DNA from: Erwinia tracheiphila
GTDB lineage: Bacteria > Pseudomonadota > Gammaproteobacteria > Enterobacterales > Enterobacteriaceae
Direction of reading: 5' to 3'
Length of the DNA stretch: 64,000 nucleotides
Assembly (NCBI RefSeq): GCF_021365465.1
Contig: NZ_CP089932.1
Coordinates: forward strand, 434,001-498,000
The notes under the pieces were generated by a model. The model was not told the DNA's origin. It did not search any database and was given only the letters and a program-made list of their open reading frames with translations. Shown piece after piece: positions 1 through 64,000 of this stretch. The position numbers were made by a program, and so were the translations under genes. Positions within the stretch are counted from its first letter, which is position 1. Each line of letters opens with the position of its first letter.

Positions 1-879
1 CGTCAGCCTTTCCGTGGCCTGCTGACCCGTATTGTGGTCGTGATAGCGGAAGTTCAGCGTGGCGCCGCCGGCGTAGTGCGCCAGCCGGGAACCGGCTATC
101 GGGGGCTTTTTCAGATACCGGCCCAGGTATCTTACGGTGTTTTTACTTCCCGCCGTCTTTTTCGACATGTATACGTACCAGCATTGTCCGCCTGCAGTCA
201 GTATCAGCGTCCGCCACTGTGAGTCTGTGGTGATATGCATCAGCTCCACAGGAAGCGCAATGCCTTCTGACCAGGCATCCAGCAGGCGCTGCCGGACATT
301 CCACATCCATCGGGTGCGCATGGCGTCCTTACGGAAGCTGATTTTTCGCCACTTTCCGTGCTCATCAATACCGCCGCAGGTGACGGAGACGTGGACATGG
401 GGATGCCAGTTAAGGCGGCGGCCGTACGTATGAATGGCGCAGAATATACCGATATCCAGCCCGCGTTTTCCTGCCGCATACAGCAGGTTGTCGACGGCCA
501 GGCGGCAGAGGTCGTTGAGCAGCCAGCGGTTGGCTTCAAACAGGGCCCACAGCGTGTCGGGCAGGGTGAAGACCAGATGCTGCCAGTCGCAGTCCGGCAG
601 GCGGTTAAGCTGCGCGGCAATCCACAGGTCTGTGGCCTTTTTACCGCAGGACGGACAGGCACGGCTGTGACAGGCGTTGGTAATGTACCTGACGTGAGGA
701 CACTGCGCGTTGTCGCAGGCATACTCTTTCACGCCGCTGATGCGGGTGCCGCAGGCCAGCATTTTTGTGACGGCTTCAACTTCGATATCACGCAGGCCGC
801 CGGTATCCAGAAAGGAAGCCCAGCACTGGTTGGTGGTGAAGAGCTTTTTGAGCGGACGGGGGCTGAAATCAGAAACCAC
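1..879 (-). CDS. IS91-family Y2 (HUH) transposase, N-terminal 293 codons
   Basis: Rolling-circle transposase of the IS91 family, partial because the window ends inside it. All 293 codons from a GTG at 877-879 to base 1 are open; I checked each line for stops. A zinc-finger-like cluster (CHSRACPSCG) lies near residue 70 and the HUH nickase motif reads HPHVHVSVT around residue 155. The same protein is found broken at 18041-18993, 24590-25581 and 26825-28510, so this is the best-preserved copy of this subfamily here. The start was chosen because the family sequence begins just after it and a small ORF ends 8 bases upstream. Whether the C-terminal tyrosines are intact cannot be seen. Confidence 0.8.
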   Translation of the reverse strand, partial: MVSDFSPRPLKKLFTTNQCWASFLDTGGLRDIEVEAVTKMLACGTRISGVKEYACDNAQCPHVRYITNACHSRACPSCGKKATDLWIAAQLNRLPDCDWQHLVFTLPDTLWALFEANRWLLNDLCRLAVDNLLYAAGKRGLDIGIFCAIHTYGRRLNWHPHVHVSVTCGGIDEHGKWRKISFRKDAMRTRWMWNVRQRLLDAWSEGIALPVELMHITTDSQWRTLILTAGGQCWYVYMSKKTAGSKNTVRYLGRYLKKPPIAGSRLAHYAGGATLNFRYHDHNTGQQATERLT

Positions 880-887
880 GGGACAGA

Positions 888-1076
888 TTAATTTCCGGCT
901 TCCTGTAGTCGGGTGAGTGCTGCTGCATCGTGACGATGCTCAAGTATGGCGCTGGCGACCATTGCCGGAGGTGGAGCCATGGGCTTCATCAGCTTAATCC
1001 AGTCCCATTCACGCTGGGAAAGCTTATCAGCGGCAACGGAGAGCAGGACGGTGTCGATACTTTTACGTGTCATCAT
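888..1076 (-). CDS. Small ORF preceding the IS91-family transposase
   Basis: A 62-residue ORF ending 8 bases before the transposase start. It begins MMTRKSID and carries a QREWDWIKLMKPM segment. A recognisable copy precedes the transposase at 28216-28392 and a fragment is fused to an IS6 remnant at 18041-18157, so it belongs to the element rather than to the host. Its function is not known to me; position and conservation suggest an accessory or regulatory peptide of the transposon. Confidence 0.6.
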   Translation of the reverse strand: MMTRKSIDTVLLSVAADKLSQREWDWIKLMKPMAPPPAMVASAILEHRHDAAALTRLQEAGN

Positions 1077-1195
1077 GGTGGTGGTCTCTGAGCAAAATAT
1101 GTAGCCAGATCATACATATTCGAACCAGTGAATGGCAACTCCGGGTCAGGCTGACGGCACGGTTTTCAATTTGCGGCCGTCAGCCTGCCCTGTTC

Positions 1196-1608
1196 GTCGA
1201 GGCAGTCACGGCGGTAGTGCGGCTGGTAAACTCGTGGTTTACGTCTGGAATACGGAAGCCAGAGACAGTCATCTATCATCCATTTTCTGAGCGTTTCAAC
1301 AGAAACGGTAATATCGTGGCGTTCCCTGAGTTTTCAGCGGCCAGCGTGGGGCCAAAATCACTGTAATTTTCATGCAGTAATGCCAGAACCCTTAACTTAA
1401 GTGATGCAGGCAGTTTGTGGTTACCGGGAGAACCCCGGCGCAGACTGGCAAGGCCGGAAGCACCCGAATCTCTGAAACGATTTACCAGCCGCTGAACCTG
1501 ACGTTCAGTTAGCTTTAGCTGAACAGCAGCGTCACGGCGACGCAGACGCTTTTCGACAACGGCCTGAATAACGTTAACACGGTTTAACTCTTTATCTGAC
1601 TTGGTCAC
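1196..1608 (-). pseudogene. ISNCY-type transposase, N-terminal part, frameshifted and cut by IS91
   Basis: The N-terminus (KELNRVNVIQAVVEKRLRRR, then a helix-turn-helix TERQVQRLVNRFRDSG and GPTLAAE) is typical of the ISNCY/ISPlu15-type transposases. After LAAE one A appears to be missing in an A-run near 1339-1343. The following bases in the shifted frame continue the family sequence (VETLRKWMIDDCLWLPYSRR), up to DCLDEQ, where the IS91 element begins at 1195. The gene therefore has a frameshift and lacks its catalytic region. Confidence 0.7.
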
Positions 1609-1783
1609 TAATATCCGGATGTCCTTACGACGGCAGAAAGATGTGATCCTTTATGCCGTAAAAAGTGACATCTCTAAATGGGAGAAAAGTGACACTACTA
1701 TATTGGTGCTACACAGGGGGTGCGGCAAAGGGATGTTATGGTAAATTAGGTCACAGTGATCAATACGAGATAGGATATTCAGG
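1609..1783. other. ISNCY outer end and upstream region of the next gene
   Basis: Holds the probable outer end of the ISNCY remnant (the motif AAAAGTGACA recurs at 1665 and 1686) and an AT-rich leader with a weak GATAGGATATTCAGG purine stretch just before the ATG at 1784. Confidence 0.4.
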
Positions 1784-2485
1784 ATGAGTAAGCGATCAGA
1801 AATTATTGATGGTGCTCAGGCACCTTATGGAAACAGAGGTATTGTTTATACGGAAGTTCTGGGATGGGTGGATTTGGGGCATGCTCAGGGCACGGATATC
1901 CGAGAGCTTTTGAGATTAATTGCTCAAGGTGAATCATCAGGGAAGGAATTTTATGATGTCAGGTATGCACAGGGAATGACTGGTCTAAGGGGGCAACTTC
2001 GGTCAGGAAAAGTGATGACTTGGCGGATACGGCGCGGCAGAGCTCACTGGGAACAGAAGAGCATTGCCTTGGCGATGATGATGACGATGGCTCGCAAATT
2101 TGAAGCGTTTCAGGGATCGTTTCCCAATAATTTAGTGACGGACAGCGGTTTCAGCGGTGAGGATTTGGTCTCTGATTTGCTGGGTTTTTATCGGGTAGTA
2201 TCGATTCAGAATCCTTTTCCTCAGCTCCGGCCTGTTAGCAAGGAGGAAGCCCTAAAACGCTGGGACTACGGCAAAATAGGTAGCTGGAAGAACGAAACAT
2301 TTCAGCCTCTACTGTTCCCCGATCCGGAAAAATTCCCGCACTCTCGCCCTCGTAAAGGGATGCTGCCGCCTTTTATGCGAACGGTAGTCCCCTATAACGA
2401 TTTTCTGTCTGGAAACGTCATTCTGCCTCAGCACGATAAGACTTTTGTTGTCTTAGGCTCTGGTAACAACAGGATGGGGTTATGA
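1784..2485 (+). CDS. Uncharacterised 233-aa protein, DUF4056-like
   Basis: I do not recognise this protein with certainty. It has no signal peptide. Conserved-looking features are GIVYTEVLGWVDLGHAQG near residues 18-35 and SGFSGEDLVSDLLGFY near residues 121-136. Both recall the Tyr-Thr / Asp-x-x-His and F-S-x-E-D-L pattern I associate with DUF4056 proteins, but length and context differ. It overlaps the next gene by ATGA (2482-2485), so the two are probably translated together. A secreted toxin or enzyme with a membrane-anchored partner is one possible reading of the pair; this is inference only. Confidence 0.6.
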   Translation: MSKRSEIIDGAQAPYGNRGIVYTEVLGWVDLGHAQGTDIRELLRLIAQGESSGKEFYDVRYAQGMTGLRGQLRSGKVMTWRIRRGRAHWEQKSIALAMMMTMARKFEAFQGSFPNNLVTDSGFSGEDLVSDLLGFYRVVSIQNPFPQLRPVSKEEALKRWDYGKIGSWKNETFQPLLFPDPEKFPHSRPRKGMLPPFMRTVVPYNDFLSGNVILPQHDKTFVVLGSGNNRMGL

Positions 2486-2913
2486 GACGAAATATAATTA
2501 TTCTGCTCAGTGTTGCTGTCATTGGTGTTTTTGCGCTGGCTATCGTATGTCCGCATATACAGATGGGGTTTTCCAGTAGCGCCCATTATACCCAGATGGA
2601 TACTCGAGAGTACGAGTATTACACGCCAGATTTATTGAAAAGAATCCCTCGTATCTCTGACAATTACGAGTTCAGTTATAGCAATATCAGTGGCCCACAA
2701 GCTTTTGTCTATGGCATTCAGTTCAATGGCACGACCGATACCAGTAAAATTCGTGAATACCTGATAGCCGAAGGATATGAACAGCAAAAACAATGTCAAA
2801 CAGAAGCTGAATGTTGGCGATCTCCACGGAATAAAGATGTTGTGTCGTTTTACAGCTTGTCTAAATTAGATTTGGTTAGTGTCGAAATTTATCGACGTGA
2901 GCATGCTGATTAA
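2482..2913 (+). CDS. Uncharacterised 143-aa protein with N-terminal membrane anchor
   Basis: Starts in the ATGA overlap with the preceding gene. Residues 4-25 form a hydrophobic segment without a clear signal-peptidase site, so it is probably anchored with the soluble part in the periplasm. That part has two nearby cysteines (KQCQTEAECW) that could form a disulfide. The coupling suggests it works with, or protects against, the upstream product. No family was recognised. Confidence 0.6.
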   Translation: MRRNIIILLSVAVIGVFALAIVCPHIQMGFSSSAHYTQMDTREYEYYTPDLLKRIPRISDNYEFSYSNISGPQAFVYGIQFNGTTDTSKIREYLIAEGYEQQKQCQTEAECWRSPRNKDVVSFYSLSKLDLVSVEIYRREHAD

Positions 2914-2948
2914 ATTAATATATCTCTGGAATGGAAAGGATCTTCTTG

Positions 2949-2966
2949 ACGTATAGGAAATTGAAA
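2949..2966 (-). mobile_element. Terminal scrap of an IS91-family element (ori end)
   Basis: ACGTATAGGAAATTGAAA here matches the end found at 26825 and (reverse) at 18993. It is preceded by CTTG (2945-2948), the complement of CAAG, as expected for an IS91 ori end. The IS256 element starts immediately after, so only 18 bases of the IS91 copy survive. Confidence 0.6.
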
Positions 2967-4277
2967 GAGCCAGTACATAGATTTGTGTAATTGCCTGATT
3001 TTGATATGTTCAATCCAGCATCAAAAGCAGGTTGATTTATGGACGAAAAACAGTCGCAGGCCCTGGCTAACGAACCGGCCAAAAATCTCAAAACCCCTGA
3101 CGATATCAGTCAGTTTGAGCGCCTGCTGAAAAAATCAGTGCCGGGGCGGCGCTCAACGCCGAGATGTCCCACCATCTGGGCGGCGATAAAAATCAGCCCA
3201 GACCGGCGACCAACGCCTGCAACGGCTATTCCACAAAGACAGTGACCACCGGCGATGGACCGCCGGAGCTGCGTACACCGCGCGATCGTGATGGCTCCTT
3301 TGAACCACAACGGGTGAAGAAAAACCAGACCCGGAGCACCGGGATGGATAACCCGATCTTATCGTTGTACGCCAAAGGGATGACCACCCGCGAGAGCGCC
3401 GCGTTCAAAGAGCTGTATGACGCCGATGTCTCGCCAGCGCTGGTCTCAAAGGTAGCTGATGCCGTCATGGAGCAGGTCACCGGATGGCAAAACCGGCCAC
3501 TGGATGCCGTTTGTCCCATCGTTTACCCTGACTGTATCGTCCTGAAGGTCCGGCAGGACAGTCGCGTCATCAATAAATCCGTGTTCCTTGCCCCGGGTAT
3601 CAACATCGGAGGACAGAAAGAACTGCCGGGTATGTGGCTGGTCGAAAACGAGGGCGCGAAGTTCTGGTTGAACGTGCTGGTGGGGCTGAAAAACAGTGGC
3701 CTGAACGATATCCTCATCGCCTGTGTTGATGGTCTGAAGGGCTTCCCGGACGCTATCAACGCGGTGTATCCGCAGGCCCGCGTCCAGCTGTGCGTCGTGC
3801 ATATGGTGTGCAACAGTCTGCGGTTCGTCTCCTGGGAGGACTACAAAGCCGTCACCCGTGACCTGAAAGCCATCTGTCAGGCCCCCATGGAAGAAGCAGG
3901 TCAGCAGGCGCGGGAAGCGTTCGCCGGTGCCCGGGACAGCCGCTACCCGCAGATAAGCCGGAGCTGGCAGGCAAACCGGGCCAGCCTGTCGACGTTCTTC
4001 GCTTACCCGGCAGACATCCGCAAGACGCTCGACACGACCAGCGCCACCGAGTCGCTGAACAGCGTGATCCGGGATGCCATCAAGAAACGGAAGGTGTTCC
4101 CGACTGACGACGCAGTGAAAAAGGAGGTGTGGCTGGCAATCCAGGCCGCATCACAGAAATGGAGGATGCCACTGAGGGACTGGAGTATGGCGATGAGCCG
4201 TTTTATTATCGGGTTCGGTGACCGCCCGGACGGACACTACTGAGAAAAGGCATTTACACAGAATCGTGTACAGGCTC
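2967..4277 (+). mobile_element. IS256-family insertion sequence
   Basis: Ends are imperfect inverted repeats: GAGCCAGTACATAGATTTGT on the left and, reading inwards from the right, GAGCCTGTACACGATTCTGT. The 1311-bp length and single transposase gene fit IS256. No target duplication is visible: the left flank is IS91 sequence and the right flank is an RfaH-like gene, so sequence was lost on at least one side. Confidence 0.8.
3039..4243 (+). pseudogene. IS256-family transposase, frameshifted
   Basis: The N-terminus starts at 3039 (MDEKQSQALANEPAKNLKTP). After FERLLKK an A-run near 3129-3135 appears one base short, and the family sequence continues from about 3164 in another frame (MSHHLGGDKNQPRP onwards). 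DDE residues are recognisable: Asp in YPDCIVLKVRQD, Asp in ACVDGLKGF and Glu in SATESLNSVI. One Ala codon is missing in TTRESAAFKEL and many substitutions have built up. Inactive unless rescued by frameshifting. Confidence 0.8.
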
Positions 4278-4547
4278 GAAGACAAAATTTTGTTTCCCAA
4301 CTACCTTTTCCTTTGCTTCGATATCAACATCACTCATACATCTACTATTACATCCATTCCGGGTGCGCATGGTTTCGTCAGTTTTGGAGCAACACCATGT
4401 ACTATCCCAAAATCAGTAATAACAGCCATTGAATGCTCCCGTATGGTAGCTCTCAATCCTAATGAAGATGCTATAGAATGCCGGAATATTGACTCAGATT
4501 TGCTGGCTAAAGTGCAAGAACTGTCTTTGATAAGGTCTCCACTCCAA
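4278..4547 (+). pseudogene. RfaH/NusG-like antiterminator fragment
   Basis: Starting directly at the IS256 end, the frame reads EDKILFPNYLFLCFDINITH, then GAHGFVSFGATPCTIPKSVI. This matches the NGN domain of RfaH (LFPNYLF, FVxFG, IP..VI). The first half of that domain is lost at the IS256 junction, and the gene is cut downstream by the Tn3-type element at 4548 before any KOW domain. RfaH paralogues of this kind are known from conjugative plasmids (ActX type); that assignment is inferred. Confidence 0.6.
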
Positions 4548-4803
4548 GGGGTTTGAAGCCCAACCATACGAAACTGTACGCTAAGTGTATTTTTTGAGCA
4601 GATCTGACGAGTAAATAAAACAGCCGTTTTCTTTACTCTTTCCTTTGATACCAGTAACCATGCGGTTTTCGGCACTTTCAGCGTTAATAAATCCGGTAAT
4701 CAAATCAACATAAATCTTATCTACAACTCCACGACTTTATAGACATAAAATCATACGGTTATGCTCTTAACGTACCTTTTCGTTTCGTTGGACTTCAAAC
4801 CCC
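4548..4803. mobile_element. 256-bp Tn3-family miniature element (TIME-like)
   Basis: Two 38-bp ends face each other: 4548-4585 (GGGGTTTGAAG...GTACGCTAAG) and the complement of 4766-4803 (GGGGTTTGAAG...GTACGTTAAG). Length, the initial GGGG and the terminal ACGTTAAG match the canonical Tn3 terminal repeat. The 180 bases between carry no gene. The flanking pentamers (TCCAA and TAATA) differ, so a clean target duplication is not seen. Confidence 0.7.
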
Positions 4804-4835
4804 TAATACTCAGGTGGCGCGGTGTGGCCTCTGAG

Positions 4836-5396
4836 TTAGATCAGAGCGTCCAGATGCTCAGGCTCTGCGCTCAGGTTACGAAGCACATTTTCGATGGATT
4901 CAGTGACAGCAAGAGGTGTGTCCGTTGCCCGACATTTTTCCAGCCTGTTTTTTTCGCGGGTGCTGTCGGTGACAGGTGCATCACGTCGGCGGAGAAGTGC
5001 GCTGAGATGGCGGACATTCTCAGGCGGGGGGACCCACGGTTCCGGCACCTTAAGTGCACCGTAGCAGGCGAGCATATAAGCATCAACCTGGTCGTTTTTT
5101 GTCAGAATGTCCATGCCACGCGCAAATTCTCTGCTGCGATGTGGGTTGGCGAGCGAAACTTTAGCTCCGGCCTTGTAGAGGCCGTATGCAAGCGATTCAT
5201 GATAAACCCCGGTGGCCTCCATGATGATATGGACATTGGCAGGTTCACAGTGCTGTTTGCTGAGCCAGCCGATCACGGCATCGGCTGCATTGAAATCGTT
5301 TTTAAGCTTGCGGGTTTTTACCTTGCCTTTGACACCTTCCCGCAGCAGACATAAATCCAGGGTTTTCTTGCTGACATCGATACCGAGCTGAAACAT
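4836..5396 (-). pseudogene. IS110-family transposase, C-terminally truncated
   Basis: N-terminal RuvC-like DEDD domain of an IS110 transposase: D7 (GIDVSK), E60 (IIMEATGVYHE), D102 and D105 (KNDQVDAYMLA). It ends at residue 186, whereas family members have about 320-400 residues including a Tnp_20 domain with the catalytic serine. The lost end lies beside the Tn3-type miniature element at 4803, which may have removed it. Confidence 0.8.
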
Positions 5397-5778
5397 AGAT
5401 GTTTTCTCCTTTCACTGAACCATCACGCCTATTACCCTTGTACATGCAGAGTCATCGCTCCTGGCAACCGTTGAATGTTAATGCTGGCGTGAAAGGTGAA
5501 GCGGAGGGCTTTTTCTGCCAATCAAGGTTCTCGCCATTCCGGGAGGGGACAAGCTCACTCCGCTTCATGTGATGGTAGCTAACCATCATATGTCTATTAC
5601 ATACAAGGAAGGAGAGGGCATATCCCCCTTCCGCCAGAGATGACGGGGATCGGGAAAAGAAGCCGATGTGGATATGTCGACCTGTTCAGATAATGAACAG
5701 TCCGGTTGCTTTCGCAGGGAAGCGCATTGCCCCCATCTCAGCAATCAGATGGGAATAATGTGGATCAAACAACTGTGA
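5397..5778 (-). other. Non-coding region upstream of the IS110 transposase
   Basis: About 380 bases with no convincing gene. In IS110-subgroup elements the non-coding sequence upstream of the transposase encodes the bridge RNA. The part next to the gene (about 5397-5640) contains paired segments such as GATGGTAGCTAACCATC (5571-5587). I cannot fold it here, so a bridge RNA is only a possibility. Confidence 0.3.
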
Positions 5779-6031
5779 TCAGTCCCTTCCCCCCAGGCGA
5801 TCATGGGTCTCGAACAGGGTTACATCACTTACTCCAGCGCGCAGGAGTTCAGTTGCCGCGATAAGACCGCTGATACCGCCCCCAATAATAGCAACCCGGG
5901 AAGGTGTGAACCTGGCGGGGGAAAAACCTATGCTTCCTTCCGCTACGCTCTGCTGCAGAAAGGGGGTGATAGTCGTAAAACATGTCAATATTTGTCGATA
6001 AATCATCTAAAAACATTGACTTCATTATCAT
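5779..6031 (-). pseudogene. iaaM: Tryptophan 2-monooxygenase (iaaM) N-terminal remnant
   Basis: Reading leftwards from 6031, one frame gives a start resembling IaaM (STNIDMFYDYHP). After a C-run at about 5961-5965 the sequence continues one frame over as FLQQSVAEGSIGFSPARFTP and SRVAIIGGGISGLIAATELL, then a GVSDVTLFETHDRLGGR segment. That is the FAD-binding GxGxxG fold start of bacterial IaaM, which turns tryptophan into indole-3-acetamide for auxin synthesis. It stops after GGRD, so about 85 of roughly 560 residues survive, with one frameshift. No iaaH is present. Confidence 0.7.
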
Positions 6032-6106
6032 TTTATCTTCTCAGATATTCATAAGTATAACTTTAGAGAAATAATGCAGAATGAAAAAAAAGATAAATCT
6101 CAAAAG

Positions 6107-6165
6107 TGAATCGCCCCGGGAATCCTGGACACTAAACTCCCTGAGAAGACAGGTAAACTGATCAC
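6107..6165 (+). mobile_element. Possible IS3-family left end
   Basis: TGAATCGCCCCGGGAATCCT followed by GGACACTAAACTCCCTGAG and AGGTAAACTGATCACC resembles, from memory, the left end and leader of ISEhe3/IS51-type IS3 elements. No transposase frame follows; an IS91-type remnant begins soon after. Confidence 0.3.
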
Positions 6166-6179
6166 CATCGTCTATTTGC

Positions 6180-6500
6180 AACAGAGCCAATCTGGCGGGA
6201 TGCCGTTTCCGCCTGTTGGGCGACAGAGAGTAGCAGGCGTTACCCGAAGGCACAGTATGGCCGTTACTGGAAGGGTACACTTCGCCAGGAAGAAAAAGGG
6301 CACCAGGCACAACGTGAAATATCTGGGGCGCTACTGAAGCGACCACCACTAGCTCGATCACCGTAAGGGGAAGCATAGACGCCAGGCTCTAAGTCAGGAA
6401 GAGATGCTCGGGCACTATATCGGCCACGTTTCGGCGCGGCATGTTAAGATGCTGCGTTACTCCGGCTGTCTGGCCAACCGCAAGCGCTGCAGACTTTTCG
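6180..6500 (+). pseudogene. Degenerate IS91-type transposase fragment
   Basis: Pieces of the transposase found intact at 30432-31646 can be followed in shifting frames: the AQYGRYWK region near 6250, LKRPP near 6340, and SQEEMLGHYIG, KMLRYSGCLANRKR at 6395-6490. Several frameshifts and stops make it non-functional. It forms the upstream boundary of the gibberellin operon region. Confidence 0.65.
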
Positions 6501-6768
6501 GTTCAGAGACACGGTCAGTTAAACAGAATATTCCTGACAGCGACTTAATGCGACAGAGCTTCAAACTTTCGCAAGCCCCCCCACACACATTTAAAAATGT
6601 TTTACAGCGCATTTTTCTTAATTTTATATACAGAATTTCTAATGTTTTTTTTGATTTTATTTTTTATATCTGTAAAGTACTGACGAAGTAAGCGCCCGTA
6701 AACATGAAATTTATTAAATAATTTTTTGAATATTGCTTAGGTCTTTCTTCGATACACAGGATCAATGC
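6501..6768 (+). promoter_or_regulatory. AT-rich leader and likely promoter region of the gibberellin operon
   Basis: This stretch, particularly 6590-6735, is far richer in A and T than the operon that follows and contains no gene, so the operon promoter should lie here. I could not single out one -35/-10 pair. The region ends with ACAGGATCA about 8 bases before the ATG at 6769, a usable ribosome-binding site. Confidence 0.45.
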
Positions 6769-8028
6769 ATGCGTAATGAAAGTGGATTTAGCGGGAGTGA
6801 CATCATCGCTATTTCATCAAATCCGGCAGATCTGGACTCGGCCTCTACCCGGCTTTTGCAAAATGGTCCTATCGCACGCGTCTCACTCCCTGGCAGCATC
6901 GACACCTGGGTAATCAGTCATCATCACACCCTCAGGCAAATACTTGCCGACCCGAGATTCACCAGGGACTGGCGTCACTGGCGCGCCTTGCAAGAGGGCG
7001 AAATTCCCGAAAATCACCCCCTTATCGGCATGTGCCGCCTCGATAATATGGTCACAGCCCATGGTCCCAATCACCAACGACTGAGGGGCGTCCTGTCGAA
7101 GAATTTCACGCAGCAGCGCATTGCACTGATGCGCCCGTGCATAGAACAGCTAGTCACCGAACTGATTGACGCGATGAAACAGCAGGGCTCACGGGTCGAT
7201 CTCATGGCCAGTTTCGCCATCCCGTTCCCCACCAACGTTATAGCCGAACTGTTTGGCCTGCCGGCCCCCCAGCGAGCCGAAATCGTCGCTTTAACAAACA
7301 GTCTCGCCAGCACCGTGGCGACGCCGGAAGAAGCCCGTGCAACAAGGGAACGCATTCCTCGTTTTTTCGAGCAGCTTGTCGAAACCAAACGCCTTAATCT
7401 CAGAGACGATCTGGCGTCTGCGCTGATACTTGCTCGCGACGACAGCGAGCTGACGTCTGATACCGAGCTGCTCGACATGCTGTTCATGGTTCTCTCGGCC
7501 GGGTTTGTCACCGTCTCCGGCGTTATCGGCAACGGCGTGCGGGCATTACTCACCCATCCCGATCAGCTACAGTTGCTGCGTAACGGCGACATCTTATGGG
7601 AACAGGCTATCGAGGAAATTTTGCGCTGGGGCAGCAGCGTCGCCTATCTCCCCTTCCGTTATGCGATGGAAAATATGGATATCGGCGGTCGTCACATCCG
7701 CCGGGGAGACTCCATCCTGATGGCATTCCACGCTGCTAATCGTGACCCGGACGAGTTCGGTCCGAGTGCCAGCCAGTTCGATATTACCCGCCAGAAAAAC
7801 CGTCATTTATCTTTCGGGCAAGGGCCCCATTTTTGTCTTGGCACCGCGCTGGCACGGCTGGAACTAATGATCGCGCTTCCTGCCTTATTCACACATTTCA
7901 CCGATTTCACGCTGGCGACGGCCGACGAGGACATCGGCTATATGCCGTCCTACGTCATCCGTTGCCCGTCGACCTTACCTGCCTCTTTCAGCAACACATC
8001 ACAGAAAATTGAGGGAATCCATGTTTGA
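6769..8028 (+). CDS. cyp115: Gibberellin cytochrome P450 CYP115 (GA9 3-oxidase)
   Basis: P450 of the bacterial gibberellin pathway. By position and family it should be CYP115, which hydroxylates C-3 of GA9 to give bioactive GA4. The heme loop FGQGPHFCLG has its ligand at Cys356, the ExxR motif is EEILR, and the I-helix reads SAGFVTVSG with the oxygen-activating Thr. The 419-residue length is normal for soluble class I P450s, which take electrons from a ferredoxin such as the one at 10610. ATG 6769 is preferred over an in-frame TTG at 6733 because of the purine stretch before it. It overlaps CYP112 by 8 bases. Many rhizobial operons lack this gene; phytopathogens tend to keep it. Confidence 0.85.
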   Translation: MRNESGFSGSDIIAISSNPADLDSASTRLLQNGPIARVSLPGSIDTWVISHHHTLRQILADPRFTRDWRHWRALQEGEIPENHPLIGMCRLDNMVTAHGPNHQRLRGVLSKNFTQQRIALMRPCIEQLVTELIDAMKQQGSRVDLMASFAIPFPTNVIAELFGLPAPQRAEIVALTNSLASTVATPEEARATRERIPRFFEQLVETKRLNLRDDLASALILARDDSELTSDTELLDMLFMVLSAGFVTVSGVIGNGVRALLTHPDQLQLLRNGDILWEQAIEEILRWGSSVAYLPFRYAMENMDIGGRHIRRGDSILMAFHAANRDPDEFGPSASQFDITRQKNRHLSFGQGPHFCLGTALARLELMIALPALFTHFTDFTLATADEDIGYMPSYVIRCPSTLPASFSNTSQKIEGIHV

Positions 8029-9223
8029 AAATAACCCAGTGCAGCTGCCGATGTGGCGCGTGAACCATATCGAACCGTCACCGGAGATGCTGGCGCTACG
8101 CTCACGCGGTCCAATCCACCGCGTTCGTTTTCCATCGGGTCATGAAGGCTGGTGGGTCACCGGGTACAACGAAGCTAGGACTATCCTGACCGACGAGCGT
8201 TTTCGTCCAGCTGGCATGCCGCCCGCCGAATTCACACCGGACTCCGTGATTCTGGGCTCTCCCGGCTGGCTGGTTTCCCACGAAGGCGTCGAGCACAGCC
8301 GTCTGCGCGCCATTGTCGGACCGGCTTTCAGCCCTCGCCGCGTACAAATGCTGACGCAACAGATCGAAGTCATCGCCTTTCGTCTGTTTGACGAGATGGC
8401 GTCCAGCCCGCAGCCAGTAGACCTGCGCAAACACCTGTCATTCTCCCTTCCGGCGATGGTGATCTGCGCGTTGATGGGCGTGCCGTTCGAAGACCATACC
8501 TACTTCGCAAGACTCTCTGACGAGGCCATGACCCATCAGCACGAAACAGGTGCGCGCGACGACTCCCGCGTGGCATGGGAAGCACTCCGCGAGTACATCC
8601 GCAGAAATATGCATGCTAAACGGGAAACGTCCGACGACGATCTCCTCACAGATCTCATGACGGCGGTCGATCAGGGAAATGTCACTGAAGAAGAAGCTCT
8701 GGGGCTGGCGGCGGGCATGCTGGTGGCTGGCCATGAAAGCACTGTGGCGCAGATCGAATTCGGACTTCTGGCCTTTTTTGAACATCCCGCTCAACGTCAA
8801 CAGCTGATTGACGATCCGTCGATCGTGGATCAAGCCGTGGAAGAAATCCTGCGTATGTATCCCCCAGGCGCGGGCTGGGACGGTATCATGCGCTATCCGC
8901 GCACGGACGTGATGATTGCGGGCGTGCACATCCCGGCAGAAAGCAAAGTCCTGGTCGGCCTGCCAGCAACATCCTTCGACATGCGTCAATTCAAAAACCC
9001 CGAAGTGTTTGATATAAGACGAGAAAAAAAACCTCATCTCGCCTTTTCCCATGGACCGCACTACTGCGTCGGGGTAGCGCTGGCACGGCTGGAATTGCGC
9101 ATTGTGTTCGGCAATATTTTCCAGCGGTTCCCTCAGCTACGTCTGGCGGTTCCTTCTGACCAGCTCACGCTGCGCAAAGAAATCATCACGGGCGGATTCG
9201 AGAAGTTTCCCGTGTATCTGTAA
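8021..9223 (+). CDS. cyp112: Gibberellin cytochrome P450 CYP112 (GA12 to GA9, 20-oxidase)
   Basis: Soluble P450 of 400 residues. In characterised operons CYP112 removes C-20 by successive oxidation, turning GA12 into GA9. The I-helix motif is AGHEST, the ExxR motif EEILRMYPP, and the heme loop FSHGPHYCVG places the ligand at Cys349. ATG 8021 has GAGGGAA just upstream and lies inside the last codons of CYP115, which suggests coupled translation; an in-frame TTG at 8009 is less likely. A gap of about 80 bases follows before CYP114, the second-largest in the operon. Confidence 0.88.
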   Translation: MFENNPVQLPMWRVNHIEPSPEMLALRSRGPIHRVRFPSGHEGWWVTGYNEARTILTDERFRPAGMPPAEFTPDSVILGSPGWLVSHEGVEHSRLRAIVGPAFSPRRVQMLTQQIEVIAFRLFDEMASSPQPVDLRKHLSFSLPAMVICALMGVPFEDHTYFARLSDEAMTHQHETGARDDSRVAWEALREYIRRNMHAKRETSDDDLLTDLMTAVDQGNVTEEEALGLAAGMLVAGHESTVAQIEFGLLAFFEHPAQRQQLIDDPSIVDQAVEEILRMYPPGAGWDGIMRYPRTDVMIAGVHIPAESKVLVGLPATSFDMRQFKNPEVFDIRREKKPHLAFSHGPHYCVGVALARLELRIVFGNIFQRFPQLRLAVPSDQLTLRKEIITGGFEKFPVYL

Positions 9224-9306
9224 CGCCCAAAATTAAAGCCTTTTAGGCCGTTATTAATTTGTCCGGTTTCCCAGCATATGCCTACAGAAAAGGCGTGAGA
9301 TCACTT

Positions 9307-10608
9307 ATGAGCACTCAAGAGCATTCGACACCGTCTGCAACCGACTACCGGGATGCATTCGCTGCACTTGCAGCACCGGAAAACAACTCGAACCCCTATG
9401 AATACATGCGCTGGCTGCGCGAGCACGATCCTGTCCATCGTTCAGCCTCCGGAATTTTCCTGCTGAGTCGCCACGCCGATATTTACTGGGCGCTTAAAGC
9501 AACCGGAGACACCTTTCGCGGCCCATCAGCGGGTGATTTGGCCCGTCTTTTTCCTCGGGCGGCCATCAGCCGGTCGCTGAACCTGCTCGCCTCCACGCTG
9601 GCCATGAAGGAGCCGCCGACGCACACGCGCCTGCGTCGGCTCATTTCTCGCGACTTCACGGTGCGGCAGATCGACAGTCTGCGACCAAGCATCGTGCAAG
9701 TGACTCAGACGCGGCTGGGCAATATCGCCTCCTCGCTGGAAAAAGGCCACGTCGTCAACCTGCATGAGGTGTTCTCCGTCGTCTTGCCCATGCTGATTTT
9801 CGCAGAGCTGTTCGGCATGACGCAGGCGGATATTTTCGAACTTGCCGCCAGTATCCGTACCATTCTGGAGGGCCTCAACCCGCACGCCAGCGACGAACAG
9901 CTCGCAGCATCGGATGCGGCAAGTCTGGAGGTAGAGCGCTATTTCGAAGGGCTGATAGAGAAAAAGCGTCGCGAACCGCAGTCAGACTTGGTATCGGTAC
10001 TGGTATCCACGCATGACGATGACGACGACAAACTGTCGGACACAGAGCTAATCAGCATGTTGTGGGGCATACTGCTGGGCGGATTTGCCACCACTGCCGC
10101 GATGATCGATCACGCCATTCTCGACATGCTGGCGTTTCCTGAACAGCGCCGCTGGCTTGAGGGAGATGCGGCGTCGGTCAAAGCCTTTATCGAGGAAGTG
10201 CTGCGCTACGATGCCCCCGCCATGTTCAGTTCCATTCCGCGCATCGCGCAGTACGACATCACCATCGGCGACGTCACCATCCCCGAAGGGGCCGACGTAC
10301 GCGTACTCCTCGCCTCAGGCAACCGAGATCCGGCAGCCTTTCCCGATCCGGACCGCTTCGACCCGTCACGTTTTCACGGCACCGCGCCAGGTATGTCCAC
10401 CTACGGCCACGTCCTGCTGAGCTTCGGTCACGGTATTCATTTCTGCCTCGGTGCCCAGCTGGCCAGAGTGCAGTTAGCCGAGTGCCTGCCCGTCATCAAC
10501 GCAAGATTCCCACACCTTGTGCTGGCCGGAGATCCCGTGCGAGAACCTTCCGCTTTCCTGAGGACCTTCCGCTCTCTGCCGGTCCGCCTGGATACGTCAG
10601 GGAGATAA
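9307..10608 (+). CDS. cyp114: Gibberellin cytochrome P450 CYP114 (ring contraction)
   Basis: P450 of 433 residues. CYP114, helped by the neighbouring ferredoxin and SDR, converts ent-kaurenoic acid through the 7-beta-hydroxy acid to GA12-aldehyde. The I-helix reads [10 protein letters not shown], the ExxR motif [10 protein letters not shown], and the heme loop [10 protein letters not shown] has Cys380. I prefer ATG 9307 (MSTQEHS); in-frame TTG 9259 would add 16 residues unlike a P450 start. The ferredoxin gene begins two bases after the stop. Confidence 0.87.
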
Positions 10609-10609
10609 T

Positions 10610-10879
10610 ATGAAATTGAAGGTCAACCCTGACTTATGCGGAACGACAGGACAGTGCGTGCTGACGCTGCCTGGCATGTTCCGGCAGCGTGATGAAGATG
10701 GCATCGCAGAAGCTTATACCGGCGAAGTGCCGGAAGAGCTACGCAAGAAGGTGTTGTTGGCAGCCAGCCAATGCCCGGTTGCGGCGATACATATCCTCGA
10801 CGACGACGAGACTGAACAGCCTCTCGGTATCCACGAGGAGGATATCATTGACGTACAAAGACAAGGAGTGCCCGATTGA
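10610..10879 (+). CDS. [3Fe-4S] ferredoxin of the gibberellin operon
   Basis: An 89-residue acidic ferredoxin with Cys10, Cys16 and Cys55 (SQCPVAAI). The position where a fourth cluster cysteine would sit is not a cysteine, so a [3Fe-4S] cluster is expected, as in other ferredoxins that feed bacterial P450s. It is thought to supply electrons to the operon P450s and is specifically needed with CYP114. The stop codon overlaps the TTG start of the SDR gene. No ferredoxin reductase is encoded in the operon, so a host enzyme must reduce it. Confidence 0.88.
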   Translation: MKLKVNPDLCGTTGQCVLTLPGMFRQRDEDGIAEAYTGEVPEELRKKVLLAASQCPVAAIHILDDDETEQPLGIHEEDIIDVQRQGVPD

Positions 10880-11712
10880 GTAAATTCAACGGTAAAACCG
10901 CAGTAGTCACCGGAGCCGGAGCGGGGATCGGAAAAGCCTGTGCGGCCGCGATCGCCAACGAAGGGGGGCATGTGGTGGTGGCGGACATCAACGGCGACAG
11001 CGCCGAGGCCTGGGCTGAGAACATCCGCGCCGCGGGCGGCGAAGCGATCGCCCTGTCCGTGGATATCTCGGATGAACGTAGCGTCGCTGCGCTGTTCACC
11101 CAGACAGAACATCACTTCGGCTGTGTCGATCTGTTGGTCAATAACGCCAGCGCCATGAATCTCACGCCACGCGATGTCAATATTCTGGAGGTGGATCTCG
11201 CCATCTGGGATCAGATTATCGCAACCAATCTTCGCGGCACGCTACTGTGCTGCCGTCAGGCTCTCCCTCACATGGTCGCCCGAGGAGGCGGTGCCATCAT
11301 CAATATGACTTCCTGTCAGGGGTTAAGCGGCGATACGACATTGACCTCCTACTCCGCATCGAAGGCCGGTATAAACATGCTAACCGCGTCACTGGCGACC
11401 CAGTACGGCCAGAGCGGCATACGCTGCAACGCTGTGGCACCGGGACTGATTATCACCGAACGTCTGGCTGCCAAGCTGAACGATACCATGCGACAGCACC
11501 TGATGCGGCACCAGTTACTGCCACGTACGGGTCTTCCGGAAGACGTTGCGGCACTGGTGGTTTTTCTCCTTTCCGATGACGCCGCATTCATCACCGGTCA
11601 GGTGATACGCGTCGACGGAGGTATGTTGTCACACGTACCGACCTACGCTGACGGGGGCAATATTCTCCGTCCCGCACCCGCCAGTCCAGGCCACGACCTT
11701 CCTCGTTCGTAA
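10876..11712 (+). CDS. Short-chain dehydrogenase/reductase of the gibberellin operon
   Basis: Classical SDR of 278 residues with the cofactor loop TGAGAGIG near residues 12-19, NNAS near residue 91 and the catalytic pair YSASK near residue 157. In this pathway the SDR acts at the GA12-aldehyde to GA12 oxidation step. The start is a TTG: the TTGA overlap with the ferredoxin stop, the AAGGAG at 10863-10868 and the family N-terminus (SKFNGKTAVVTG) all support it. CYP117 starts 13 bases downstream behind its own GGAGATG site. Confidence 0.87.
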   Translation: MSKFNGKTAVVTGAGAGIGKACAAAIANEGGHVVVADINGDSAEAWAENIRAAGGEAIALSVDISDERSVAALFTQTEHHFGCVDLLVNNASAMNLTPRDVNILEVDLAIWDQIIATNLRGTLLCCRQALPHMVARGGGAIINMTSCQGLSGDTTLTSYSASKAGINMLTASLATQYGQSGIRCNAVAPGLIITERLAAKLNDTMRQHLMRHQLLPRTGLPEDVAALVVFLLSDDAAFITGQVIRVDGGMLSHVPTYADGGNILRPAPASPGHDLPRS

Positions 11713-11725
11713 TGGAGATGACGAC

Positions 11726-13090
11726 ATGCTACTAAATCCGTTCAAACGCAGACCCCGTCCGGAACAGGGTATTCCAATGATGGCAGGCGCTTTTCCCGTG
11801 CTGGGGCATCTCCCCGCCATCGTACGCAATCTGCCCGGTCTGCTGCACCACGGAGAAAAGACCTGCGGCGACCATTTCTGGCTCGATTTCGGCCCTGCAG
11901 GGCACTTTGTGACCAGCACCCACCCGGACGTGTTCGCGCTGCTTAGAAACAAAGATGCTTCATCGACTCTGATTGAAGAAATGGCGAAAGATATGCTCGG
12001 CGGATCAGTAGTAGCGCAGGACGGCGTAATGCACCGGCATGCCCGCGACGCCATCAAGCCGACCTTTCTACCGAAGGGACTGACGCAGGCGGCTATCGGA
12101 GAAACCTTCGCTCCCCTCATCCTCCAGCGCATTCAACAGTGGTGTGCGCTGGAGGAAATCCCGATTCTGCGCGAATCGAGCGACCTGATGCTAACGCTGA
12201 TTTTCCGCCTGCTGGGTATCCCTTCGCGCGACCTTCCCCAATGGCATTGCCAATATCGAAAACTAATCCGGTTGCTTATCGCGCCCCCCATCAACCTGCC
12301 CGGCACGCCCCTACGGCGCGGGCGCACGGCGCGCGACTGGATTGACGGACAGCTGCGGGAATACATCCGGCATGCACGCGCACATCCTGATGAGCCAGGC
12401 CTGTTCTGCGCACTGGTGACATCGTTTGACCAGAACGAACAGCAGCAGCCCGACGATACGCTGATTGCCAACCTGCGCCTGCTGGTGCTGGCGGGCCATG
12501 ACACCACAGCATCGACGATGGCATGGATCACCATTGAACTGGCGCGTCGCCCCGACGTATGGGAGTCACTATGCGAGGAGGCGGAGAGACAAGGACAGAT
12601 CCCCACCCGGCACACCGACCTGGCGAAATATCCGGTCGCGGAGGCGATATTTCGGGAGACGGTGCGCCTGCATCCGCCCACCACGCTCTTGCCCAGACGC
12701 GCCGTGCAGGATCTCGATATCGCCGGTCGCCGCATCCGGGCTGGCACAAATTTGTGCATTCCACTTCTGCACCTGTCGCACTCTTCCCGGATGCACGAAC
12801 AGCCTGATGAATTCCGGCTGGAACGCTGGCTGAACAAGACGGAGTCGATCAAATCCATCGACGCGCTGCAGTTCGGTACAGGGCCTCATGTCTGCATCGG
12901 CTATCACCTGGCATGGCTGGAACTGATGCAGTTCAGCGTGGCGCTGGCGCTGACCTTGCGACGGGCAGGGCGGCGACCGCAACTCTTGAACGACCCCGAT
13001 CAGGGCACTCACTACTATCCGACTGCACATCCCTCGATGGGTATCCGCGTCGCTTTTTCGAAAGATGCGGGCCGGAGCCTATCGATATGA
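11726..13090 (+). CDS. cyp117: Gibberellin cytochrome P450 CYP117 (ent-kaurene oxidase)
   Basis: P450 of 454 residues. CYP117 oxidises ent-kaurene at C-19 to ent-kaurenoic acid, the first oxidative step. Motifs are clear: I-helix LAGHDTTAS, FRETVRLHPP for ExxR and heme loop FGTGPHVCIG with Cys390. The start ATG 11726 follows GGAGATGACGAC. The gap after the gene is the largest in the operon (about 110-135 bases, depending on the GGPS start) and holds no other gene that I can see. Confidence 0.88.
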   Translation: MLLNPFKRRPRPEQGIPMMAGAFPVLGHLPAIVRNLPGLLHHGEKTCGDHFWLDFGPAGHFVTSTHPDVFALLRNKDASSTLIEEMAKDMLGGSVVAQDGVMHRHARDAIKPTFLPKGLTQAAIGETFAPLILQRIQQWCALEEIPILRESSDLMLTLIFRLLGIPSRDLPQWHCQYRKLIRLLIAPPINLPGTPLRRGRTARDWIDGQLREYIRHARAHPDEPGLFCALVTSFDQNEQQQPDDTLIANLRLLVLAGHDTTASTMAWITIELARRPDVWESLCEEAERQGQIPTRHTDLAKYPVAEAIFRETVRLHPPTTLLPRRAVQDLDIAGRRIRAGTNLCIPLLHLSHSSRMHEQPDEFRLERWLNKTESIKSIDALQFGTGPHVCIGYHLAWLELMQFSVALALTLRRAGRRPQLLNDPDQGTHYYPTAHPSMGIRVAFSKDAGRSLSI

Positions 13091-13225
13091 TTCAGGGGCG
13101 GCTGAGTCACGATGACCGCCAACACATAGCGAGGGAAGCCTGCTATCGAGACGGCTATCCTGGGAAAATGAGTCGACAGTGTCCAGACGGACTGACCTAC
13201 GTTCTTGATTGATGACACGGAAACT

Positions 13226-14221
13226 ATGGGATCGAAGATGATGAATATCCTCACCAACAGGCACAAAGCCCTTAAGTCCGCACTCGGAGCCCCTGAAACT
13301 GGCACCCGCGGACGTCATTCCCTTCATACGCAGAACGTGAACGTATGGATAAAAACCAATACCAAGCGCATCGAACAGGCGCTGGCGCGACTGTTACCCG
13401 CAGCCAACGACGATGGCACCTGCCTGTCCGAGGCGATGCGTTATGCCACGCTGCAGGGAGGTAAGCGCACCCGCGCACTGCTGACCAAAGCGGTGGGTGC
13501 GCTGAACGACACGCCTGCGTCCCTTCTGGACGAGATCGGTGCCGCTATCGAAATGATGCACGCCTGCACGCTTGTTCATGATGATTTACCCGCAATGGAT
13601 GACGACGTACTGCGCCGGGGCCTGCCCACAGTACATGTGAAGTTCGACGAAGCGACGGCAATCCTGGTCGGGGATGCATTGCAGGCCCACGCCTTTCTTA
13701 CTCTGACGCAGCTGGCGATCCCCGCCGAAAACCGCATCGCGCTAATTCAGGAGCTGGCACGCGCCGTTTCCACCGAGGGAGCCGCAGGCGGTCAGGCAAT
13801 AGATTTGGCAATCGTCGGCAAAAGCGTGCCGCTGGAACACATCATAAAAATGCACGCTATGAAAAGCGGCGCGCTGGTTCGCGCGTCGGTACGCATGGGT
13901 GCGTTCTGCACGGTAATCGACGACACCGAACACCGCGAACTTTACGACGCGCTGGACCGCTACAGCGCTGCCATCGGCCTGGCGTTACAGATCACTGACG
14001 ACATTCTCGATGCCACCGCAGACACCGCCACACTGGGGAAAACTGCAGGCAAAGACGCAGCGGCGCAGAAACCCACCTGCGCATCCCTGATGGGGATAAA
14101 CGCCGCTCGCTCGCTGGCTTCAGATTTGTTTCACGAAGCCGAAACGGCGATTGCGCCGCTGGGGCCGCGTGCCGAAAAACTGGCGCTGCTGATCGCACTG
14201 GTAGCCAAACAACTGTCCTGA
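13226..14221 (+). CDS. ggps: Geranylgeranyl diphosphate synthase (GGPS)
   Basis: Trans-isoprenyl diphosphate synthase supplying GGPP to the diterpene cyclases. The first Asp-rich motif is DDLPAMDDD, the second TDDILD, and QGGKRTR with the chain-start lysine region lies between residues 70 and 80. The N-terminus is about 35 residues longer than in FPP synthases of the IspA type. ATG 13226, TTG 13205 and ATG 13238 are all in frame and the ribosome site does not decide between them. It lies 51 bases before CPS. A dedicated GGPS frees the pathway from host FPP pools. Confidence 0.87.
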   Translation: MGSKMMNILTNRHKALKSALGAPETGTRGRHSLHTQNVNVWIKTNTKRIEQALARLLPAANDDGTCLSEAMRYATLQGGKRTRALLTKAVGALNDTPASLLDEIGAAIEMMHACTLVHDDLPAMDDDVLRRGLPTVHVKFDEATAILVGDALQAHAFLTLTQLAIPAENRIALIQELARAVSTEGAAGGQAIDLAIVGKSVPLEHIIKMHAMKSGALVRASVRMGAFCTVIDDTEHRELYDALDRYSAAIGLALQITDDILDATADTATLGKTAGKDAAAQKPTCASLMGINAARSLASDLFHEAETAIAPLGPRAEKLALLIALVAKQLS

Positions 14222-14272
14222 TTTCCGGAACATGCTCGTCGTTGACGGGTGGCCCAGGAAGGAGAACTGAAC

Positions 14273-15844
14273 ATGCACGCTTTAGCTGAAAATATCCTGA
14301 CCGAACTGAACACGCTGCTCTCCGACATGGACGACGGCGGCTACGTCGGCCCCTCGGTGTACGACACCGCGCAGCTGTTACGCTTTCATCCCAACCCCCC
14401 CGACCGAGCTGGCATATATCGCTGGCTAATTAAACAACAGCACGAGGACGGCGGATGGGGCAGCCCGGATTTTCCGCTGCATCGTCAGGTGCCGACTGTA
14501 GCGGCGATACTGGCACTGCATGAGGCACAGCCTCAGCCAGAGGGTGCCGCCGCTGCCCTCGCCGCCGCCGCCGTCTACCTGGCTCAGGAGAGGGATCTAT
14601 ATGCCGATACAATTCCGGACGACGCGCCTATCGGCGCTGAACTGATCCTGCCGCAGTTATGTCGTCAGGCGGCCGCACTTTTTCCCCATCTCGCCTACCC
14701 ACGCTATGGCGCGCTCTATGAGGCGGAAGCCGCACGGCTGGGGAAAGTGGAATCGCTAACGGCAGTGCCGTCCGGACATCCTCTGCTTCACTCCTGGGAA
14801 TCCTGGGGACGGTCTTCGACCGAGGTCACACCCGACGTATTCGGCAGCATCGGCATCAGCCCATCCGCGACCGCCGTCTGGCTGGGACGCGCCTGTGCCG
14901 AAAACCCGGCCTGTCTTCCCGAACACGCCACGCGCTATCTACACAATGCCTCGCGCGCGACCGGCGTCGGCATTGATGGCGTGGTGCCGAACGTCTGGCC
15001 CATCGACGTTTTCGAACCGTGCTGGTCGCTGTACTCGCTTCACCTCGCGGGCCTGTTTTCTCATCCCGGGCTATCAACCGTGGTGCAAAACATCGCTACC
15101 AACATCCAGGCAATCCTTACCCCGCTCGGGCTTGGGCCAGCACTATCCTTTGCGTCGGATGCTGACGATACCGCTATCGCTGCAGCGGTCGTACAGCTTT
15201 CAGGTCACTCGCTCACTTGCTATCCATTGCACCAGTTCGAAAAAGGCGACCTGTTCGTGACGTTTCCCGGCGAACGCAATCCGTCGCTTTCGACGACGAT
15301 CCATGCCGTGCACGCACTGAGTCTGCTCGGCACAACCGCGCCCGACGCACGGGCCTATATAGAGAACAGCAAAAGCGCCGATGGCGTATGGAAAAACGAA
15401 AAGTGGCACGCCTCCTGGCTGTACCCTACGTCACACGCCGTCGCCGCACTGGCACACGGCATGCCGTCGTGGCGGGATAATGATGTGCTGTACAAAATTC
15501 TGGAGGCGCAACACCTGTCGGGCGGCTGGGGTGCCGGGGCCGCACCGACGCAGGAAGAAACCGCTTATGCACTCTTCGCGCTGCACGTCATGAACGACAG
15601 GGTAAACGCCCCCCTACGAGAGAAGCTGGTGTCGGCAGTCGCACGGGCGCGGGAGTGGCTGCTGGTGCGCTATCAGTCGAACCAGCTTCCCATCACGCCG
15701 CTGTGGATCGGTAAAGAGCTGTACTGCCCGCAGCGCGTGGTGCGGGTCACTGAACTGACCGGACTCTGGCTGGCGCTGAACTGGAACCCCTCCCACTCTG
15801 ACGTCAGTGACACACGAACAGAAACGCCGGGAGAACGAATATGA
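14273..15844 (+). CDS. cps: ent-Copalyl diphosphate synthase (CPS)
   Basis: Class II diterpene cyclase of 523 residues that protonates GGPP to ent-copalyl diphosphate. The catalytic DxDD motif is D296-A-D-D (ASDADDTA), and a QEDGGWGS repeat-like motif near residue 60 is typical of beta-gamma domain cyclases. No DDxxD is present, as expected for a monofunctional enzyme. The start is fixed by GAAGGAGAACTGAAC before ATG 14273; an upstream in-frame GTG at 14249 would swallow that site. Its stop overlaps the KS start (ATGA, 15841-15844). Confidence 0.9.
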   Translation: MHALAENILTELNTLLSDMDDGGYVGPSVYDTAQLLRFHPNPPDRAGIYRWLIKQQHEDGGWGSPDFPLHRQVPTVAAILALHEAQPQPEGAAAALAAAAVYLAQERDLYADTIPDDAPIGAELILPQLCRQAAALFPHLAYPRYGALYEAEAARLGKVESLTAVPSGHPLLHSWESWGRSSTEVTPDVFGSIGISPSATAVWLGRACAENPACLPEHATRYLHNASRATGVGIDGVVPNVWPIDVFEPCWSLYSLHLAGLFSHPGLSTVVQNIATNIQAILTPLGLGPALSFASDADDTAIAAAVVQLSGHSLTCYPLHQFEKGDLFVTFPGERNPSLSTTIHAVHALSLLGTTAPDARAYIENSKSADGVWKNEKWHASWLYPTSHAVAALAHGMPSWRDNDVLYKILEAQHLSGGWGAGAAPTQEETAYALFALHVMNDRVNAPLREKLVSAVARAREWLLVRYQSNQLPITPLWIGKELYCPQRVVRVTELTGLWLALNWNPSHSDVSDTRTETPGERI

Positions 15845-16791
15845 CCTCGCACGATGACGCCTGCCAGCAGGTGAAAGTTTGGGGTGAGACGCTGTTCGGC
15901 TTTCTTGACGAACATGCGGTGGAGGCCGTCCGGGGAGGACAGTTTATTCTCCGCCATATTCGGCCCGAACTGGCCGCAATTAGCGCGCGTACCGGACGCG
16001 ATCCAGACGACGAAGCGCGAGAGCTTGCGTTCTATCAAGAGATGGCTCTGCTATTCTGGATTGATGACTGTCACGATCGCGGCGTGATGTCACCCGACGA
16101 CTATGCCGTCGTCGAAGGTATCCTCGTCGGCCGGATGCCGGACGCACCTACACCGTCCGTAGGCTGTTCCTTCCTGCGCCATCGTCTGGCACAACTGGCC
16201 AGCCATAAACACGATTATTCGCAGCTGCTGGCTGACACTCAGGCGTACAGCACGGCGTTGCGTAACGGCAAGCGCCTCGCGAGCGACCCAGATCGCTGGT
16301 CCTATTCCGAGCATCTCCGAAACGGCGTCGATTCCATCGGCTACCAAAATGTGTTTGGGTGCCTGTCGCTGCTGTGGGGACTGGATATGCCCCGCTGGCG
16401 GACCGAACCAGCCTTTCAGAACGCCCTGAGCTTTCTCTGCGCCATCGGCCGACTGCAGAACGATCTGCATGGTCTCGCCAATGATCGCACCTTGGGCGAA
16501 GCCGATAATCTGGCGGTACAGCTCGAGCGCCGCTATCCCACGCTGGACGCTGTCGAGTTTCTCCAGACCGAGATCACTGGCTACGAAAGGATGCTGAGGC
16601 CGCTATTGGAGACGGCGAATTTCGATCCTGTCTGGGTACGACTGATGGAAACCATGCTAACGGTTAGTGATCAATATTACGCAACATCGACCCTGCGCTA
16701 CCGGATTGATGACACAGCAACGACCGCCCCCTCATGCGATACGCGCCACGCATCAGGGGCAGTAACAGGGAGTGGGAATGAAACCGAGTGA
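15841..16791 (+). CDS. ks: ent-Kaurene synthase (KS)
   Basis: Class I terpene synthase of 316 residues that ionises ent-copalyl diphosphate and cyclises it to ent-kaurene. The metal-binding aspartates read FWIDDCHDR (D75, D76, D79) and the second metal motif is [14 protein letters not shown]. The single alpha-domain length is that of bacterial KS. The ATGA overlap with CPS at its start and the 14-base overlap with the isomerase gene at its end indicate translational coupling through the whole distal part of the operon. Confidence 0.9.
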
Positions 16792-17827
16792 TACTCTAAG
16801 TCAACGCAAGGACGACCACCTGGATATCGTCCTGAGGCAGAAGACAACCTCGCACACCACCGCAGGCTGGGATTTCGTACAGTTTGAACACTGCGCACTG
16901 CCGGAACTGAATCTCGAGGAGATCGATCTGAGCAGCGCTTTGCTGGGTATTGAATTACGAGCGCCTCTGCTGATCAGCTCCATGACCGGAGGAGCTAAAC
17001 GCGCCGAGGCTATCAACCGCCATCTGGCGGAAGCAGCGCAGTCGTTACGTATCGCCATGGGCGTCGGTTCACAGCGAGTGAGCCTGCGGACCGACCACCG
17101 TCAGGGGCTGACGCGAGAATTGCGCCGTATAGCGCCAGATGTCCCGTTACTCGCCAATATCGGCGCAGCTCAACTGCTGGAATCTGATGGGCTAACGCTC
17201 GCTCGCCGCGCGGTGGAAACGCTGGAAGCCAACGGCCTCATCATCCACCTCAATCCCTTGCAGGAGGCTGTCCAACCGGAGGGAGATCGTGACTGGCGCG
17301 GGGTACTGGGTTGCATTGCACGTGCGGCGGTCCACATCGGCGTCCCGGTGATGGTGAAAGAAGTCGGGACTGGCCTTTCCGCGCAGGTAGCACGAATGCT
17401 GGTCGATGCCGGCGTACAGGCCATCGATATTGCGGGCGCTGGCGGCACCCACTGGGCAGCAGTGGAAGCAGAACGCTCGCGCCACCCCGCCGACTGCGCG
17501 GTGGCCATGGCGTTTGCCGACTGGGGCATCCCTGGCGCCACCGCGTTACAACAGGTTCGGCAGGCGTTGCCGGAGACGACGATCGTCGCTTCCGGGGGCG
17601 TTCACAACGGCGTGAGTGCGGCGAAAGCCATTCGGCTGGGCGCCGATATCGTGGGTCAGGCGGCGGGCGTTCTTCAGGCCGCCACCCGGTCAACCGAGGC
17701 GGTGATCGAACATTTCAACATCCTCATTCGCCAGCTCAGAATCGCCTGTTTCTGCACGGGATCGTGTAACCTCGCGGCGCTGCGACAGGCTCGGCTGTTG
17801 CCTCCTCCCGGCATTATCCCCGTGTAA
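16778..17827 (+). CDS. idi: Type 2 isopentenyl diphosphate isomerase
   Basis: FMN-dependent IPP/DMAPP isomerase of 349 residues. Signatures include RKDDHLDI at the N-terminus, [27 protein letters not shown] and the FMN-binding AGAGGTHW. It is carried only by some gibberellin operons and would balance IPP and DMAPP for the GGPP synthase. ATG 16778 is preferred over GTG 16772 because AGGGAG lies about 6 bases upstream. It is the last gene of the operon; the next 37 bases lead straight into an IS6 remnant, and no terminator hairpin was found between. Confidence 0.88.
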
Positions 17828-17864
17828 CGCCGAATTCAAGACAGCTCCTTCAGGGAGAAACCAG

Positions 17865-18040
17865 GGCACAGTTGCAAAGATCGCTGTGCTGATAAACTTT
17901 GCTGATATTTTCATCAGTAGCACTACCCATGACCGTATTAAAAGGCCGACATTTCAGTCGTGACATTATTCTGTGGGCGGTACGCTGGTACTGCAAATAC
18001 CGTGAACGACAGGAGATGCTGGCTGAACGTGGCGTGAATG
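17865..18040 (+). mobile_element. IS6-family (IS26-like) 5' remnant
   Basis: Starts with an end like that of IS26 (GGCACAGTTGCAAAG) at 17865. A transposase start at 17929 reads MTVLKGRHFSRDIILWAVRW and continues to QEMLAERGVN, lacking a few codons after CKY. At 18040 it runs directly into an IS91-type remnant, so all of the catalytic domain is gone. Confidence 0.75.
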
Positions 18041-18993
18041 GGACTGGATTAAGCTAATGAAGCCTATGGACTCGCCTCCGGCAATGGTCGCCAGCGCCAT
18101 ACTGGAGCATCGCAACGATACTGCCGCGCTCACCCACCTCCAGGAAACCGGGAATTAATCTGCTCCGTGGTTTCCGGTTTCAGTCCCCGCCCACTCAAAA
18201 AGCTGTTCACTGCTAACCAGTGCCGGACATCCTTCCTGGATGCTGCAGGCCTGCGTGATATAGAAGTCGAAGCCGTCACTAAAATGCTTGCCTGCGGCAA
18301 CGCGCAGTATCCTCACGTCAGGTATATCACCAACGCCTGCCACAGCAGGGCCTGTCCGTCCTGCGGTAAGAAAGCCACTGACCTGTGGATTGCCGCGCAG
18401 CTTTAGCCGATTCCCGGCTGGTGCACTACGCTGGCGGCGCCACGCTGAACTTCCGTTATCACGACCACAATACGGGTGAGCAGGCTACTGAGAAACTGAC
18501 GCAGCATGAGATGGTGAGACGCCTGAAGTAGCATATCCCGGAGAAGCACTTCTGGATGGTGCGTTATCTTGGTTTTCTGGCCAACCGGGTATGCGGCGAA
18601 AAACTGCCGCAGGTTTACAGGGTGCCGGGGATGGAAAAAACCGCGGCAGCGGTGAAGGTGTGCTACGCGCAGATGAGTAAGCAGTTCCTGCGGCGCGATC
18701 CGTTTGAATGCGTGTTGTGCGGCGGGCGTATGGAGTACCGCCGCGCGGTGACAGGCCTGAGCGTACAGGGGCTGAAAACCCACGCCCGGGAGATAAGCCT
18801 GATGAGGTACATCCCGGCCTGACGCAGGAAAGATCCCCTTCGCGCACGCTGGCAGCCTGAAAAACAACCTGGAAAAGCACAAATCTTCACCAGGTTGCGG
18901 GGAGCAGACAGACCCTGCAGCATACGAATCTAATGATGGTTGAATTTTAGTCAGTTCATTCCAGCGCAGAAATAGTTTCAATTTCCTATACGT
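18041..18993 (+). pseudogene. IS91-family element remnant (small ORF end plus deleted transposase)
   Basis: Begins within the small accessory ORF (WDWIKLMKPM), then the transposase N-terminus from about 18167 (SGFSPRPLKKLFTANQCRTS). A stretch is missing between CG and NAQYPHVRY, and a large internal deletion joins WIAAQL to SRLVHYAGGATLNFRYHD. One TAG stop follows (18530-18532) and the C-terminus ends ISLMRYIPA at 18822. The ori end TTTCAATTTCCTATACGT closes at 18993 and abuts GAAC. Confidence 0.75.
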
Positions 18994-19103
18994 GAACCAC
19001 CCCGGCACAGTCCCCTGAAGGAATGGCAATTCCGTTCACCGCCAATGTCAGCTTTTTCCGGGCTGTGATAACATCTTAGGGTCATTTTTCAGAGCCAGGG
19101 CTG

Positions 19104-20010
19104 ATGAAAAAGAAAAACAGCACACCCACTCCCCACGATGCCACGTTCAGGCAGTTCCTGACGCAACCGGACATTGCCCGGGACTTTATGGAAATCCACT
19201 TGCCCGCAGAGCTGCGTGCAGTCTGCGATCTCAGCACGCTGAAGCTGGAATCCGGCTCGTTCGTTGAGGATGATCTCCGCCAGTATTTCAGCGACGTCCT
19301 CTACAGCCTGAAAACCACAGCCGGCGACGGATATATTCATGTTCTGGTCGAGCACCAGTCAACGCCGGACAAACATATGGCTTTCCGCCTGATACGCTAT
19401 GCGGTGGCCGCCATGCAGCGCCACCTGGAGGCAGGGCATAAAAAACTGCCACTGGTGATACCGGTGCTGTTCTATACGGGTAAGCGCAGCCCGTATAGAA
19501 CAGCACCCGCTGGCTGGATGAGTTTGACGATCCGGTGCTGGCCGGTAAACTCTACAGCAGCGCTTTCCCGCTGGTAGACGTTACGGTCATTCCGGATGAT
19601 GAAATTGCTGGCCACCGTAGCATGGCCGCCCTGACCTTACTGCAGAAACATATTCATCAGCGGGACCTGGCAGAACTGGTTGATCGGCTGGCGCCCATTT
19701 TGCTGGCGGGATATCTGTCTTCATCGCAGGTGATTTCTCTGGTACACTATGTAGTACAGGCAGGCGAAACAGCCGACGCCTTTGTACGCGAACTGGCACA
19801 GCGTGTGCCGCAACACGGAGACGCACTTATGACCATCGCACAACAACTTGAACAGAAGGGCATCGAGAAGGGTATCCAGCTAGGCAGGAAGGTCGCAATG
19901 AAGGCAAGCTGGAAGTTGCCCATACCATGCTGCAGAACGGCATTGACCGTAATACCGTCATGAAAATGACCGGTCTGACTGAAGACGACCTGCCACAGAT
20001 CCGCCACTAA
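19104..20010 (+). pseudogene. Rpn/YhgA-family recombination-promoting nuclease, two frameshifts
   Basis: PD-(D/E)XK-type nuclease of the Rpn (RpnA, YhgA, transposase_31) family. The N-terminus reads [19 protein letters not shown] and the nuclease core contains [18 protein letters not shown]. After GKRSPY the frame breaks inside an 18-bp perfect inverted repeat (19463-19507), and the protein continues in another frame as [18 protein letters not shown] up to IQLGR. A second lesion near 19882 looks like loss of one unit of a GGCA repeat; the third frame completes with a LEVAHTMLQNGIDRNTV segment and a stop at 20008-20010. Confidence 0.8.
19463..19507. repeat. Perfect 18-bp inverted repeat at the rpn frameshift
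   Basis: Arms 19463-19480 (GGTGCTGTTCTATACGGG) and 19490-19507 pair perfectly around a 9-base loop. The family protein would be expected to read SPYPYS here, which needs an imperfect palindrome; the perfect version carries the frameshift. Confidence 0.85.
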
Positions 20011-20270
20011 TCCTTTCCTGACACGCCCTGCCGGGCCATCAGCGTAAACTGGCAGGGCAGGGCGGTATTCCTTCAGGCTCTGCCTGCCAGCCATCTCTGA
20101 TGAACGTAGCAGCGCCGCAGGCGTGCTACGTTCTAAACCGTCTGCGCGTTCTGCTGCCGTGGAAAGTCGATCTCACATCTGCATAAGCGTCAATACGGTC
20201 TGGATGTGACGCTTACAAACACATAATAATTCAAACACATCTTTTTTTTATTTTCACAAGAAGTTGTGCA
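20011..20270. other. Intergenic region with GAACGTAGC hairpin
   Basis: No gene seen. 20102-20133 is an inverted repeat (GAACGTAGC ... GCTACGTTC) whose right half, GGCGTGCTACGTTC, equals the ter end of the IS91-type remnant at 54932-54945. It may be a solitary element end. AT-rich sequence at 20220-20270 is a plausible promoter for the next gene. Confidence 0.4.
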
Positions 20271-23200
20271 ATGCCCATCAGTACAGTTGCAATATCCTCT
20301 GCAGTACCACGTCAGAGCGACGTCAAATATAACGTGAATGACGGCAGCGTGGAGTCAGCTCCCCTGTTGAGTCGTTTAAACTTCGTCAGCAACAGCACGA
20401 ACGACCTGCAGGATAAAGAGCTGAAGGACAAGCTTGAAGAAGGCAAAAGACTGTATCAGGCTGCCCAAAGCCTTGGACATTCCGGCAACAATGATCCCGT
20501 TATGCCCGCCTTTAAAGGCGGGTGGCTTAAGAAATGCGGGATATATACCCTGCTTGGCGGGGCGGTGATAGGTGGCGTGTTCGGTATCGGAATGTTGGCA
20601 GGATATAAATTCGGTCGGGCCGCGAACGTTAATAACGGTGCCCTGGGAAACCGCCCGTCGCCGGACAGCACACCTCACCCTGCCATTAAAGTAAATCAGA
20701 CGGAACAGGACACCATTCCTGATGACCGGCCTCTTCGCTTGCACATACCGCTTCCTTCTTATGACGAAACGGAACATGCCCATTTCCGTCGCCATCTGCC
20801 GGATGAAAACGTAACGGGCGGCCCGACCGGTCCCCGACAGATGAAGAGCAGAAAAAGGTCCCATAAAGCAAAAATGGCGTTCCCCACTGCCACAAAACGT
20901 GCAAACAGCGAGGTTACAAAACTGCTCCGCGCTCAGGGTCTGCTGGACAGGGGAAGGGTCAGCAAAGAACGCATGTTGTCCGAAGTGGCCGGCTATCTGT
21001 ACGGCGGTGAGACAGGTATTGCGGGTAACAGGGAGCAGCTCAGGGATCTGGCCAGAAAGATGCTTGCTGCAAACAGACTGTATGGTGGACAGAATGACGA
21101 AGAACTTTCCTTCGCACGGGCAGAGGCCGTGGTTCGTCAGTGGCTGTTCAGCAACGTTCTGGGAAAGACACCCACAGAATATATTCTGGACAGGATGGAA
21201 GCAGATCCTTATCCGTCTTATTACACGGTCAGCAGTATCCTCCACCTGTTAGATTTACAGGAATTGTTTAAAAACCGTCAGATAAGTTATACAAAAATGC
21301 CCGAAAAACAGAGGGGAGTCTTTAATGCAATGTGGTATTCCGCCCTGTGGGCAGATATGCCCTTTCTTAAATTCACTGAAGATAAATCTTACGGCAATGA
21401 AAAATCAGTCAGCGCACTGGAACTCGGGAGCGGTGAATTTGCCAACCTCTTTACCGGCTCCCTTTTTCTGAAAAACCTGTCAGATGAATAATTTACCGCT
21501 GAAGAAGCGATGACGGTCGGTGAGTCAATGTGGGAGTTAGCCGTTCGCGAAGGGGTGACGGAAGATAATATTGTTTATTATGGCTCACCCGCCCTGTTTT
21601 TCACTGCCTCTGAGTCACCCGGAAACAGTAAACTGGCCGGGGATAATGTTGCTGCGGCTGTTAACAGCTATGTCCAGTTCAGAGAAACAGTTACTGAGCT
21701 ACGGCAGGAGATAAAAAAGAAATACGATGACTATCTTTCAGCAACAAAAAAATGGCGCAGTAAGGGCAAGCTGGCCGATAAGATTGTAGCAGAGTGCCAT
21801 GTCCTTTTTCCGGCCTTACCTACCATAGGCGATGCTATCCTCAGCCCGGAGCCTCGGCGGGAAAGAGAAGATAAAAAGGCAAAAGAGTCTTATATGCTGG
21901 GCATGTCAAAACCCTGCAGGAGAGCACCGGACAGTCTGAGTGATGAATACAATACCCTGACGACTGACGTGGCTGAAAAATTTAAGGATATCGACAGATA
22001 TGTGATCCTCTCAGCATTAAGCACGTTGCACGAAGATGATCGGGCATTTATTTCTTCAGCCGATACTATCCTGCACAGGGTCCTTTTTGAGATGAAAACA
22101 AACAGGTACAGCGGCAGCAGATTGGCACTGCTGAACATGAACACCAATATATCTCTGAAAAACAAGGATTTTTTTGCCGCGCGTCGGGGAGAAACAGAAC
22201 AGATATATGCGCTGAAAAACTCCAACAAGTCGGATGGAAGCTACGAAATATACCGGGTCGATCATCATATAAATCGTTACACCTATTATGACCTTTTTGA
22301 CAGGAATGATTTGAAACTTCTCAACGCCATCGACGGCAGAATTGTGAATCTTACGCCGGGTTCCCGGGAAAAAATAACCTGTAAAATAGAGGTCGCCGAT
22401 CAGATTGCAGCGGGTGGTAATATGACACAACTGATTGATCATCTGAGCGGTGTCCACCGGAATAAACTTTATAATTCCTTATATGAGTCAGGAAATGACC
22501 TAGCGGAAATTGAAAAAATCTGGCATACGGTTAAACATTTCATTCCATTTTATGACTGTATTGACGGCAGCATCAACCATGATGCTGCCCTGGCGGTGCC
22601 TTCGTGCCTGACAGATATCATTGCTTTCCTGCCAGTGATCGGAGAAGCCGTCAGTCTGAGTGCCAGGTTTGGGATGGTGGCGGCAAGAGAGGCTCTCTTT
22701 GCAGGCCGCACAGGCGTTGTTGCAGTGGGGAAAAATGCGCTCCGGGGCGCCAGCGCCAGTATGCCAACGACCGCCGAGCTGGCCTCGTTAGGGAACGGCG
22801 CTCTGAAAGCTGCAGACCCCGGTTTCCAGTTGCTGGCAGCAGCAGCGCGACCTGGCAGGGACTTTGCGAAAAGAGTTGCTGCCCTGCTGTCCGGTAGTAA
22901 AAAAACGCCCGTACTGGCGCAAAAGATGGCCAGTGAGGGCTGGCTTGCCCGTCTCCCACAGGCGACATCAGGCGAGTTGATTAAGGGGAAACTGCCGGGC
23001 ACGGATCTGGCGGTGCCGATAAAAGCCGTCGACAGGCTGCATGATGGCAGGAATGTTTACGTGCGGGTCAATCCCGAAACCGGTATGCCGGGAGTGCAAA
23101 AATTTATCTGTAAGAAAAATGGAGTTCTTGAACCCCTGCACGCCAAGGTGGAAAAAATCAGGAACATCAGAGAGGTATGGACAGAAAGTAACCGGGCAGA

Positions 23201-23370
23201 CAATGATATTACTTATACAGGCGGCCGGGCCAAGAGAGGTGCCGGGGCCAGCAAACTGTGTTCTGCCCGTTCTCCTTCACCGGATATAGAACTTTCTAGT
23301 GTTATTATGAAAAAGAGATCTCGCGATGAATGTAAAAAAATATTACAACACTGGGAAGATTCAAAAATTC
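20271..23370 (+). pseudogene. Large toxin/effector-like protein gene, in-frame stop and IS1-truncated
   Basis: Two open segments in one frame, 406 codons and then about 629, are separated only by TAA at 21489-21491, so this was one protein of more than 1030 residues. The N-terminus is Ser/Thr/Asn-rich and lacks a Sec signal. A glycine-rich hydrophobic segment lies at about residues 90-115, and a second hydrophobic region (CLTDIIAFLPVIGEAVSLSA) follows KHFIPFYDC in the later part. The architecture is like large secreted toxins or type III effectors, but I cannot name a family and saw no hrp box. The IS1 at 23371 cuts the C-terminus and supplies the terminating TGA. Confidence 0.6.
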
Positions 23371-23385
23371 GGTCGTGACGCAGAT

Positions 23386-23889
23386 TTATTGATAATGATG
23401 AAGAGTAAGATACCAACCGATGATCTTATCGTGCATTTCCTCTGACTTCGAAAAGCAAATTGTTCTGCGGGTCAGTCGTTTGATATGTGTACGAAGATTA
23501 AGATTATGTCGTTCTGTCCGTTGGGTATATTTCTTGCTCACCACGTGGCCTGTTGCACTTAACAGAACTTTATAAACCGGCCAGGCATCTGTCATATAAA
23601 AGGCAATGTTAAATTTGCTTAACAGGGCCAGCAATCGTCGCAGGGTCGGGGCATTTCTCGGGCCGAAGACGTGGGCCAGAGCACGTTTGCGGATACGGTC
23701 ATAAGCATAGAACAACCATCGGGGATTGCTTTTACACCGCACGTAAGACCATTGTTCACCGGCTTCACAGCAGATAACAACCTCCGTGTCGGGGTCGATA
23801 TTCTCAGCTACCTGCTTTGGCGAAATTTTTTTAAGTGCCGCAGAACCGTATTGAGGCTGATACCGAGAACCCGTGCGGTATCGCGACAT
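23386..23889 (-). CDS. insB: IS1 InsB
   Basis: Catalytic half of IS1 transposase, overlapping insA in the -1 frame. It begins in practice inside the overlap (ISPKQVAENIDPDTEVVICC) and includes the DDE-like residues in DTEVVICCEAGEQW, FYMTDAWPVYK and SKSEEMHD. Translated as the InsAB' fusion rather than from its own start. The length and the end (IIGWYLTLHHYQ) match intact IS1. Confidence 0.82.
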   Translation of the reverse strand: MSRYRTGSRYQPQYGSAALKKISPKQVAENIDPDTEVVICCEAGEQWSYVRCKSNPRWLFYAYDRIRKRALAHVFGPRNAPTLRRLLALLSKFNIAFYMTDAWPVYKVLLSATGHVVSKKYTQRTERHNLNLRTHIKRLTRRTICFSKSEEMHDKIIGWYLTLHHYQ

Positions 23890-24083
23890 CCGTAACCATT
23901 CATGGCCATATTAACAATGGTCTGGTGTGTGTCTGGTTTGGCACCGGAGTAGCTAAAGTTGAGCAGAAAGGTCTTTGAACAATGCTTGCAGATGTAACGT
24001 TGGGCACCGGATGCTGAATGTCCGTTACATCGTACAGCATGAGTTTCATTGCACTGAGGGCAGACGGCATCAACTTTAGCCAT
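23808..24083 (-). CDS. insA: IS1 InsA
   Basis: The 91-residue IS1 regulator/N-terminal half of transposase. It carries the zinc-finger cysteines CPQCN and CKHCSK and a helix-turn-helix YGCRDTARVLGIS. InsA alone binds the IS ends and represses; the active transposase InsAB' arises by -1 frameshifting into the insB frame. The A-run needed for slippage lies near the end of insA (AAAAAAATTT on this strand, about 23822-23831). Confidence 0.85.
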   Translation of the reverse strand: MAKVDAVCPQCNETHAVRCNGHSASGAQRYICKHCSKTFLLNFSYSGAKPDTHQTIVNMAMNGYGCRDTARVLGISLNTVLRHLKKFRQSR

Positions 24084-24136
24084 ATGTTACATCCAAAGCG
24101 CAAAGCATACGTGATCAGCAAGTCTGCGTCACGACC

Positions 24137-24428
24137 GTCTTCTGATATTTATACAGGACGACTAAATAACTGACCCTATATGGCGTTGGTGCATGGATCG
24201 CTGAAGATCGCAACGTCCCCTTACCCACTGTAATTCGGCCTAGTGGGAGCGAAGCTGCAAAATGCGACATCTGGCTTTTTTGAACTGGATCTGAGTAACA
24301 ATTGCTCATCTGTGAAATGGTTACTATAGCTATTACCCATTGATGATTCAGGGAGTTGGGATATTGTCACAGGAGAAGGTTTTTGATGACAGGGACGGGT
24401 GGAGTTTGCTTGCTGACGAGTTTCTCGA
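24137..24428. other. Gene-free region with a repeated 36-bp motif
   Basis: No gene recognised. GGCCTAGTGGGAGCGAAGCT, continuing to GCGACAT (24228-24262), recurs nearly exactly at 56147-56181 just outside a Tn3-type end. What the motif belongs to is unknown. Confidence 0.35.
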
Positions 24429-24583
24429 CCCTGTACACGATTCTGTGTAAATGCCTTTTCTCAGTAGTGGCCGTCCAGGCGGTCACCGAACTCGATAATA
24501 AAGCGGCTCATTGCCATGCGCCAGTCTCTCAGCGGCATTGTCCATTTTTGCGAGGCCGCCTGGATTGCCAGCCACACTACCTT
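24429..24583 (-). mobile_element. IS256-family right-end fragment
   Basis: Starts at CCCTGTACACGATTCTGTGT, the IS256 end seen at 4277, and holds the last roughly 35 codons of the transposase on the minus strand (KWTMPLRDWRMAMSRF, GDRLDGHY). It is cut at about 24583, where IS91-type sequence begins. Confidence 0.75.
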
Positions 24584-24589
24584 CTTCCC

Positions 24590-25581
24590 TGCGTCGGGCC
24601 GGGATGTACCTCATCAGGTTTATCTCCCGCGCGTGGATTTTCAGCCCTGCACATTCAGACCCGTAACCGCACGGTGGTACGCCATTCGCCCGCCGCACAG
24701 CACACATTCGAACGGGTCTCGCCGCAGGAACTGCTTACTCATCTGCGCGTAGCACACCTTTGCCACCGGCTCCGGCTTTTCCATCCCCGGCGCGCTGCAG
24801 ACCACCGGCAGCTTTTCTCCGCACACCCTGTTGGCCAGAAAGCCAAAATAACGCACCATCCGGAAGAACTTCTCCGGGATGTGCTGTTTCAGCCGTGCCA
24901 CTATGTCACGCCGCGTCAGCGTTTCCGTCGCCTGCTCACTGGTGTTGTGGTCATGGTGGCGGAAGCTCAGCGTGGCTCCGCCCGCATAGTGCGCCAGCCG
25001 GGAACCCGCTATCGGTGGCTTTTTCAGGTAGCGGCCCAGGTATTTCACGGTGTTTTTTTCCACCCGCCGTCTTTTTTGACATGTACACATGCCAGTAATC
25101 GCTCCCGGCGGTCAGTATCAGGCTGCGCCACTGTGATTAGGTGCTGATATGTGGCAACGAAGGGGGGATTGCGACGCCTTCGGACCAGATGCTCAGGAGT
25201 AACTGGCGGATATTCCACATCCAGCGGGCGCGCATAGCATCCTTACGGAAGCTGATTTTTTTCCACTTTCCGTGCGCATTGATGCCGCCGCAGGTGACAG
25301 AGACATGAACGTGGGGATGCCAGTTGAGTCGTCTTCCGTACGTATGGATGACGCAGAAAATGCCGATATCCACAGGTCGGTGGCTTTTTACCGCAGGAGG
25401 GACAGACCCTGCTGTGGCAGACGTTGGTGATGTATTTAACATGCTGACAACCGGGATTATCGTAGCCATATTCCTTCACGCCGCTGATGCGGGTGCCGCA
25501 GGCGAGCATTTTAGTGATGACTTCCACTTCGATATCGCGCAGACCGCAGGCGTCGAGGAAGGACGTCCAGCACTGGTTAGC
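24590..25581 (-). pseudogene. IS91-family transposase remnant, multiply broken
   Basis: The C-terminal part, 24641-25090, is open in its own frame (KNTVKYLGRYLKKPPIAGS ... GLNVQG) but separated from the N-terminal part by a frameshift in an A-run (25055-25061) and by a TAA at about 25137. The N-terminal part (25140-25577) has an internal deletion of about 170 bp between DIGIF and CGYRHF compared with the copy at 26825-28510. The 24600-25260 segment is almost identical to 27003-27660, giving a direct repeat around the vapBC cassette. Confidence 0.75.
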
Positions 25582-25785
25582 TGTAGTGACACGCAATGAT
25601 GATCACTCCGGCGTGCAATAAATGTCCCTTTTCAAACCACATTACGTGAGAATGAAATCCCGTTTCAAATCACTGTATCTGAGAATCAAACCACATTAGC
25701 TGATTCTGAGCCACATTGCGGATTTGCCCGCGCACCCTCTGTGAGAATGAGCAGACCATCAGAAAAACGGCCGGTTTTCTGATGG
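25582..25785 (+). repeat. Left inverted end of the vapBC cassette
   Basis: Pairs with 26549-26752. The outer 143 bases are nearly identical in inverted orientation. The inner part includes a hairpin around CAGAAAACNGNCCGTTTTCTG at 25757-25785 that may terminate transcription. Confidence 0.75.
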
Positions 25786-25944
25786 TTACAGATCGGTACC
25801 GTTTCTATCTGAATCATCGCAAGAAAACTCATTGTGGAAATCAACGCAAGATTGCTCTATGCCATTTATCTTTTCTTGTTGGTTGCGATGATGCTTATTT
25901 TGATTCAAAATAACATCAAAATATGAGTCTCACGAGGTGATATT

Positions 25945-26151
25945 ATGAGAACGACAGTCACAATTGATGATGTGCTGTATGCGCAGGCGCTGGAAATGGC
26001 CGATCCCGGTATGGATAAGGCTGATATTTTCCGTGAAGCAGTGAAAACATTTGTTCGGGTGCAGGCAGCAAAAAGACTGGCTTCGCTCGGTGGTTCATCA
26101 CCTGAAATGCAGATGGTTCCTCGCCGCCGCGAGGAGCCATCCGCAAAATGA
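25945..26151 (+). CDS. vapB: VapB-type antitoxin
   Basis: A 68-residue antitoxin. The N-terminus ([18 protein letters not shown]) has the ribbon-helix-helix pattern of DUF2191/VapB proteins, which bind the operon promoter, and the C-terminal tail would wrap the toxin. The ribosome site ACGAGGTG lies about 8 bases before the ATG. It overlaps vapC by ATGA. Expression is expected to be autorepressed by the VapBC complex; a candidate operator in the AT-rich 25900-25940 was not resolved. Confidence 0.85.
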
Positions 26152-26525
26152 CTATTTTGGTTGATACGTCTGTCTGGGTTGACCATTTCAGAAACAGAAA
26201 TGACGGGTTGATTCAGCTGCTTAGTGGGGAGCAGGTTCTGATTCACCCGATGATACTGGCAGAGATAGCCTGTGGAACCCCACCGGCTCCAAGACTGCGA
26301 ACGCTTGGCGATCTGGGGCTGTTACCACAGTGCCATCAGGCTAATATTACCGAAGTTATGACGTTTATTGAAAACGAAAAGCTGTACGGGCTTGGATGTG
26401 GACTGGTTGATATTACGTTACTGGCATCGACCCTGATAACACCAGGAGCGAAGCTCTGGACGCTGGATAAACGACTTGAGAAGCTGGCTAAACGTCTTAA
26501 TGTGAGTTATCAGCCTGTTCATTGA
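26148..26525 (+). CDS. vapC: VapC-type PIN-domain toxin
   Basis: A 125-residue PIN-domain ribonuclease. Acidic active-site residues are visible: D6 ([11 protein letters not shown]), E39 (MILAEIACG), D90 ([12 protein letters not shown]) and D107 ([12 protein letters not shown]). VapC toxins cut tRNA or rRNA until neutralised by VapB. The gene is intact and coupled to its antitoxin, so the cassette can work as an addiction module stabilising the surrounding DNA. Confidence 0.85.
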
Positions 26526-26548
26526 CAGAATTTAAACCACTCTGGAAA

Positions 26549-26752
26549 CCGCCAGAAAACAGCCCTGTTTTTTGGCGGTCTGCGTATTCTCAAAGAGAGT
26601 GCGTGAGCGAATCCGCAATGTGGCTCAGAATCAGCTAATGTGGTTTGATTCTCAGATACAGTGATTTGAAACGGGATTTCATTCTCACGTAATGTGGTTT
26701 GGGAAAGGGTATTTATTGCGCGTCTGGGCGATCATCATTGTGCGTCACTACA
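26549..26752 (-). repeat. Right inverted end of the vapBC cassette
   Basis: Mirror image of 25582-25785. The inner hairpin (CCGCCAGAAAACAG ... TTTTTTGGCGG at 26549-26579) follows vapC closely and can act as its terminator. Confidence 0.75.
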
Positions 26753-26824
26753 GGTATCTCCAGGCGGTAATATTCCCGGCGCAGCAGGTCCGTGATGCGG
26801 TAACGCCACATGGGCATCACGTTC

Positions 26825-28510
26825 ACGTATAGGAAATTGAAACTATTTCTGCGCTGGAATGAACTGACTAAAATTCAACCATCATTAGATTCGTATGATG
26901 CAGGGTCTGTCTGCTCCCCGCAACCTGGTGAAGATTTGTGCTTTTCCAGGTTGTTTTTCAGGCTGCCAGCGTGCGCGAAGCGGATCTTCCCTGCATCAGT
27001 CCGGGATGTACCTCATCAGGCTTATCTCCCGCGCGTGGATTTTCAGCCCTGCACATTCAGACCCGTAACCGCACGGTGGTACGCCATTCGCCCGCCGCAC
27101 AGCACACATTCGAACGGGTCTCGCCGCAGGAACTGCTTACTCATCTGCGCGTAGCACACCTTTGCCACCGGCTCCGGCTTTTCCATCCCCGGCGCGCTGC
27201 AGACCACCGGCAGCTTTTCTCCGCACACCCTGTTGGCCAGAAAGCCAAAATAACGCACCATCCGGAAGAACTTCTCCGGGATGTGCTGTTTCAGCCGTGC
27301 CACTATGTCACGCCGCGTCAGCGTTTCCGTCGCCTGCTCACTGGTGTTGTGGTCATGGTGGCGGAAGCTCAGCGTGGCTCCGCCCGCATAGTGCGCCAGC
27401 CGGGAACCCGCTATCGGTGGCTTTTTCAGGTAGCGGCCCAGGTATTTCACGGTGTTTTTTTCCACCCGCCGTCTTTTTTGACATGTACACATGCCAGTAA
27501 TCGCTCCCGGCGGTCAGTATCAGGCTGCGCCACTGTGATTAGGTGCTGATATGTGGCAACGAAGGGGGGATTGCGACGCCTTCGGACCAGATGCTCAGGA
27601 GTAACTGGCGGATATTCCACATCCAGCGGGCGCGCATGGCATCCTTACGGAAGCTGATTTTTTTCCACTTTCTGTGCTCGTTGATACCGCCGCAGGTGAC
27701 GGAGACGTGCACATGGGGATGCCAGTTGAGTCGCCGGCCGTACGTATGGATGGCGTAGAAGATAGCGATATCCCGCCCGCGTTTTCCGGCAGCAAACAGC
27801 AGGTTATCGACGGCCAGCCGGCAGAGGTCGTTGAGCAGCCCGCGGTTAACCTCAAACAGGGGCCACAGCGAATCGGGGAGGGTGAAGACGAGATGTATCC
27901 AGTCGCAGTCCGGCAGACGGTTAAGCCGGGCGGCAATCCACAGGACGGTGGCCTTTTTCCCGCAGGAGGGGCAGGCCCGGCTGTGGCAGGCGTTGGTGAT
28001 GTATCTGACATGCCGGCACCCGGGATTATCGCAGCCATATTCCTTCACGCCGTTGATGCGGGTGCCGCAGGCGAGCATTTTGGTGACGGCCCCGACCTCG
28101 ATATCACACAGCCCGCCGGCATCCAGGAAGGAGGTCCAGCACGGGTTGGCCGTAAAGAGTTTTTTAAGTGGTCGCGGGGTAAAACCGGACAGCACGGGAC
28201 AGATTGAGCTTCAGTTGTCTGCAGACGGGCAAGCGCGGCGGTGTCGCCCCGGCGCTCCAGTATAGACCTGGCGACCATAACAGGCGGCGGGTCCATGGGT
28301 TTGAGCATCTTCATCCAGTCCCATTCACGCTGAGAGAGCTTATCGGCGGCAACGGAGAGCAGGATGGTATCGATGCTTTTACGGGTCATCATGGGGAAGG
28401 CTCTGAGCAAAATATGTAGTCAGATCATACATATTCAAATCACTGTATGACAACTCAGAGTCCGGCAGATGGCGCAGTTTTCAGTTTGCGGCCGGCCGAC
28501 TGCCCTGTTC
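26825..28510 (-). mobile_element. IS91-family element, complete in length but mutated
   Basis: Runs from the ori end at 26825 (preceded by GTTC 26821-26824) to the ter end closing in GTTC at 28507-28510, 1686 bp. It contains the transposase pseudogene and the small upstream ORF (from 28392), whose normal stop has been lost. The ter end matches the one at 1195. Confidence 0.75.
27003..28195 (-). pseudogene. IS91-family transposase with stop and frameshifts
   Basis: The first 218 codons (start GTG 28193-28195) are open and include the CHSRACPSCGK cluster and the HUH motif HPHVHVSVT. A TAA at 27539 ends them where the copy at 1-879 reads on, and an extra A in a run (27457-27463) shifts the next section. 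The C-terminal segment 27043-27492 then loses a G, so that GLNVQG is followed by a stop instead of LKTHAREIS. It shares the stop and A-run lesion with the 24590 copy, so the two are duplicates of an already dead ancestor. Confidence 0.8.
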
Positions 28511-28540
28511 ATAAAAAAGCCGCCGTCGCGGCTTTTTTAT
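28511..28540. terminator. Bidirectional rho-independent terminator
   Basis: Perfect 13-bp arms ATAAAAAAGCCGC and GCGGCTTTTTTAT around CGTC, with A/T runs on both sides. It directly follows the IS91 end. Confidence 0.75.
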
Positions 28541-28924
28541 GACTTAGCCTGACGGGGTGCCGGTGAGCGGTCTGACGCCGGGTTGTGTGGCGTTCCAGCC
28601 CAAGAACACGCTCCTTATCCCAGCGTCGTATAGCGTTTCCCTGAGTTTCATTCCTTAGTCCAATTTAACGGCCACCTCGACTGCCCGCAGGGCATTAGGC
28701 TCTCCCCCGGATATTCAGCCAGGCTAATCAACATCCGCGCCGATACCCGGCAACGTCGGCCTTTCTCAAGCCGGAGTTTGGGGAGCAATGGAACTCAAGT
28801 CTCAGAGATGCCACCTATTAGGCTTAATTCCATTGGGTTCGCTCAACAGCGCCCATCAACATAAAGCCTGTCAGGCAGGCGATACCTACGGTAGCATCCC
28901 GTAGCAAGGAGGCCTTTGTAATTT
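28541..28924 (+). promoter_or_regulatory. Leader of the PLP enzyme gene
   Basis: About 380 bases without a gene. It should hold the promoter of the downstream enzyme gene. Several short inverted repeats are visible (for example GCCTGTCAGGCAGGC at 28866-28880), but no riboswitch class was recognised. It ends with AAGGAGG at 28907-28913, a strong ribosome-binding site 11 bases before the ATG. Confidence 0.4.
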
Positions 28925-30280
28925 ATGCAGACGACAACTAACAGCTCCGGTTCCAAGTCACTGGCACACTTGTACCAGAACATTCAAAACGCCTACCCGG
29001 CGCTTTCACGCAACCTCGTGAAAACTCCCATAGTCGAGTTTCCTTGGCTTAGCTCTAACAACCGAAGGGTATGGGCGAAGCTAGAGTGCCTGCAGCGTAC
29101 TGGTTCTTTCAAATTGCGCGGTGCCTATAATGCGCTGCACTTGCTTTCCCCCGGTGCTTCTGTCTATACGGCCTCAGCAGGCAATCATGGGCTGGCAATT
29201 GCCACGTTGGCGCGTGAACTCAGCTTGCAGGCAAATATATTCGTACCGTTGACCGCTTCAGAAATCAAGATTCGTCGGCTGCGGGCAGTCGGGGCGCGAG
29301 TCGTCCAGGGAGGTGGCGATGTCTCTGAGGCCTATGTCACGGCCCATCAGGAGGCCCAGGAAAATGGCGGGTACTACATCTCACCGTTTGACCACCCTGA
29401 CGTGGTCGCCGGCCAAGGGTCACTGGCACTGGAAATCGCGGAACAGGATGATCGGCGGTTTGATCACATCCTGTTGCCATTTGGCGGTGGCGGCCTGCTT
29501 ACCGGCTTCGGCTGCGCGGCCGCCAAGCTATGGCCGGATACAAGGTTGCACGGAGTACATCCGGCTACTTTCGGTCGTAACCTGGATAAAGGCTTCGATG
29601 GTCAGCAGATGCTTAAAAGCGTCATGCCCACTCTTGCTGATGGCCTTGCGATCGAGCACGAACCAGACAACTGGCTGTGGCCTCTGATACAGACATTGGC
29701 ACCCACTTTTCACGCAGTGCCTGAAGAACGCATTAAGACCAGCATGATGACGCTCTTACATCAGGAAAGCATTCTGTCCGAGGGAGCAGGAGCCATTGCT
29801 TTGGCGCCTTTACTGTTCGACGAGAGCCCTAACCTGGAAGGCGATATTCTGGTCCTTGTCAGTGGTGGCAATATTTCCGTTCCGCTGCTGGCGAAAGCCA
29901 TGACTACCGTCATCGAAGACCCGAGACTGCGCAAGATAAACGGCCTGAGAGCAAGTACACTCGGCATTGAGCTGTCGGCGTCCGCATCAGGCAAGACATC
30001 TCAGACCGTCGAAAAAACCAGCACTTACAGTGCGGCACCAACCAGCGAGGCCACGCTTCTGTCGATGTGGCTGCAACTGGTAGATCGTGTGGAACAAGCC
30101 TTGAACGAGTTGCAAGCAACCCTACAGCAACACTTGTCGTTTACCCTGCGCGAGTCGTTACCCGTAGACCCCATGATTGAAAGCTTCATGGGCGATGTGC
30201 TGGACAGCACCCGTAAAATGATCAGCAGTTGCCGCAGCCCAGGACTGGACGGGCGTCAGGTCGCTCAACGATATCGCTTG
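28925..30280 (+). pseudogene. Two-domain PLP enzyme, part 1: threonine-dehydratase-like domain
   Basis: Fold-type II PLP enzyme domain of the threonine dehydratase/synthase family. The Schiff-base lysine is in TGSFKLRGAYNAL (about residue 65), the substrate loop SAGNHG is near residue 90 and the phosphate-binding glycines are FGGGGLLTG near residue 195. From about residue 340 follows a segment of unknown kind, largely helical in look. The frame is cut after codon 452 by the IS91-type element at 30281. Removing bases 30281-32187 joins it in frame to 32188-33417 and gives an 861-residue protein, so the two halves are one gene. Confidence 0.75.
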
Positions 30281-30431
30281 ATGGTTAGGAAACTGAATCA
30301 TCGTTTTAAAAATTTCCTGACCATGAGCAGCAGTGTCTGTAATGCAGTAATGATGTGCCATCGGGAACGTTATGGTCATAAAATGGCATTTGCGGCGCGT
30401 TTTTAACCTGAAAGCTGTTTTTCAGACGCAC

Positions 30432-31646
30432 TTATCCCGCAGTCTGTGCCAGAAGCCATCGTTTCCGGTCGATGTTATGCAGTCTTTCTGCCACCAACTC
30501 CGACGCGTGCCTCCCGGCCTGCGCACTGCTGAAGCGCAGTCGGTTGCCGCACAGAATGCATTTGTACGGATCCGTGCGCAGAAATTCTTTCATCAGCGCG
30601 GCGAAGCCGGGCTTCTCCGGTTTTTTCCGCGCTTCCATCTCCAGGGCTTCATACACCTTCGGCAGCAGGCTACCCCGTTTACGGTTTGATAAAAAACCGT
30701 AATAACGCACCATCTTAAAATGCTTCGCCGGGATATGGCTGATATAACGTCCGATCATATCTTCCTGCGTCAGCGTCTGCTGCCGGTACTGCTGCGTACG
30801 GTGGTCGTAATAGTGGTGCACCACCGCGCCGCCGCTGTAGTGCCTCAGCTTCGCCGCCGACACGGGGGGCCGTTTCAGGTACCGGCCCAGATATTTGACG
30901 CTCCGCCAGGCCCCCCGGGTCTTCTTCGCGAAGTGGACCTTCCAGCGGCGCCCGTACTGCGCCTGCAGATAGCGCAGCCACTGTTTTTTGTCGTGGATAT
31001 GCCCCAGCCCCGGCAGCCTGCCGGGGTTAATCAGGTCATAGCTGTGGCGCAGCAGCCGGATGACGGCTCCGCGCCAGATTTCCTCCACGGCATGCTTTTT
31101 AAAGAAGAGGTCGCGCCATACGCCGTGTTTAATATCAAGCCCGCCGCGGGTGACGGAGAGATGAATGTGGGGATGCTGGTTGAGCTGGCGACCGTAGGTG
31201 TGCAGGGCGCAGAAGATACCGACTTCCACACCCTGTTTTCTGGCCCAGCGGAGCATGGCGCGGGTGGCTGCGCGGAACAGGGCATTGAGCAGAGGCCAGT
31301 TATTGTTGAAAAAGGGCCACAGCAGATGGGGCATGGTGAAGGTGATATGCTGCCAGTCGCAGTCGGGCAGAATTTGCTGTTGCTCTGTAATCCACTGCTC
31401 CGTGGCCTTATGTCCGCAGGAGCTGCAGCCTTTTGATTTACAGGTCTGGCAGAAGAAGCGGGTGTGGGTGCAGTCCGGGGAGGCGCAGCAGTATCGCTTC
31501 ACCCCCATGGCAGCAGTGCCGCAGGCGAGCATGCGCTCGACGCAGAGTACGGTCCAGGGGCTGAGGGTGTCCCCGTGTTTATCCATATACCGGTTCCAGG
31601 CGTCATCAGTGGTGAACAGCAGTTTTGCCGGGCGCGGGATATACAT
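30432..31646 (-). CDS. IS91-type Y2 transposase (copy A)
   Basis: Intact 404-residue rolling-circle transposase. The N-terminus (YIPRPAKLLFTTDDAWNRYM) is followed by a zinc-binding cluster CQTCKSKGCSSCGHKA near residue 70, the HUH motif HPHIHLSVT near residue 160, then SVKYLGRYLKRPP and the tyrosines in KMVRYYGFLSNRKR. A second zinc-like CILCGNRL lies near the C-terminus. It should nick the ori end and drive one-ended, replicative transposition into GAAC/CAAG. Confidence 0.88.
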   Translation of the reverse strand: MYIPRPAKLLFTTDDAWNRYMDKHGDTLSPWTVLCVERMLACGTAAMGVKRYCCASPDCTHTRFFCQTCKSKGCSSCGHKATEQWITEQQQILPDCDWQHITFTMPHLLWPFFNNNWPLLNALFRAATRAMLRWARKQGVEVGIFCALHTYGRQLNQHPHIHLSVTRGGLDIKHGVWRDLFFKKHAVEEIWRGAVIRLLRHSYDLINPGRLPGLGHIHDKKQWLRYLQAQYGRRWKVHFAKKTRGAWRSVKYLGRYLKRPPVSAAKLRHYSGGAVVHHYYDHRTQQYRQQTLTQEDMIGRYISHIPAKHFKMVRYYGFLSNRKRGSLLPKVYEALEMEARKKPEKPGFAALMKEFLRTDPYKCILCGNRLRFSSAQAGRHASELVAERLHNIDRKRWLLAQTAG

Positions 31647-31654
31647 GCGGCGGA

Positions 31655-32101
31655 TTATCGCTCTGCAGTGGCACCGGTATTATAGTGCCAGTCGTCACAG
31701 TCATCGGCCCAGTTGTCGGTGTGTTTATCCCAGGGAGCGAAGGTCACCGGCAGCATGCCGGATTCTGTGGCGATAATAAACACATCGGCTGGCATGGACT
31801 CAAGGACGACATCGCCGTCGGGTGAGTCAGGCGGCTCAAAGCCGCGGATGATGCAGACGAGAGGCGGGTCGAAGTGTGTATCGAGGAAAAACTGTGGCCC
31901 CAGGTGGACACAGTGACGAATGGCATCCTGCGGAGTGTCGTAAAAAAACTCGTCGGGGTCGTCATAATCGCTCCGGGGCGGAATGGACACCAGAAAACGC
32001 TTAGGATATCCGGGTATAGCGCGTCGGGACGAGGGCGTGGGTTTACGCTTTCTGGGGGCTTTGCTACGGGCAATGTGAATGATTTCCTGAGAAATTAACA
32101 T
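31655..32101 (-). CDS. Accessory ORF of the IS91-type element (copy A)
   Basis: A 148-residue acidic protein encoded between the ter end and the transposase, 8 bases upstream of the latter. No known family was recognised. Features are a basic N-terminus (KAPRKRKPTPSSRR), a DDPDEFFYDTP segment and an Asp/Trp-rich C-terminus (WADDCDDWHYNTG). It is identical in copy B but absent from the 1452-bp relative at 56265, so it is carried as cargo or as a helper specific to this subtype. Confidence 0.65.
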   Translation of the reverse strand: MLISQEIIHIARSKAPRKRKPTPSSRRAIPGYPKRFLVSIPPRSDYDDPDEFFYDTPQDAIRHCVHLGPQFFLDTHFDPPLVCIIRGFEPPDSPDGDVVLESMPADVFIIATESGMLPVTFAPWDKHTDNWADDCDDWHYNTGATAER

Positions 32102-32187
32102 ACCGCAGAGTATAAAGCTGTGAGCCGGTCATGAACACCCTCGGAACGGCAGAGCCGTGACGCTCGCCCTGTAAGGGCGCTATGTTC

Positions 32188-33417
32188 ATTCAGCAGTTCG
32201 GACTCGCCCTCTCAGCCTTGAATTGGTGCAGTGCAAGTACCGATCAAAGCAAAGAAATCATGTTTTTCGATCCTGCGGACCTGCAAACCAGCTCTGTGAA
32301 CTATGAACGTTATGGTTCGGTGGTCCTGCGCGAACTTGAACTGAACTTGGTGCGTGCGATCGGCTTCAGCGGTGGCGCACGCACAGCGCTGCTAACCTCC
32401 AGCGGCCAAGCCGCCTACTCGACGCTGGAAAGCTTTCTTTTACGCGAAGTCTTTCCAAAACACCCGGAAGCAGCCCGCGTGGCAAGGGTCCCTTATCTAT
32501 ACTTTGAAGCGCTGGAACAGCTGGAAGCACTTCCGCAGGTTTCGATGACGATCGCGGAGGACTGGAGTGTAAAGGCGTTGATCGAATGCGTGGAGCGCAC
32601 TGACAGCCATGTTGTGTTCGCGGACCCCATGGCTAATATCGGTGAATTGCCCTGCTTTGATTTTCAAGCGCTGGCCAACGACTTGCGGACCCGTGACTGG
32701 CGAAACCGTTGGCTGGTTATTGACGGCACAATGATCTCCGGTGGCTTCAACCCTTTCACGCTGTTCGATGCGCCAAATCATCCACAAATCCTGTACTTCG
32801 AAAGCGGCAGCAAATACCTGCAGTTGGGGCTGGATCTGCAAATGCTCGGCGTCATTGTTTGCAGCGAGCAACATGCGCCTGCCCTCGCCCGGCACCGACG
32901 CAACCTGGGCACTGGCTTGTACCAGAATCAGGTTGCGCGCTTTCCGTTGTTCGACAGAGAGCAACTTCTGCAACGCATGCAGCGCTTGACGCGCAACGCC
33001 GAACATCTGGCGGCTTCACTGGACGCCATCGAGCACCCACGCAGTCAATTGCGGGTCGCCTATCCGCGCGACTGGCGCAAGCGCCGGTGGAACCATGGTG
33101 GAGGTGTCGTTGCCACCACTTTCAGTGAGCCGGGTTTGAACAATCGGCACTGCCTAGAGGGCTTGATCGAACTCATCATCAACAGTTGCCGAAGCGCAGG
33201 CGTATCGATCACCAAAGGCGTGAGCTTCGGTTTTGGCGTTACCCGTATTTCAGCTGCTGCGGCAATAGCAGAGTCAACAGATCCCTTCTTGCGTTTCTCT
33301 ATGGGCGAAGAAACCAGCGAACAGATGGAACAGCTGGTTGCCTGCGTTACCCAGTCCATTTACCTGGATGGTGCGCGGCTCGCTCTGCGAGTTGAGTATC
33401 AAACAGGGGAATACTGA
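32188..33417 (+). pseudogene. Two-domain PLP enzyme, part 2: Cys/Met-metabolism-like domain
   Basis: Fold-type I PLP domain related to cystathionine gamma-synthase/lyases, about 410 codons. ALLTSSGQAAYSTLESFLL is the cofactor phosphate region, WLVIDGTMISGG holds the ring-binding Asp, and ESGSKYLQLGLDLQ contains the presumed Schiff-base lysine. It begins immediately after the IS91-type element. A spurious ATG at 32182 comes from the element itself. Joined to 28925-30280 it gives one protein with two different PLP folds. Which reaction it catalyses cannot be read from sequence; a beta/gamma-replacement on an unusual amino acid is plausible. Confidence 0.75.
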
Positions 33418-33463
33418 AATGCGGGCACGACTCGCCTACGAACCGAGAAAGTAGCATAACCGC

Positions 33464-33488
33464 CGTGCGGGGTTCTAAACCCCGCACG
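33464..33488 (+). terminator. Hairpin after the PLP enzyme gene
   Basis: Perfect 11-bp arms (CGTGCGGGGTT / AACCCCGCACG) with a 3-base loop, 46 bases after the stop. There is no T-run downstream, so termination may be weak or Rho-assisted. Confidence 0.5.
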
Positions 33489-33655
33489 TTCGGTGAGTAG
33501 CAGATTGTCGGGTTTCATTTTTCAGGCACCCTTTACCTTCCCCTTCTTAAAAAATCAACGATCAAATGGCGGACACCTGCGTTCATTTGATCGTTGCATC
33601 GACAAAGCCGATCCTCTTAGAGTTGCCCGACCAGAAACGGCAACGGCGAGTGAAT

Positions 33656-35110
33656 ATGATGCGGCAACTGTTTACCAGATTACTGACGGGCAGAACAGCA
33701 AAGGACCTGGCGCTATCCGTGTCTTCACCCCCTGCTGGTTATTATTACCCGCAAAGCGCCGCCGGGCTTCTTTCCACGGAGGAACGTGTCCGGACGCTGG
33801 TTCGTATCTGGGAAAACACCTCGTTGCCGAAGGAAACCTACCAGGCGCTGTGCCTGGCTCCGTTGCAGGCATGTGCTGAGGTCATGCAGCAGTTTCCGTA
33901 CAGCAACGCAGGCAGGTTTGCGTATCCGGGCGGGATGCTGGACGCAACGCTGAAAACCCTGCTTTACGCGGTGATGAAGGCCCGGAGTTATATGCTGCCA
34001 CCGGGCGTTCCGCCTGAAGACCAGGCGCGGGACTCCGCCGCGTGGAATACCGTTGTGTTCTACGCGGCTCTGTTTTCGCACCTGTCTGCATTAGGCTCGC
34101 TGAAAGTCGAACTGGACGATGGCTCTGTCTGGATACCGTTTGACGGTCAACCCGCTTCGGCCTACCGGTTCCGGTTTGTTCCGCCAGGCATGGCCGGGGC
34201 GGATATCTGTCTGGGGGCGCTGTTTGCCTCGAGGGTCCTGCCAGGGGATGTTTTTTCCTGGCTGAAGCAACACCCGCCTGCTCTGGATATGCTCATGCTC
34301 TGGATTGGTGGGCAGCGGGCGCAATGTGGTGTCATCAATGCGATAGTCAGTGACGCCATCCACGAAGTAACTGGGTCGGCTCCGGTACAGCCGGTAGTAC
34401 TCGTTTCAGGGGGATCGTCAGTTGTGGGAGCAACACTGCCGGTTTCGTCCGCGCTGTTACCTGTGGATTCAGCGCCGCAAACTCCGCCTGCTATGTCAGC
34501 GGGTGCCGCTCCCCTGGTGCTTGCCTCGGCGCTTGATCCTTCTGCCGGAAGCGAAAGTGTGCCGGATGTGGCTGCCACGGAGGCTCCGTTACCGGAACCG
34601 GAAATCCACATGGATGAGGACGCTGGAAATACTGACTGGGAGGATGTTGCGGCTTTCCTGGGGTATGAGGAAGCCGCTCAGGGATCGGCCGTTAAGAACA
34701 CCGGGTTGGCTGCACCCGAATCTTCACCCGACACCGCCAGTTTGGGGGAAAGATTCTGGTTGTGGCTGCTGAAGTCGGTAGAAGACGGTTCGCTGGCCGT
34801 CAACACGCCGGAAGCCAGAGTCCATCTGGTTGCCGGGAGTGTCTTTATCCAGGCCCCGGCGATATTTCATCAGTTTGCTGCGGAGAATGAGGATGTTGAT
34901 GATATCGATTCACTGCGTCAGGACGTTGAAGCGTTACCCCATATCAGACGGAGTGAGGGGAAGCTGTACCGATGCCGTTTGTATGAAGCAGAGAGCGCCG
35001 GGGGGGACTTTACCAACCTTTCGGGCTATTTCATCGACGCCCGCCGTGTCTACGGGCAGAATCCTGTTCCGGCAGACAATCCGTTGATGGTGGTGCCAAA
35101 ACGCCGGTGA
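33656..35110 (+). CDS. TraI_2-domain (MobH-relaxase-like) protein
   Basis: Resembles the TraI_2 proteins of integrative conjugative elements: LLSTEERVRTLVRIWENTSL, YPGGMLDATLKTLLYAVMKA, MLPPGVPPEDQARDSAAWNT and VVFYAALFSHLSALGSLKVE, then WIPFDG near residue 165. Family members have an HD-type metal site where this protein reads AGRFAYPGG and ALFSHLSALG, so the nuclease residues seem lost. A Pro/Ala/Ser-rich linker at about residues 250-340 leads to a C-terminal TraI_2_C-like domain (PEARVHLVAGSVFIQAP). ATG 33656 fits the family N-terminus better than ATG 33566. Confidence 0.65.
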   Translation: MMRQLFTRLLTGRTAKDLALSVSSPPAGYYYPQSAAGLLSTEERVRTLVRIWENTSLPKETYQALCLAPLQACAEVMQQFPYSNAGRFAYPGGMLDATLKTLLYAVMKARSYMLPPGVPPEDQARDSAAWNTVVFYAALFSHLSALGSLKVELDDGSVWIPFDGQPASAYRFRFVPPGMAGADICLGALFASRVLPGDVFSWLKQHPPALDMLMLWIGGQRAQCGVINAIVSDAIHEVTGSAPVQPVVLVSGGSSVVGATLPVSSALLPVDSAPQTPPAMSAGAAPLVLASALDPSAGSESVPDVAATEAPLPEPEIHMDEDAGNTDWEDVAAFLGYEEAAQGSAVKNTGLAAPESSPDTASLGERFWLWLLKSVEDGSLAVNTPEARVHLVAGSVFIQAPAIFHQFAAENEDVDDIDSLRQDVEALPHIRRSEGKLYRCRLYEAESAGGDFTNLSGYFIDARRVYGQNPVPADNPLMVVPKRR

Positions 35111-35187
35111 CCGGCCCGCCATGCTGGTTAATACTGGCGTTTTGGTTTACATTAGCTGCATGATCAAGAGGCTGGCAGGTGTACAGC

Positions 35188-35430
35188 ATGGCTGAAGATG
35201 AGGGCGCTGTTCGTGGTACGAAAGTTGGTAGACCTAGGAAATATGAAACGAAGTCTGACAAACAGCGAGCCTATATAACCCAGAAATTGCAGACCAAGGT
35301 ACAAACAAAAGTTCTTTTGTCCCCGGATGGTAGAGATACCCTGAACAAGCTTTGTAAGCTGCGTGGGGTTACTCAAGGGGAGTTAGTTACGGAACTCATA
35401 AAAAAATACGCAAGTGAAGTTCTTGACTAA
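35188..35430 (+). CDS. copB: CopB/RepB-type copy-number repressor of a RepFII replicon
   Basis: An 80-residue basic protein. It has KVGRPRKYETKSDKQRAYI, then VLLSPDGRDTLNKLCKLRGV and TQGELVTELIKKY, the ribbon-helix-helix pattern of IncFII CopB. CopB represses the repA promoter and keeps copy number low. ATG 35188 (MAEDEG) is used instead of the in-frame GTG 35179. The order copB - antisense region - leader peptide - repA downstream is that of IncFII plasmids. Confidence 0.75.
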   Translation: MAEDEGAVRGTKVGRPRKYETKSDKQRAYITQKLQTKVQTKVLLSPDGRDTLNKLCKLRGVTQGELVTELIKKYASEVLD

Positions 35431-35465
35431 ATTGACCTGTCATAGGTTTGTTGCTAAAGTGCGCT

Positions 35466-35590
35466 AAGAATTTTTGGTCGGCACGCCGGAAGGTGCCAGG
35501 AACGGGGTGGGAACCCCAAAAAAAGTAAACCCCGATATCTGTTCATCAACTTGGCGGGAGAAGACAGAAAATCGGGGCTAACAAATGTAC
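35466..35590 (-). ncRNA. copA: CopA-like antisense RNA region
   Basis: ACCCCGATATCTGTTCATCA ACTTGGCGGGA ... AATCGGGGCT (35531-35578) forms the main stem with a TTGGCG loop, matching the CopA/CopT stem-loop II of IncFII plasmids in position and loop motif. A second hairpin, GGAACGGGGTGGGAACCCC, lies at 35499-35517. The antisense transcript would run on the minus strand. Exact ends are not determined. Confidence 0.6.
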
Positions 35591-35627
35591 TGCGGAAGGT
35601 TTTCGTTCTGTGGTGGAGTATAAATCC

Positions 35628-35654
35628 ATGTACAAAATCATGCAACCCCTGTGA
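35628..35654 (+). CDS. Candidate RepA leader peptide (Tap-like)
   Basis: ATG at 35628 encodes MYKIMQPL and stops at TGA 35652-35654, overlapping the GTG start of repA (CTGTGACC). In IncFII replicons translation of such a leader opens the repA start, and CopA blocks it. The sequence itself is not like the IncFII Tap I remember, so the call rests on position. Confidence 0.4.
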   Translation: MYKIMQPL

Positions 35655-36213
35655 CCGCCATAAGACCGGGACGGGGTGTCAGAAACCCGAATCCGGTATT
35701 CACGCCGAGGTAGGGGAAAAAGACGCTGCCGTTCTGCCGTAAGCTGATGGCGAAAGCCGAAGGCTTCACGTCCCGTTTTGATTTTTCCATGCACGTTGCG
35801 TTTGCCCGTTCTCTGGGGGCGCGTCATCGTATGCCTCCTTTGCTGCGCCGCCGCGCCATCGATGCGCTGCTCCAGGGGCTGTGTTTCCACTACGATCCGC
35901 TGGCTAATCGCGTTCAGCGTTCCATTACCAATCTGGCCATCGAATGCGGACTGGCCACGGAGTCACAGAACGGCAATCTCTCCATCACCCGCGCCACGCG
36001 GGCGCTGAAGTTTATGGCAGAACTGGGCCTGATTACCTACCAGACCGAATATGATCCGCAGATAGGCTGTAACATTCCGACCGATATTACCTTTACCCCT
36101 GCCCTGTTCTCCGCACTCGACGTTTCTGACGTGGCCGTGGCGGCTGCCCGCCGCAGCCGTGTGGAGTGGGAAAACCAGCAGCGTGAAAAACAACGTCTCC
36201 CCCGGCTGGATAT
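35651..36213 (+). pseudogene. repA: RepFII-type replication initiator RepA, nonsense and truncated
   Basis: The frame from GTG 35651 reads VTAIRPGRGVRNPNPVFTPR, then TAG at 35711-35713 where a Glu codon is expected, then [20 protein letters not shown]. The following part is typical RepA ([51 protein letters not shown]). The Tn3-derived element at 36214 replaces the C-terminal third after RLDMG. An internal ATG at 35747 could still make a fragment, but replication activity should be lost. Confidence 0.8.
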
Positions 36214-36251
36214 GGGGGCAGTTTGGATATCGAAAATTATTGTACGTTAAG

Positions 36252-36460
36252 GCTAAAAATCGGCTACTGGTCCCTAAGGGATCGTAAGAAGATCCTTTAG
36301 GGCTTAAGAGGTTGGTTACCAATTAACGTAAGGATATTTTTCCCTTTAATAAAATCTTTTATATCTTTGTCATATCCATAATAAAAATCGCTCCTGGTTA
36401 TCCCTTTGCAAATATGGGGTAGTAAGCGGCAAGCCGCCAGAATTTTGGAATACCGTCTAT
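36252..36460. other. Internal sequence of the Tn3 derivative
   Basis: Non-coding, with a hairpin TCCCTAAGGGATC near 36271 and paired GATCCTTTAGGG next to it. No resolution site or gene could be recognised. Confidence 0.3.
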
Positions 36461-36667
36461 ATGGAAAGAGCGGTCGATGTCCTCAAGCGTAAGGGTCAGA
36501 AGATCAACGAGCAACTGCTGTTGCATTTGTCACCGTTAGGCTGGGAGCATATCAATCTGACAGGCGATTATATCTGGAAAAGCAACCGGATACCGGCGTC
36601 TGGTAAGTTTTGTCGACTGAGGCCAGCTAAAGCAGAGAGGTCAAAAAATAACCTTAACGTACAATAA
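36461..36667 (+). pseudogene. tnpA: Tn3-family transposase C-terminal fragment
   Basis: MERAVDVLKRKGQKINEQLL followed by HLSPLGWEHINLTGDYIW is the conserved C-terminus of Tn3 TnpA. The bases just before the ATG still encode FWNTVY. The stop falls inside the right terminal repeat, as in intact Tn3 elements. The catalytic DDE core is absent. Confidence 0.8.
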
Positions 36668-36690
36668 TTTTCGATATCCAAACTGACCCC

Positions 36691-36951
36691 ATACAGCGGA
36701 TGGCGATCAACGGACTACTAAATGATTATGGCGAAGCACTGCTGGCGAAGGAAATCGCCTCGCGCGGGCTGCAGGTGGTGGCAGATACTTACTATCGCCA
36801 CCATAAAATGGTGGAAAAATATAACGTTGTCGGCAGTACACCGATATTAGCAGGAGGTGGAGAATACCCGCTACAGGACGGCTTTGGCTGGGCAAGCGGT
36901 GTAACCCGTCGACTGATGACGATGTATCCCGATCTGGTGTGGACCCGTTAA
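36691..36951 (+). pseudogene. treA: Periplasmic trehalase C-terminal fragment
   Basis: From the end of the Tn3-type element the frame reads QRMAINGLLNDYGEALLAKE, VVADTYYRHHKMVEKYNVV and GGGEYPLQDGFGWASGVTRR. These match the last 80 or so residues of family GH37 trehalase. All upstream sequence, including the catalytic Asp, is missing, and several residues are altered (GG/GGGG region shortened). Confidence 0.8.
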
Positions 36952-36980
36952 TCGTCGGGAAAAATCGGTCTGCGAAATAT

Positions 36981-37021
36981 CTGATAAAACTGGTGACCGC
37001 TCACGGCACCGGTTTTATCAG
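36981..37021. terminator. Terminator between treA fragment and the HxlR regulator
   Basis: Arms CTGATAAAACTGGTG (36981-36995) and CACCGGTTTTATCAG (37007-37021) pair with one mismatch; GGCGTTTTTTG follows. It can serve the plus-strand trehalase gene and, in reverse, the convergent regulator gene. Confidence 0.65.
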
Positions 37022-37437
37022 GGCGTTTTTTGTTCAGACGCTGTGGCAAAATCGCGTCGGTTATCCACGATTTGCTGCAGGTTCATTTCAATCCATTCGG
37101 TAAGACCGATTATTTGCTCGCGGACCTGATGGCCCAGTGGCGATAGCCGATAATCAACGTGAGGCGGATTCACGCCGTGGTCAATCCGCTCGACAAAACC
37201 ATATTCTTCCATGTATCGCAGCGTTTGTGCCAGCATCCTCTCGCTAACACCACCAATTTTTCGGCGTAGTTCACCAAAGCGCATGGTCTCTTTTTCCAGT
37301 GCCACCAGAACCAACAGGCTCCAGCGATTGGTGAGGCGCTTAAGCACCATGCGGGACTGACAGGCGACATTAAGCAATTCTCCACGGCGAAAGTTTTCGC
37401 CAGCAGGTCCCGATGTTTTATCTGTGATTATTTTCAT
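37018..37437 (-). CDS. HxlR-family regulator (YtfH-like)
   Basis: A 139-residue HxlR winged-helix protein: NVACQSRMVLKRLTNRWSLL with a cysteine likely used for redox sensing (CQS), LRRKIGGVSERMLAQTLRYM as recognition region and VDYRLSPLGHQ as wing. It is divergent from qorB across 123 bases. In E. coli YtfH/QorR-type proteins sit beside qorB and sense quinones or reactive electrophiles, so autoregulation and control of qorB are likely. Confidence 0.8.
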   Translation of the reverse strand: MKIITDKTSGPAGENFRRGELLNVACQSRMVLKRLTNRWSLLVLVALEKETMRFGELRRKIGGVSERMLAQTLRYMEEYGFVERIDHGVNPPHVDYRLSPLGHQVREQIIGLTEWIEMNLQQIVDNRRDFATASEQKTP

Positions 37438-37560
37438 ACTAACATTTCTGTGCGTACTTACTATTCACAAGTATATGGCATAAGCTGCAGGGGTGAAAAC
37501 GATTTCGCTGGCTGTCAGGCCAGCTCAACGCCATAACATTTCTGATCTAAGGAGAGTATC
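37438..37560. promoter_or_regulatory. Divergent promoter region ytfH-like / qorB
   Basis: Holds both promoters. GTGCGTACTTACTATTCACA with AAGTATATGGCATAAG is a plausible -35/-10 neighbourhood for qorB and contains the near-symmetric GTACTTACTATTCACAAGTA expected of an HxlR site. AAGGAGAG precedes the qorB ATG. Confidence 0.5.
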
Positions 37561-38424
37561 ATGATTGCTATCACCGGTGCGAATGGACAGCTTGGCCGCT
37601 TAGTGATTAACGCTTTACTGAAAAAAATGCCCTCGGAAGAAATTGTCGCCGCCGTGCGTTCCCCGGAAAAAGCGACTGACCTGGCGGAGTTGGGCGTACA
37701 GGTAAGAGAAGCTGATTACGCTAAACCAGAATTGCTGTCCGCGGCTTTTCGCGGTGTGGATAAGCTGCTGCTGATTTCCTCTAGCGAAGTGGGGCGTCGC
37801 ACCCCGCAGCACCAGGCGGTTATTGAGGCGGCGAAAGAGGCGGGCGTGGAACTGCTTGCTTATACCAGCCTGCTACGTGCAGACACCAGCGAAATGCTAC
37901 TGGCTAACGAGCATCGTGAGACCGAGCAGGCGCTGACAGCTTCAGGCATCCCTTACGCTATTTTGCGCAATGGCTGGTACACCGAAAACTATGCGCACAC
38001 GATTGCTGCTGCCCTGGCCTACGGTACCTTTATCGGCGCGGCGCAGGACGGCAAAATCGCTTCTGCCAGCCGTCAGGATTATGCCGATGCGGCGGCGGAG
38101 GTGCTGACGGGGAGTGATGTCGCCAACAAAATCTACGAGCTGGCGGGAGATACGGCCTTTACGCTTGCTGAGTTTACCGCTGAAATTGCCCGGCAGAGCG
38201 GTAAAACCATTAATTACGTTAATCTTCCTGAAGCCGAATTCGCACATGTGTTGAAGGGGGCAGGGCTTCTGGTACCGCTGGCCGAGGTGCTGGCTGACTC
38301 GGAAGCCAATGCGGCAAAAGGTTCGCTGTTTGATGACAGCCACACGCTCAGTGCACTTATTGGTCGTCCAACCACGTCATGGCAGCAGGTTGTGACGGAC
38401 AACGTGTCTAAGACAAGCGCCTGA
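37561..38424 (+). CDS. qorB: NAD(P)H:quinone oxidoreductase QorB-like
   Basis: A 287-residue atypical SDR/NmrA-like protein. It has the Rossmann start MIAITGANGQLGRLVINALL, AAVRSPEKA, LLLISSSEVGRR and YAILRNGWYTENY, as in E. coli QorB (YtfG), which reduces quinones with NADPH. Complete, with a good ribosome site (AAGGAGAG). A GC-rich hairpin CCAGCAGCCCGGCTGCTGG at 38451-38469 lies 26 bases past the stop and may terminate transcription. Confidence 0.85.
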   Translation: MIAITGANGQLGRLVINALLKKMPSEEIVAAVRSPEKATDLAELGVQVREADYAKPELLSAAFRGVDKLLLISSSEVGRRTPQHQAVIEAAKEAGVELLAYTSLLRADTSEMLLANEHRETEQALTASGIPYAILRNGWYTENYAHTIAAALAYGTFIGAAQDGKIASASRQDYADAAAEVLTGSDVANKIYELAGDTAFTLAEFTAEIARQSGKTINYVNLPEAEFAHVLKGAGLLVPLAEVLADSEANAAKGSLFDDSHTLSALIGRPTTSWQQVVTDNVSKTSA

Positions 38425-38992
38425 TTTCTGGGACGGCATGACATCATGTGCCAGCAGCCCGGCTGCTGGTGCCGAGGCAGTGGCTGCCGCCGCGCAGTGC
38501 GTTATGTACGGCATAGAACAGATTACGGCTTACCGTCCAGTGTTAATTCACCCCACTTGCATCAGAGCATAACGGATCAACCCAGTGTAACTGGGCGCTA
38601 GGGCATCCGCCTGGCAAGGTGGTCTGATTGGCACAGGCTTCCGCCAGACTGGCGGTAACGTCTGTGGCATTGTCCCGTTTCCCTGTAGATATTTTTCACA
38701 TGCACCGATCCTTTTGTTGCTCAGTAGCAGGCGATCTCTTTATTGCTCATGTCGTTGGCAGGAAAACGCATTGATTTAACAGTTGGAACGATGCCTGACA
38801 GGATTATTTTCTTCCATAACAGCAATCTGCCGCAATAGCGGGGCGACCAATACCTGCCTGAATGATGACTTCCCCCACCATCTGAGAAAAGACGCAACGT
38901 GTTTTGCATATGGCGGCTGGCATTGATAAAGCATCGGCAACAGAGTGCTGGCGCGCTTGAGGCAAGCGCGCACAGAGTGGTCGAAAGGCGAT
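38425..38992. other. Gene-free region between qorB and the exporter operon
   Basis: Besides the hairpin at 38451-38469 I see no gene. Short frames on both strands lack start sites and family likeness. It is the downstream (3') side of the secretion operon. Confidence 0.5.
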
Positions 38993-41143
38993 TTATGTTT
39001 TCAGGGGGGATTGGTAATCGGGAAAAAGCTCTTCTTTGGTTACCTGCCGGATCTCTCCCTTATCCAGGTAGATAATCCGGTCTGTACTCATGATGGTTTC
39101 CGGGCGGTGCGCGATAATGATCCGCGTGACGTTCATACTGGCGATGGCGTTGTTAATGGCGCTTTCTCTTTCAACATCCAGATGGCTGGTAGCTTCATCA
39201 AGAATCAATAGCTGTGGCTGACGATAGAGCGCTCTGGCCAGCAACACGCGCTGAATCTGCCCCCCTGACAGAGACGATCCCATATCACCGACCAGGCTGT
39301 TGTAACCCATTGGCATGGCGATAATATCATCATGAACCTGGGCAATTTGTGCCACCTCCGTCGCCCTGGCTTCATCATAGGTCGTGTCAAAAAAGCAGAT
39401 ATTGTCCATGATGGAGCCGGCAAATAAGATATCGTCCTGCATCACGCTGCCGATTCGGCCGCGGTAATACTTCATGCCCAGCCGCGTAATATCGATACCG
39501 TTAACGCAGATTTCTCCGCTTTCAGGACGCAGCAGCCCCAATAGCAGCTTCGCCAGCGTACTTTTCCCTTGCCCGGAAGGACCGATAATGGCAACGGATT
39601 CGCCCGGCTGGATGGTAAAACTACATTTTTTAAGAACAAACGGCTCGGTCTGCGCATAGCGAAAATCGATGTCGCATATTTCCACGGAACAGGCGCGGGT
39701 ATGGTCTTCAAGTTTCACCTGACTTTCCGTGTTCTCTTCCGTTTCCGATAACACGATATCTGCCAGACGTTCACCGTGCAGGCGCAGCATAGTAAAGTCG
39801 ATTATTGCATCGACCAGGCCGGTGGTGCGGGAAATAAACTGATCGGAGAAGCTGATAAATGCGACCAGCATACCGCCGCTGAAATTGCCTTCCAGCACCT
39901 GAATAGCCGCCAGCCAAATCAAAACAATTCGGCTGATACCTGAAGTCAGCCCTTGTAACACGCCAAAAAAAATGGACAGCCGCTGAATTTGTATCTCTTT
40001 GTTGGTGGCCTGTACCAGTTCAGCGGCATAGCTGGATACGCGGATTTCAGCTTTATTATTCAGTTTTACCGCCTGCATCCCGCGAATGGACTCCAGCAGC
40101 TGTGACTGGGCTTTAGCAGACGCAATAAGCTGGTCTTCATTCGCCTGACGAAAGGGGCGGAAAGAAACGGCCCTGAGCACCGTATATATAGCAACGGTCG
40201 CCAGCACGATTAAGGTAAGCGTTATGTTGTAGCAAAACAGCACAATCATCGTGACGACGGCCATGACACCATCAAGAATCGAACTGATAAATCGCGTGGT
40301 CAGCGTGTTCTGAATGGTAGAGATCGAGCCAAAACGCGACACGATATCGCCGACATGGCGCTCCTGAAACCAGGCCATCGGCAGCCCCAAAAGATGGGTG
40401 CAGACATTGGTTGACCACTGCACACTGAGCAGGCTGGAAAACCACGTAGTCACCCAGGATCGTAGCGCCGAAATGGCGGTGCGGATCACTATCACGCAAA
40501 GGAACGCGCAGCCGAGCAGGGTAAGCAGCTGCCTGTCTGCGGAAACCAGCACCTGGTCCATCACCCATTGCATATAGAACGGCGCGAGTAAACCGAAAAT
40601 CTCCAGTGCGATCGATAACACCATGACTTGGGTAAATGCTGCGCCAATGCCGGAAACACCGCCAATTAACTTCAGCATCGACAGACTGGTTTTTTCTTTT
40701 TTTGCTTCGAAATGGCTGTTTGGATGCAGCTCCAGGGCGACGCCAGTGAACGAGTTCGATACCTCATCAAGGGGGATCTCACATATTCCTCTGGCGGGGT
40801 CGTGCAGGGTGACCGATTTCTTTGTAACCTTTTTCAACACCACAAAGTGGTTCATGTCCCAGTGCAAAATACAGGGCAACTGTAATTTATCCAGCTCATC
40901 CAGCTCAAGCCGCAGCGCGCGTCCCGATAATCCCATATTGTGGGCGATAAGCATGACATCTGCCAGGGTCGCCCCTTTTTGTGAGGTGGTGTGCTTGCGA
41001 CGGAGGGTAATCATATCGGTTTTATGGCCAAAATAGCTTGCGATCATCCCCACGCAGGTCAGCCCACATTCTGCGGCCTGCGTCTGGTGCAGCACAGGCA
41101 GTTTTTTACGCCATGAGAACTGCAAATTTTCTGCTAATTTCAT
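38993..41143 (-). CDS. Peptidase-containing ABC exporter (C39 domain)
   Basis: A 716-residue inner-membrane exporter of the CvaB/MchF/RaxB type. The N-terminal C39 peptidase has its Cys in TQAAECGLTCVGMIA (about residue 26), His in WDMNHFVVLKK and Asp in LHDPARG. A six-helix membrane domain follows (about 170-440), then the ATPase with Walker A GPSGQGKST, signature LSGGQIQRV and Walker B LLILDEATSHLD. Such proteins cleave double-glycine leaders of microcins or signalling peptides during export. It is the last gene of a three-gene minus-strand operon, starting 29 bases after the adaptor gene. Confidence 0.88.
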   Translation of the reverse strand: MKLAENLQFSWRKKLPVLHQTQAAECGLTCVGMIASYFGHKTDMITLRRKHTTSQKGATLADVMLIAHNMGLSGRALRLELDELDKLQLPCILHWDMNHFVVLKKVTKKSVTLHDPARGICEIPLDEVSNSFTGVALELHPNSHFEAKKEKTSLSMLKLIGGVSGIGAAFTQVMVLSIALEIFGLLAPFYMQWVMDQVLVSADRQLLTLLGCAFLCVIVIRTAISALRSWVTTWFSSLLSVQWSTNVCTHLLGLPMAWFQERHVGDIVSRFGSISTIQNTLTTRFISSILDGVMAVVTMIVLFCYNITLTLIVLATVAIYTVLRAVSFRPFRQANEDQLIASAKAQSQLLESIRGMQAVKLNNKAEIRVSSYAAELVQATNKEIQIQRLSIFFGVLQGLTSGISRIVLIWLAAIQVLEGNFSGGMLVAFISFSDQFISRTTGLVDAIIDFTMLRLHGERLADIVLSETEENTESQVKLEDHTRACSVEICDIDFRYAQTEPFVLKKCSFTIQPGESVAIIGPSGQGKSTLAKLLLGLLRPESGEICVNGIDITRLGMKYYRGRIGSVMQDDILFAGSIMDNICFFDTTYDEARATEVAQIAQVHDDIIAMPMGYNSLVGDMGSSLSGGQIQRVLLARALYRQPQLLILDEATSHLDVERESAINNAIASMNVTRIIIAHRPETIMSTDRIIYLDKGEIRQVTKEELFPDYQSPLKT

Positions 41144-41172
41144 CGTGTTCCAGCCCGGAATAATTTAAAAAA

Positions 41173-42432
41173 TTAAAGAGATGCTTGTCGGCCAAGTGCA
41201 TATAAAGGCTCAAGAACCCACTGATACACGCGACGTTTATCTGTTATAAAATCCGCTTCAAGCGCCCCACCGGGTGGGAGTTTTTCGTTATGGCCGTATG
41301 CGCTGACAAACTGATTATCCAGTTTTACTCGGACCTGGTAGAACGACTCCTGTACCTGCATATCGCCGGTAAGGTGGGACACTTCCTGAGGGGAGAGTGA
41401 TACACGGGAAACGCCGACAACGGTGCCGAACTGAGGACCAAATTTTTGTGAAGGGTAGGCTTCGTAGCGCAATACCACGCGCTGGCCGGGCTTAATAAAA
41501 CCAATCGATCTGCTACTCAGCATAATTCGTGCCTGTAGCTCTGCGTTCTCTGGTAACAGCGAGGCGACGGATTGCCCGGCGGTGACAATCTGGCCCGGTT
41601 TAACCAGCACGGAGCCGACGATAGCGTCATCCGGCGCTTCCAGCCTGATCGAACGACGCGATTCATTTTCTACCCGCGATTGTTGTACTGACGCAAGCTG
41701 CCGTTCAATGTCGTTTTTCTTACTTTGAAAATTAACGGGTTGTTCACGTAGCTGCTGTTCTGTCTGTGTGAGCTTTTGCTGAACATCGATACGCTGGCGC
41801 TCTACGTCCAGAAGGCGCGCTTGTGCATCAAGCAGTGTGGATTGTTGTTGTTCAACCTGCGTGGCCGACGCGAAGCCTTTATCACGCATAAGCTGCAATT
41901 TTTTCACCTGCCCGCGTGCCAAATTAATCTGTAACGTACGCTGGCTTTTCATCCGCTTAAGCTGATCTATTTGCTGCAGCAAAAGTGTCTTCTTTTCTTC
42001 AAGCCCCCGGATGGTTTCAAGATTAAGGGTATCCAGATTTTTTCTTTCTCGCATCAGCCCGGTCAGCTGTTGTTCCAGCTGTTCAGCGATCATCACCCGT
42101 GTTGAACCAAGCTGAGTGGTAATTTCCGATGAGACGGTGGCTAAGATATCGCCTTTTTTGACCGACTGGCCTTCCACCATATTGATATCGGTAACGGTAC
42201 CGCTATTCACCGCCATGATATTCATCATCCCCTCAACGGGGCGAAGAGAACCCTTTGCCGTTTCACGTTTGGTATAACTACCGAAAATGCAAAAAAGAAC
42301 GACGATAAGTGTAACCAGCACGACCAGACTGATATTGACCCAGCGCCAGGGCGGACAATAAAGCGCGACCTTTCCAATGGCTTTGGAGCGGTTTGCTTCC
42401 AGTGCTTCATCCCGGAATAATTTTTCGCTCAT
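41173..42432 (-). CDS. HlyD/CvaA-type membrane fusion protein
   Basis: Periplasmic adaptor of the exporter, 419 residues. There is one membrane segment near the N-terminus (WVNISLVVLVTLIVVLFCIF), lipoyl-like halves (NSGTVTDINMVEGQSVKKGD; APDDAIVGSVLVKPGQIVTA) around a long coiled coil with many Gln/Leu/Arg heptads, and a C-terminal beta domain. ATG 42432 (MSEKLFRDEAL) is preferred over a start 33 bases earlier. It bridges the ABC exporter and the TolC-like protein. Confidence 0.87.
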   Translation of the reverse strand: MSEKLFRDEALEANRSKAIGKVALYCPPWRWVNISLVVLVTLIVVLFCIFGSYTKRETAKGSLRPVEGMMNIMAVNSGTVTDINMVEGQSVKKGDILATVSSEITTQLGSTRVMIAEQLEQQLTGLMRERKNLDTLNLETIRGLEEKKTLLLQQIDQLKRMKSQRTLQINLARGQVKKLQLMRDKGFASATQVEQQQSTLLDAQARLLDVERQRIDVQQKLTQTEQQLREQPVNFQSKKNDIERQLASVQQSRVENESRRSIRLEAPDDAIVGSVLVKPGQIVTAGQSVASLLPENAELQARIMLSSRSIGFIKPGQRVVLRYEAYPSQKFGPQFGTVVGVSRVSLSPQEVSHLTGDMQVQESFYQVRVKLDNQFVSAYGHNEKLPPGGALEADFITDKRRVYQWVLEPLYALGRQASL

Positions 42433-42455
42433 GGCTTTAATCACTATCCTTATGA

Positions 42456-43772
42456 TTAATAACAAATATAATTATTCAGCGTTGAATAATCCAACTCACC
42501 TGTTGCGGCATCCAGTTCAATTTTTGTTTGTAGAAATTTATTTTCTGCTGCTGCCAAATCCTGTATTGAGCGATACAAATCCTTTTCCGCCTCAAACTGA
42601 TCCAACAAGGTTCTCAGCCCGACCTCCTTGCCGTAGATTGTTGAATCCAGTTTTTTCCTGGAAGAATGTTGCAGCTTTTTAAGAGAATGTATTTTCTCTA
42701 AATTATTTTTTAATCCCAGCCAGGAAACGGTCGTTTGCTGCGCCACTTTCCGTCTGGCATCTTCTACCAGCATGAGGTTTTGATTACGCCGACTTGATGC
42801 CTCGAAGCTCTGCGACAGCATTTTCCCTCCCGCAAACAGCGGCACGGAAACGTTCACGCCAATCAAGGTATTTCTGGTTTTTGAGGTAGTACCGAACACT
42901 TCATCAAGAAGATTACCGTTTTCCGCACGGCTCCAGTTATTACCGTAGGTCGCCTGCAGGGAGACCACGGGAAGATGAGCCGCTGCTGCTGCAGTGACAT
43001 CGGCTCTGGCTTCTTCCAGATGATAGAGGGCAGCAACCACATTGAAGTTGTTTTGCACTGCCCGTTTAACAACGGTATCCATATTTTCCCGAACGGGCTG
43101 GAAAAGACACTGCAGATCGCCTTCCTTAATTTCATCGGCTGACAGCCCGGTAAGACGGTTGAAATCAATCCCGGCTTGGCTAAGTTCGTCCTGAGCGGTA
43201 AGCATATCGGTATTCGAGCGATCATAGCTGGCCTGGGCCTCATCCATGTCCAGCTGTGTACCATCACCGATGGCCAAAGCCTGCTTCGCTTTTTCCAGCT
43301 GAAATTTATAGCCTTTTGATTCACGCTGGAATGTGTCGAGCTTTTTGCGGGTGAACAGCACTCCAAAATAGGCGGAGGCAACATTCTGAATCAGTTTTTG
43401 CTGGGCCAGCATAAAGGTAGCATCCGCTGCATTTGCGGCGGCTTCTGCTCGCTGCCATGTCGCATAGCGGCTGAGATCGAAAAGAGGCTGTTGAAGATTA
43501 ATACTGTAGTTATGGTGTTTGATACCCGCCGCATAAGTTGCCCCCGGCTGATCTTGCTTATACCATGTGCTGCTAAGACTGATTTCAGGCAGCAGACCGG
43601 CAAATCCCTGGTAGCGTTTTTGCCCTTCAGCATCACGCAGCTCGACGGCAGCCCTGTATTCACTGTCCCAGTAACTTGCTGCCAGCACAGACTGCTGGAG
43701 ATTGGCTGCATGCGTACTGAAAGCATGAAAGCAAATAATTGCCTGTAAAAGACCGATACGTTTTATATTCAT
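42456..43772 (-). CDS. TolC-family outer-membrane channel of the exporter
   Basis: Outer-membrane efflux protein of 438 residues with a signal peptide (NIKRIGLLQAIICFHAFSTH, then AANLQQS). Two TolC-type repeats are visible: NYSINLQQPLFDLSRYATWQ with ASAYFGVL, and VSVPLFAGGKMLSQSFEASS with KKLDSTIYGKEVGLRTLLD. Having its own channel means the system does not depend on the housekeeping TolC. ATG 43772 is preferred; it has GGAGTG 14 bases upstream, overlapping the end of the preceding ORF. The end runs into the upstream part of the adaptor gene. Confidence 0.87.
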   Translation of the reverse strand: MNIKRIGLLQAIICFHAFSTHAANLQQSVLAASYWDSEYRAAVELRDAEGQKRYQGFAGLLPEISLSSTWYKQDQPGATYAAGIKHHNYSINLQQPLFDLSRYATWQRAEAAANAADATFMLAQQKLIQNVASAYFGVLFTRKKLDTFQRESKGYKFQLEKAKQALAIGDGTQLDMDEAQASYDRSNTDMLTAQDELSQAGIDFNRLTGLSADEIKEGDLQCLFQPVRENMDTVVKRAVQNNFNVVAALYHLEEARADVTAAAAAHLPVVSLQATYGNNWSRAENGNLLDEVFGTTSKTRNTLIGVNVSVPLFAGGKMLSQSFEASSRRNQNLMLVEDARRKVAQQTTVSWLGLKNNLEKIHSLKKLQHSSRKKLDSTIYGKEVGLRTLLDQFEAEKDLYRSIQDLAAAENKFLQTKIELDAATGELDYSTLNNYICY

Positions 43773-43776
43773 AAAG

Positions 43777-44232
43777 TTAAAGCACTCCACGAAAATAAGC
43801 GCGTTCAGGTCGTTTTTTGGCTATTTCCGTTGCCGATTTTTTCAGGAATAACCTTTTTTTTGTCGCAATGACATTTCGGTGAGGCTGCAGCGTAATGTGG
43901 CCATTTTTACATGGTTTATTTATTTTAATCTTGGGATTATTCAGATTGTCCTTGTCTTCCTTAAACGCTGTTTTTAACTTTTTTCGCTTAAATGTTTCTG
44001 TGTATTTTTGGCGTTTTCCTGGTACGCCCCTTTTTTTTTCTGAACCAATAAGGTTGGTTATTTTCTGATCTTTGTTAAGAGGCTTATTAAATAGATTAAT
44101 AAAGAAGTAAATATTTTCTTCTGACGCTGTGATTATAAAAGCATTGTGGTTTTTTATCATAAAAATCAACAAATTGAATCTTTCTTCACTTGCATAAAAG
44201 TCAACTTGTGAAGACACATCCGTATGTCCCAT
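43777..44232 (-). CDS. Small basic protein upstream of the exporter, candidate cargo
   Basis: A 151-residue, very Lys-rich protein whose stop lies 4 bases before the TolC-like start; its last codons include that gene's ribosome site, so it fits the operon. Residues 51-64 (PLNKDQKITNLIGS) resemble a double-glycine-type leader end, with hydrophobic -7 and -4 positions and Gly-Ser at the cut. This would release an 87-residue cationic peptide beginning EKKRGVPGK. An internal start at Met25 would shorten the leader to 40 residues. No family recognised, no strong ribosome site; it may also be a chance AT-rich frame. Confidence 0.4.
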   Translation of the reverse strand: MGHTDVSSQVDFYASEERFNLLIFMIKNHNAFIITASEENIYFFINLFNKPLNKDQKITNLIGSEKKRGVPGKRQKYTETFKRKKLKTAFKEDKDNLNNPKIKINKPCKNGHITLQPHRNVIATKKRLFLKKSATEIAKKRPERAYFRGVL

Positions 44233-45389
44233 AAGGTTTAATCTGACGGACGGCAGGATAACCTTTTTTTATCAGAATGAAAAGGTATAATTAAGGAAAG
44301 TTTTTTTACCGTTACTTTTTGATTGTTTTTTGCTTTATTTAAATCTTTGCTCTTTAAAAAGTCAGATACAGGAATGTATACTTATGTAAGGTATTATTTT
44401 TGCTATAGTCTTCAGGTGGTTCGGGCGATTAATCTTCCACTATTAATTCAAACAATGTGGTAAGGTCGCCCGGCAACTATTATGGTTTCTGTGTCATGTG
44501 ATGGTGCGCTATAGTGCGCAGGGAATGGAGATCTTCTGAGCGTAATAGTGGTTTATTTCTCATTATGTTAGCCGTTGAGCATGTTATTTTTATCGGCGTG
44601 GTAGGCTATTCGATTTTTTAGTAATAAACTTTCTGGTCAGCGTGTTTTTATCTCCAGGGGCGTAATTTCTGGTGATATTGTCATTTTCACTTATTTTCCG
44701 TTAGTTAACTCATTTCTGAATATATCATCTGGCTCAGATGTATTGATTGTATGTTTTCCTCTATCTTTTGTTTTATCTGCGATAAATGACGTTTTTTTGT
44801 ATTGGAATTAATTTCGAGAAATAAAATGTCTTCCTGATGGCAAAAGGAGCAATATTTCAATGTGTTTTTAAAAATGTTGATGAATTTTATGCTTATTGTA
44901 AAGATAGTTCGTGACAGGCTGAGAAAAAAATCTAATAACTAGTGTAAAATGAATATGGGAATTTTCGTTATGACGGAGGAAACGGGGCTGATAAATGGCA
45001 TACTAGACGCAATATTGTTTCAATTAGCTGTTTTTCTCGGATGAGTGAACTTTAATTTATTCTTAAATTTCCTGTTTTCTGTTAAAAAAATTTAAGTCTG
45101 ACAACCAAGCTGTCGCTTTGTCTTTTACAAATATTTGACACCAGAGGTCGCTTATGGGATTAATCCTGCCAGTATGTAAAGATGCTTCGTTTTACCGAAC
45201 GTAAGGCATAAAGAATATTATTTTTTTGGCCAGGTAAGGTCGCTGGTGATCGCTACAGCCAGAGAGCGCTTCGGCAAAGAAAAGCCGAATGTTCTTAAGA
45301 ATTAGTATTATCTTAAAGTCTGTAGGAAAGATATTACATACTAATGCAGGGTTGTAAGCGGTTGCAGGTTTAATACAGTTGGAAAGTAT
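44233..45389. promoter_or_regulatory. Long AT-rich intergenic region between exporter operon and iprA-like gene
   Basis: 1157 bases, very AT-rich, with divergent genes on its two sides, so both promoters lie here. Only short frames occur; one at 44949-45044 (31 codons, MNMGIFVMTEETG) has no clear ribosome site. AT-rich DNA of this type is commonly bound by H-NS. The inverted repeat TTCGGCAAAGAAAAGCCGAA lies at 45271-45290. I see no conserved RNA. Confidence 0.4.
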
Positions 45390-45989
45390 ATGTGTAGTGT
45401 TATTAAAAGCTGTGAACAATTAATAGACTTAATCGCACCCTGTGCAGAAAACTCTGAACCGGATGAGATATCAAGAGGTAAGCGCAGATATAAATTCTGC
45501 AAAAATGAATCTCGCGTAGTGTATCTTTTACAGGAGGGTGACTTCTGTCTGAAGATAAAAGGGAACAATAAGATATTGAGTATCATCTCTGCTCCTTACG
45601 TCATGGGGTTTATACCCTCATCACAGGAAGTCCCGCTGTACCTCGAGCGCGTTGACTACGGCAAAATAAAGCACGTTGATTACGAACTCTTCTGGAAATT
45701 AGTTAATGAAAAAAACATGTTCGCTGAAGTGATGAATATGTTGTCTGCTCAATATACTGATTTAATGGAGATAGTTTCACTTAATAAAAGTACCTCTTCG
45801 GAAGAAGTGAGGTCGCTGGTACAGCGCTGGCAGCAGATCCCGCCCCATTTGCATAAACGCTTCTCCGTCATGTATTTAATCGAAAACAGTTCAGACTTAT
45901 CGAAAAGCTCAATCAGTCGGGTGTTGAAGGAGATGAAGGAAAGAGGGGAAATTTCTCTCGACAGAGGGCGTTTTGACCCGGTGGGTTAA
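45390..45989 (+). CDS. IprA/YaiV-like winged-helix regulator
   Basis: A 199-residue protein with a cyclic-nucleotide-binding-like N-terminal domain (LLQEGDFCLKIKGNNKILSI, APYVMGF) and a C-terminal winged helix (RWQQIPPHLHKRFSVMYLIE, SKSSISRVLKEMKERGEISL). This is the layout of the enterobacterial IprA/YaiV family, linked to peroxide resistance. It is divergent from the exporter operon and may control it, which I infer only from position. No cAMP-binding arginine signature is seen. Confidence 0.65.
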   Translation: MCSVIKSCEQLIDLIAPCAENSEPDEISRGKRRYKFCKNESRVVYLLQEGDFCLKIKGNNKILSIISAPYVMGFIPSSQEVPLYLERVDYGKIKHVDYELFWKLVNEKNMFAEVMNMLSAQYTDLMEIVSLNKSTSSEEVRSLVQRWQQIPPHLHKRFSVMYLIENSSDLSKSSISRVLKEMKERGEISLDRGRFDPVG

Positions 45990-46360
45990 TGTTCAGGAAA
46001 ATGATTAGGATACCTGAACAAGTAAGATGAAGCAGCGTGTCGGTTTCCCCACCAAACTGTCAGTTGCCTGGGTTTACTCTGTGCGCATGCTACAGCCGTG
46101 CTACTGATTTTAAACAGTCTAACCCTGAAAAATATTAAGAACCTCCATCTGCTGTTTTCGGTACTGACGAGAATGTTTAATTAAACGCGTCGCATGGCGA
46201 GGGGGGCAGCACTGAACAGTCATGTTGTTCTGGTAACAAAAGCATCGGATGTTTAACTAAGCGGACTATGCCATACTGTGGCTTACCACTGGATTTTTAA
46301 TAGAACGATATTTCAGAAAAAAAGGGCGCAGAAAATTGCCTTGCCCCCTTTTCATCAGAA
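45990..46360. other. Intergenic region downstream of the iprA-like gene
   Basis: No gene. GTTCAGGAAAATGATTAGGA with CCTGAAC (45991-46020) forms a small hairpin just past the stop. The far end (46315-46352) has GGGGGCAAGG...GCGCCCTTTTTTT on the minus strand, a probable terminator of the ggt unit. Confidence 0.5.
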
Positions 46361-48124
46361 TCAGAAACCGACTGCCGCACCAGCAGGGCGGCGAATATCG
46401 TTGGCACCGTAAAGGTAGCCAGGCCTTAATTTGTCCGATACCGCGGAATCATTGCCAGAATCCGCCGCATTTTTACCTTTATTGCGTTCAGGCGCGATCA
46501 TGATAAGTTCGGTTGCTCCCCACGGCGTCTGCTCCGTCATTTTATAGCCACGCTCACGCAGCAGTTTCAAGGTATCAAACGACAGTCCACGCTGCTCATA
46601 ATAGACTTCATCCGGTAGCCATTGATGATGAACCCTTGGCGCGTCCACTGCTTCCTGAGGAAGCATACCGTGATCGATAATATTCAGTGCTACCTGCAGC
46701 GAGGCGGTAATGATACGAGAACCACCCGGCGAACCCAGCACTAAAAACCCCTTTTTATCACGCGTGACAATGGTTGGAGCCATTGAAGAGAGCGGACGTT
46801 TACCCGGCGCGATAGTGTTGTTTGCTCCCTGCACCAGGCCAAACATATTTTTCTCGCCAATTTTAGTGGTGAAATCGTCCATTTCGTCGTTAAGGAAGAA
46901 ACCGGTATCGGGTGCCATGACCACTGCACCAAATCGACCATTAACGGTATAGGTAGTGGAAACCGCATTCCCCTGTTGGTCAACAACGGAATAGTGAGTG
47001 GTTTCCGGGCGTTCCCCCATAACCTGTTTGGTCTCAGGCAATTTTGATGGGGTAGCATCTGTGGCATGAATGCCACAGCGCATTTCATCGGCGTAGGCCT
47101 GACTCAGCAGCTTATCCAGCGGGTTGTGAATAAATTCAGGGTCGCCCAACGAATTATTACGATCGTAATAGGCAATACGCATGGCTTCCGTCATAACATG
47201 AACAGAATCAGCAGAGTTGAAGCCCAGCGCATGCATATCATAACCTGATAGTATATTCACCATCTCACAGAGGACGACACCCCCGGAGCTGGGGGGCGGA
47301 GATGAGATAAACTCATAGCCCCGATACTGGCAGCGTAATGGTGCACTTTCAGTTACGTGATAGTGAGCAAAGTCTGCAGCGGTGATAATACCGCCTTCTT
47401 TTGCGGCAGCCGCTTCGACACGCTGGGGAATGGGTTTCTTATAAAAGTAGTCTGTTCCGAACTGAGCAATATGGCTCAACGTTTTAGCCAGCTCAGGTTG
47501 TTTCAGGTTATCACCTGGCTGAAGTGGCGTTCCATCTGGGCGCAAGAACCACCGGGCAGCCTGGGGATCATTTTTAAACCGGCTAACGGTAGTATCCAGA
47601 ATATCGGTGTCGGCCCGCGTCAGAATAAAGCCGTTACGGGCAAGTTTTATCGCCGGTGCCATAACCTGTTGGCGACTGAGCTTACCATAATGACTCTGGG
47701 CATAATCCAGACCCATTACCGTACCGGGAACGGCAACGGCAGAGTAGCCATGCAGGCTGGCATTTGAGCGCACGTTACCATTTTGATCGAGATACATATC
47801 GGCGCGCGCGGCGGCCGGAGCGGTTTCGCGGAAGTTGATAAAGATATCTTTGCCGCCTGCGAGATGGATCAGCATAAAGCCTCCCCCACCAATATTACCG
47901 CAGCAGGGATTGACTACGGCCTGAGCATAGCCCACCGCAACGGCTGCATCGATGGCGTTACCGCCCTGTTTCATGATATCGACGCCTACCTGGGAAGCAA
48001 TAGCCTGCGAACTGACCACCATCCCATGATGGGCCTCAACTGCCGGAGCAGATGCAGCCTGGACCTGTGCACTGGCAATCACCCCGCATGTCAACAGAAA
48101 ACCGAAAAAAGTGTTGCGTGACAT
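46361..48124 (-). CDS. ggt: Gamma-glutamyltransferase (periplasmic)
   Basis: A 587-residue Ntn-hydrolase precursor with signal peptide (MSRNTFFGFLLTCGVIASAQ, VQA). The autocatalytic cut is before Thr in ERPETTHYSVVD. CGNIGGGGFMLIHLAGG and the substrate loop SSMAPTIV, SPGGSRIIT match GGT. It hydrolyses or transpeptidates glutathione and other gamma-glutamyl compounds in the periplasm. It is the last gene of a minus-strand unit, 69 bases after the phytochelatin-synthase-like gene. ATG 48124 is chosen because the signal peptide starts there. Confidence 0.9.
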   Translation of the reverse strand: MSRNTFFGFLLTCGVIASAQVQAASAPAVEAHHGMVVSSQAIASQVGVDIMKQGGNAIDAAVAVGYAQAVVNPCCGNIGGGGFMLIHLAGGKDIFINFRETAPAAARADMYLDQNGNVRSNASLHGYSAVAVPGTVMGLDYAQSHYGKLSRQQVMAPAIKLARNGFILTRADTDILDTTVSRFKNDPQAARWFLRPDGTPLQPGDNLKQPELAKTLSHIAQFGTDYFYKKPIPQRVEAAAAKEGGIITAADFAHYHVTESAPLRCQYRGYEFISSPPPSSGGVVLCEMVNILSGYDMHALGFNSADSVHVMTEAMRIAYYDRNNSLGDPEFIHNPLDKLLSQAYADEMRCGIHATDATPSKLPETKQVMGERPETTHYSVVDQQGNAVSTTYTVNGRFGAVVMAPDTGFFLNDEMDDFTTKIGEKNMFGLVQGANNTIAPGKRPLSSMAPTIVTRDKKGFLVLGSPGGSRIITASLQVALNIIDHGMLPQEAVDAPRVHHQWLPDEVYYEQRGLSFDTLKLLRERGYKMTEQTPWGATELIMIAPERNKGKNAADSGNDSAVSDKLRPGYLYGANDIRRPAGAAVGF

Positions 48125-48193
48125 TGAATAATTTCTCTGTGTTGTACAAATGAGGCGAGTCCTTTCGCCGTTATAACTTGATAACAATAACCT

Positions 48194-48973
48194 TTAAGCC
48201 TTGTCAGATTCTTTTACGATCAGATAGCCACGATACTCTGCACCATCAAGCGTATGCATTCCTTTAAACAGAGTCTGGCTGTCTACCCACACCCAGGGGT
48301 GTTCAGTATTTGACACGTCCATAATCAAAAAGGAGTCAGATTTGGCGTCATAAGCACCCAGCGGTGAAAAATGTCCGTCGCCAGTCTGACCAATCGCGCT
48401 GCGCAAAAAGTTAACGATGACAAAAGAATTATCCTGCTTCATTGCGACAATAATGTCTTTTTTCATCTTCTCTTGCTGAGTGATTTCTTTTACCGGAACC
48501 GCACTGACGTTCAAACCGGCATTGGTCAGCAAGCGACGTTCATCTTCAAGGTGCAAACCATAATCGGCCTGCCCACCCGGCGTCTGGGGTTTACCGAAAA
48601 TCTCAATTCGCGGTTTACTGCTGTATTCGACCACGCTGGTTTGCGTATAACGATTCCAGAAAGGAAGCCAGCCATTTTTTTTCGGGAAATAAGCACGATC
48701 CTCTGTGCTGATCAAACTGGTATCCGGCGCTATTTTCTTATTCTCATGCAAACGCAGTGTATTCAACACAATGGTTGCTGAGGCAACGCCGCAATAAACT
48801 TTATTGTTCTGCCCCTCAAACTGAGGTGCAAGAGAAAAGAAATCCTGCTTAACCGATGCCTGGGACAAGCGCTGGATCCCTTCCGCACTTTGCCAGTCAA
48901 CAATCTGACAAAACCCACTTACGGGCAGCAACAATGCTGCCACAAGAGCGATACGAGAGCTTATTTTTTTCAT
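48194..48973 (-). CDS. Phytochelatin-synthase-like cysteine protease, exported
   Basis: A 259-residue papain-like protein. The nucleophile is Cys in NKVYCGVASATIVLN, the His in TGDGHFSPLGAYD and the Asp in LIMDVSN. Bacterial half-size members hydrolyse glutathione to gamma-glutamylcysteine and glycine more than they make phytochelatins. The N-terminus (MKKISSRIALVAALLLPVSG, FC) is a signal peptide, so it acts in the periplasm, where GGT also works. ATG 48973 is preferred over one 36 bases earlier. It lies 74 bases after the DsbB-like gene. Confidence 0.83.
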   Translation of the reverse strand: MKKISSRIALVAALLLPVSGFCQIVDWQSAEGIQRLSQASVKQDFFSLAPQFEGQNNKVYCGVASATIVLNTLRLHENKKIAPDTSLISTEDRAYFPKKNGWLPFWNRYTQTSVVEYSSKPRIEIFGKPQTPGGQADYGLHLEDERRLLTNAGLNVSAVPVKEITQQEKMKKDIIVAMKQDNSFVIVNFLRSAIGQTGDGHFSPLGAYDAKSDSFLIMDVSNTEHPWVWVDSQTLFKGMHTLDGAEYRGYLIVKESDKA

Positions 48974-49047
48974 TTCTGTTCTCTGAATCAGGATGCTTTT
49001 ATTCGCCAAAATCTCGTTGAATAATGTTAATGGAAGCGGTGAAAAGA

Positions 49048-49599
49048 TTATTTCAGAAGCTGATAAAAAGTTGGATTATCATCACACTGACCACCACCAC
49101 ACTCCAGCAGCGTTGACAGAAAGTTCCCTACCATCATCAGGGTAAAAACAGCGACGATAATGTGCTGAATAAGGGACTTTTTCGCGGTTGCTGGCGTTGT
49201 GGCATCAGGTGTAATCATCAGCGTGATAGCAACACCAATAATAATCGCAACGGCCAAAATAAAGCTCCAGGTATAAAGGTGCAGTCCGAGGAAGGGCAGG
49301 CCATAGCCTTTATCACCCGGCACGATATGCAGAAAGGTATGGCGGCAAGCCACGGCGGCAACGGCAATAGCCCCCAGGATCACCATGCCATAATGCAGCT
49401 TTTTATTACCAAAATAGAGATTAAACAGCAATCCTGTCCCCGTCAGTAATAAAGCCGCGCGCTGGAGCAGGCAAAGTGGACAAGGGAGATCGAAAAATCT
49501 CAGTTGAAAATAAAAGGCACAAAGGAGAGCGGTGCTGACTAACACCAGCATCAATAAATTAAGCGTGCGTGAGAAATCTTTCTTTTCAGTTAATTGCAT
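49048..49599 (-). CDS. DsbB-like disulfide-forming membrane protein
   Basis: A 183-residue protein with four membrane helices and the quinone-linked CxxC of DsbB in FDLPCPLCLLQRAALLLTG (residues about 37-50). The second cysteine pair lies in ECGGGQCDDN near the C-terminus instead of the usual second loop, so it belongs to the DsbB-related (DsbI-type) group rather than being housekeeping DsbB. It should pass electrons from periplasmic thiols to quinone. Its start is 8 bases after the DUF5993-like gene. Confidence 0.83.
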   Translation of the reverse strand: MQLTEKKDFSRTLNLLMLVLVSTALLCAFYFQLRFFDLPCPLCLLQRAALLLTGTGLLFNLYFGNKKLHYGMVILGAIAVAAVACRHTFLHIVPGDKGYGLPFLGLHLYTWSFILAVAIIIGVAITLMITPDATTPATAKKSLIQHIIVAVFTLMMVGNFLSTLLECGGGQCDDNPTFYQLLK

Positions 49600-49607
49600 A
49601 GTGACCT

Positions 49608-49766
49608 CTAGAACGAAAGAAGGAGCGCGTCAGTAGCGTGATATTTCAACCATGCAAGGACAACGATGAGATTGGAAAACCAAAACAGATAGGCGAGTTT
49701 GCGCTTACCGGTCAGCGTGCTGAAAACAATGCCGCAACCGATTAAGAAGGGTAAATACATGAACAT
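49608..49766 (-). CDS. DUF5993-like small membrane protein
   Basis: A 52-residue protein, MFMYLPFLIGCGIVFSTLTG, then KRKLAYLFWFSNLIVVLAWL and KYHATDALLLSF. Two short membrane helices and the WxKYHATD end fit the DUF5993 family, which is often found directly before DsbB-type genes. Coupling is tight (8 bases) and GGAG lies 6-7 bases before ATG 49766. It probably assists the DsbB-like protein; no enzymatic role is evident. Confidence 0.7.
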   Translation of the reverse strand: MFMYLPFLIGCGIVFSTLTGKRKLAYLFWFSNLIVVLAWLKYHATDALLLSF

Positions 49767-50493
49767 GTATGACTCCGTGAATTAAAATATAAACGACATA
49801 TCATCTTTCTTCTCCTGGTCGTCGGCAAACACTCGGGTGAACACCGGAAGATAACCCGATAAGCACGACCTGGGGGAAGATGAATGGCGGTAAGTGGTCA
49901 AATTGGTTACAGTGGCACCCAAAAAAATCCTGAAAAAGAGTATGTTGTGCATGTCATCATGAGTTAATTGATAAAATATAGCATCAACTTTCGCGAAGCC
50001 TGTAACGAAAATTCAGCTTAATTTTCGACTTTAAAAAAGTATACCACTAAGTATTTATGTTAATTCAATAAAAGAATAAGGATTGACATCTGCATATCTA
50101 ATAAAAATACGTTGAAATTGGATGAAAATTCTTCGGCATTTCGAATAAATAAAATGACTATTTTTTCTCCAAAAAATCCTTAAAAGATACCTGCTATACA
50201 AGACACGCACGTGTGAGAGAATAATCAGGAAAATCCATAACCAACACATCTTAACCTATAAAAAAAATGATACTTTAAACTAAGATAAGTCTGATAATAA
50301 TGCCATGCTCGAACCAGTTATCATTTGTTATCCACATATCGAACCGGGAATATTTGATAATATGATCATGTTATGATGCTTGTCTTTCTACAATGTGAAC
50401 ACTAGTTAAAGTATGGTTTTTGGCCTAAAGTTAATGATTTTCATGGGTTTTTTATAATTTCCATATTTATATTATTCATTAATAGTGTTCGAA
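49767..50493. promoter_or_regulatory. AT-rich region with divergent promoters
   Basis: Gene-free, AT-rich sequence between the minus-strand thiol unit and the plus-strand amidinotransferase gene. Both promoters should be here; individual boxes were not assigned. No repeat or RNA was recognised. Confidence 0.4.
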
Positions 50494-51608
50494 ATGTCTT
50501 CATTAAATGCAAGGTCGATCATGCACTTTCAAAAAGAAGAAGTCCCTTTTTTTTCCACAAATGAAAGCCCTGTAGAAGTTTATACGGAATGGGAACCACT
50601 TGAAGAAGTAATTGTCGGCATAATGGACGACATTCGTGTTCCAGACTGGGACAAAGGTTTGAAAGCTATTATTCCCAGAGAAAACAGTCGTTTTTTCCAA
50701 GAACGCTCTGGAAAACGTTTTCCTGAGGAATTAGTTATCAAAGCCCGGCAAGAGGTTAATACACTGGCAGAGATTCTTCAGGCTGAAGGAATAAGAGTTC
50801 GAAGACCTGATGAATCAAACCACCATCAACCTATTGTCACGCCACATTTCACCACAGGTGGAACTTTCTATTCTGCTATGCCAAGGGATTGTCTTTTTGC
50901 TATTGGAAAGAAAATTATTGAAGTCCCTATGCCTTGGCGTAGTCGTTACTATTTCGTGGCATTCTCAACGACTATTTCACCAGAGGCGCAGAGTGGATTT
51001 CTGCCCCAAAACCGATGTTGAAAGATGATGTGTGGCAAACTGAATTTAACTTTGAGCAGGACATTCCATTTAATTCAATTCTTACCGAAGTTGAACCCCT
51101 TTTCGATGCGGCTGATTTTATGAAAATGGGCCGTGATATTATTGGTCAGCGTAGTCATGTCACCAATAATAAAGGAATTGAGTGGTTACGTAGGACGTTG
51201 GGGCCTGATTACCGTATTCACATCTATGAATTCGAAGAGCCTGGTCCAATGCATATTGATACAACAATACTGCCATTAGCACCGGGTCGTGTATTAATTA
51301 ATAAAGGCTGGGTGCCTGAGATTCCTGATATCTTCAGAGACTGGGAGATATTATATCCCCCAGCTTCTAATCTTCCGGATAATCATCCTCTTTACATCAC
51401 ATCCAAATGGATACACGTCAATGTATTAATGTTGGATGAAAAAACGGTGATGGTCGAGAAAGATGAAGAGGCGCTTATATCTGCATTTCGTAAATGGGGT
51501 TTCAAGACCATTCTTTGTCCTTTCAAACATTTCCAGACATTTGGTGGTTCATTCCATTGCGCTACTCTGGATGTTAAACGCAGCGGCAGTCTGAAAAGCT
51601 ACATATAA
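50494..51608 (+). pseudogene. Glycine/lysine amidinotransferase-type gene, frameshifted
   Basis: Arginine amidinotransferase (AGAT) fold. The N-terminal half reads VEVYTEWEPLEEVIVGIMDD; the C-terminal half has the catalytic His in EPGPMHIDTTILPLAPGRV and Cys in GGSFHCATLDVKR. At about 50952 four bases seem lost (YYEFRGIL expected, YYF found), so the frame changes and ends at 51021. The remainder (from about 51000) continues intact. Relatives make guanidinoacetate or, in phaseolotoxin synthesis (AmtA), homoarginine. The ATP-grasp gene 133 bases downstream suggests a small-molecule cluster. Confidence 0.8.
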
Positions 51609-51741
51609 GGACTTCATCTTAGGAAAAAACGCTATTTTGAATGTAAAAAGATGGTGTGTTTAATTTTAAGCAGGGCTACCAGCCCCGGCCAGATTAAAGA
51701 ACTTAGCTGTAATTAATTAAAGGTAATAACAGGGTGTCAAA

Positions 51742-52860
51742 ATGCAAACTATTCAAACAGTATTGATTGTCTCATCTGAGCTGGATGTTGCGAAAACGGT
51801 TGCCAGCGTAAAAGAATTATATGGACTTGAAAACCACCATTTTATCTATCTGATAGAAGATTATCTCGGGGTTGCCTCTGATGAGATGAAGCGTCCGGAA
51901 AATTTTATTGTTCGTGATTTTTCCTCGCTAACAGAAATACAAACTACACTCAGTAATATTGGTAAACAATACGACATATCTCGAGTTGTGTCCTGTGATG
52001 AATTTGCCGTTTACATCACTGCGTTGGCAAACCATTTCTGGCAATTGCCGGGACTGAATGTGGAGATGGCAACCCGATTTCGTGACAAAAAACGAATGAA
52101 GGATATCGCTAGGCAGGCGGGTATTATGACTGCTTGTGAGATTGGCCCTGAAGCAATCTCATCGGGTGAGGTGACATTTCCGGTCATTTTAAAACCCAGG
52201 TCTTTAGCAGGTTCAGTTGGCGTCAAAATTATCAATGATGTCAGCCAACTTAATGAAATAAAGATCGAGAATGAGGGAGAATATCGTGACATGGATGAGA
52301 AACAATATTTTATTGAAAGCTATAATCCGCAACCTATATACCAGATTGATGCGGTTAAGTTGCAGGGATGTATGGTGTTCCTTTCCGTTGGCGAATATAT
52401 CGGTAAGCCCATTGATTTTCTGAATGAATGTCCGTTGGGATACTTTTCAGTGAACGGGATAGAGCTGGAAAAAGTCTGGCGTCCGTTTAGCCAAAAGGTG
52501 CTATCGGCTTTCGATGGGCCAGATGGTGTCTATCATATTGAGGCCTTTGGCGATTCAGGCAGCGGTGTTGAATTGCTTGAAATTGCATGGCGTCCCGGTG
52601 GTGCTGCTACTGTTGAGATGATTGAGATTGCTTTTGGGCTGGATTTGCCTTTTATTCATCTTGTGACCCAATTGGGACAGGATATCGAACTGGATATCAA
52701 ACCTAAGGGTGAGGCGTGGGGTTATATGACATTCCCTAAGAAACACCTCGCAAAAGAACCCTTATATGTTTCACATGTGTCGTTACCTTTCGTGGGTAAA
52801 ATGCCCACGCTCAAAATGTTAATGCTGCCTGAACCCGGTGACATTGCGTCGGGTGAGTTC
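51742..52860 (+). pseudogene. ATP-grasp ligase, C-terminus cut by IS91-type copy B
   Basis: 373 codons of an ATP-grasp carboxylate-amine ligase. Features are an N-terminal VLIVSSELDVAKT domain, RFRDKKRMKDIARQAGI, the ATP-binding FPVILKPRSLAGSVGVKII and the metal-binding ELLEIAWRPGGAATVEM. The frame then runs into the IS element and gains an unrelated 42-residue tail, the same tail as on the split PLP gene. Full-length relatives are about 400-420 residues, so only the end is lost. It probably joined an amino acid, perhaps a guanidino amino acid, to another acid. Confidence 0.7.
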
Positions 52861-53011
52861 ATGGTTAGGAAACTGAATCATCGTTTTAAAAATTTCCTGA
52901 CCATGAGCAGCAGTGTCTGTAATGCAGTAATGATGTGCCATCGGGAACGTTATGGTCATAAAATGGCATTTGCGGCGCGTTTTTAACCTGAAAGCTGTTT
53001 TTCAGACGCAC

Positions 53012-54226
53012 TTATCCCGCAGTCTGTGCCAGAAGCCATCGTTTCCGGTCGATGTTATGCAGTCTTTCTGCCACCAACTCCGACGCGTGCCTCCCGGCCT
53101 GCGCACTGCTGAAGCGCAGTCGGTTGCCGCACAGAATGCATTTGTACGGATCCGTGCGCAGAAATTCTTTCATCAGCGCGGCGAAGCCGGGCTTCTCCGG
53201 TTTTTTCCGCGCTTCCATCTCCAGGGCTTCATACACCTTCGGCAGCAGGCTACCCCGTTTACGGTTTGATAAAAAACCGTAATAACGCACCATCTTAAAA
53301 TGCTTCGCCGGGATATGGCTGATATAACGTCCGATCATATCTTCCTGCGTCAGCGTCTGCTGCCGGTACTGCTGCGTACGGTGGTCGTAATAGTGGTGCA
53401 CCACCGCGCCGCCGCTGTAGTGCCTCAGCTTCGCCGCCGACACGGGGGGCCGTTTCAGGTACCGGCCCAGATATTTGACGCTCCGCCAGGCCCCCCGGGT
53501 CTTCTTCGCGAAGTGGACCTTCCAGCGGCGCCCGTACTGCGCCTGCAGATAGCGCAGCCACTGTTTTTTGTCGTGGATATGCCCCAGCCCCGGCAGCCTG
53601 CCGGGGTTAATCAGGTCATAGCTGTGGCGCAGCAGCCGGATGACGGCTCCGCGCCAGATTTCCTCCACGGCATGCTTTTTAAAGAAGAGGTCGCGCCATA
53701 CGCCGTGTTTAATATCAAGCCCGCCGCGGGTGACGGAGAGATGAATGTGGGGATGCTGGTTGAGCTGGCGACCGTAGGTGTGCAGGGCGCAGAAGATACC
53801 GACTTCCACACCCTGTTTTCTGGCCCAGCGGAGCATGGCGCGGGTGGCTGCGCGGAACAGGGCATTGAGCAGAGGCCAGTTATTGTTGAAAAAGGGCCAC
53901 AGCAGATGGGGCATGGTGAAGGTGATATGCTGCCAGTCGCAGTCGGGCAGAATTTGCTGTTGCTCTGTAATCCACTGCTCCGTGGCCTTATGTCCGCAGG
54001 AGCTGCAGCCTTTTGATTTACAGGTCTGGCAGAAGAAGCGGGTGTGGGTGCAGTCCGGGGAGGCGCAGCAGTATCGCTTCACCCCCATGGCAGCAGTGCC
54101 GCAGGCGAGCATGCGCTCGACGCAGAGTACGGTCCAGGGGCTGAGGGTGTCCCCGTGTTTATCCATATACCGGTTCCAGGCGTCATCAGTGGTGAACAGC
54201 AGTTTTGCCGGGCGCGGGATATACAT
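53012..54226 (-). CDS. IS91-type Y2 transposase (copy B)
   Basis: Identical in sequence to the 404-residue transposase of copy A, with the HUH motif HPHIHLSVT and the KMVRYYGFLSNRKR tyrosines. Intact, so either copy could mobilise both. Confidence 0.88.
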   Translation of the reverse strand: MYIPRPAKLLFTTDDAWNRYMDKHGDTLSPWTVLCVERMLACGTAAMGVKRYCCASPDCTHTRFFCQTCKSKGCSSCGHKATEQWITEQQQILPDCDWQHITFTMPHLLWPFFNNNWPLLNALFRAATRAMLRWARKQGVEVGIFCALHTYGRQLNQHPHIHLSVTRGGLDIKHGVWRDLFFKKHAVEEIWRGAVIRLLRHSYDLINPGRLPGLGHIHDKKQWLRYLQAQYGRRWKVHFAKKTRGAWRSVKYLGRYLKRPPVSAAKLRHYSGGAVVHHYYDHRTQQYRQQTLTQEDMIGRYISHIPAKHFKMVRYYGFLSNRKRGSLLPKVYEALEMEARKKPEKPGFAALMKEFLRTDPYKCILCGNRLRFSSAQAGRHASELVAERLHNIDRKRWLLAQTAG

Positions 54227-54234
54227 GCGGCGGA

Positions 54235-54681
54235 TTATCGCTCTGCAGTGGCACCGGTATTATAGTGCCAGTCGTCACAGTCATCGGCCCAGTTGTCGGT
54301 GTGTTTATCCCAGGGAGCGAAGGTCACCGGCAGCATGCCGGATTCTGTGGCGATAATAAACACATCGGCTGGCATGGACTCAAGGACGACATCGCCGTCG
54401 GGTGAGTCAGGCGGCTCAAAGCCGCGGATGATGCAGACGAGAGGCGGGTCGAAGTGTGTATCGAGGAAAAACTGTGGCCCCAGGTGGACACAGTGACGAA
54501 TGGCATCCTGCGGAGTGTCGTAAAAAAACTCGTCGGGGTCGTCATAATCGCTCCGGGGCGGAATGGACACCAGAAAACGCTTAGGATATCCGGGTATAGC
54601 GCGTCGGGACGAGGGCGTGGGTTTACGCTTTCTGGGGGCTTTGCTACGGGCAATGTGAATGATTTCCTGAGAAATTAACAT
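54235..54681 (-). CDS. Accessory ORF of the IS91-type element (copy B)
   Basis: Identical to the 148-residue ORF of copy A, ending 8 bases before the transposase start. Function unknown. Confidence 0.65.
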   Translation of the reverse strand: MLISQEIIHIARSKAPRKRKPTPSSRRAIPGYPKRFLVSIPPRSDYDDPDEFFYDTPQDAIRHCVHLGPQFFLDTHFDPPLVCIIRGFEPPDSPDGDVVLESMPADVFIIATESGMLPVTFAPWDKHTDNWADDCDDWHYNTGATAER

Positions 54682-54767
54682 ACCGCAGAGTATAAAGCTG
54701 TGAGCCGGTCATGAACACCCTCGGAACGGCAGAGCCGTGACGCTCGCCCTGTAAGGGCGCTATGTTC

Positions 54768-54945
54768 AGTCGCTGATGTTGTCGCCGTGTTTTTCGAGGT
54801 AGCGGTTCCAGCCGTCATCGACGGTGAAGAGGAGTTTGGCGGGGCGGGGGATATGCATGGTTGCAGAGTATAAAGCGGAGCGCCGGTCATGCAAACACCC
54901 GAAGCTGCGCAGCAGGGCCGCTCACGCCAAAGGCGTGCTACGTTC
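54768..54945 (-). pseudogene. 5' scrap of another IS91-type transposase with its ter end
   Basis: On the minus strand from 54858: MHIPRPAKLLFTVDDGWNRY then LEKHGDNISD, cut by copy B at 54768. A ter-type hairpin CACGCCAAAGGCGTG and terminal GTTC close the element at 54945. It differs enough from copies A-C to be a distinct relative. Confidence 0.7.
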
Positions 54946-55116
54946 GCAGGAATGGGTGGGGGATAGACGATCCCTATCGATCCGCACCGGCTACACCGGG
55001 CCTCGGCGGATTAACAAAAGAGAAATTTTCACGTTATGAGAGCCGCCTTTTATGCGCAAGCGCATAGATAGAGCCTTTGTTTCTGCTTATATTTCAGAAT
55101 TCTTTTGCATGAACAG

Positions 55117-55821
55117 ATGCCAGACCCCATGATCAGCAATACAGACATTATTACCAGAATTCAGGCTGACAGTTTGATAGCCGTGCGTCTGGAGAAAGCC
55201 CTGGGCGGCGTGAAAGATGCCGTCATCGACCAGGTAAACCGTATGCAGCTTGGCACCAGACGCCTGGCATACTACACATCCTGTTTTACAGACAATTATC
55301 AGGACGTGTGTACAGGTCAGAAAAGCGAAGATGTCCGATTTCTCGAAGGGCTTGTCCAGTTGGTAAAACTGCACAATGTGGTCACCAGGATGCTGGAGAT
55401 ATACGTGAACCAGTTGCTACATGGGCTGACGTCGGATCGCATTGGCCGCATCAAGAAGCTGATGGTTGGCAAAGGTGCCACAATTGCAGCTGGCTCTATG
55501 ACAAGCCAGGCGTTGGCCTACGCCATTGTAGCTGCCGTAAGCTACAGTCTGGGGGCCAGAATGAGCATAAATACAAAACTGGCAAAAATAAGCGCCTCAG
55601 CAGTAACTATCGTGAGTTATTATGGCTACGTTCAGGAGTCTGCTGACGCAGCAAACCGCCTCAGAGCGCGAAATCCCCGTTATTATTATGCGTTGTATGC
55701 TGAAAAACTGGAGATGCTCTATTTCATTGTTGAGTCGGTTATCAGCCGAAATGAGCTGCGATTTTCTCCCCCCTCGTCAGACAGGGACATTGCTGACGTC
55801 ATTATGCGGATGATTAGATGA
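55117..55821 (+). CDS. Uncharacterised 234-aa protein with central membrane segments, effector-like
   Basis: No family recognised. The N-terminal half is amphipathic. The middle (GATIAAGSMTSQALAYAIVA, AVSYSLGA, then SASAVTIVSYYGYV) forms two hydrophobic, glycine/alanine-rich hairpin-like segments as in pore-forming toxins. There is no signal peptide. The stop overlaps the start of a 60-residue membrane protein (ATGA 55818-55821). This size and pairing resembles small pore-forming T6SS or colicin-like effectors with membrane immunity proteins; that is inference. Starts at TTG 55105, ATG 55117 or ATG 55129 are possible. Confidence 0.55.
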   Translation: MPDPMISNTDIITRIQADSLIAVRLEKALGGVKDAVIDQVNRMQLGTRRLAYYTSCFTDNYQDVCTGQKSEDVRFLEGLVQLVKLHNVVTRMLEIYVNQLLHGLTSDRIGRIKKLMVGKGATIAAGSMTSQALAYAIVAAVSYSLGARMSINTKLAKISASAVTIVSYYGYVQESADAANRLRARNPRYYYALYAEKLEMLYFIVESVISRNELRFSPPSSDRDIADVIMRMIR

Positions 55822-56000
55822 CCGATTTTTTTAAAAAATGGCTGCGTACCCAGGTCAAATACTTTGCCAGCACCCTGATTCCGGTAATGCTTATTCTTGG
55901 ATTCGGGATGCTGGCGGTAACATTCTGGCCACCTTTTGCCTGGGGTTCGACAGCAATATTTGCGCTGGCCGTGATCGCCGTTACCGTCTGGCTGGTTTAG
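55818..56000 (+). CDS. 60-aa membrane protein, possible immunity partner
   Basis: Two membrane helices (STLIPVMLILGFGMLAVTFW and GSTAIFALAVIAVTVWLV) after a short basic N-terminus. Coupled by ATGA to the preceding gene. Its stop codon sits in the first bases of a Tn3-type terminal repeat (55999), so the original C-terminus may have been altered. Confidence 0.55.
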   Translation: MTDFFKKWLRTQVKYFASTLIPVMLILGFGMLAVTFWPPFAWGSTAIFALAVIAVTVWLV

Positions 56001-56036
56001 TGCCTGATGCTCAGTGGAACGAAATCTCCCGCTAAG
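55999..56036 (+). repeat. Solitary Tn3-type terminal repeat
   Basis: AGTGCCTGATGCTCAGTGGA followed by ACGAAATCTCCCGCTAAG matches the 38-bp Tn3 end at about 31 positions, including the core GCTCAGTGGAACGAAA. No partner end is seen nearby. Confidence 0.6.
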
Positions 56037-56182
56037 GAATAGAATGATTATTAATAATCACTTAGCCGCCCACCTACTTTTTTAGTACCTCACCCGATTT
56101 TGGTCCCAATACCACTTAAGCAAAATCTAACCCCAAAACCGGTTTGGCCTAGTGGAAGCGAAGCTGCAAAAAACGACATTTA

Positions 56183-56220
56183 GGGGTCAGTTTGGATATC
56201 GAAAATTATTGTACGTTAAG
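56183..56220 (+). repeat. Second solitary Tn3-type terminal repeat
   Basis: Identical to the right end of the element at 36214-36690 (GGGGTCAGTTTGG...GTACGTTAAG). The sequence inside is cut after 44 bases by the IS91-type copy at 56265. Confidence 0.75.
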
Positions 56221-56264
56221 GCTATTTTTTAAACAGGAAAGGGGGTTAAGCTTTGAGCAGGTTC

Positions 56265-57716
56265 ATGGTTAGGAGATTGAATCGCTTCTTTTGATATCGT
56301 CTGACCATGAAAAATGACACTGTCTACTCCATTGCTGCTGCTGATCTGTGTGGGTCTTGATATAAAAATGCCATCTTCGCTGTATTTTCAACCTGAAACC
56401 CATTTTTCAGGCGCACCGATCCAGTTCCGGCATCCGCAGCCATCGTTTTTTCGCCATCTGATGCAGCCTGTCAGAGAGCATTTTTGTGGCGTGTTCACCC
56501 GCCACGGCTCCGGAAAAATGCAACCGGCCTTTACAGAGGATGCACTGATACGGATCTGTGCCCAGGAAGCCTTTCATCAGTACCGCGAACCCGGGGCGTT
56601 TAGGTTTTTCCCGTACCGTCATCTCCAGCGCTTCTTAAACCTTCGGCAGCAGCGTGCCCCGCTTTCGGTTGGCCAGAAAGCCGGAGTAGCGCACCATCTT
56701 AAAATGCCGCGCCGGAATGTGGCTGATATAGCGCCCGATCATCTCTTCCTGACTCAGCGTCTGGCGTTTATGTTTTCCCATGCGGTGATCGAGGTAGTGG
56801 TGGACTACCGCGCCTCCGCCGTAGTGTCGCAGACGGGAAGCCGACACCGGCGGGCGCTTCAGGTAGCGGCCGAGGTATTTCACGCTGTGCCAGGCTCCCC
56901 GGGTCTTCTTCGCGAAGTGTACCTTCCAGTGTCGGCCATATTGTGCCTTCAGGTAACGCCGCCACTGGCGCTCATCGCGGATGTGGCCCAGACCCGGCAG
57001 CATGCCGGGCATGATCCGGGCGTAGCTGTCGCGCAGCAGTCGGATAACAGCACCACGCCAGATTTCCTCAACGGCCTTCTTTTTAAAGAAGAGGCTGCGC
57101 CAGACGCGGTGCTTAACGTCGAGACCGCCCCGCGTGACGGAGACGTGGATATGCGGATGCTGATTGAGCTGGCGACCATAGGTGTGCAGGGCGCAGAATA
57201 TGCCGACCTCAATGCCCTGTGTTCGTGCCCACTTCAGCATGGCGCGGGTGGCGCAGCGGAACAGGTCGTTGAGCAGCGGCCAGTTATAGTTAAAGAACGG
57301 CCAGAGCAGGTGTGGCATAGTAAAAGTGATGTGTTGCCATTCGCAGTCGGGCAGAATGTGCTGCTGCTCAGCAATCCACTGCTCAGTGGACTTCATGCCG
57401 CAGGCGCTGCATGCCTTTGACTTGCAGCTCTGGCAGAAGAAGCGGGAGTGGGTACAGCCCGGCGAGGCACAGCAGTAGCGGCGAACGCCCATTGCGCAGG
57501 TTCCACAGGCGAGCATGCGCTCAACACAGAGGCGGGTCCACTGGCTGACGCTGTCACTGTGCTTCCCGAGGTAGTAGTTCCAGCCGTCATAGACGGTGAA
57601 CAGGAGTTTGGCGGGACGCGGGATATACATGATGCTGAGTATAAAGCGGTGCTCCGGCCATGCAAAGCATCGGAACGGCGAAGCCGTGACGCTCGCCCTG
57701 TAAGGGCGCTACGTTC
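56265..57716 (-). mobile_element. IS91-type element, copy C, 1452 bp
   Basis: The ori end ATGGTTAGGAGATTGAATC follows GTTC (56261-56264). The ter hairpin CGCCCTGTAAGGGCG and terminal GTTC close at 57716. It lacks the accessory ORF of copies A and B and is shorter by 455 bp. Confidence 0.85.
56407..57630 (-). pseudogene. IS91-type transposase of copy C, one nonsense codon
   Basis: 331 codons (start 57630, MYIPRPAKLLFTVYDGWNYY) with the HUH motif HPHIHVSVT and KMVRYSGFLANRKR are open to TAA at 56635-56637, where copy A has a Tyr codon (LPKVYEALEME). The frame goes on in register to a stop at 56407. A single base change would restore a full-length protein. Confidence 0.8.
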
Positions 57717-58104
57717 TTTTGCCACAGGGATTGTTTGGGGTCATTCGTCTTTTGTGGCGACCGTGAGGCAGTGGCACACGATCTCAAATGCGTTATGGCT
57801 GAGTATCGAGTGAGCACTGACCCACGATAATCAGTATGTTAACAATCTGGCGATATATCAGTAATTTTGATCATGAATGAACACGGTGCTTCAAGATCAA
57901 CTTTCCTGAATATTGCTGTTCGCTAATAACATCTTGTAGTCAACTATCAGGCGGAGATACACGAAAAATGACTGGAGAAGTTTCAGGTGTTAATGCCATT
58001 GCCACCTCTGGTAATAACTGTTAAGTAGTTAATTCTTCCTGAGCATTTCAGAAGTTTTGAATAAAAAACACTAAACCAGCAGATCCGATAAGAAAGGTAG
58101 AAAA
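57717..58104 (+). other. Region upstream of the immunity-like pseudogene
   Basis: No clear gene. A short frame at 57968-58024 (MTGEVSGVNAIATSGNNC) could be the tail of a lost toxin gene that preceded the immunity-like gene; this is a guess. AAGAAAGGTAG before 58105 is a ribosome-binding site. Confidence 0.35.
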
Positions 58105-58359
58105 ATGACAATTGTTTATACTATTGATGCTTTCGAACGTGTAGATGAATTACTCGTCTTCGAAATCGATATACCGAAAGAAAAACTCCCGGAAATAGCT
58201 AAAGTCATGGTTTGGACGGATGAAGACTAAAGTGATTTTACTGCAGGGATTGGTGGATGGGATCTTACCAGCCAACAGGTCAAGGCAATTGAGAAAATCT
58301 TAGTTAAAACCTTTTTCCAAGAGGATTTGGATTTTCAAATATCTGGTGGGGAAATCTGA
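58105..58359 (+). pseudogene. DUF7683-like immunity protein gene with in-frame stop
   Basis: 84 codons in one frame interrupted by TAA at 58228-58230 (codon 42). Reading through gives MTIVYTIDAFERVDELLVFE ... VMVWTDED then SDFTAGIGGWDLTSQQVKAI and ending FQEDLDFQISGGEI. The YTIDAF start and the GWDLTSQQV / ISGGEI end match small immunity-like proteins of polymorphic toxin loci as I remember them. No matching toxin remains. Confidence 0.5.
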
Positions 58360-58787
58360 AATAGTGTTATCCTCGTTTTAAAGTGCGTTTTCAATTATCT
58401 ACCCAACATAAGTAGCACAACATGCCTTGTGCGCTGCTTCGTTTCATATCCCCTCGAACACCCAGCCAAAGCACGCCAACATTGGCGAACCGTCGCTCAC
58501 CATTGCAATTAATTGATATAAATGATAAATAATTTACCATTGATAGTCTTTGACAATTTAATAAGGTTGATTGATCGATTTTTTAATTGTTTAAATCGAT
58601 CAATATATTATTTTTAATAGTATTTTTTATTGATCGATTTAAAAGATATGACGAACAGTAAAAATAATTCAATTCTATCAATTGGTTAAATAAACTGTTT
58701 GTGGATCGGGTGTGATCCGCTTAGGAGTAGGATCACTTTTGCTTTCAATCCTGCCACGAACAGTCAGTTTGTTAACATTGATGAGAT
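58360..58787 (+). promoter_or_regulatory. AT-rich region with repeated TTGATCGATTT boxes
   Basis: Three copies of an 11-base box: TTGATCGATTT at 58571-58581, its complement at 58593-58603 (together a palindrome) and a direct copy at 58630-58640. Such spacing is typical of an operator or of plasmid iterons. The inverted pair GTGGATCGGGTGTGATCCGC is at 58700-58719. These precede a plasmid-like lipoprotein gene. Confidence 0.45.
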
Positions 58788-59054
58788 ATGAAGATGGAAA
58801 AAATCTTACTTATGGCAGGCGCTGCGTTGACTCTGGCGGGATGTGGTGAAAAAAGCGACTTTGAAAAAGCGATCAACGCGAAGATTAATCAATCGAAAAC
58901 CTGTTTTTCACTATGAAACAACGATGCCACATTCTCTGTCCAGCTCTCCAAACCACGATTTGATGAAACAGGTACTGGAACGGGGTCTGTGATCCTCGAC
59001 GGCCTCGTAGAACAGAGCTTAATGGCCTTTGTTAAAGGCTGGGATAACAGATGA
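58788..59054 (+). pseudogene. Small lipoprotein gene with in-frame stop
   Basis: MKMEKILLMAGAALTLAGCG is a lipoprotein signal with lipobox LAGC. TGA at 58914-58916 (codon 43) interrupts the frame, which then continues NNDATFSVQLSKPRFDETG to VKGWDNR. TGG to TGA is the simplest explanation. Function unknown. Confidence 0.6.
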
Positions 59055-59365
59055 AGGTACGCCGGGGGTGACTCGCCGTCTATGTCGTTTTCCCGTGTAA
59101 CCACTTGCGTGGTGCGTCTTACGCGGATACAGAGTATTGCGATCACTCCTGAGCCACATATCACACCTGCCACATGAAGCACTTTCCTGAATTTTTACTA
59201 CGCCGTAATATATTAAGCCAGTATACACTCCGCTAGCGCTACGTGACTGGTTCAGGGCTGCGCCCCGAGCACTGACGCGCCGACCGGGAAAGGATTTCCC
59301 GTCCGTCCCGGTGTTATCAGGTGGCCTGATTGTCCGAGAAACGCACCAAAATGCTCACCCTGTAG
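59055..59365. other. Plasmid-like non-coding region
   Basis: No gene seen. It contains several inverted repeats, for example GGGAAAGGATTTCCC (59286-59300). Its position just before a mobilisation gene is where an oriT would be expected, but no nic site was recognised. Confidence 0.3.
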
Positions 59366-59758
59366 GTGACGGAAAGCGGGCAGAGAATGGTTGACGACAT
59401 CACCGTCCGGAACCGGGAGCCGGGCGACGCCCTGAGACACCACAGCAACGGCATGACAGAGGCCATGCAGTTACACCGGGAGAGCGTGATGTGCCTGGCA
59501 ACACGGCGCTGGCTGTCGGTGCTCATCCTCGCTGTTGCTGGCCAGGACGTGCGGGGCGTGCTGTGGTGGCAGAGCATGCTGATAGCGTCGAACCTGGACG
59601 AAATATCGCAGCAGAACGCTACGCTGGAGAAACTGAACGCGCAGACGTGGGGCGTGGAGTTCCGGGAAGGGGAAGAACGGCCGTTATCTGGTGCTGCCCA
59701 GGGGCACGGAAGCGGACACGAACTGGACCATCGATGAGCGCCGGGCGGTGAAGCTGGT
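59366..59758 (+). pseudogene. MobB/MbeB-like mobilisation protein, frameshifted
   Basis: EAMQLHRESVMCLATRRWLS, a hydrophobic segment, VLWWQSM and ISQQNATLEKLNAQTWGVEF are the pattern of ColE1-type MbeB proteins (coiled stretch, membrane helix, QTWGV). After about 59670 the frame shifts by one, and the expected end [27 protein letters not shown] is in another frame. At 59758 it fuses to an ssb fragment. The start may be ATG 59387. Confidence 0.55.
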
Positions 59759-59914
59759 GAATATTTGCGTAAAGGCTCACAGGTGTATATCGAAGGCCAG
59801 TTACGTACCCGTAAATGGCAGGATCAGCATGGTCAGGATCGTTATTCCACCGAAGTGGTGGTCAACGTGAACGGTAGCATGCAGATGTTGGGGAGTCGTC
59901 AGCTGTCTGGTTAA
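59759..59914 (+). pseudogene. ssb: Single-stranded DNA-binding protein fragment
   Basis: [20 protein letters not shown], then [20 protein letters not shown] and SRQLSG stop. This is the middle of the SSB OB fold; the first half and the acidic tail are missing. It joins the MobB remnant with no spacer, so a deletion fused the two. Confidence 0.8.
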
Positions 59915-60077
59915 AGAATATCAGATAACACTCCGGGAGGCCTGGGGTGCTTACTTTACAAAGTGAGAATGATATTCGCGTAATGAATGTCTGTATTGAT
60001 GATGATCGCCTGACGTGTATTCGTCGCGACGTGATCTGACACCGGACCTTGCAAGGTTGGGGGTTATCGGTTCTGAT
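59915..60077. other. Spacer with probable IS481 left end
   Basis: No gene. The sequence ATCTGACACCGGACCTTGC near 60030 may hold the outer end of the following IS481 element; the matching right end (AATCTGACAGACACC) is near 61129. Confidence 0.35.
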
Positions 60078-61131
60078 ATGGGTGTCGAATCCTTATACAA
60101 AACACGAGGTCACCCTCATACTCACAATCCCATCATCAAACACAAAGCCGGCCTGCTCAATCTCGCCGAATAACCCGGTAACGTATCAACAGCCTGCAAG
60201 AGCACGGGCGTGTCACGCGACACCTTCTACCGTTATCAGGAGCTGACGAAGAAGGCGGCATTGACGCGCTGGTTAACCAGAACCGCCGGGTTCCCAACCT
60301 GACGAACCGCGCCGACGAAGCCACTGAACGCGCGGTTGTTGAGTACGCCGTTGAGTTCCCGGCCCCCGGGCAGCACAGGACCAGTCATGAGCTGCGTAAA
60401 AAAGGCGTGTTTACCTCCGGCAGCAGCGTGCGCGCCATATGGCAGCGACACGACCTGGAGAGCTTCCGTAAACGCCTGAAGGCGCCAGAGGAAAAGCTCG
60501 CCAGAGAAGGTATCGTGCTTACCGGTGCCCCAATCGCCGCGCTGGAGAAAAAGGCGCATGATGATGAGGCCAGCGGCGAAATCGAGACCACTCACCCGGG
60601 CTATCCCGGGTCGCAGGACACCTTCTGTGCTGGCGATCTAAACGGTGTGGGCCGTATCTGCCCGCAGACGTTCGTGGATACATACCCGAAAGTGGCGCAC
60701 TGCAAGCGGTATACGAGTAAAACGCCGAACACCGCCGCCGACGGCCGTTCTGTGAGGCTCAGGGCCTGCCGGTGCTGAGAAGACTGACCGACAGGGGAAC
60801 GGAGTACTGTGGTAAGGTGGAGCAGCATGATTACCAGCTTTATCTGGCCATCAACGATATCGACCATACAAAAACGAAGGCGATGTCCCCACAGACCAAC
60901 GGCATCTGCGGGCGCTTCCATAAAACGATTTTGCAGGACTTTTATCAGGTTACGTTCCGCAAGAAGTCATATGGGGAGCGGGAGAGCCTGCAAACGGATC
61001 CGGACAACGGGTTGTGGCATGACAATAATGAGCGGACTCATCAGGGGAAAATGTGCGGCGGGCGAACGCCAGTGGCCAGGTTACCTGATGGAAAACGTGT
61101 CTGTGCAGAAAAGGATCTGAACCGGATGTAA
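60078..61131 (+). pseudogene. IS481-family transposase, multiple frameshifts
   Basis: Family sequence can be followed through several frames: HNPIIKHKAGLLNLAE then a TAA (60172-60174), GVSRDTFYRYQELTK, a shifted middle (ELRKKGVFTSGSSVRAIWQR; AHDDEASGEIETTHPGYPGS), and the C-terminal DDE part LTDRGTEYCGKVEQHDYQLY, AMSPQTNGICGRFHKTILQD, then QGKMCGGRTP. The catalytic Asp in VDTY and the later Asp and Glu lie in different frames. Inactive. Confidence 0.75.
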
Positions 61132-61190
61132 TCTGACAGACACCTGTATAAATAACCGGTAACGGTCAGATCAGGTCTGAGCTAGTACAC

Positions 61191-61391
61191 CTGACGGTTG
61201 ATCTCATGGATGGACGCAGTATCTCTGTTCCCGTTACCTGATTCCCGCGTCTTGCTGTCGGTACTGCTGAACAGCAACAAAACTGGGAGCTGTGTGGTGC
61301 TGGTTATGGTATCCACTGGCCTGAACTGGATGAGGACCTGAGTACCGAAGGGCTGTTTCGTGGTGCTAAAGGTGCGATTCCACGACACTGA
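61191..61391 (+). pseudogene. DUF2442-family fragment with in-frame stop
   Basis: LTVDLMDGRSISVPVT, TGA (61239-61241, probably from TGG), FPRLAVGTAEQQQNWELCGA then GYGIHWPELDEDLSTEGLFR. This is the DUF2442 pattern (LMDGR..S.P..W.PRL, GYGIHWP.LDEDLS), a small protein often paired with DUF4160 in toxin-antitoxin-like units. The 5' end and any partner are lost at the IS481 side. Confidence 0.65.
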
Positions 61392-61399
61392 CCGGTGTA

Positions 61400-62278
61400 A
61401 TTTGACAAACAGAACGCTGACCTTCCTGCTCTTTACCCTCAACTCTCTCGGGTAACTCCGCTCTCTTCTACCCGGTAGCACAAGCCATTTCGCCTGCTTA
61501 TACAGGGTTCTCAGTTCTCCCGGCATTTTTCCCGGCGAAGCACGGGGCAGGGTTATCAGCATCCGGATTATTTCACTTATCGCTCCACTGAAGCTCAGAT
61601 GGTAAGGCAGATAATCTCCTTTCAGATGGAACCCCATCTGCATCATCTGATATCGCACCAGGTTATAAGCCCGCAGTACCCCCCCACAGCTCCTGTCTCA
61701 CCAGCTCCGGCAGGCGACTGCGTAATGTCCACTGGCTGTCCAGCATACCCTGCTTTGCTTCCCGGTAACCCAGTTCTGTTTCCCGGCGGTGACGATATAG
61801 CTTGCTGATATCTTTACCCGGATAGCGATTCGGGTCTGTCAGTGACGTCAGCACCTGCCTCTCTTTACCGTCCACCCTGCGGGTCAGCAGTCTTGCCACC
61901 GTTTCTTCCGGGATCCCTTTCACCCGGAGTCTTACGGCGCTGAATGACAGCGCTGCGAGCGGTAAAGGGAGCTCCGGCCCGGTCAGTAATATCCATTAGA
62001 TTGACGATCTCGGTCATCGGACGATCGCAAAAAATGGACATCCCAACGACAGGCCAAATCATGGATTCGAGGGAACGTTTACGCAAAGTAACGGTATCGG
62101 TCAGGGTGAGCGCCTGCTGAATAAGCTCGGCGAGACTACGGGCGCGCTCAGTAGTGGCGGCATTGATGATGCCGGGGGCCTGGGAAAGTTCGATTTAAAA
62201 AGGGTTCCATGATGAACATAGAACCCTTTTTACCGCATCAACCGGATCGGTCAACCGATCCTTAAATGATCGGCATTA
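61400..62278 (-). pseudogene. IS4-family transposase and left end, deleted and frameshifted
   Basis: On the minus strand the end TAATGCCGATCATTTAAGG (from 62278) resembles the IS4 terminus. The coding sequence LAELIQQALTLTDTVTLRKR, PVVGMSIFCDRPMTEIVNLM and GAPFTARSAVIQRR follows. A large internal deletion then joins to VARLLTRRVDGKERQVLTSL, YRHRRETELGYREAKQGML (YREK-like) and, after a frameshift in a G-run, VRYQMMQMGFHLKGDYLPYH to RELRVKSRK. Catalytic Asp residues are lost in the deletion. Confidence 0.75.
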
Positions 62279-62445
62279 GCCTGTGGGTCATGGTTTTTAT
62301 CTGGTAATAGAAGTTTGCCTTCACACCTCCAAAGAGGTTGACTGAAAGTCCGTGCTGTCAGATTTACATCTGAAGGAGAACGGGTAAAGCCAACACCGCT
62401 TGGTAACCACGCCTTCAGGGCGTGGTGTCTAATGTGTAATAAAAA
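62279..62445. other. Short spacer with a GC-rich hairpin
   Basis: No gene. ACCACGCCTTCAGGGCGTGGT (62406-62426) is a strong hairpin like those at IS200/IS605 ends, but no tnpA or tnpB is present. Confidence 0.35.
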
Positions 62446-62482
62446 AGCGGGAGTATCTTGCTCCCGATTTATTGTTTTTGTC
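62446..62482 (-). terminator. glpD terminator
   Basis: On the minus strand CGGGAGCAAGATACTCCCG is followed by CTTTTTTATT, a standard rho-independent terminator about 35 bases after the glpD stop. Confidence 0.8.
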
Positions 62483-62515
62483 ATCTTATATGAAGCACTG
62501 GAGAAGTCGTCACAC

Positions 62516-64000
62516 TCAGGAAGCCAGTGATAGCGCCGGTTTCTTGCCATGCTCGTCCAGCCATTGACCCACACGGGTGCGCTGCGCTTCATCCAGCCAC
62601 ATGCCTTCTTTAGTGCGACGCCACAGAGCATCATCCGTTTCGCGAACCCACTCATTCTGGACCAGATAGCGCAGTTCAGCCTCGTAGAAATGATGACCAA
62701 ACAGCTCACCCAGATCGTCCAGACTTTTCGCTTCTTTAAGGAAGCGCTCGCTGTTACTGCCGTAGGTACGGGCATAGTGCCGTGCCATGGCTTCAGTGAT
62801 AAAGGAATAACGACGACGCAGGCTGATGGCGTAATCTTCGCTGCTTCCGGCGATATCTCCTCCGGGCAACACGCAGTTTTTAGTCCAGGCCGGACCGACG
62901 CCGGGATAGTATTTCGCCAGTTTCTCCAGAGCGTGTTCTGCCAGCTTACGATAAGTGGTCAGCTTGCCGCCGAAAACCGAAAGCAGCGGTGCCTGGCCAT
63001 TTTCATCACGCACATCAAGCGTGTAATCACGGGTAATGGCCTGGGGGGAATCCGACTCGTCATCGCACAGCGGACGCACGCCAGAATACGACCAGACGAT
63101 ATCCTGCTCGCTGAGGGCTTTTTTGAAATGGTTGTTATAAACCTTCAGCAGATAGGCAGTTTCTTTTTCGTCAATCTGCACGTTCTTCGGATCGCCTTTG
63201 TACTCGACATCGGTGGTGCCGATAATAGAAAACTCATCCATCCACGGAATCACAAACACGATACGATTATCTTCGTTTTGCAAAATGTAAGCCTGTTTTT
63301 CGGTGTGCACGCGCGGCACCACGATATGGCTTCCTTTAATCAGACGGATACCATAAGGGGATTTGAGCTGCAGCCCATCGTCGAACAGCTGTTTCACCCA
63401 GGGACCGGCCGCATTAACCAGCCCTTTCGCCTGCCAGGTAAAGGTTTTGCCGCTGTCGATATCTTCGGCTTCCACCGTCCACAGACCGTCTTGACGCCAT
63501 GCGCGGGTCACTTTGGTGCGGGTGCGCACTTCTCCGCCGCGTTTTTCAACTTCCTGGGCGTTGAGCACCACCAGGCGGGCATCGTCCACCCAGCAGTCGG
63601 AATATTCGAAACCGCGCACAATTTCAGGGTTTAACACTGAATCTGCGCTAAAACGCAACCCTTTACTGCCTGGCAGGCTGGTCCGCTTACCTAAGTGATC
63701 ATACATAAACAGGCCGATACGGATCATCCATGCAGGGCGCAGATGGGGGCGATGTGGCAGACGAAAGCGCATGGGGAAAGCGATATGCGGTGCCATTTTT
63801 AACAGCACTTCGCGTTCGGCCAGAGCCTCACTTACCAGCCGAAACTCATAATGTTCCAGGTAGCGCAGGCCGCCATGAATCAATTTTGAGCTGGCAGAAG
63901 AGGTCGCGCAGGCCAAATCTTGTGCTTCGAGCATCAGCACGGACAGGCCCCGTCCTGCGGCATCTGCCGCAATGCCAGCGCCGTTGATCCCGCCGCCAAT
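62516..64000 (-). CDS. glpD: Aerobic glycerol-3-phosphate dehydrogenase, 5' end outside window
   Basis: FAD-dependent, membrane-associated enzyme oxidising sn-glycerol 3-phosphate to dihydroxyacetone phosphate with electrons to quinone. The frame is open from 62516 to the window edge. It contains the FAD loop GGGINGAGIAADAAGRG, LACATSSASSKLIHGGLRYL, the conserved RLIKGSHIVVP, IPWMDEFSIIGTTDVEY and SVFGGKLTTYRKLAEHALEK. Compared with E. coli GlpD only about eight N-terminal residues are missing. It looks intact and marks a chromosomal background at this side. Confidence 0.93.
   Translation of the reverse strand: MGGGINGAGIAADAAGRGLSVLMLEAQDLACATSSASSKLIHGGLRYLEHYEFRLVSEALAEREVLLKMAPHIAFPMRFRLPHRPHLRPAWMIRIGLFMYDHLGKRTSLPGSKGLRFSADSVLNPEIVRGFEYSDCWVDDARLVVLNAQEVEKRGGEVRTRTKVTRAWRQDGLWTVEAEDIDSGKTFTWQAKGLVNAAGPWVKQLFDDGLQLKSPYGIRLIKGSHIVVPRVHTEKQAYILQNEDNRIVFVIPWMDEFSIIGTTDVEYKGDPKNVQIDEKETAYLLKVYNNHFKKALSEQDIVWSYSGVRPLCDDESDSPQAITRDYTLDVRDENGQAPLLSVFGGKLTTYRKLAEHALEKLAKYYPGVGPAWTKNCVLPGGDIAGSSEDYAISLRRRYSFITEAMARHYARTYGSNSERFLKEAKSLDDLGELFGHHFYEAELRYLVQNEWVRETDDALWRRTKEGMWLDEAQRTRVGQWLDEHGKKPALSLAS

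What the first reader, a model, noticed from the sequence alone, without database searches (positions are those of the whole stretch)
28925..33417. A fused fold-II/fold-I PLP enzyme gene split cleanly by an IS91-type insertion
Seen: 28925-30280 (452 codons, threonine-dehydratase-like) and 32188-33417 (410 codons, cystathionine-synthase-like) join exactly in frame when the 1907-bp element between CTTG and ATTCAG is removed (CGC TTG / ATT CAG). The predicted ancestor is one 861-residue protein with two different PLP folds and an unknown linker of about 110 residues. Known: IS91 inserts next to CAAG/GAAC without duplicating the target. Inferred: an enzyme that makes and then modifies an unusual amino acid.
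Basis: partly seen in the sequence, partly recalled or inferred. Interest (0 to 1): 0.75.

Follow-up and report, generated by a model that had tools for sequence, protein, structure and literature searches.

The report
Plant-pathogen enzyme gene split by transposon
A rare two-in-one vitamin-B6-dependent enzyme gene that is still whole in two other plant-pathogenic bacteria has been cut in two by a jumping gene in this bacterium; in some carriers it has the promoter mark of the type III (virulence) gene set, and it may belong to an undescribed small-molecule pathway.

Summary
Two pieces (28925-30280; 32188 to about 33366) are halves of one gene interrupted by a 1907-bp IS91-family element (30281-32187). 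At least 34 full-length copies of the element lie in this genome; 30 of 30 copies read at their ends sit after GTTC or CTTG. Uninterrupted relatives are single ORFs on Pseudomonas amygdali pv. aesculi plasmids (852 aa; window pieces 95-97% identical) and in Paracidovorax oryzae (858 aa, 62%); Xanthomonas bromi has a copy with an internal stop at a contig end. The window pieces, kept apart, tile these relatives with one residue unmatched at the seam. N-terminal half: fold-II, threonine-dehydratase-like. C-terminal half: a far-diverged, probably fold-I (Cys/Met) domain. Both are under purifying selection. New here: (a) an overlapping GNAT-like gene follows in the three relatives read, and was not found in this genome; (b) an hrp-box (HrpL promoter) precedes the window copy and the three P. 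syringae-group copies read, not the P. oryzae copy; (c) the 3' end is replaced in the window. Best reading: a broken, horizontally acquired operon of the HrpL (type III secretion) regulon, probably making an unknown amino-acid-derived compound. The product is not shown; injected effector or detoxification enzyme remain possible.

The parts
28543..28585 (+). 43-bp repeat found on many P. syringae-group plasmids; left edge of the block shared with P. amygdali plasmids
   Evidence: 2 mismatches to L002 6292-6334; 67 plasmid records match the P. amygdali upstream query, 66 of them Pseudomonas; of the 40 listed, 35 match only its first 43-49 bases
28790..28817 (+). hrp-box-like HrpL promoter, GGAAC-N16-CCACNNA
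   Evidence: motif form from PMC4149516 (passage)
28925..30280 (+). piece 1: fold-II (threonine-dehydratase-like) domain, residues 31-314, plus about 120 residues of linker; its ORF runs on into the element to 30406
   Evidence: PF00291 224.7 bits; tiles P0003 1-452
30281..32187 (-). IS91-family element interrupting the gene
   Evidence: ends shared by 30 of 30 copies; at least 34 matches cover the whole query
30432..31646 (-). IS91 transposase
   Evidence: NF033538 321.9 bits against cut-off 125; PF04986, PF14319
31655..32101 (-). second ORF of the element, no family match
32188..33366 (+). piece 2: diverged, probably fold-I (Cys/Met metabolism type) domain, homologous part; an ORF with an ATG at 32182 inside the element's end covers it
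   Evidence: tiles P0003 from residue 454; PF01053 reached by the P. amygdali copy only
33367..33417 (+). unrelated 3' end of the ORF; the relatives' last residues and the GNAT-like gene that follows them are not here

Best explanation
A recently broken, horizontally acquired operon. Shown: one gene encoding a fold-II PLP domain, a linker and a second, probably fold-I, PLP domain was interrupted by an IS91-family element; in the three relatives read it overlaps a GNAT-like gene. Shown as sequence only: an hrp-box stands upstream of the window copy and of three P. syringae-group copies. Inferred: the operon belonged to the HrpL regulon, and its three active sites made a small amino-acid-derived compound inside the bacterium. 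In the inferred scheme the GNAT acylates a hydroxy amino acid (leaving group) or N-acylates the product (self-protection), the fold-I domain does gamma- or beta-replacement or elimination, and the fold-II domain does alpha,beta-elimination, beta-replacement or racemisation, one domain's product feeding the other. In the window genome the operon is broken twice: the insertion, and the loss of the 3' end with the GNAT gene.
For: Single intact ORFs in P. amygdali (852 aa; two of its plasmid records read, L002 and L004) and P. oryzae (858 aa); the X. bromi copy is continuous across the seam. PF00291 for the fold-II half; PF01053 at 32.9 and 36.0 bits over the cut-off 27 for the P. amygdali second half. 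Aligned to the two strongest PF01053 proteins of the same genome (MetB and MetC by recall), Y-x-R, Asp of D-x-T, the Lys of S-x-S-K-Y and the Arg of L-R-x-S-x-G fall in register (the roles of these residues are recalled). dN/dS between P. amygdali and P. oryzae 0.16 (fold II) and 0.13 (second domain), with dS near 2. GNAT-like gene overlapping the PLP gene in L002, L005, L006 and on the same 5 of 72,556 plasmid records. hrp-box in window, L002, L003, L004; in the six sequences scanned (154,820 bases, both strands) the only other site fronts a CesT chaperone/AvrPphF effector operon; 8 of 20,000 shuffles of the 400 bp upstream of the L002 gene had a site. HrpL regulons contain non-effector, secondary-metabolism-type operons in mosaic distribution (PMC3879358 section 22).
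Against: No expression, activity or metabolite data. No hrp-box upstream of the P. oryzae copy; the X. bromi upstream region lies beyond its contig end. The P. oryzae copy and the window piece match no Pfam family in the second half, and hhalign to MetB/MetC gave a probability of only 14 (local) or 21 (global). Both structure models are poor (mean pLDDT 46.0 and 49.6), so the PLP sites were not seen in three dimensions. The GNAT label is weak: PF13302 23.1 and 14.5 bits against 25.4. No exporter or further pathway gene was recognised by eye in the L002 feature table or the L005 and L006 ORF lists (no family search of those neighbours). The serine-rich N-terminus of the P. syringae and window copies would also suit an injected protein. 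Piece 1 keeps its promoter, start and whole fold-II domain, so part of the function could survive in the window genome.
Confidence: 0.55

Rival explanations
1. The fusion enzyme (and GNAT) detoxifies or uses plant-derived amino acids: elimination reactions by both PLP domains, acetylation by the GNAT. HrpL control would time this to life inside the plant.
For: The nearest named families of the fold-II half are ammonia-lyases; Foldseek of the poor second-domain model ranks methionine gamma-lyase CalE6 first; no exporter recognised by eye nearby.
Against: Two different PLP folds kept in one chain at 62% identity suggest channelling rather than two separate degradations; rarity (5 of 72,556 plasmids; 2 loci in the genome-contig scan for close relatives) is unlike housekeeping catabolism.
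Confidence: 0.22
2. The protein is an injected type III effector that manipulates PLP or amino-acid metabolism in the plant cell.
For: hrp-box; first 50 residues 14% serine in the window and P. amygdali copies; no acidic residue in the first 12 of the window copy; scattered presence in four genera of plant pathogens.
Against: The fold-II family match starts at residue 31, leaving little room for a separate secretion region; the P. amygdali copy has an acidic residue within the first 12; neither copy has an aliphatic residue at positions 3-4; the P. oryzae N-terminus shows none of the three traits (traits from passages of PMC9963460 and PMC3009519; the positions 3-4 and the serine threshold are recalled). 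The overlapping neighbour is GNAT-like, not a chaperone.
Confidence: 0.15
3. Two separate genes that chance and the insertion make look like one.
For: The two halves belong to different folds, and the window ORFs are separate.
Against: Continuous ORFs across the seam in P. amygdali, P. oryzae and X. bromi.
Confidence: 0.01

Closest known systems
RtxA (rhizobitoxine biosynthesis; PMC3222319 passages)
   Same: One long polypeptide, N-terminal PLP-type aminotransferase region and a C-terminal region like O-acetylhomoserine sulfhydrylase (a Cys/Met-type PLP enzyme), in plant-associated bacteria.
   Different: Here the N-terminal domain is fold-II, threonine-dehydratase-like. No desaturase like RtxC was recognised by eye beside it. 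RtxA was not fetched or aligned here.
Catabolic threonine dehydratase (TdcB, 2gn0) and serine racemase
   Same: Fold-II domain with matching S-F-K, S-A-G-N-H, G-G-G-G and S-G-G-N stretches.
   Different: Below every NCBIfam cut-off among the 25 of 42 matched families shown (best 213 against 371 bits); fused to a second PLP domain.
Cystathionine gamma-synthase family
   Same: PF01053 match of the P. amygdali copy; catalytic positions in register.
   Different: Only 16-19% identical to the two strongest PF01053 proteins of the same genome; the usual G-H-S-D after the Lys is changed; own (V/M)SFGF..(S/T)R stretch shared with distant kin.
HrpL-regulated non-effector operons (hsvABC, iaaL-matE, avrD; PMC3879358 section 22)
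   Same: hrp-box, enzyme genes, mosaic distribution in P. syringae and Erwinia.
   Different: 'pyridoxal' and 'PLP' occur 0 times in that paper's main text; no such fusion in the section read.
IS91 family
   Same: Transposase equivalog, GAAC/CAAG target, no target duplication.
   Different: Nothing notable.

Membership tests
IS91 family element | IS91-type transposase | tested here: met
   NF033538 321.9 bits, cut-off 125
IS91 family element | Insertion next to GAAC or CAAG | tested here: met
   Left neighbour GTTC 25 of 30, CTTG 5 of 30, the reverse complements
IS91 family element | No target-site duplication | tested here: met
   Beyond the shared right end 0 of 30 repeat the left tetranucleotide (read by eye). 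The shared end itself reads GTTC, also in the 5 copies that sit after CTTG, so it belongs to the element.
Fold-II PLP (PALP) | PF00291 over its cut-off, Lys and phosphate-loop stretches | tested here: met
   224.7 bits window, 229.8 P. amygdali, 201 P. oryzae, cut-off 35; alignment to 2gn0
Threonine/serine dehydratase (equivalog) | NCBIfam equivalog cut-off | tested here: not met
   best 213.2 against 371 bits
Cys/Met metabolism PLP enzymes (fold I) | PF01053 over its cut-off | tested here: inconclusive
   P. amygdali copy yes (32.9 and 36.0 against 27); window piece and P. oryzae copy no match
Cys/Met metabolism PLP enzymes (fold I) | PLP Lys, Asp and carboxylate Arg in register | tested here: met
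   alignment with two PF01053 proteins of the genome; residue roles recalled; the catalytic Tyr position is ambiguous
Cys/Met metabolism PLP enzymes (fold I) | Fold | tested here: inconclusive
   Foldseek on a pLDDT 49.6 model: the 50 of 1,713 hits listed are fold-I PLP enzymes by title and recall (SphA entries not known to me), but TM only 0.20-0.36
HrpL regulon member | hrp-box upstream | tested here: met
   window, L002, L003, L004; not P. oryzae; X. bromi not readable
HrpL regulon member | HrpL-dependent transcription | not testable with these tools
   no expression data
Type III effector | N-terminal secretion traits (Ser-rich, no acidic residue in first 12, aliphatic at 3/4) | tested here: inconclusive
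   window 2 of 3, P. amygdali 1 of 3, P. oryzae 0 of 3
RtxA-type enzyme | N-terminal aminotransferase domain | tested here: not met
   only PF00291 above cut-off in the N-terminal half

The most novel reading that the evidence does not exclude
An undescribed enzyme family in which a fold-II and a fold-I PLP enzyme are fused and work in series, with a GNAT partner, as a minimal two-gene, three-active-site pathway for an unknown amino-acid-type compound that moves between unrelated plant pathogens, in part under type III secretion control.
Probability: 0.45. Interest if true: 0.75.

Novelty: new variant of a known kind. Interest (0 to 1): 0.55.

Why it matters
A known two-PLP-domain fusion of plant-associated bacteria, RtxA, makes an ethylene inhibitor. 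Another fusion of a different build, with an HrpL-box in front of some copies, found in P. syringae-group, Xanthomonas, Paracidovorax and Erwinia, points to a small and testable, perhaps undescribed, small-molecule trait of plant pathogens. The window genome also shows one IS91 burst breaking such traits: a second copy interrupts what looks like an hsv-type operon 22 kb away.

Tried and rejected
Structure prediction of the intact P. oryzae protein (858 aa, 4 rows) and of its last 439 residues (3 rows) gave mean pLDDT 46.0 and 49.6: alignments too shallow. Only the second model was searched; its result is used as weak support for fold type I only. The linker's helices come from the first, poor model.

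Wider homologue hunts with the second domain. (single protein): 147 relatives, only the window genome matched; 369 genomes of the class, only the window genome; 349 of the P. oryzae family, only P. oryzae; 247 of the X. bromi family, only X. bromi; 398 of the phylum at E up to 0.1, 30 match: the window genome, four genomes of one genus at E 2.7e-8 to 6.5e-6, and 25 at E 0.0045 or worse, taken as chance without reading them; 399 of the P. oryzae order, 28 match: P. oryzae, one at 9.6e-4, 26 weaker, taken as chance without reading them. These sets overlap and are samples of larger groups. The scan of genome contigs used the single window piece and reaches close relatives only: 33 stretches, 2 loci. 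In 50,697 phage records the P. oryzae protein met only threonine-dehydratase-like matches over at most 39% of its length among the 5 of 23 rows listed.

A PIP box upstream of the P. oryzae gene: best site has 2 mismatches; not taken as real. In the window a PIP-like site with 1 mismatch lies at 28818, not followed up. Papers: one search gave 0 papers; (titles and starts of abstracts) did not show this fusion; PMC2856684 and PMC5132102 were searched for terms only. This is not proof that it is unpublished.
Full report
WHAT IS THERE. The window is from a plant-pathogenic Erwinia, most likely E. tracheiphila: two E. tracheiphila plasmids share stretches at 98% identity with about 29% of 28200-36000, and the ORFs at 6.7-17.8 kb look like the gibberellin operon known from that species (recalled; paper listing). 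Piece 1 (28925-30280, 452 codons) and piece 2 (32188-33417, 409 codons plus stop) are open as described.

THE INSERT. The element is 30281-32187. Searching the genome with it gave 46 matches, a lower bound because only 40 of 129 first-look candidates were scored: 34 over the whole query, 6 partial ones at the same identity, 6 weaker. In the 30 copies fetched both ends are the same; the left neighbour is GTTC in 25 and CTTG in 5, and none repeats that tetranucleotide beyond the right end. With the transposase equivalog (321.9 bits against 125) this is a textbook IS91-family insertion.

ONE GENE. Five plasmid records hold the gene: four of P. amygdali from horse chestnut and pPsy0479a. In the two P. 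amygdali pv. aesculi records read, it is uninterrupted (L002 6642-9200 and L004, same protein accession, 852 aa, annotated 'pyridoxal-phosphate dependent enzyme'). Paracidovorax oryzae carries it uninterrupted at 62% identity (L006 8621-11197, 858 aa, TTG start). Xanthomonas bromi has it at a contig end with an internal stop near its start; the 731-aa frame after the stop is continuous over the seam. pPsy0479a has it in several frames. Aligned as separate rows, the window pieces tile the intact proteins, leaving one residue unmatched at the seam. The last 16 or so window residues are unrelated, and 33350-33720 matches no plasmid record. The ancestor was therefore about 852 aa, and the 3' end was replaced by a separate event.

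WHAT IT ENCODES. The N-terminal half is a fold-II enzyme (PF00291, 224.7 bits) closest to threonine/serine dehydratases and serine racemase but under every NCBIfam cut-off shown. The C-terminal half is a far-diverged, probably fold-I domain: PF01053 over its cut-off in the P. amygdali copy (32.9 in the whole protein, 36.0 in the domain alone), no match in the P. oryzae or window copies; one weak NCBIfam match of the window piece (E 3.5e-4). It is 16-19% identical to the two strongest PF01053 proteins of the same genome (MetB and MetC by recall), with the PLP lysine, the Asp, the Y-x-R pair and the C-terminal Arg in register. hhalign to those two gave a probability of only 14 locally (E 0.0019) and 21 globally. 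Foldseek with a poor model listed fold-I PLP enzymes, methionine gamma-lyase CalE6 first, at TM about 0.3. I take fold type I as likely and membership in the Cys/Met family as probable but not settled. The linker (about residues 335-453) evolves faster (dN/dS 0.32 against 0.16 and 0.13 for the two domains, P. amygdali against P. oryzae, dS 1.6-2.1). Purifying selection on both domains means both matter.

PARTNER AND PROMOTER. L002, L005 and L006 carry a GNAT-like gene that overlaps the stop of the PLP gene by one to four bases. It is annotated 'GNAT family protein' in L002 and L004; PF13302 stays below its cut-off (23.1 and 14.5 bits against 25.4); the X. bromi and P. oryzae proteins are 80% and 45% identical to the P. 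amygdali one. It is on the same 5 of 72,556 plasmid records as the PLP gene. No match was found in the window genome (the tool notes that an empty answer without a positive control is weak). Upstream, GGAACT-N16-CCACTTA (P. amygdali) and GGAACT-N15-CCACCTA (window) end 118 and 107 bases before the start codon. Against the strict GGAACC form this is one mismatch; against the form accepted in HrpL ChIP work, GGAAC-N16-17-CCACNNA (PMC4149516, passage), it is exact. In 154,820 bases scanned on both strands the only other site fronts a CesT chaperone/AvrPphF effector operon, a fitting positive control; 8 of 20,000 dinucleotide shuffles of the L002 upstream 400 bp carried a site. L002 and L004 are not independent, and all copies with the box share descent. 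The P. oryzae copy has no such site; the X. bromi upstream region is off its contig.

ORIGIN. DNA identity to the P. amygdali plasmids is 96.3% over piece 1, dS 0.12, little for hosts of different orders. The shared block begins at a 43-bp repeat (window 28543) that is spread over P. syringae-group plasmids: 67 records match the upstream query, 66 of them Pseudomonas; of the 40 listed, 5 hold the PLP gene and 35 match the repeat only. The gene thus probably came to Erwinia from a P. syringae-type plasmid. X. bromi is dS 0.24 from P. amygdali; the P. oryzae copy is old (dS near saturation, GC as its surroundings).

HOW IT MOST LIKELY WORKS. Two unlike PLP sites held in one chain, with a coupled acyltransferase, fit a short biosynthetic route: activation or protection by acylation, replacement or elimination at the gamma or beta carbon by the fold-I domain, and elimination, replacement or racemisation by the fold-II domain. 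A similar layout is RtxA (PMC3222319 passages), whose N-terminal domain is, however, an aminotransferase. HrpL regulons hold non-effector enzyme operons in mosaic distribution (PMC3879358 section 22). The steps from 'hrp-box' to 'HrpL-regulated' and from 'three active sites' to 'a new small molecule' are inference. The rivals are detoxification/catabolism (0.22) and an injected effector (0.15). In the window genome piece 1 still has its promoter, start and whole fold-II domain, so 'broken' is safer than 'dead'.

DISTANT KIN. A profile search of 398 genomes of the phylum found a relative of the second domain in four genomes of one unnamed genus (E 2.7e-8 to 6.5e-6). In the three read over a longer stretch the domain is fused to a protein kinase and an FGE-sulfatase domain, each beside a similar 578-591-aa ORF (by eye); the one scanned is carboxynorspermidine-decarboxylase-like (nspC 243.1 bits, under its cut-off of 409). 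The fourth has a 763-aa ORF on a 3250-bp contig that ends in the kinase part (by eye). hhalign: probability 97.2, E 4.4e-11, 251 columns, in the PLP domain and not the linker. So the domain belongs to a wider, unnamed group used in different fusions.

VERDICT. The break itself is ordinary for a genome known for IS proliferation and gene decay (PMC6168856 passages). What is of interest is the intact enzyme in the relatives.

Noticed in passing
50485-51608 and 51742-52860, second IS copy 52861-54767: Amidinotransferase-like gene in two ORFs (identity recalled; no Pfam match) and an ATP-grasp-like gene (PF13535 25.8 bits, just under its cut-off of 27) cut by a second copy of the same IS91 element; resembles the HrpL-regulated hsvABC/PSPTO_0873-0875 operon described in PMC3879358. 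Described only.
   Followed up: partly
L067 1687-5004, L068 3732-7019, L069 3188-6475, L051 39-2330: Unnamed genus: a distant relative of the second PLP domain fused to a protein kinase and (in the first three) an FGE-sulfatase domain, the first three beside a decarboxylase-like ORF.
   Followed up: partly
28543-28585: 43-bp repeat spread over P. syringae-group plasmids, marking the left edge of the transferred block.
   Followed up: partly
L005 1-2437: X. bromi copy has an in-frame stop near its start and lies at a contig end: possibly also decayed.
   Followed up: no
L003 6643-10004: pPsy0479a copy is split into several overlapping annotated frames: decayed or sequencing error.
   Followed up: no
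20271-23378: Two adjacent ORFs (406 and 622 aa) without Pfam or NCBIfam match.
   Followed up: no
6733-17827: Cytochrome P450, dehydrogenase, prenyltransferase and cyclase-like ORFs that look like the gibberellin operon (recalled, no family search).
   Followed up: no
33566-36250: ICE/plasmid relaxase (TraI_2) ORF and a shortened IncFII RepA in a chromosome-sized contig: plasmid remnants next to the broken gene.
   Followed up: no
46361-48187: Gamma-glutamyltranspeptidase (PF01019, 561 bits).
   Followed up: no
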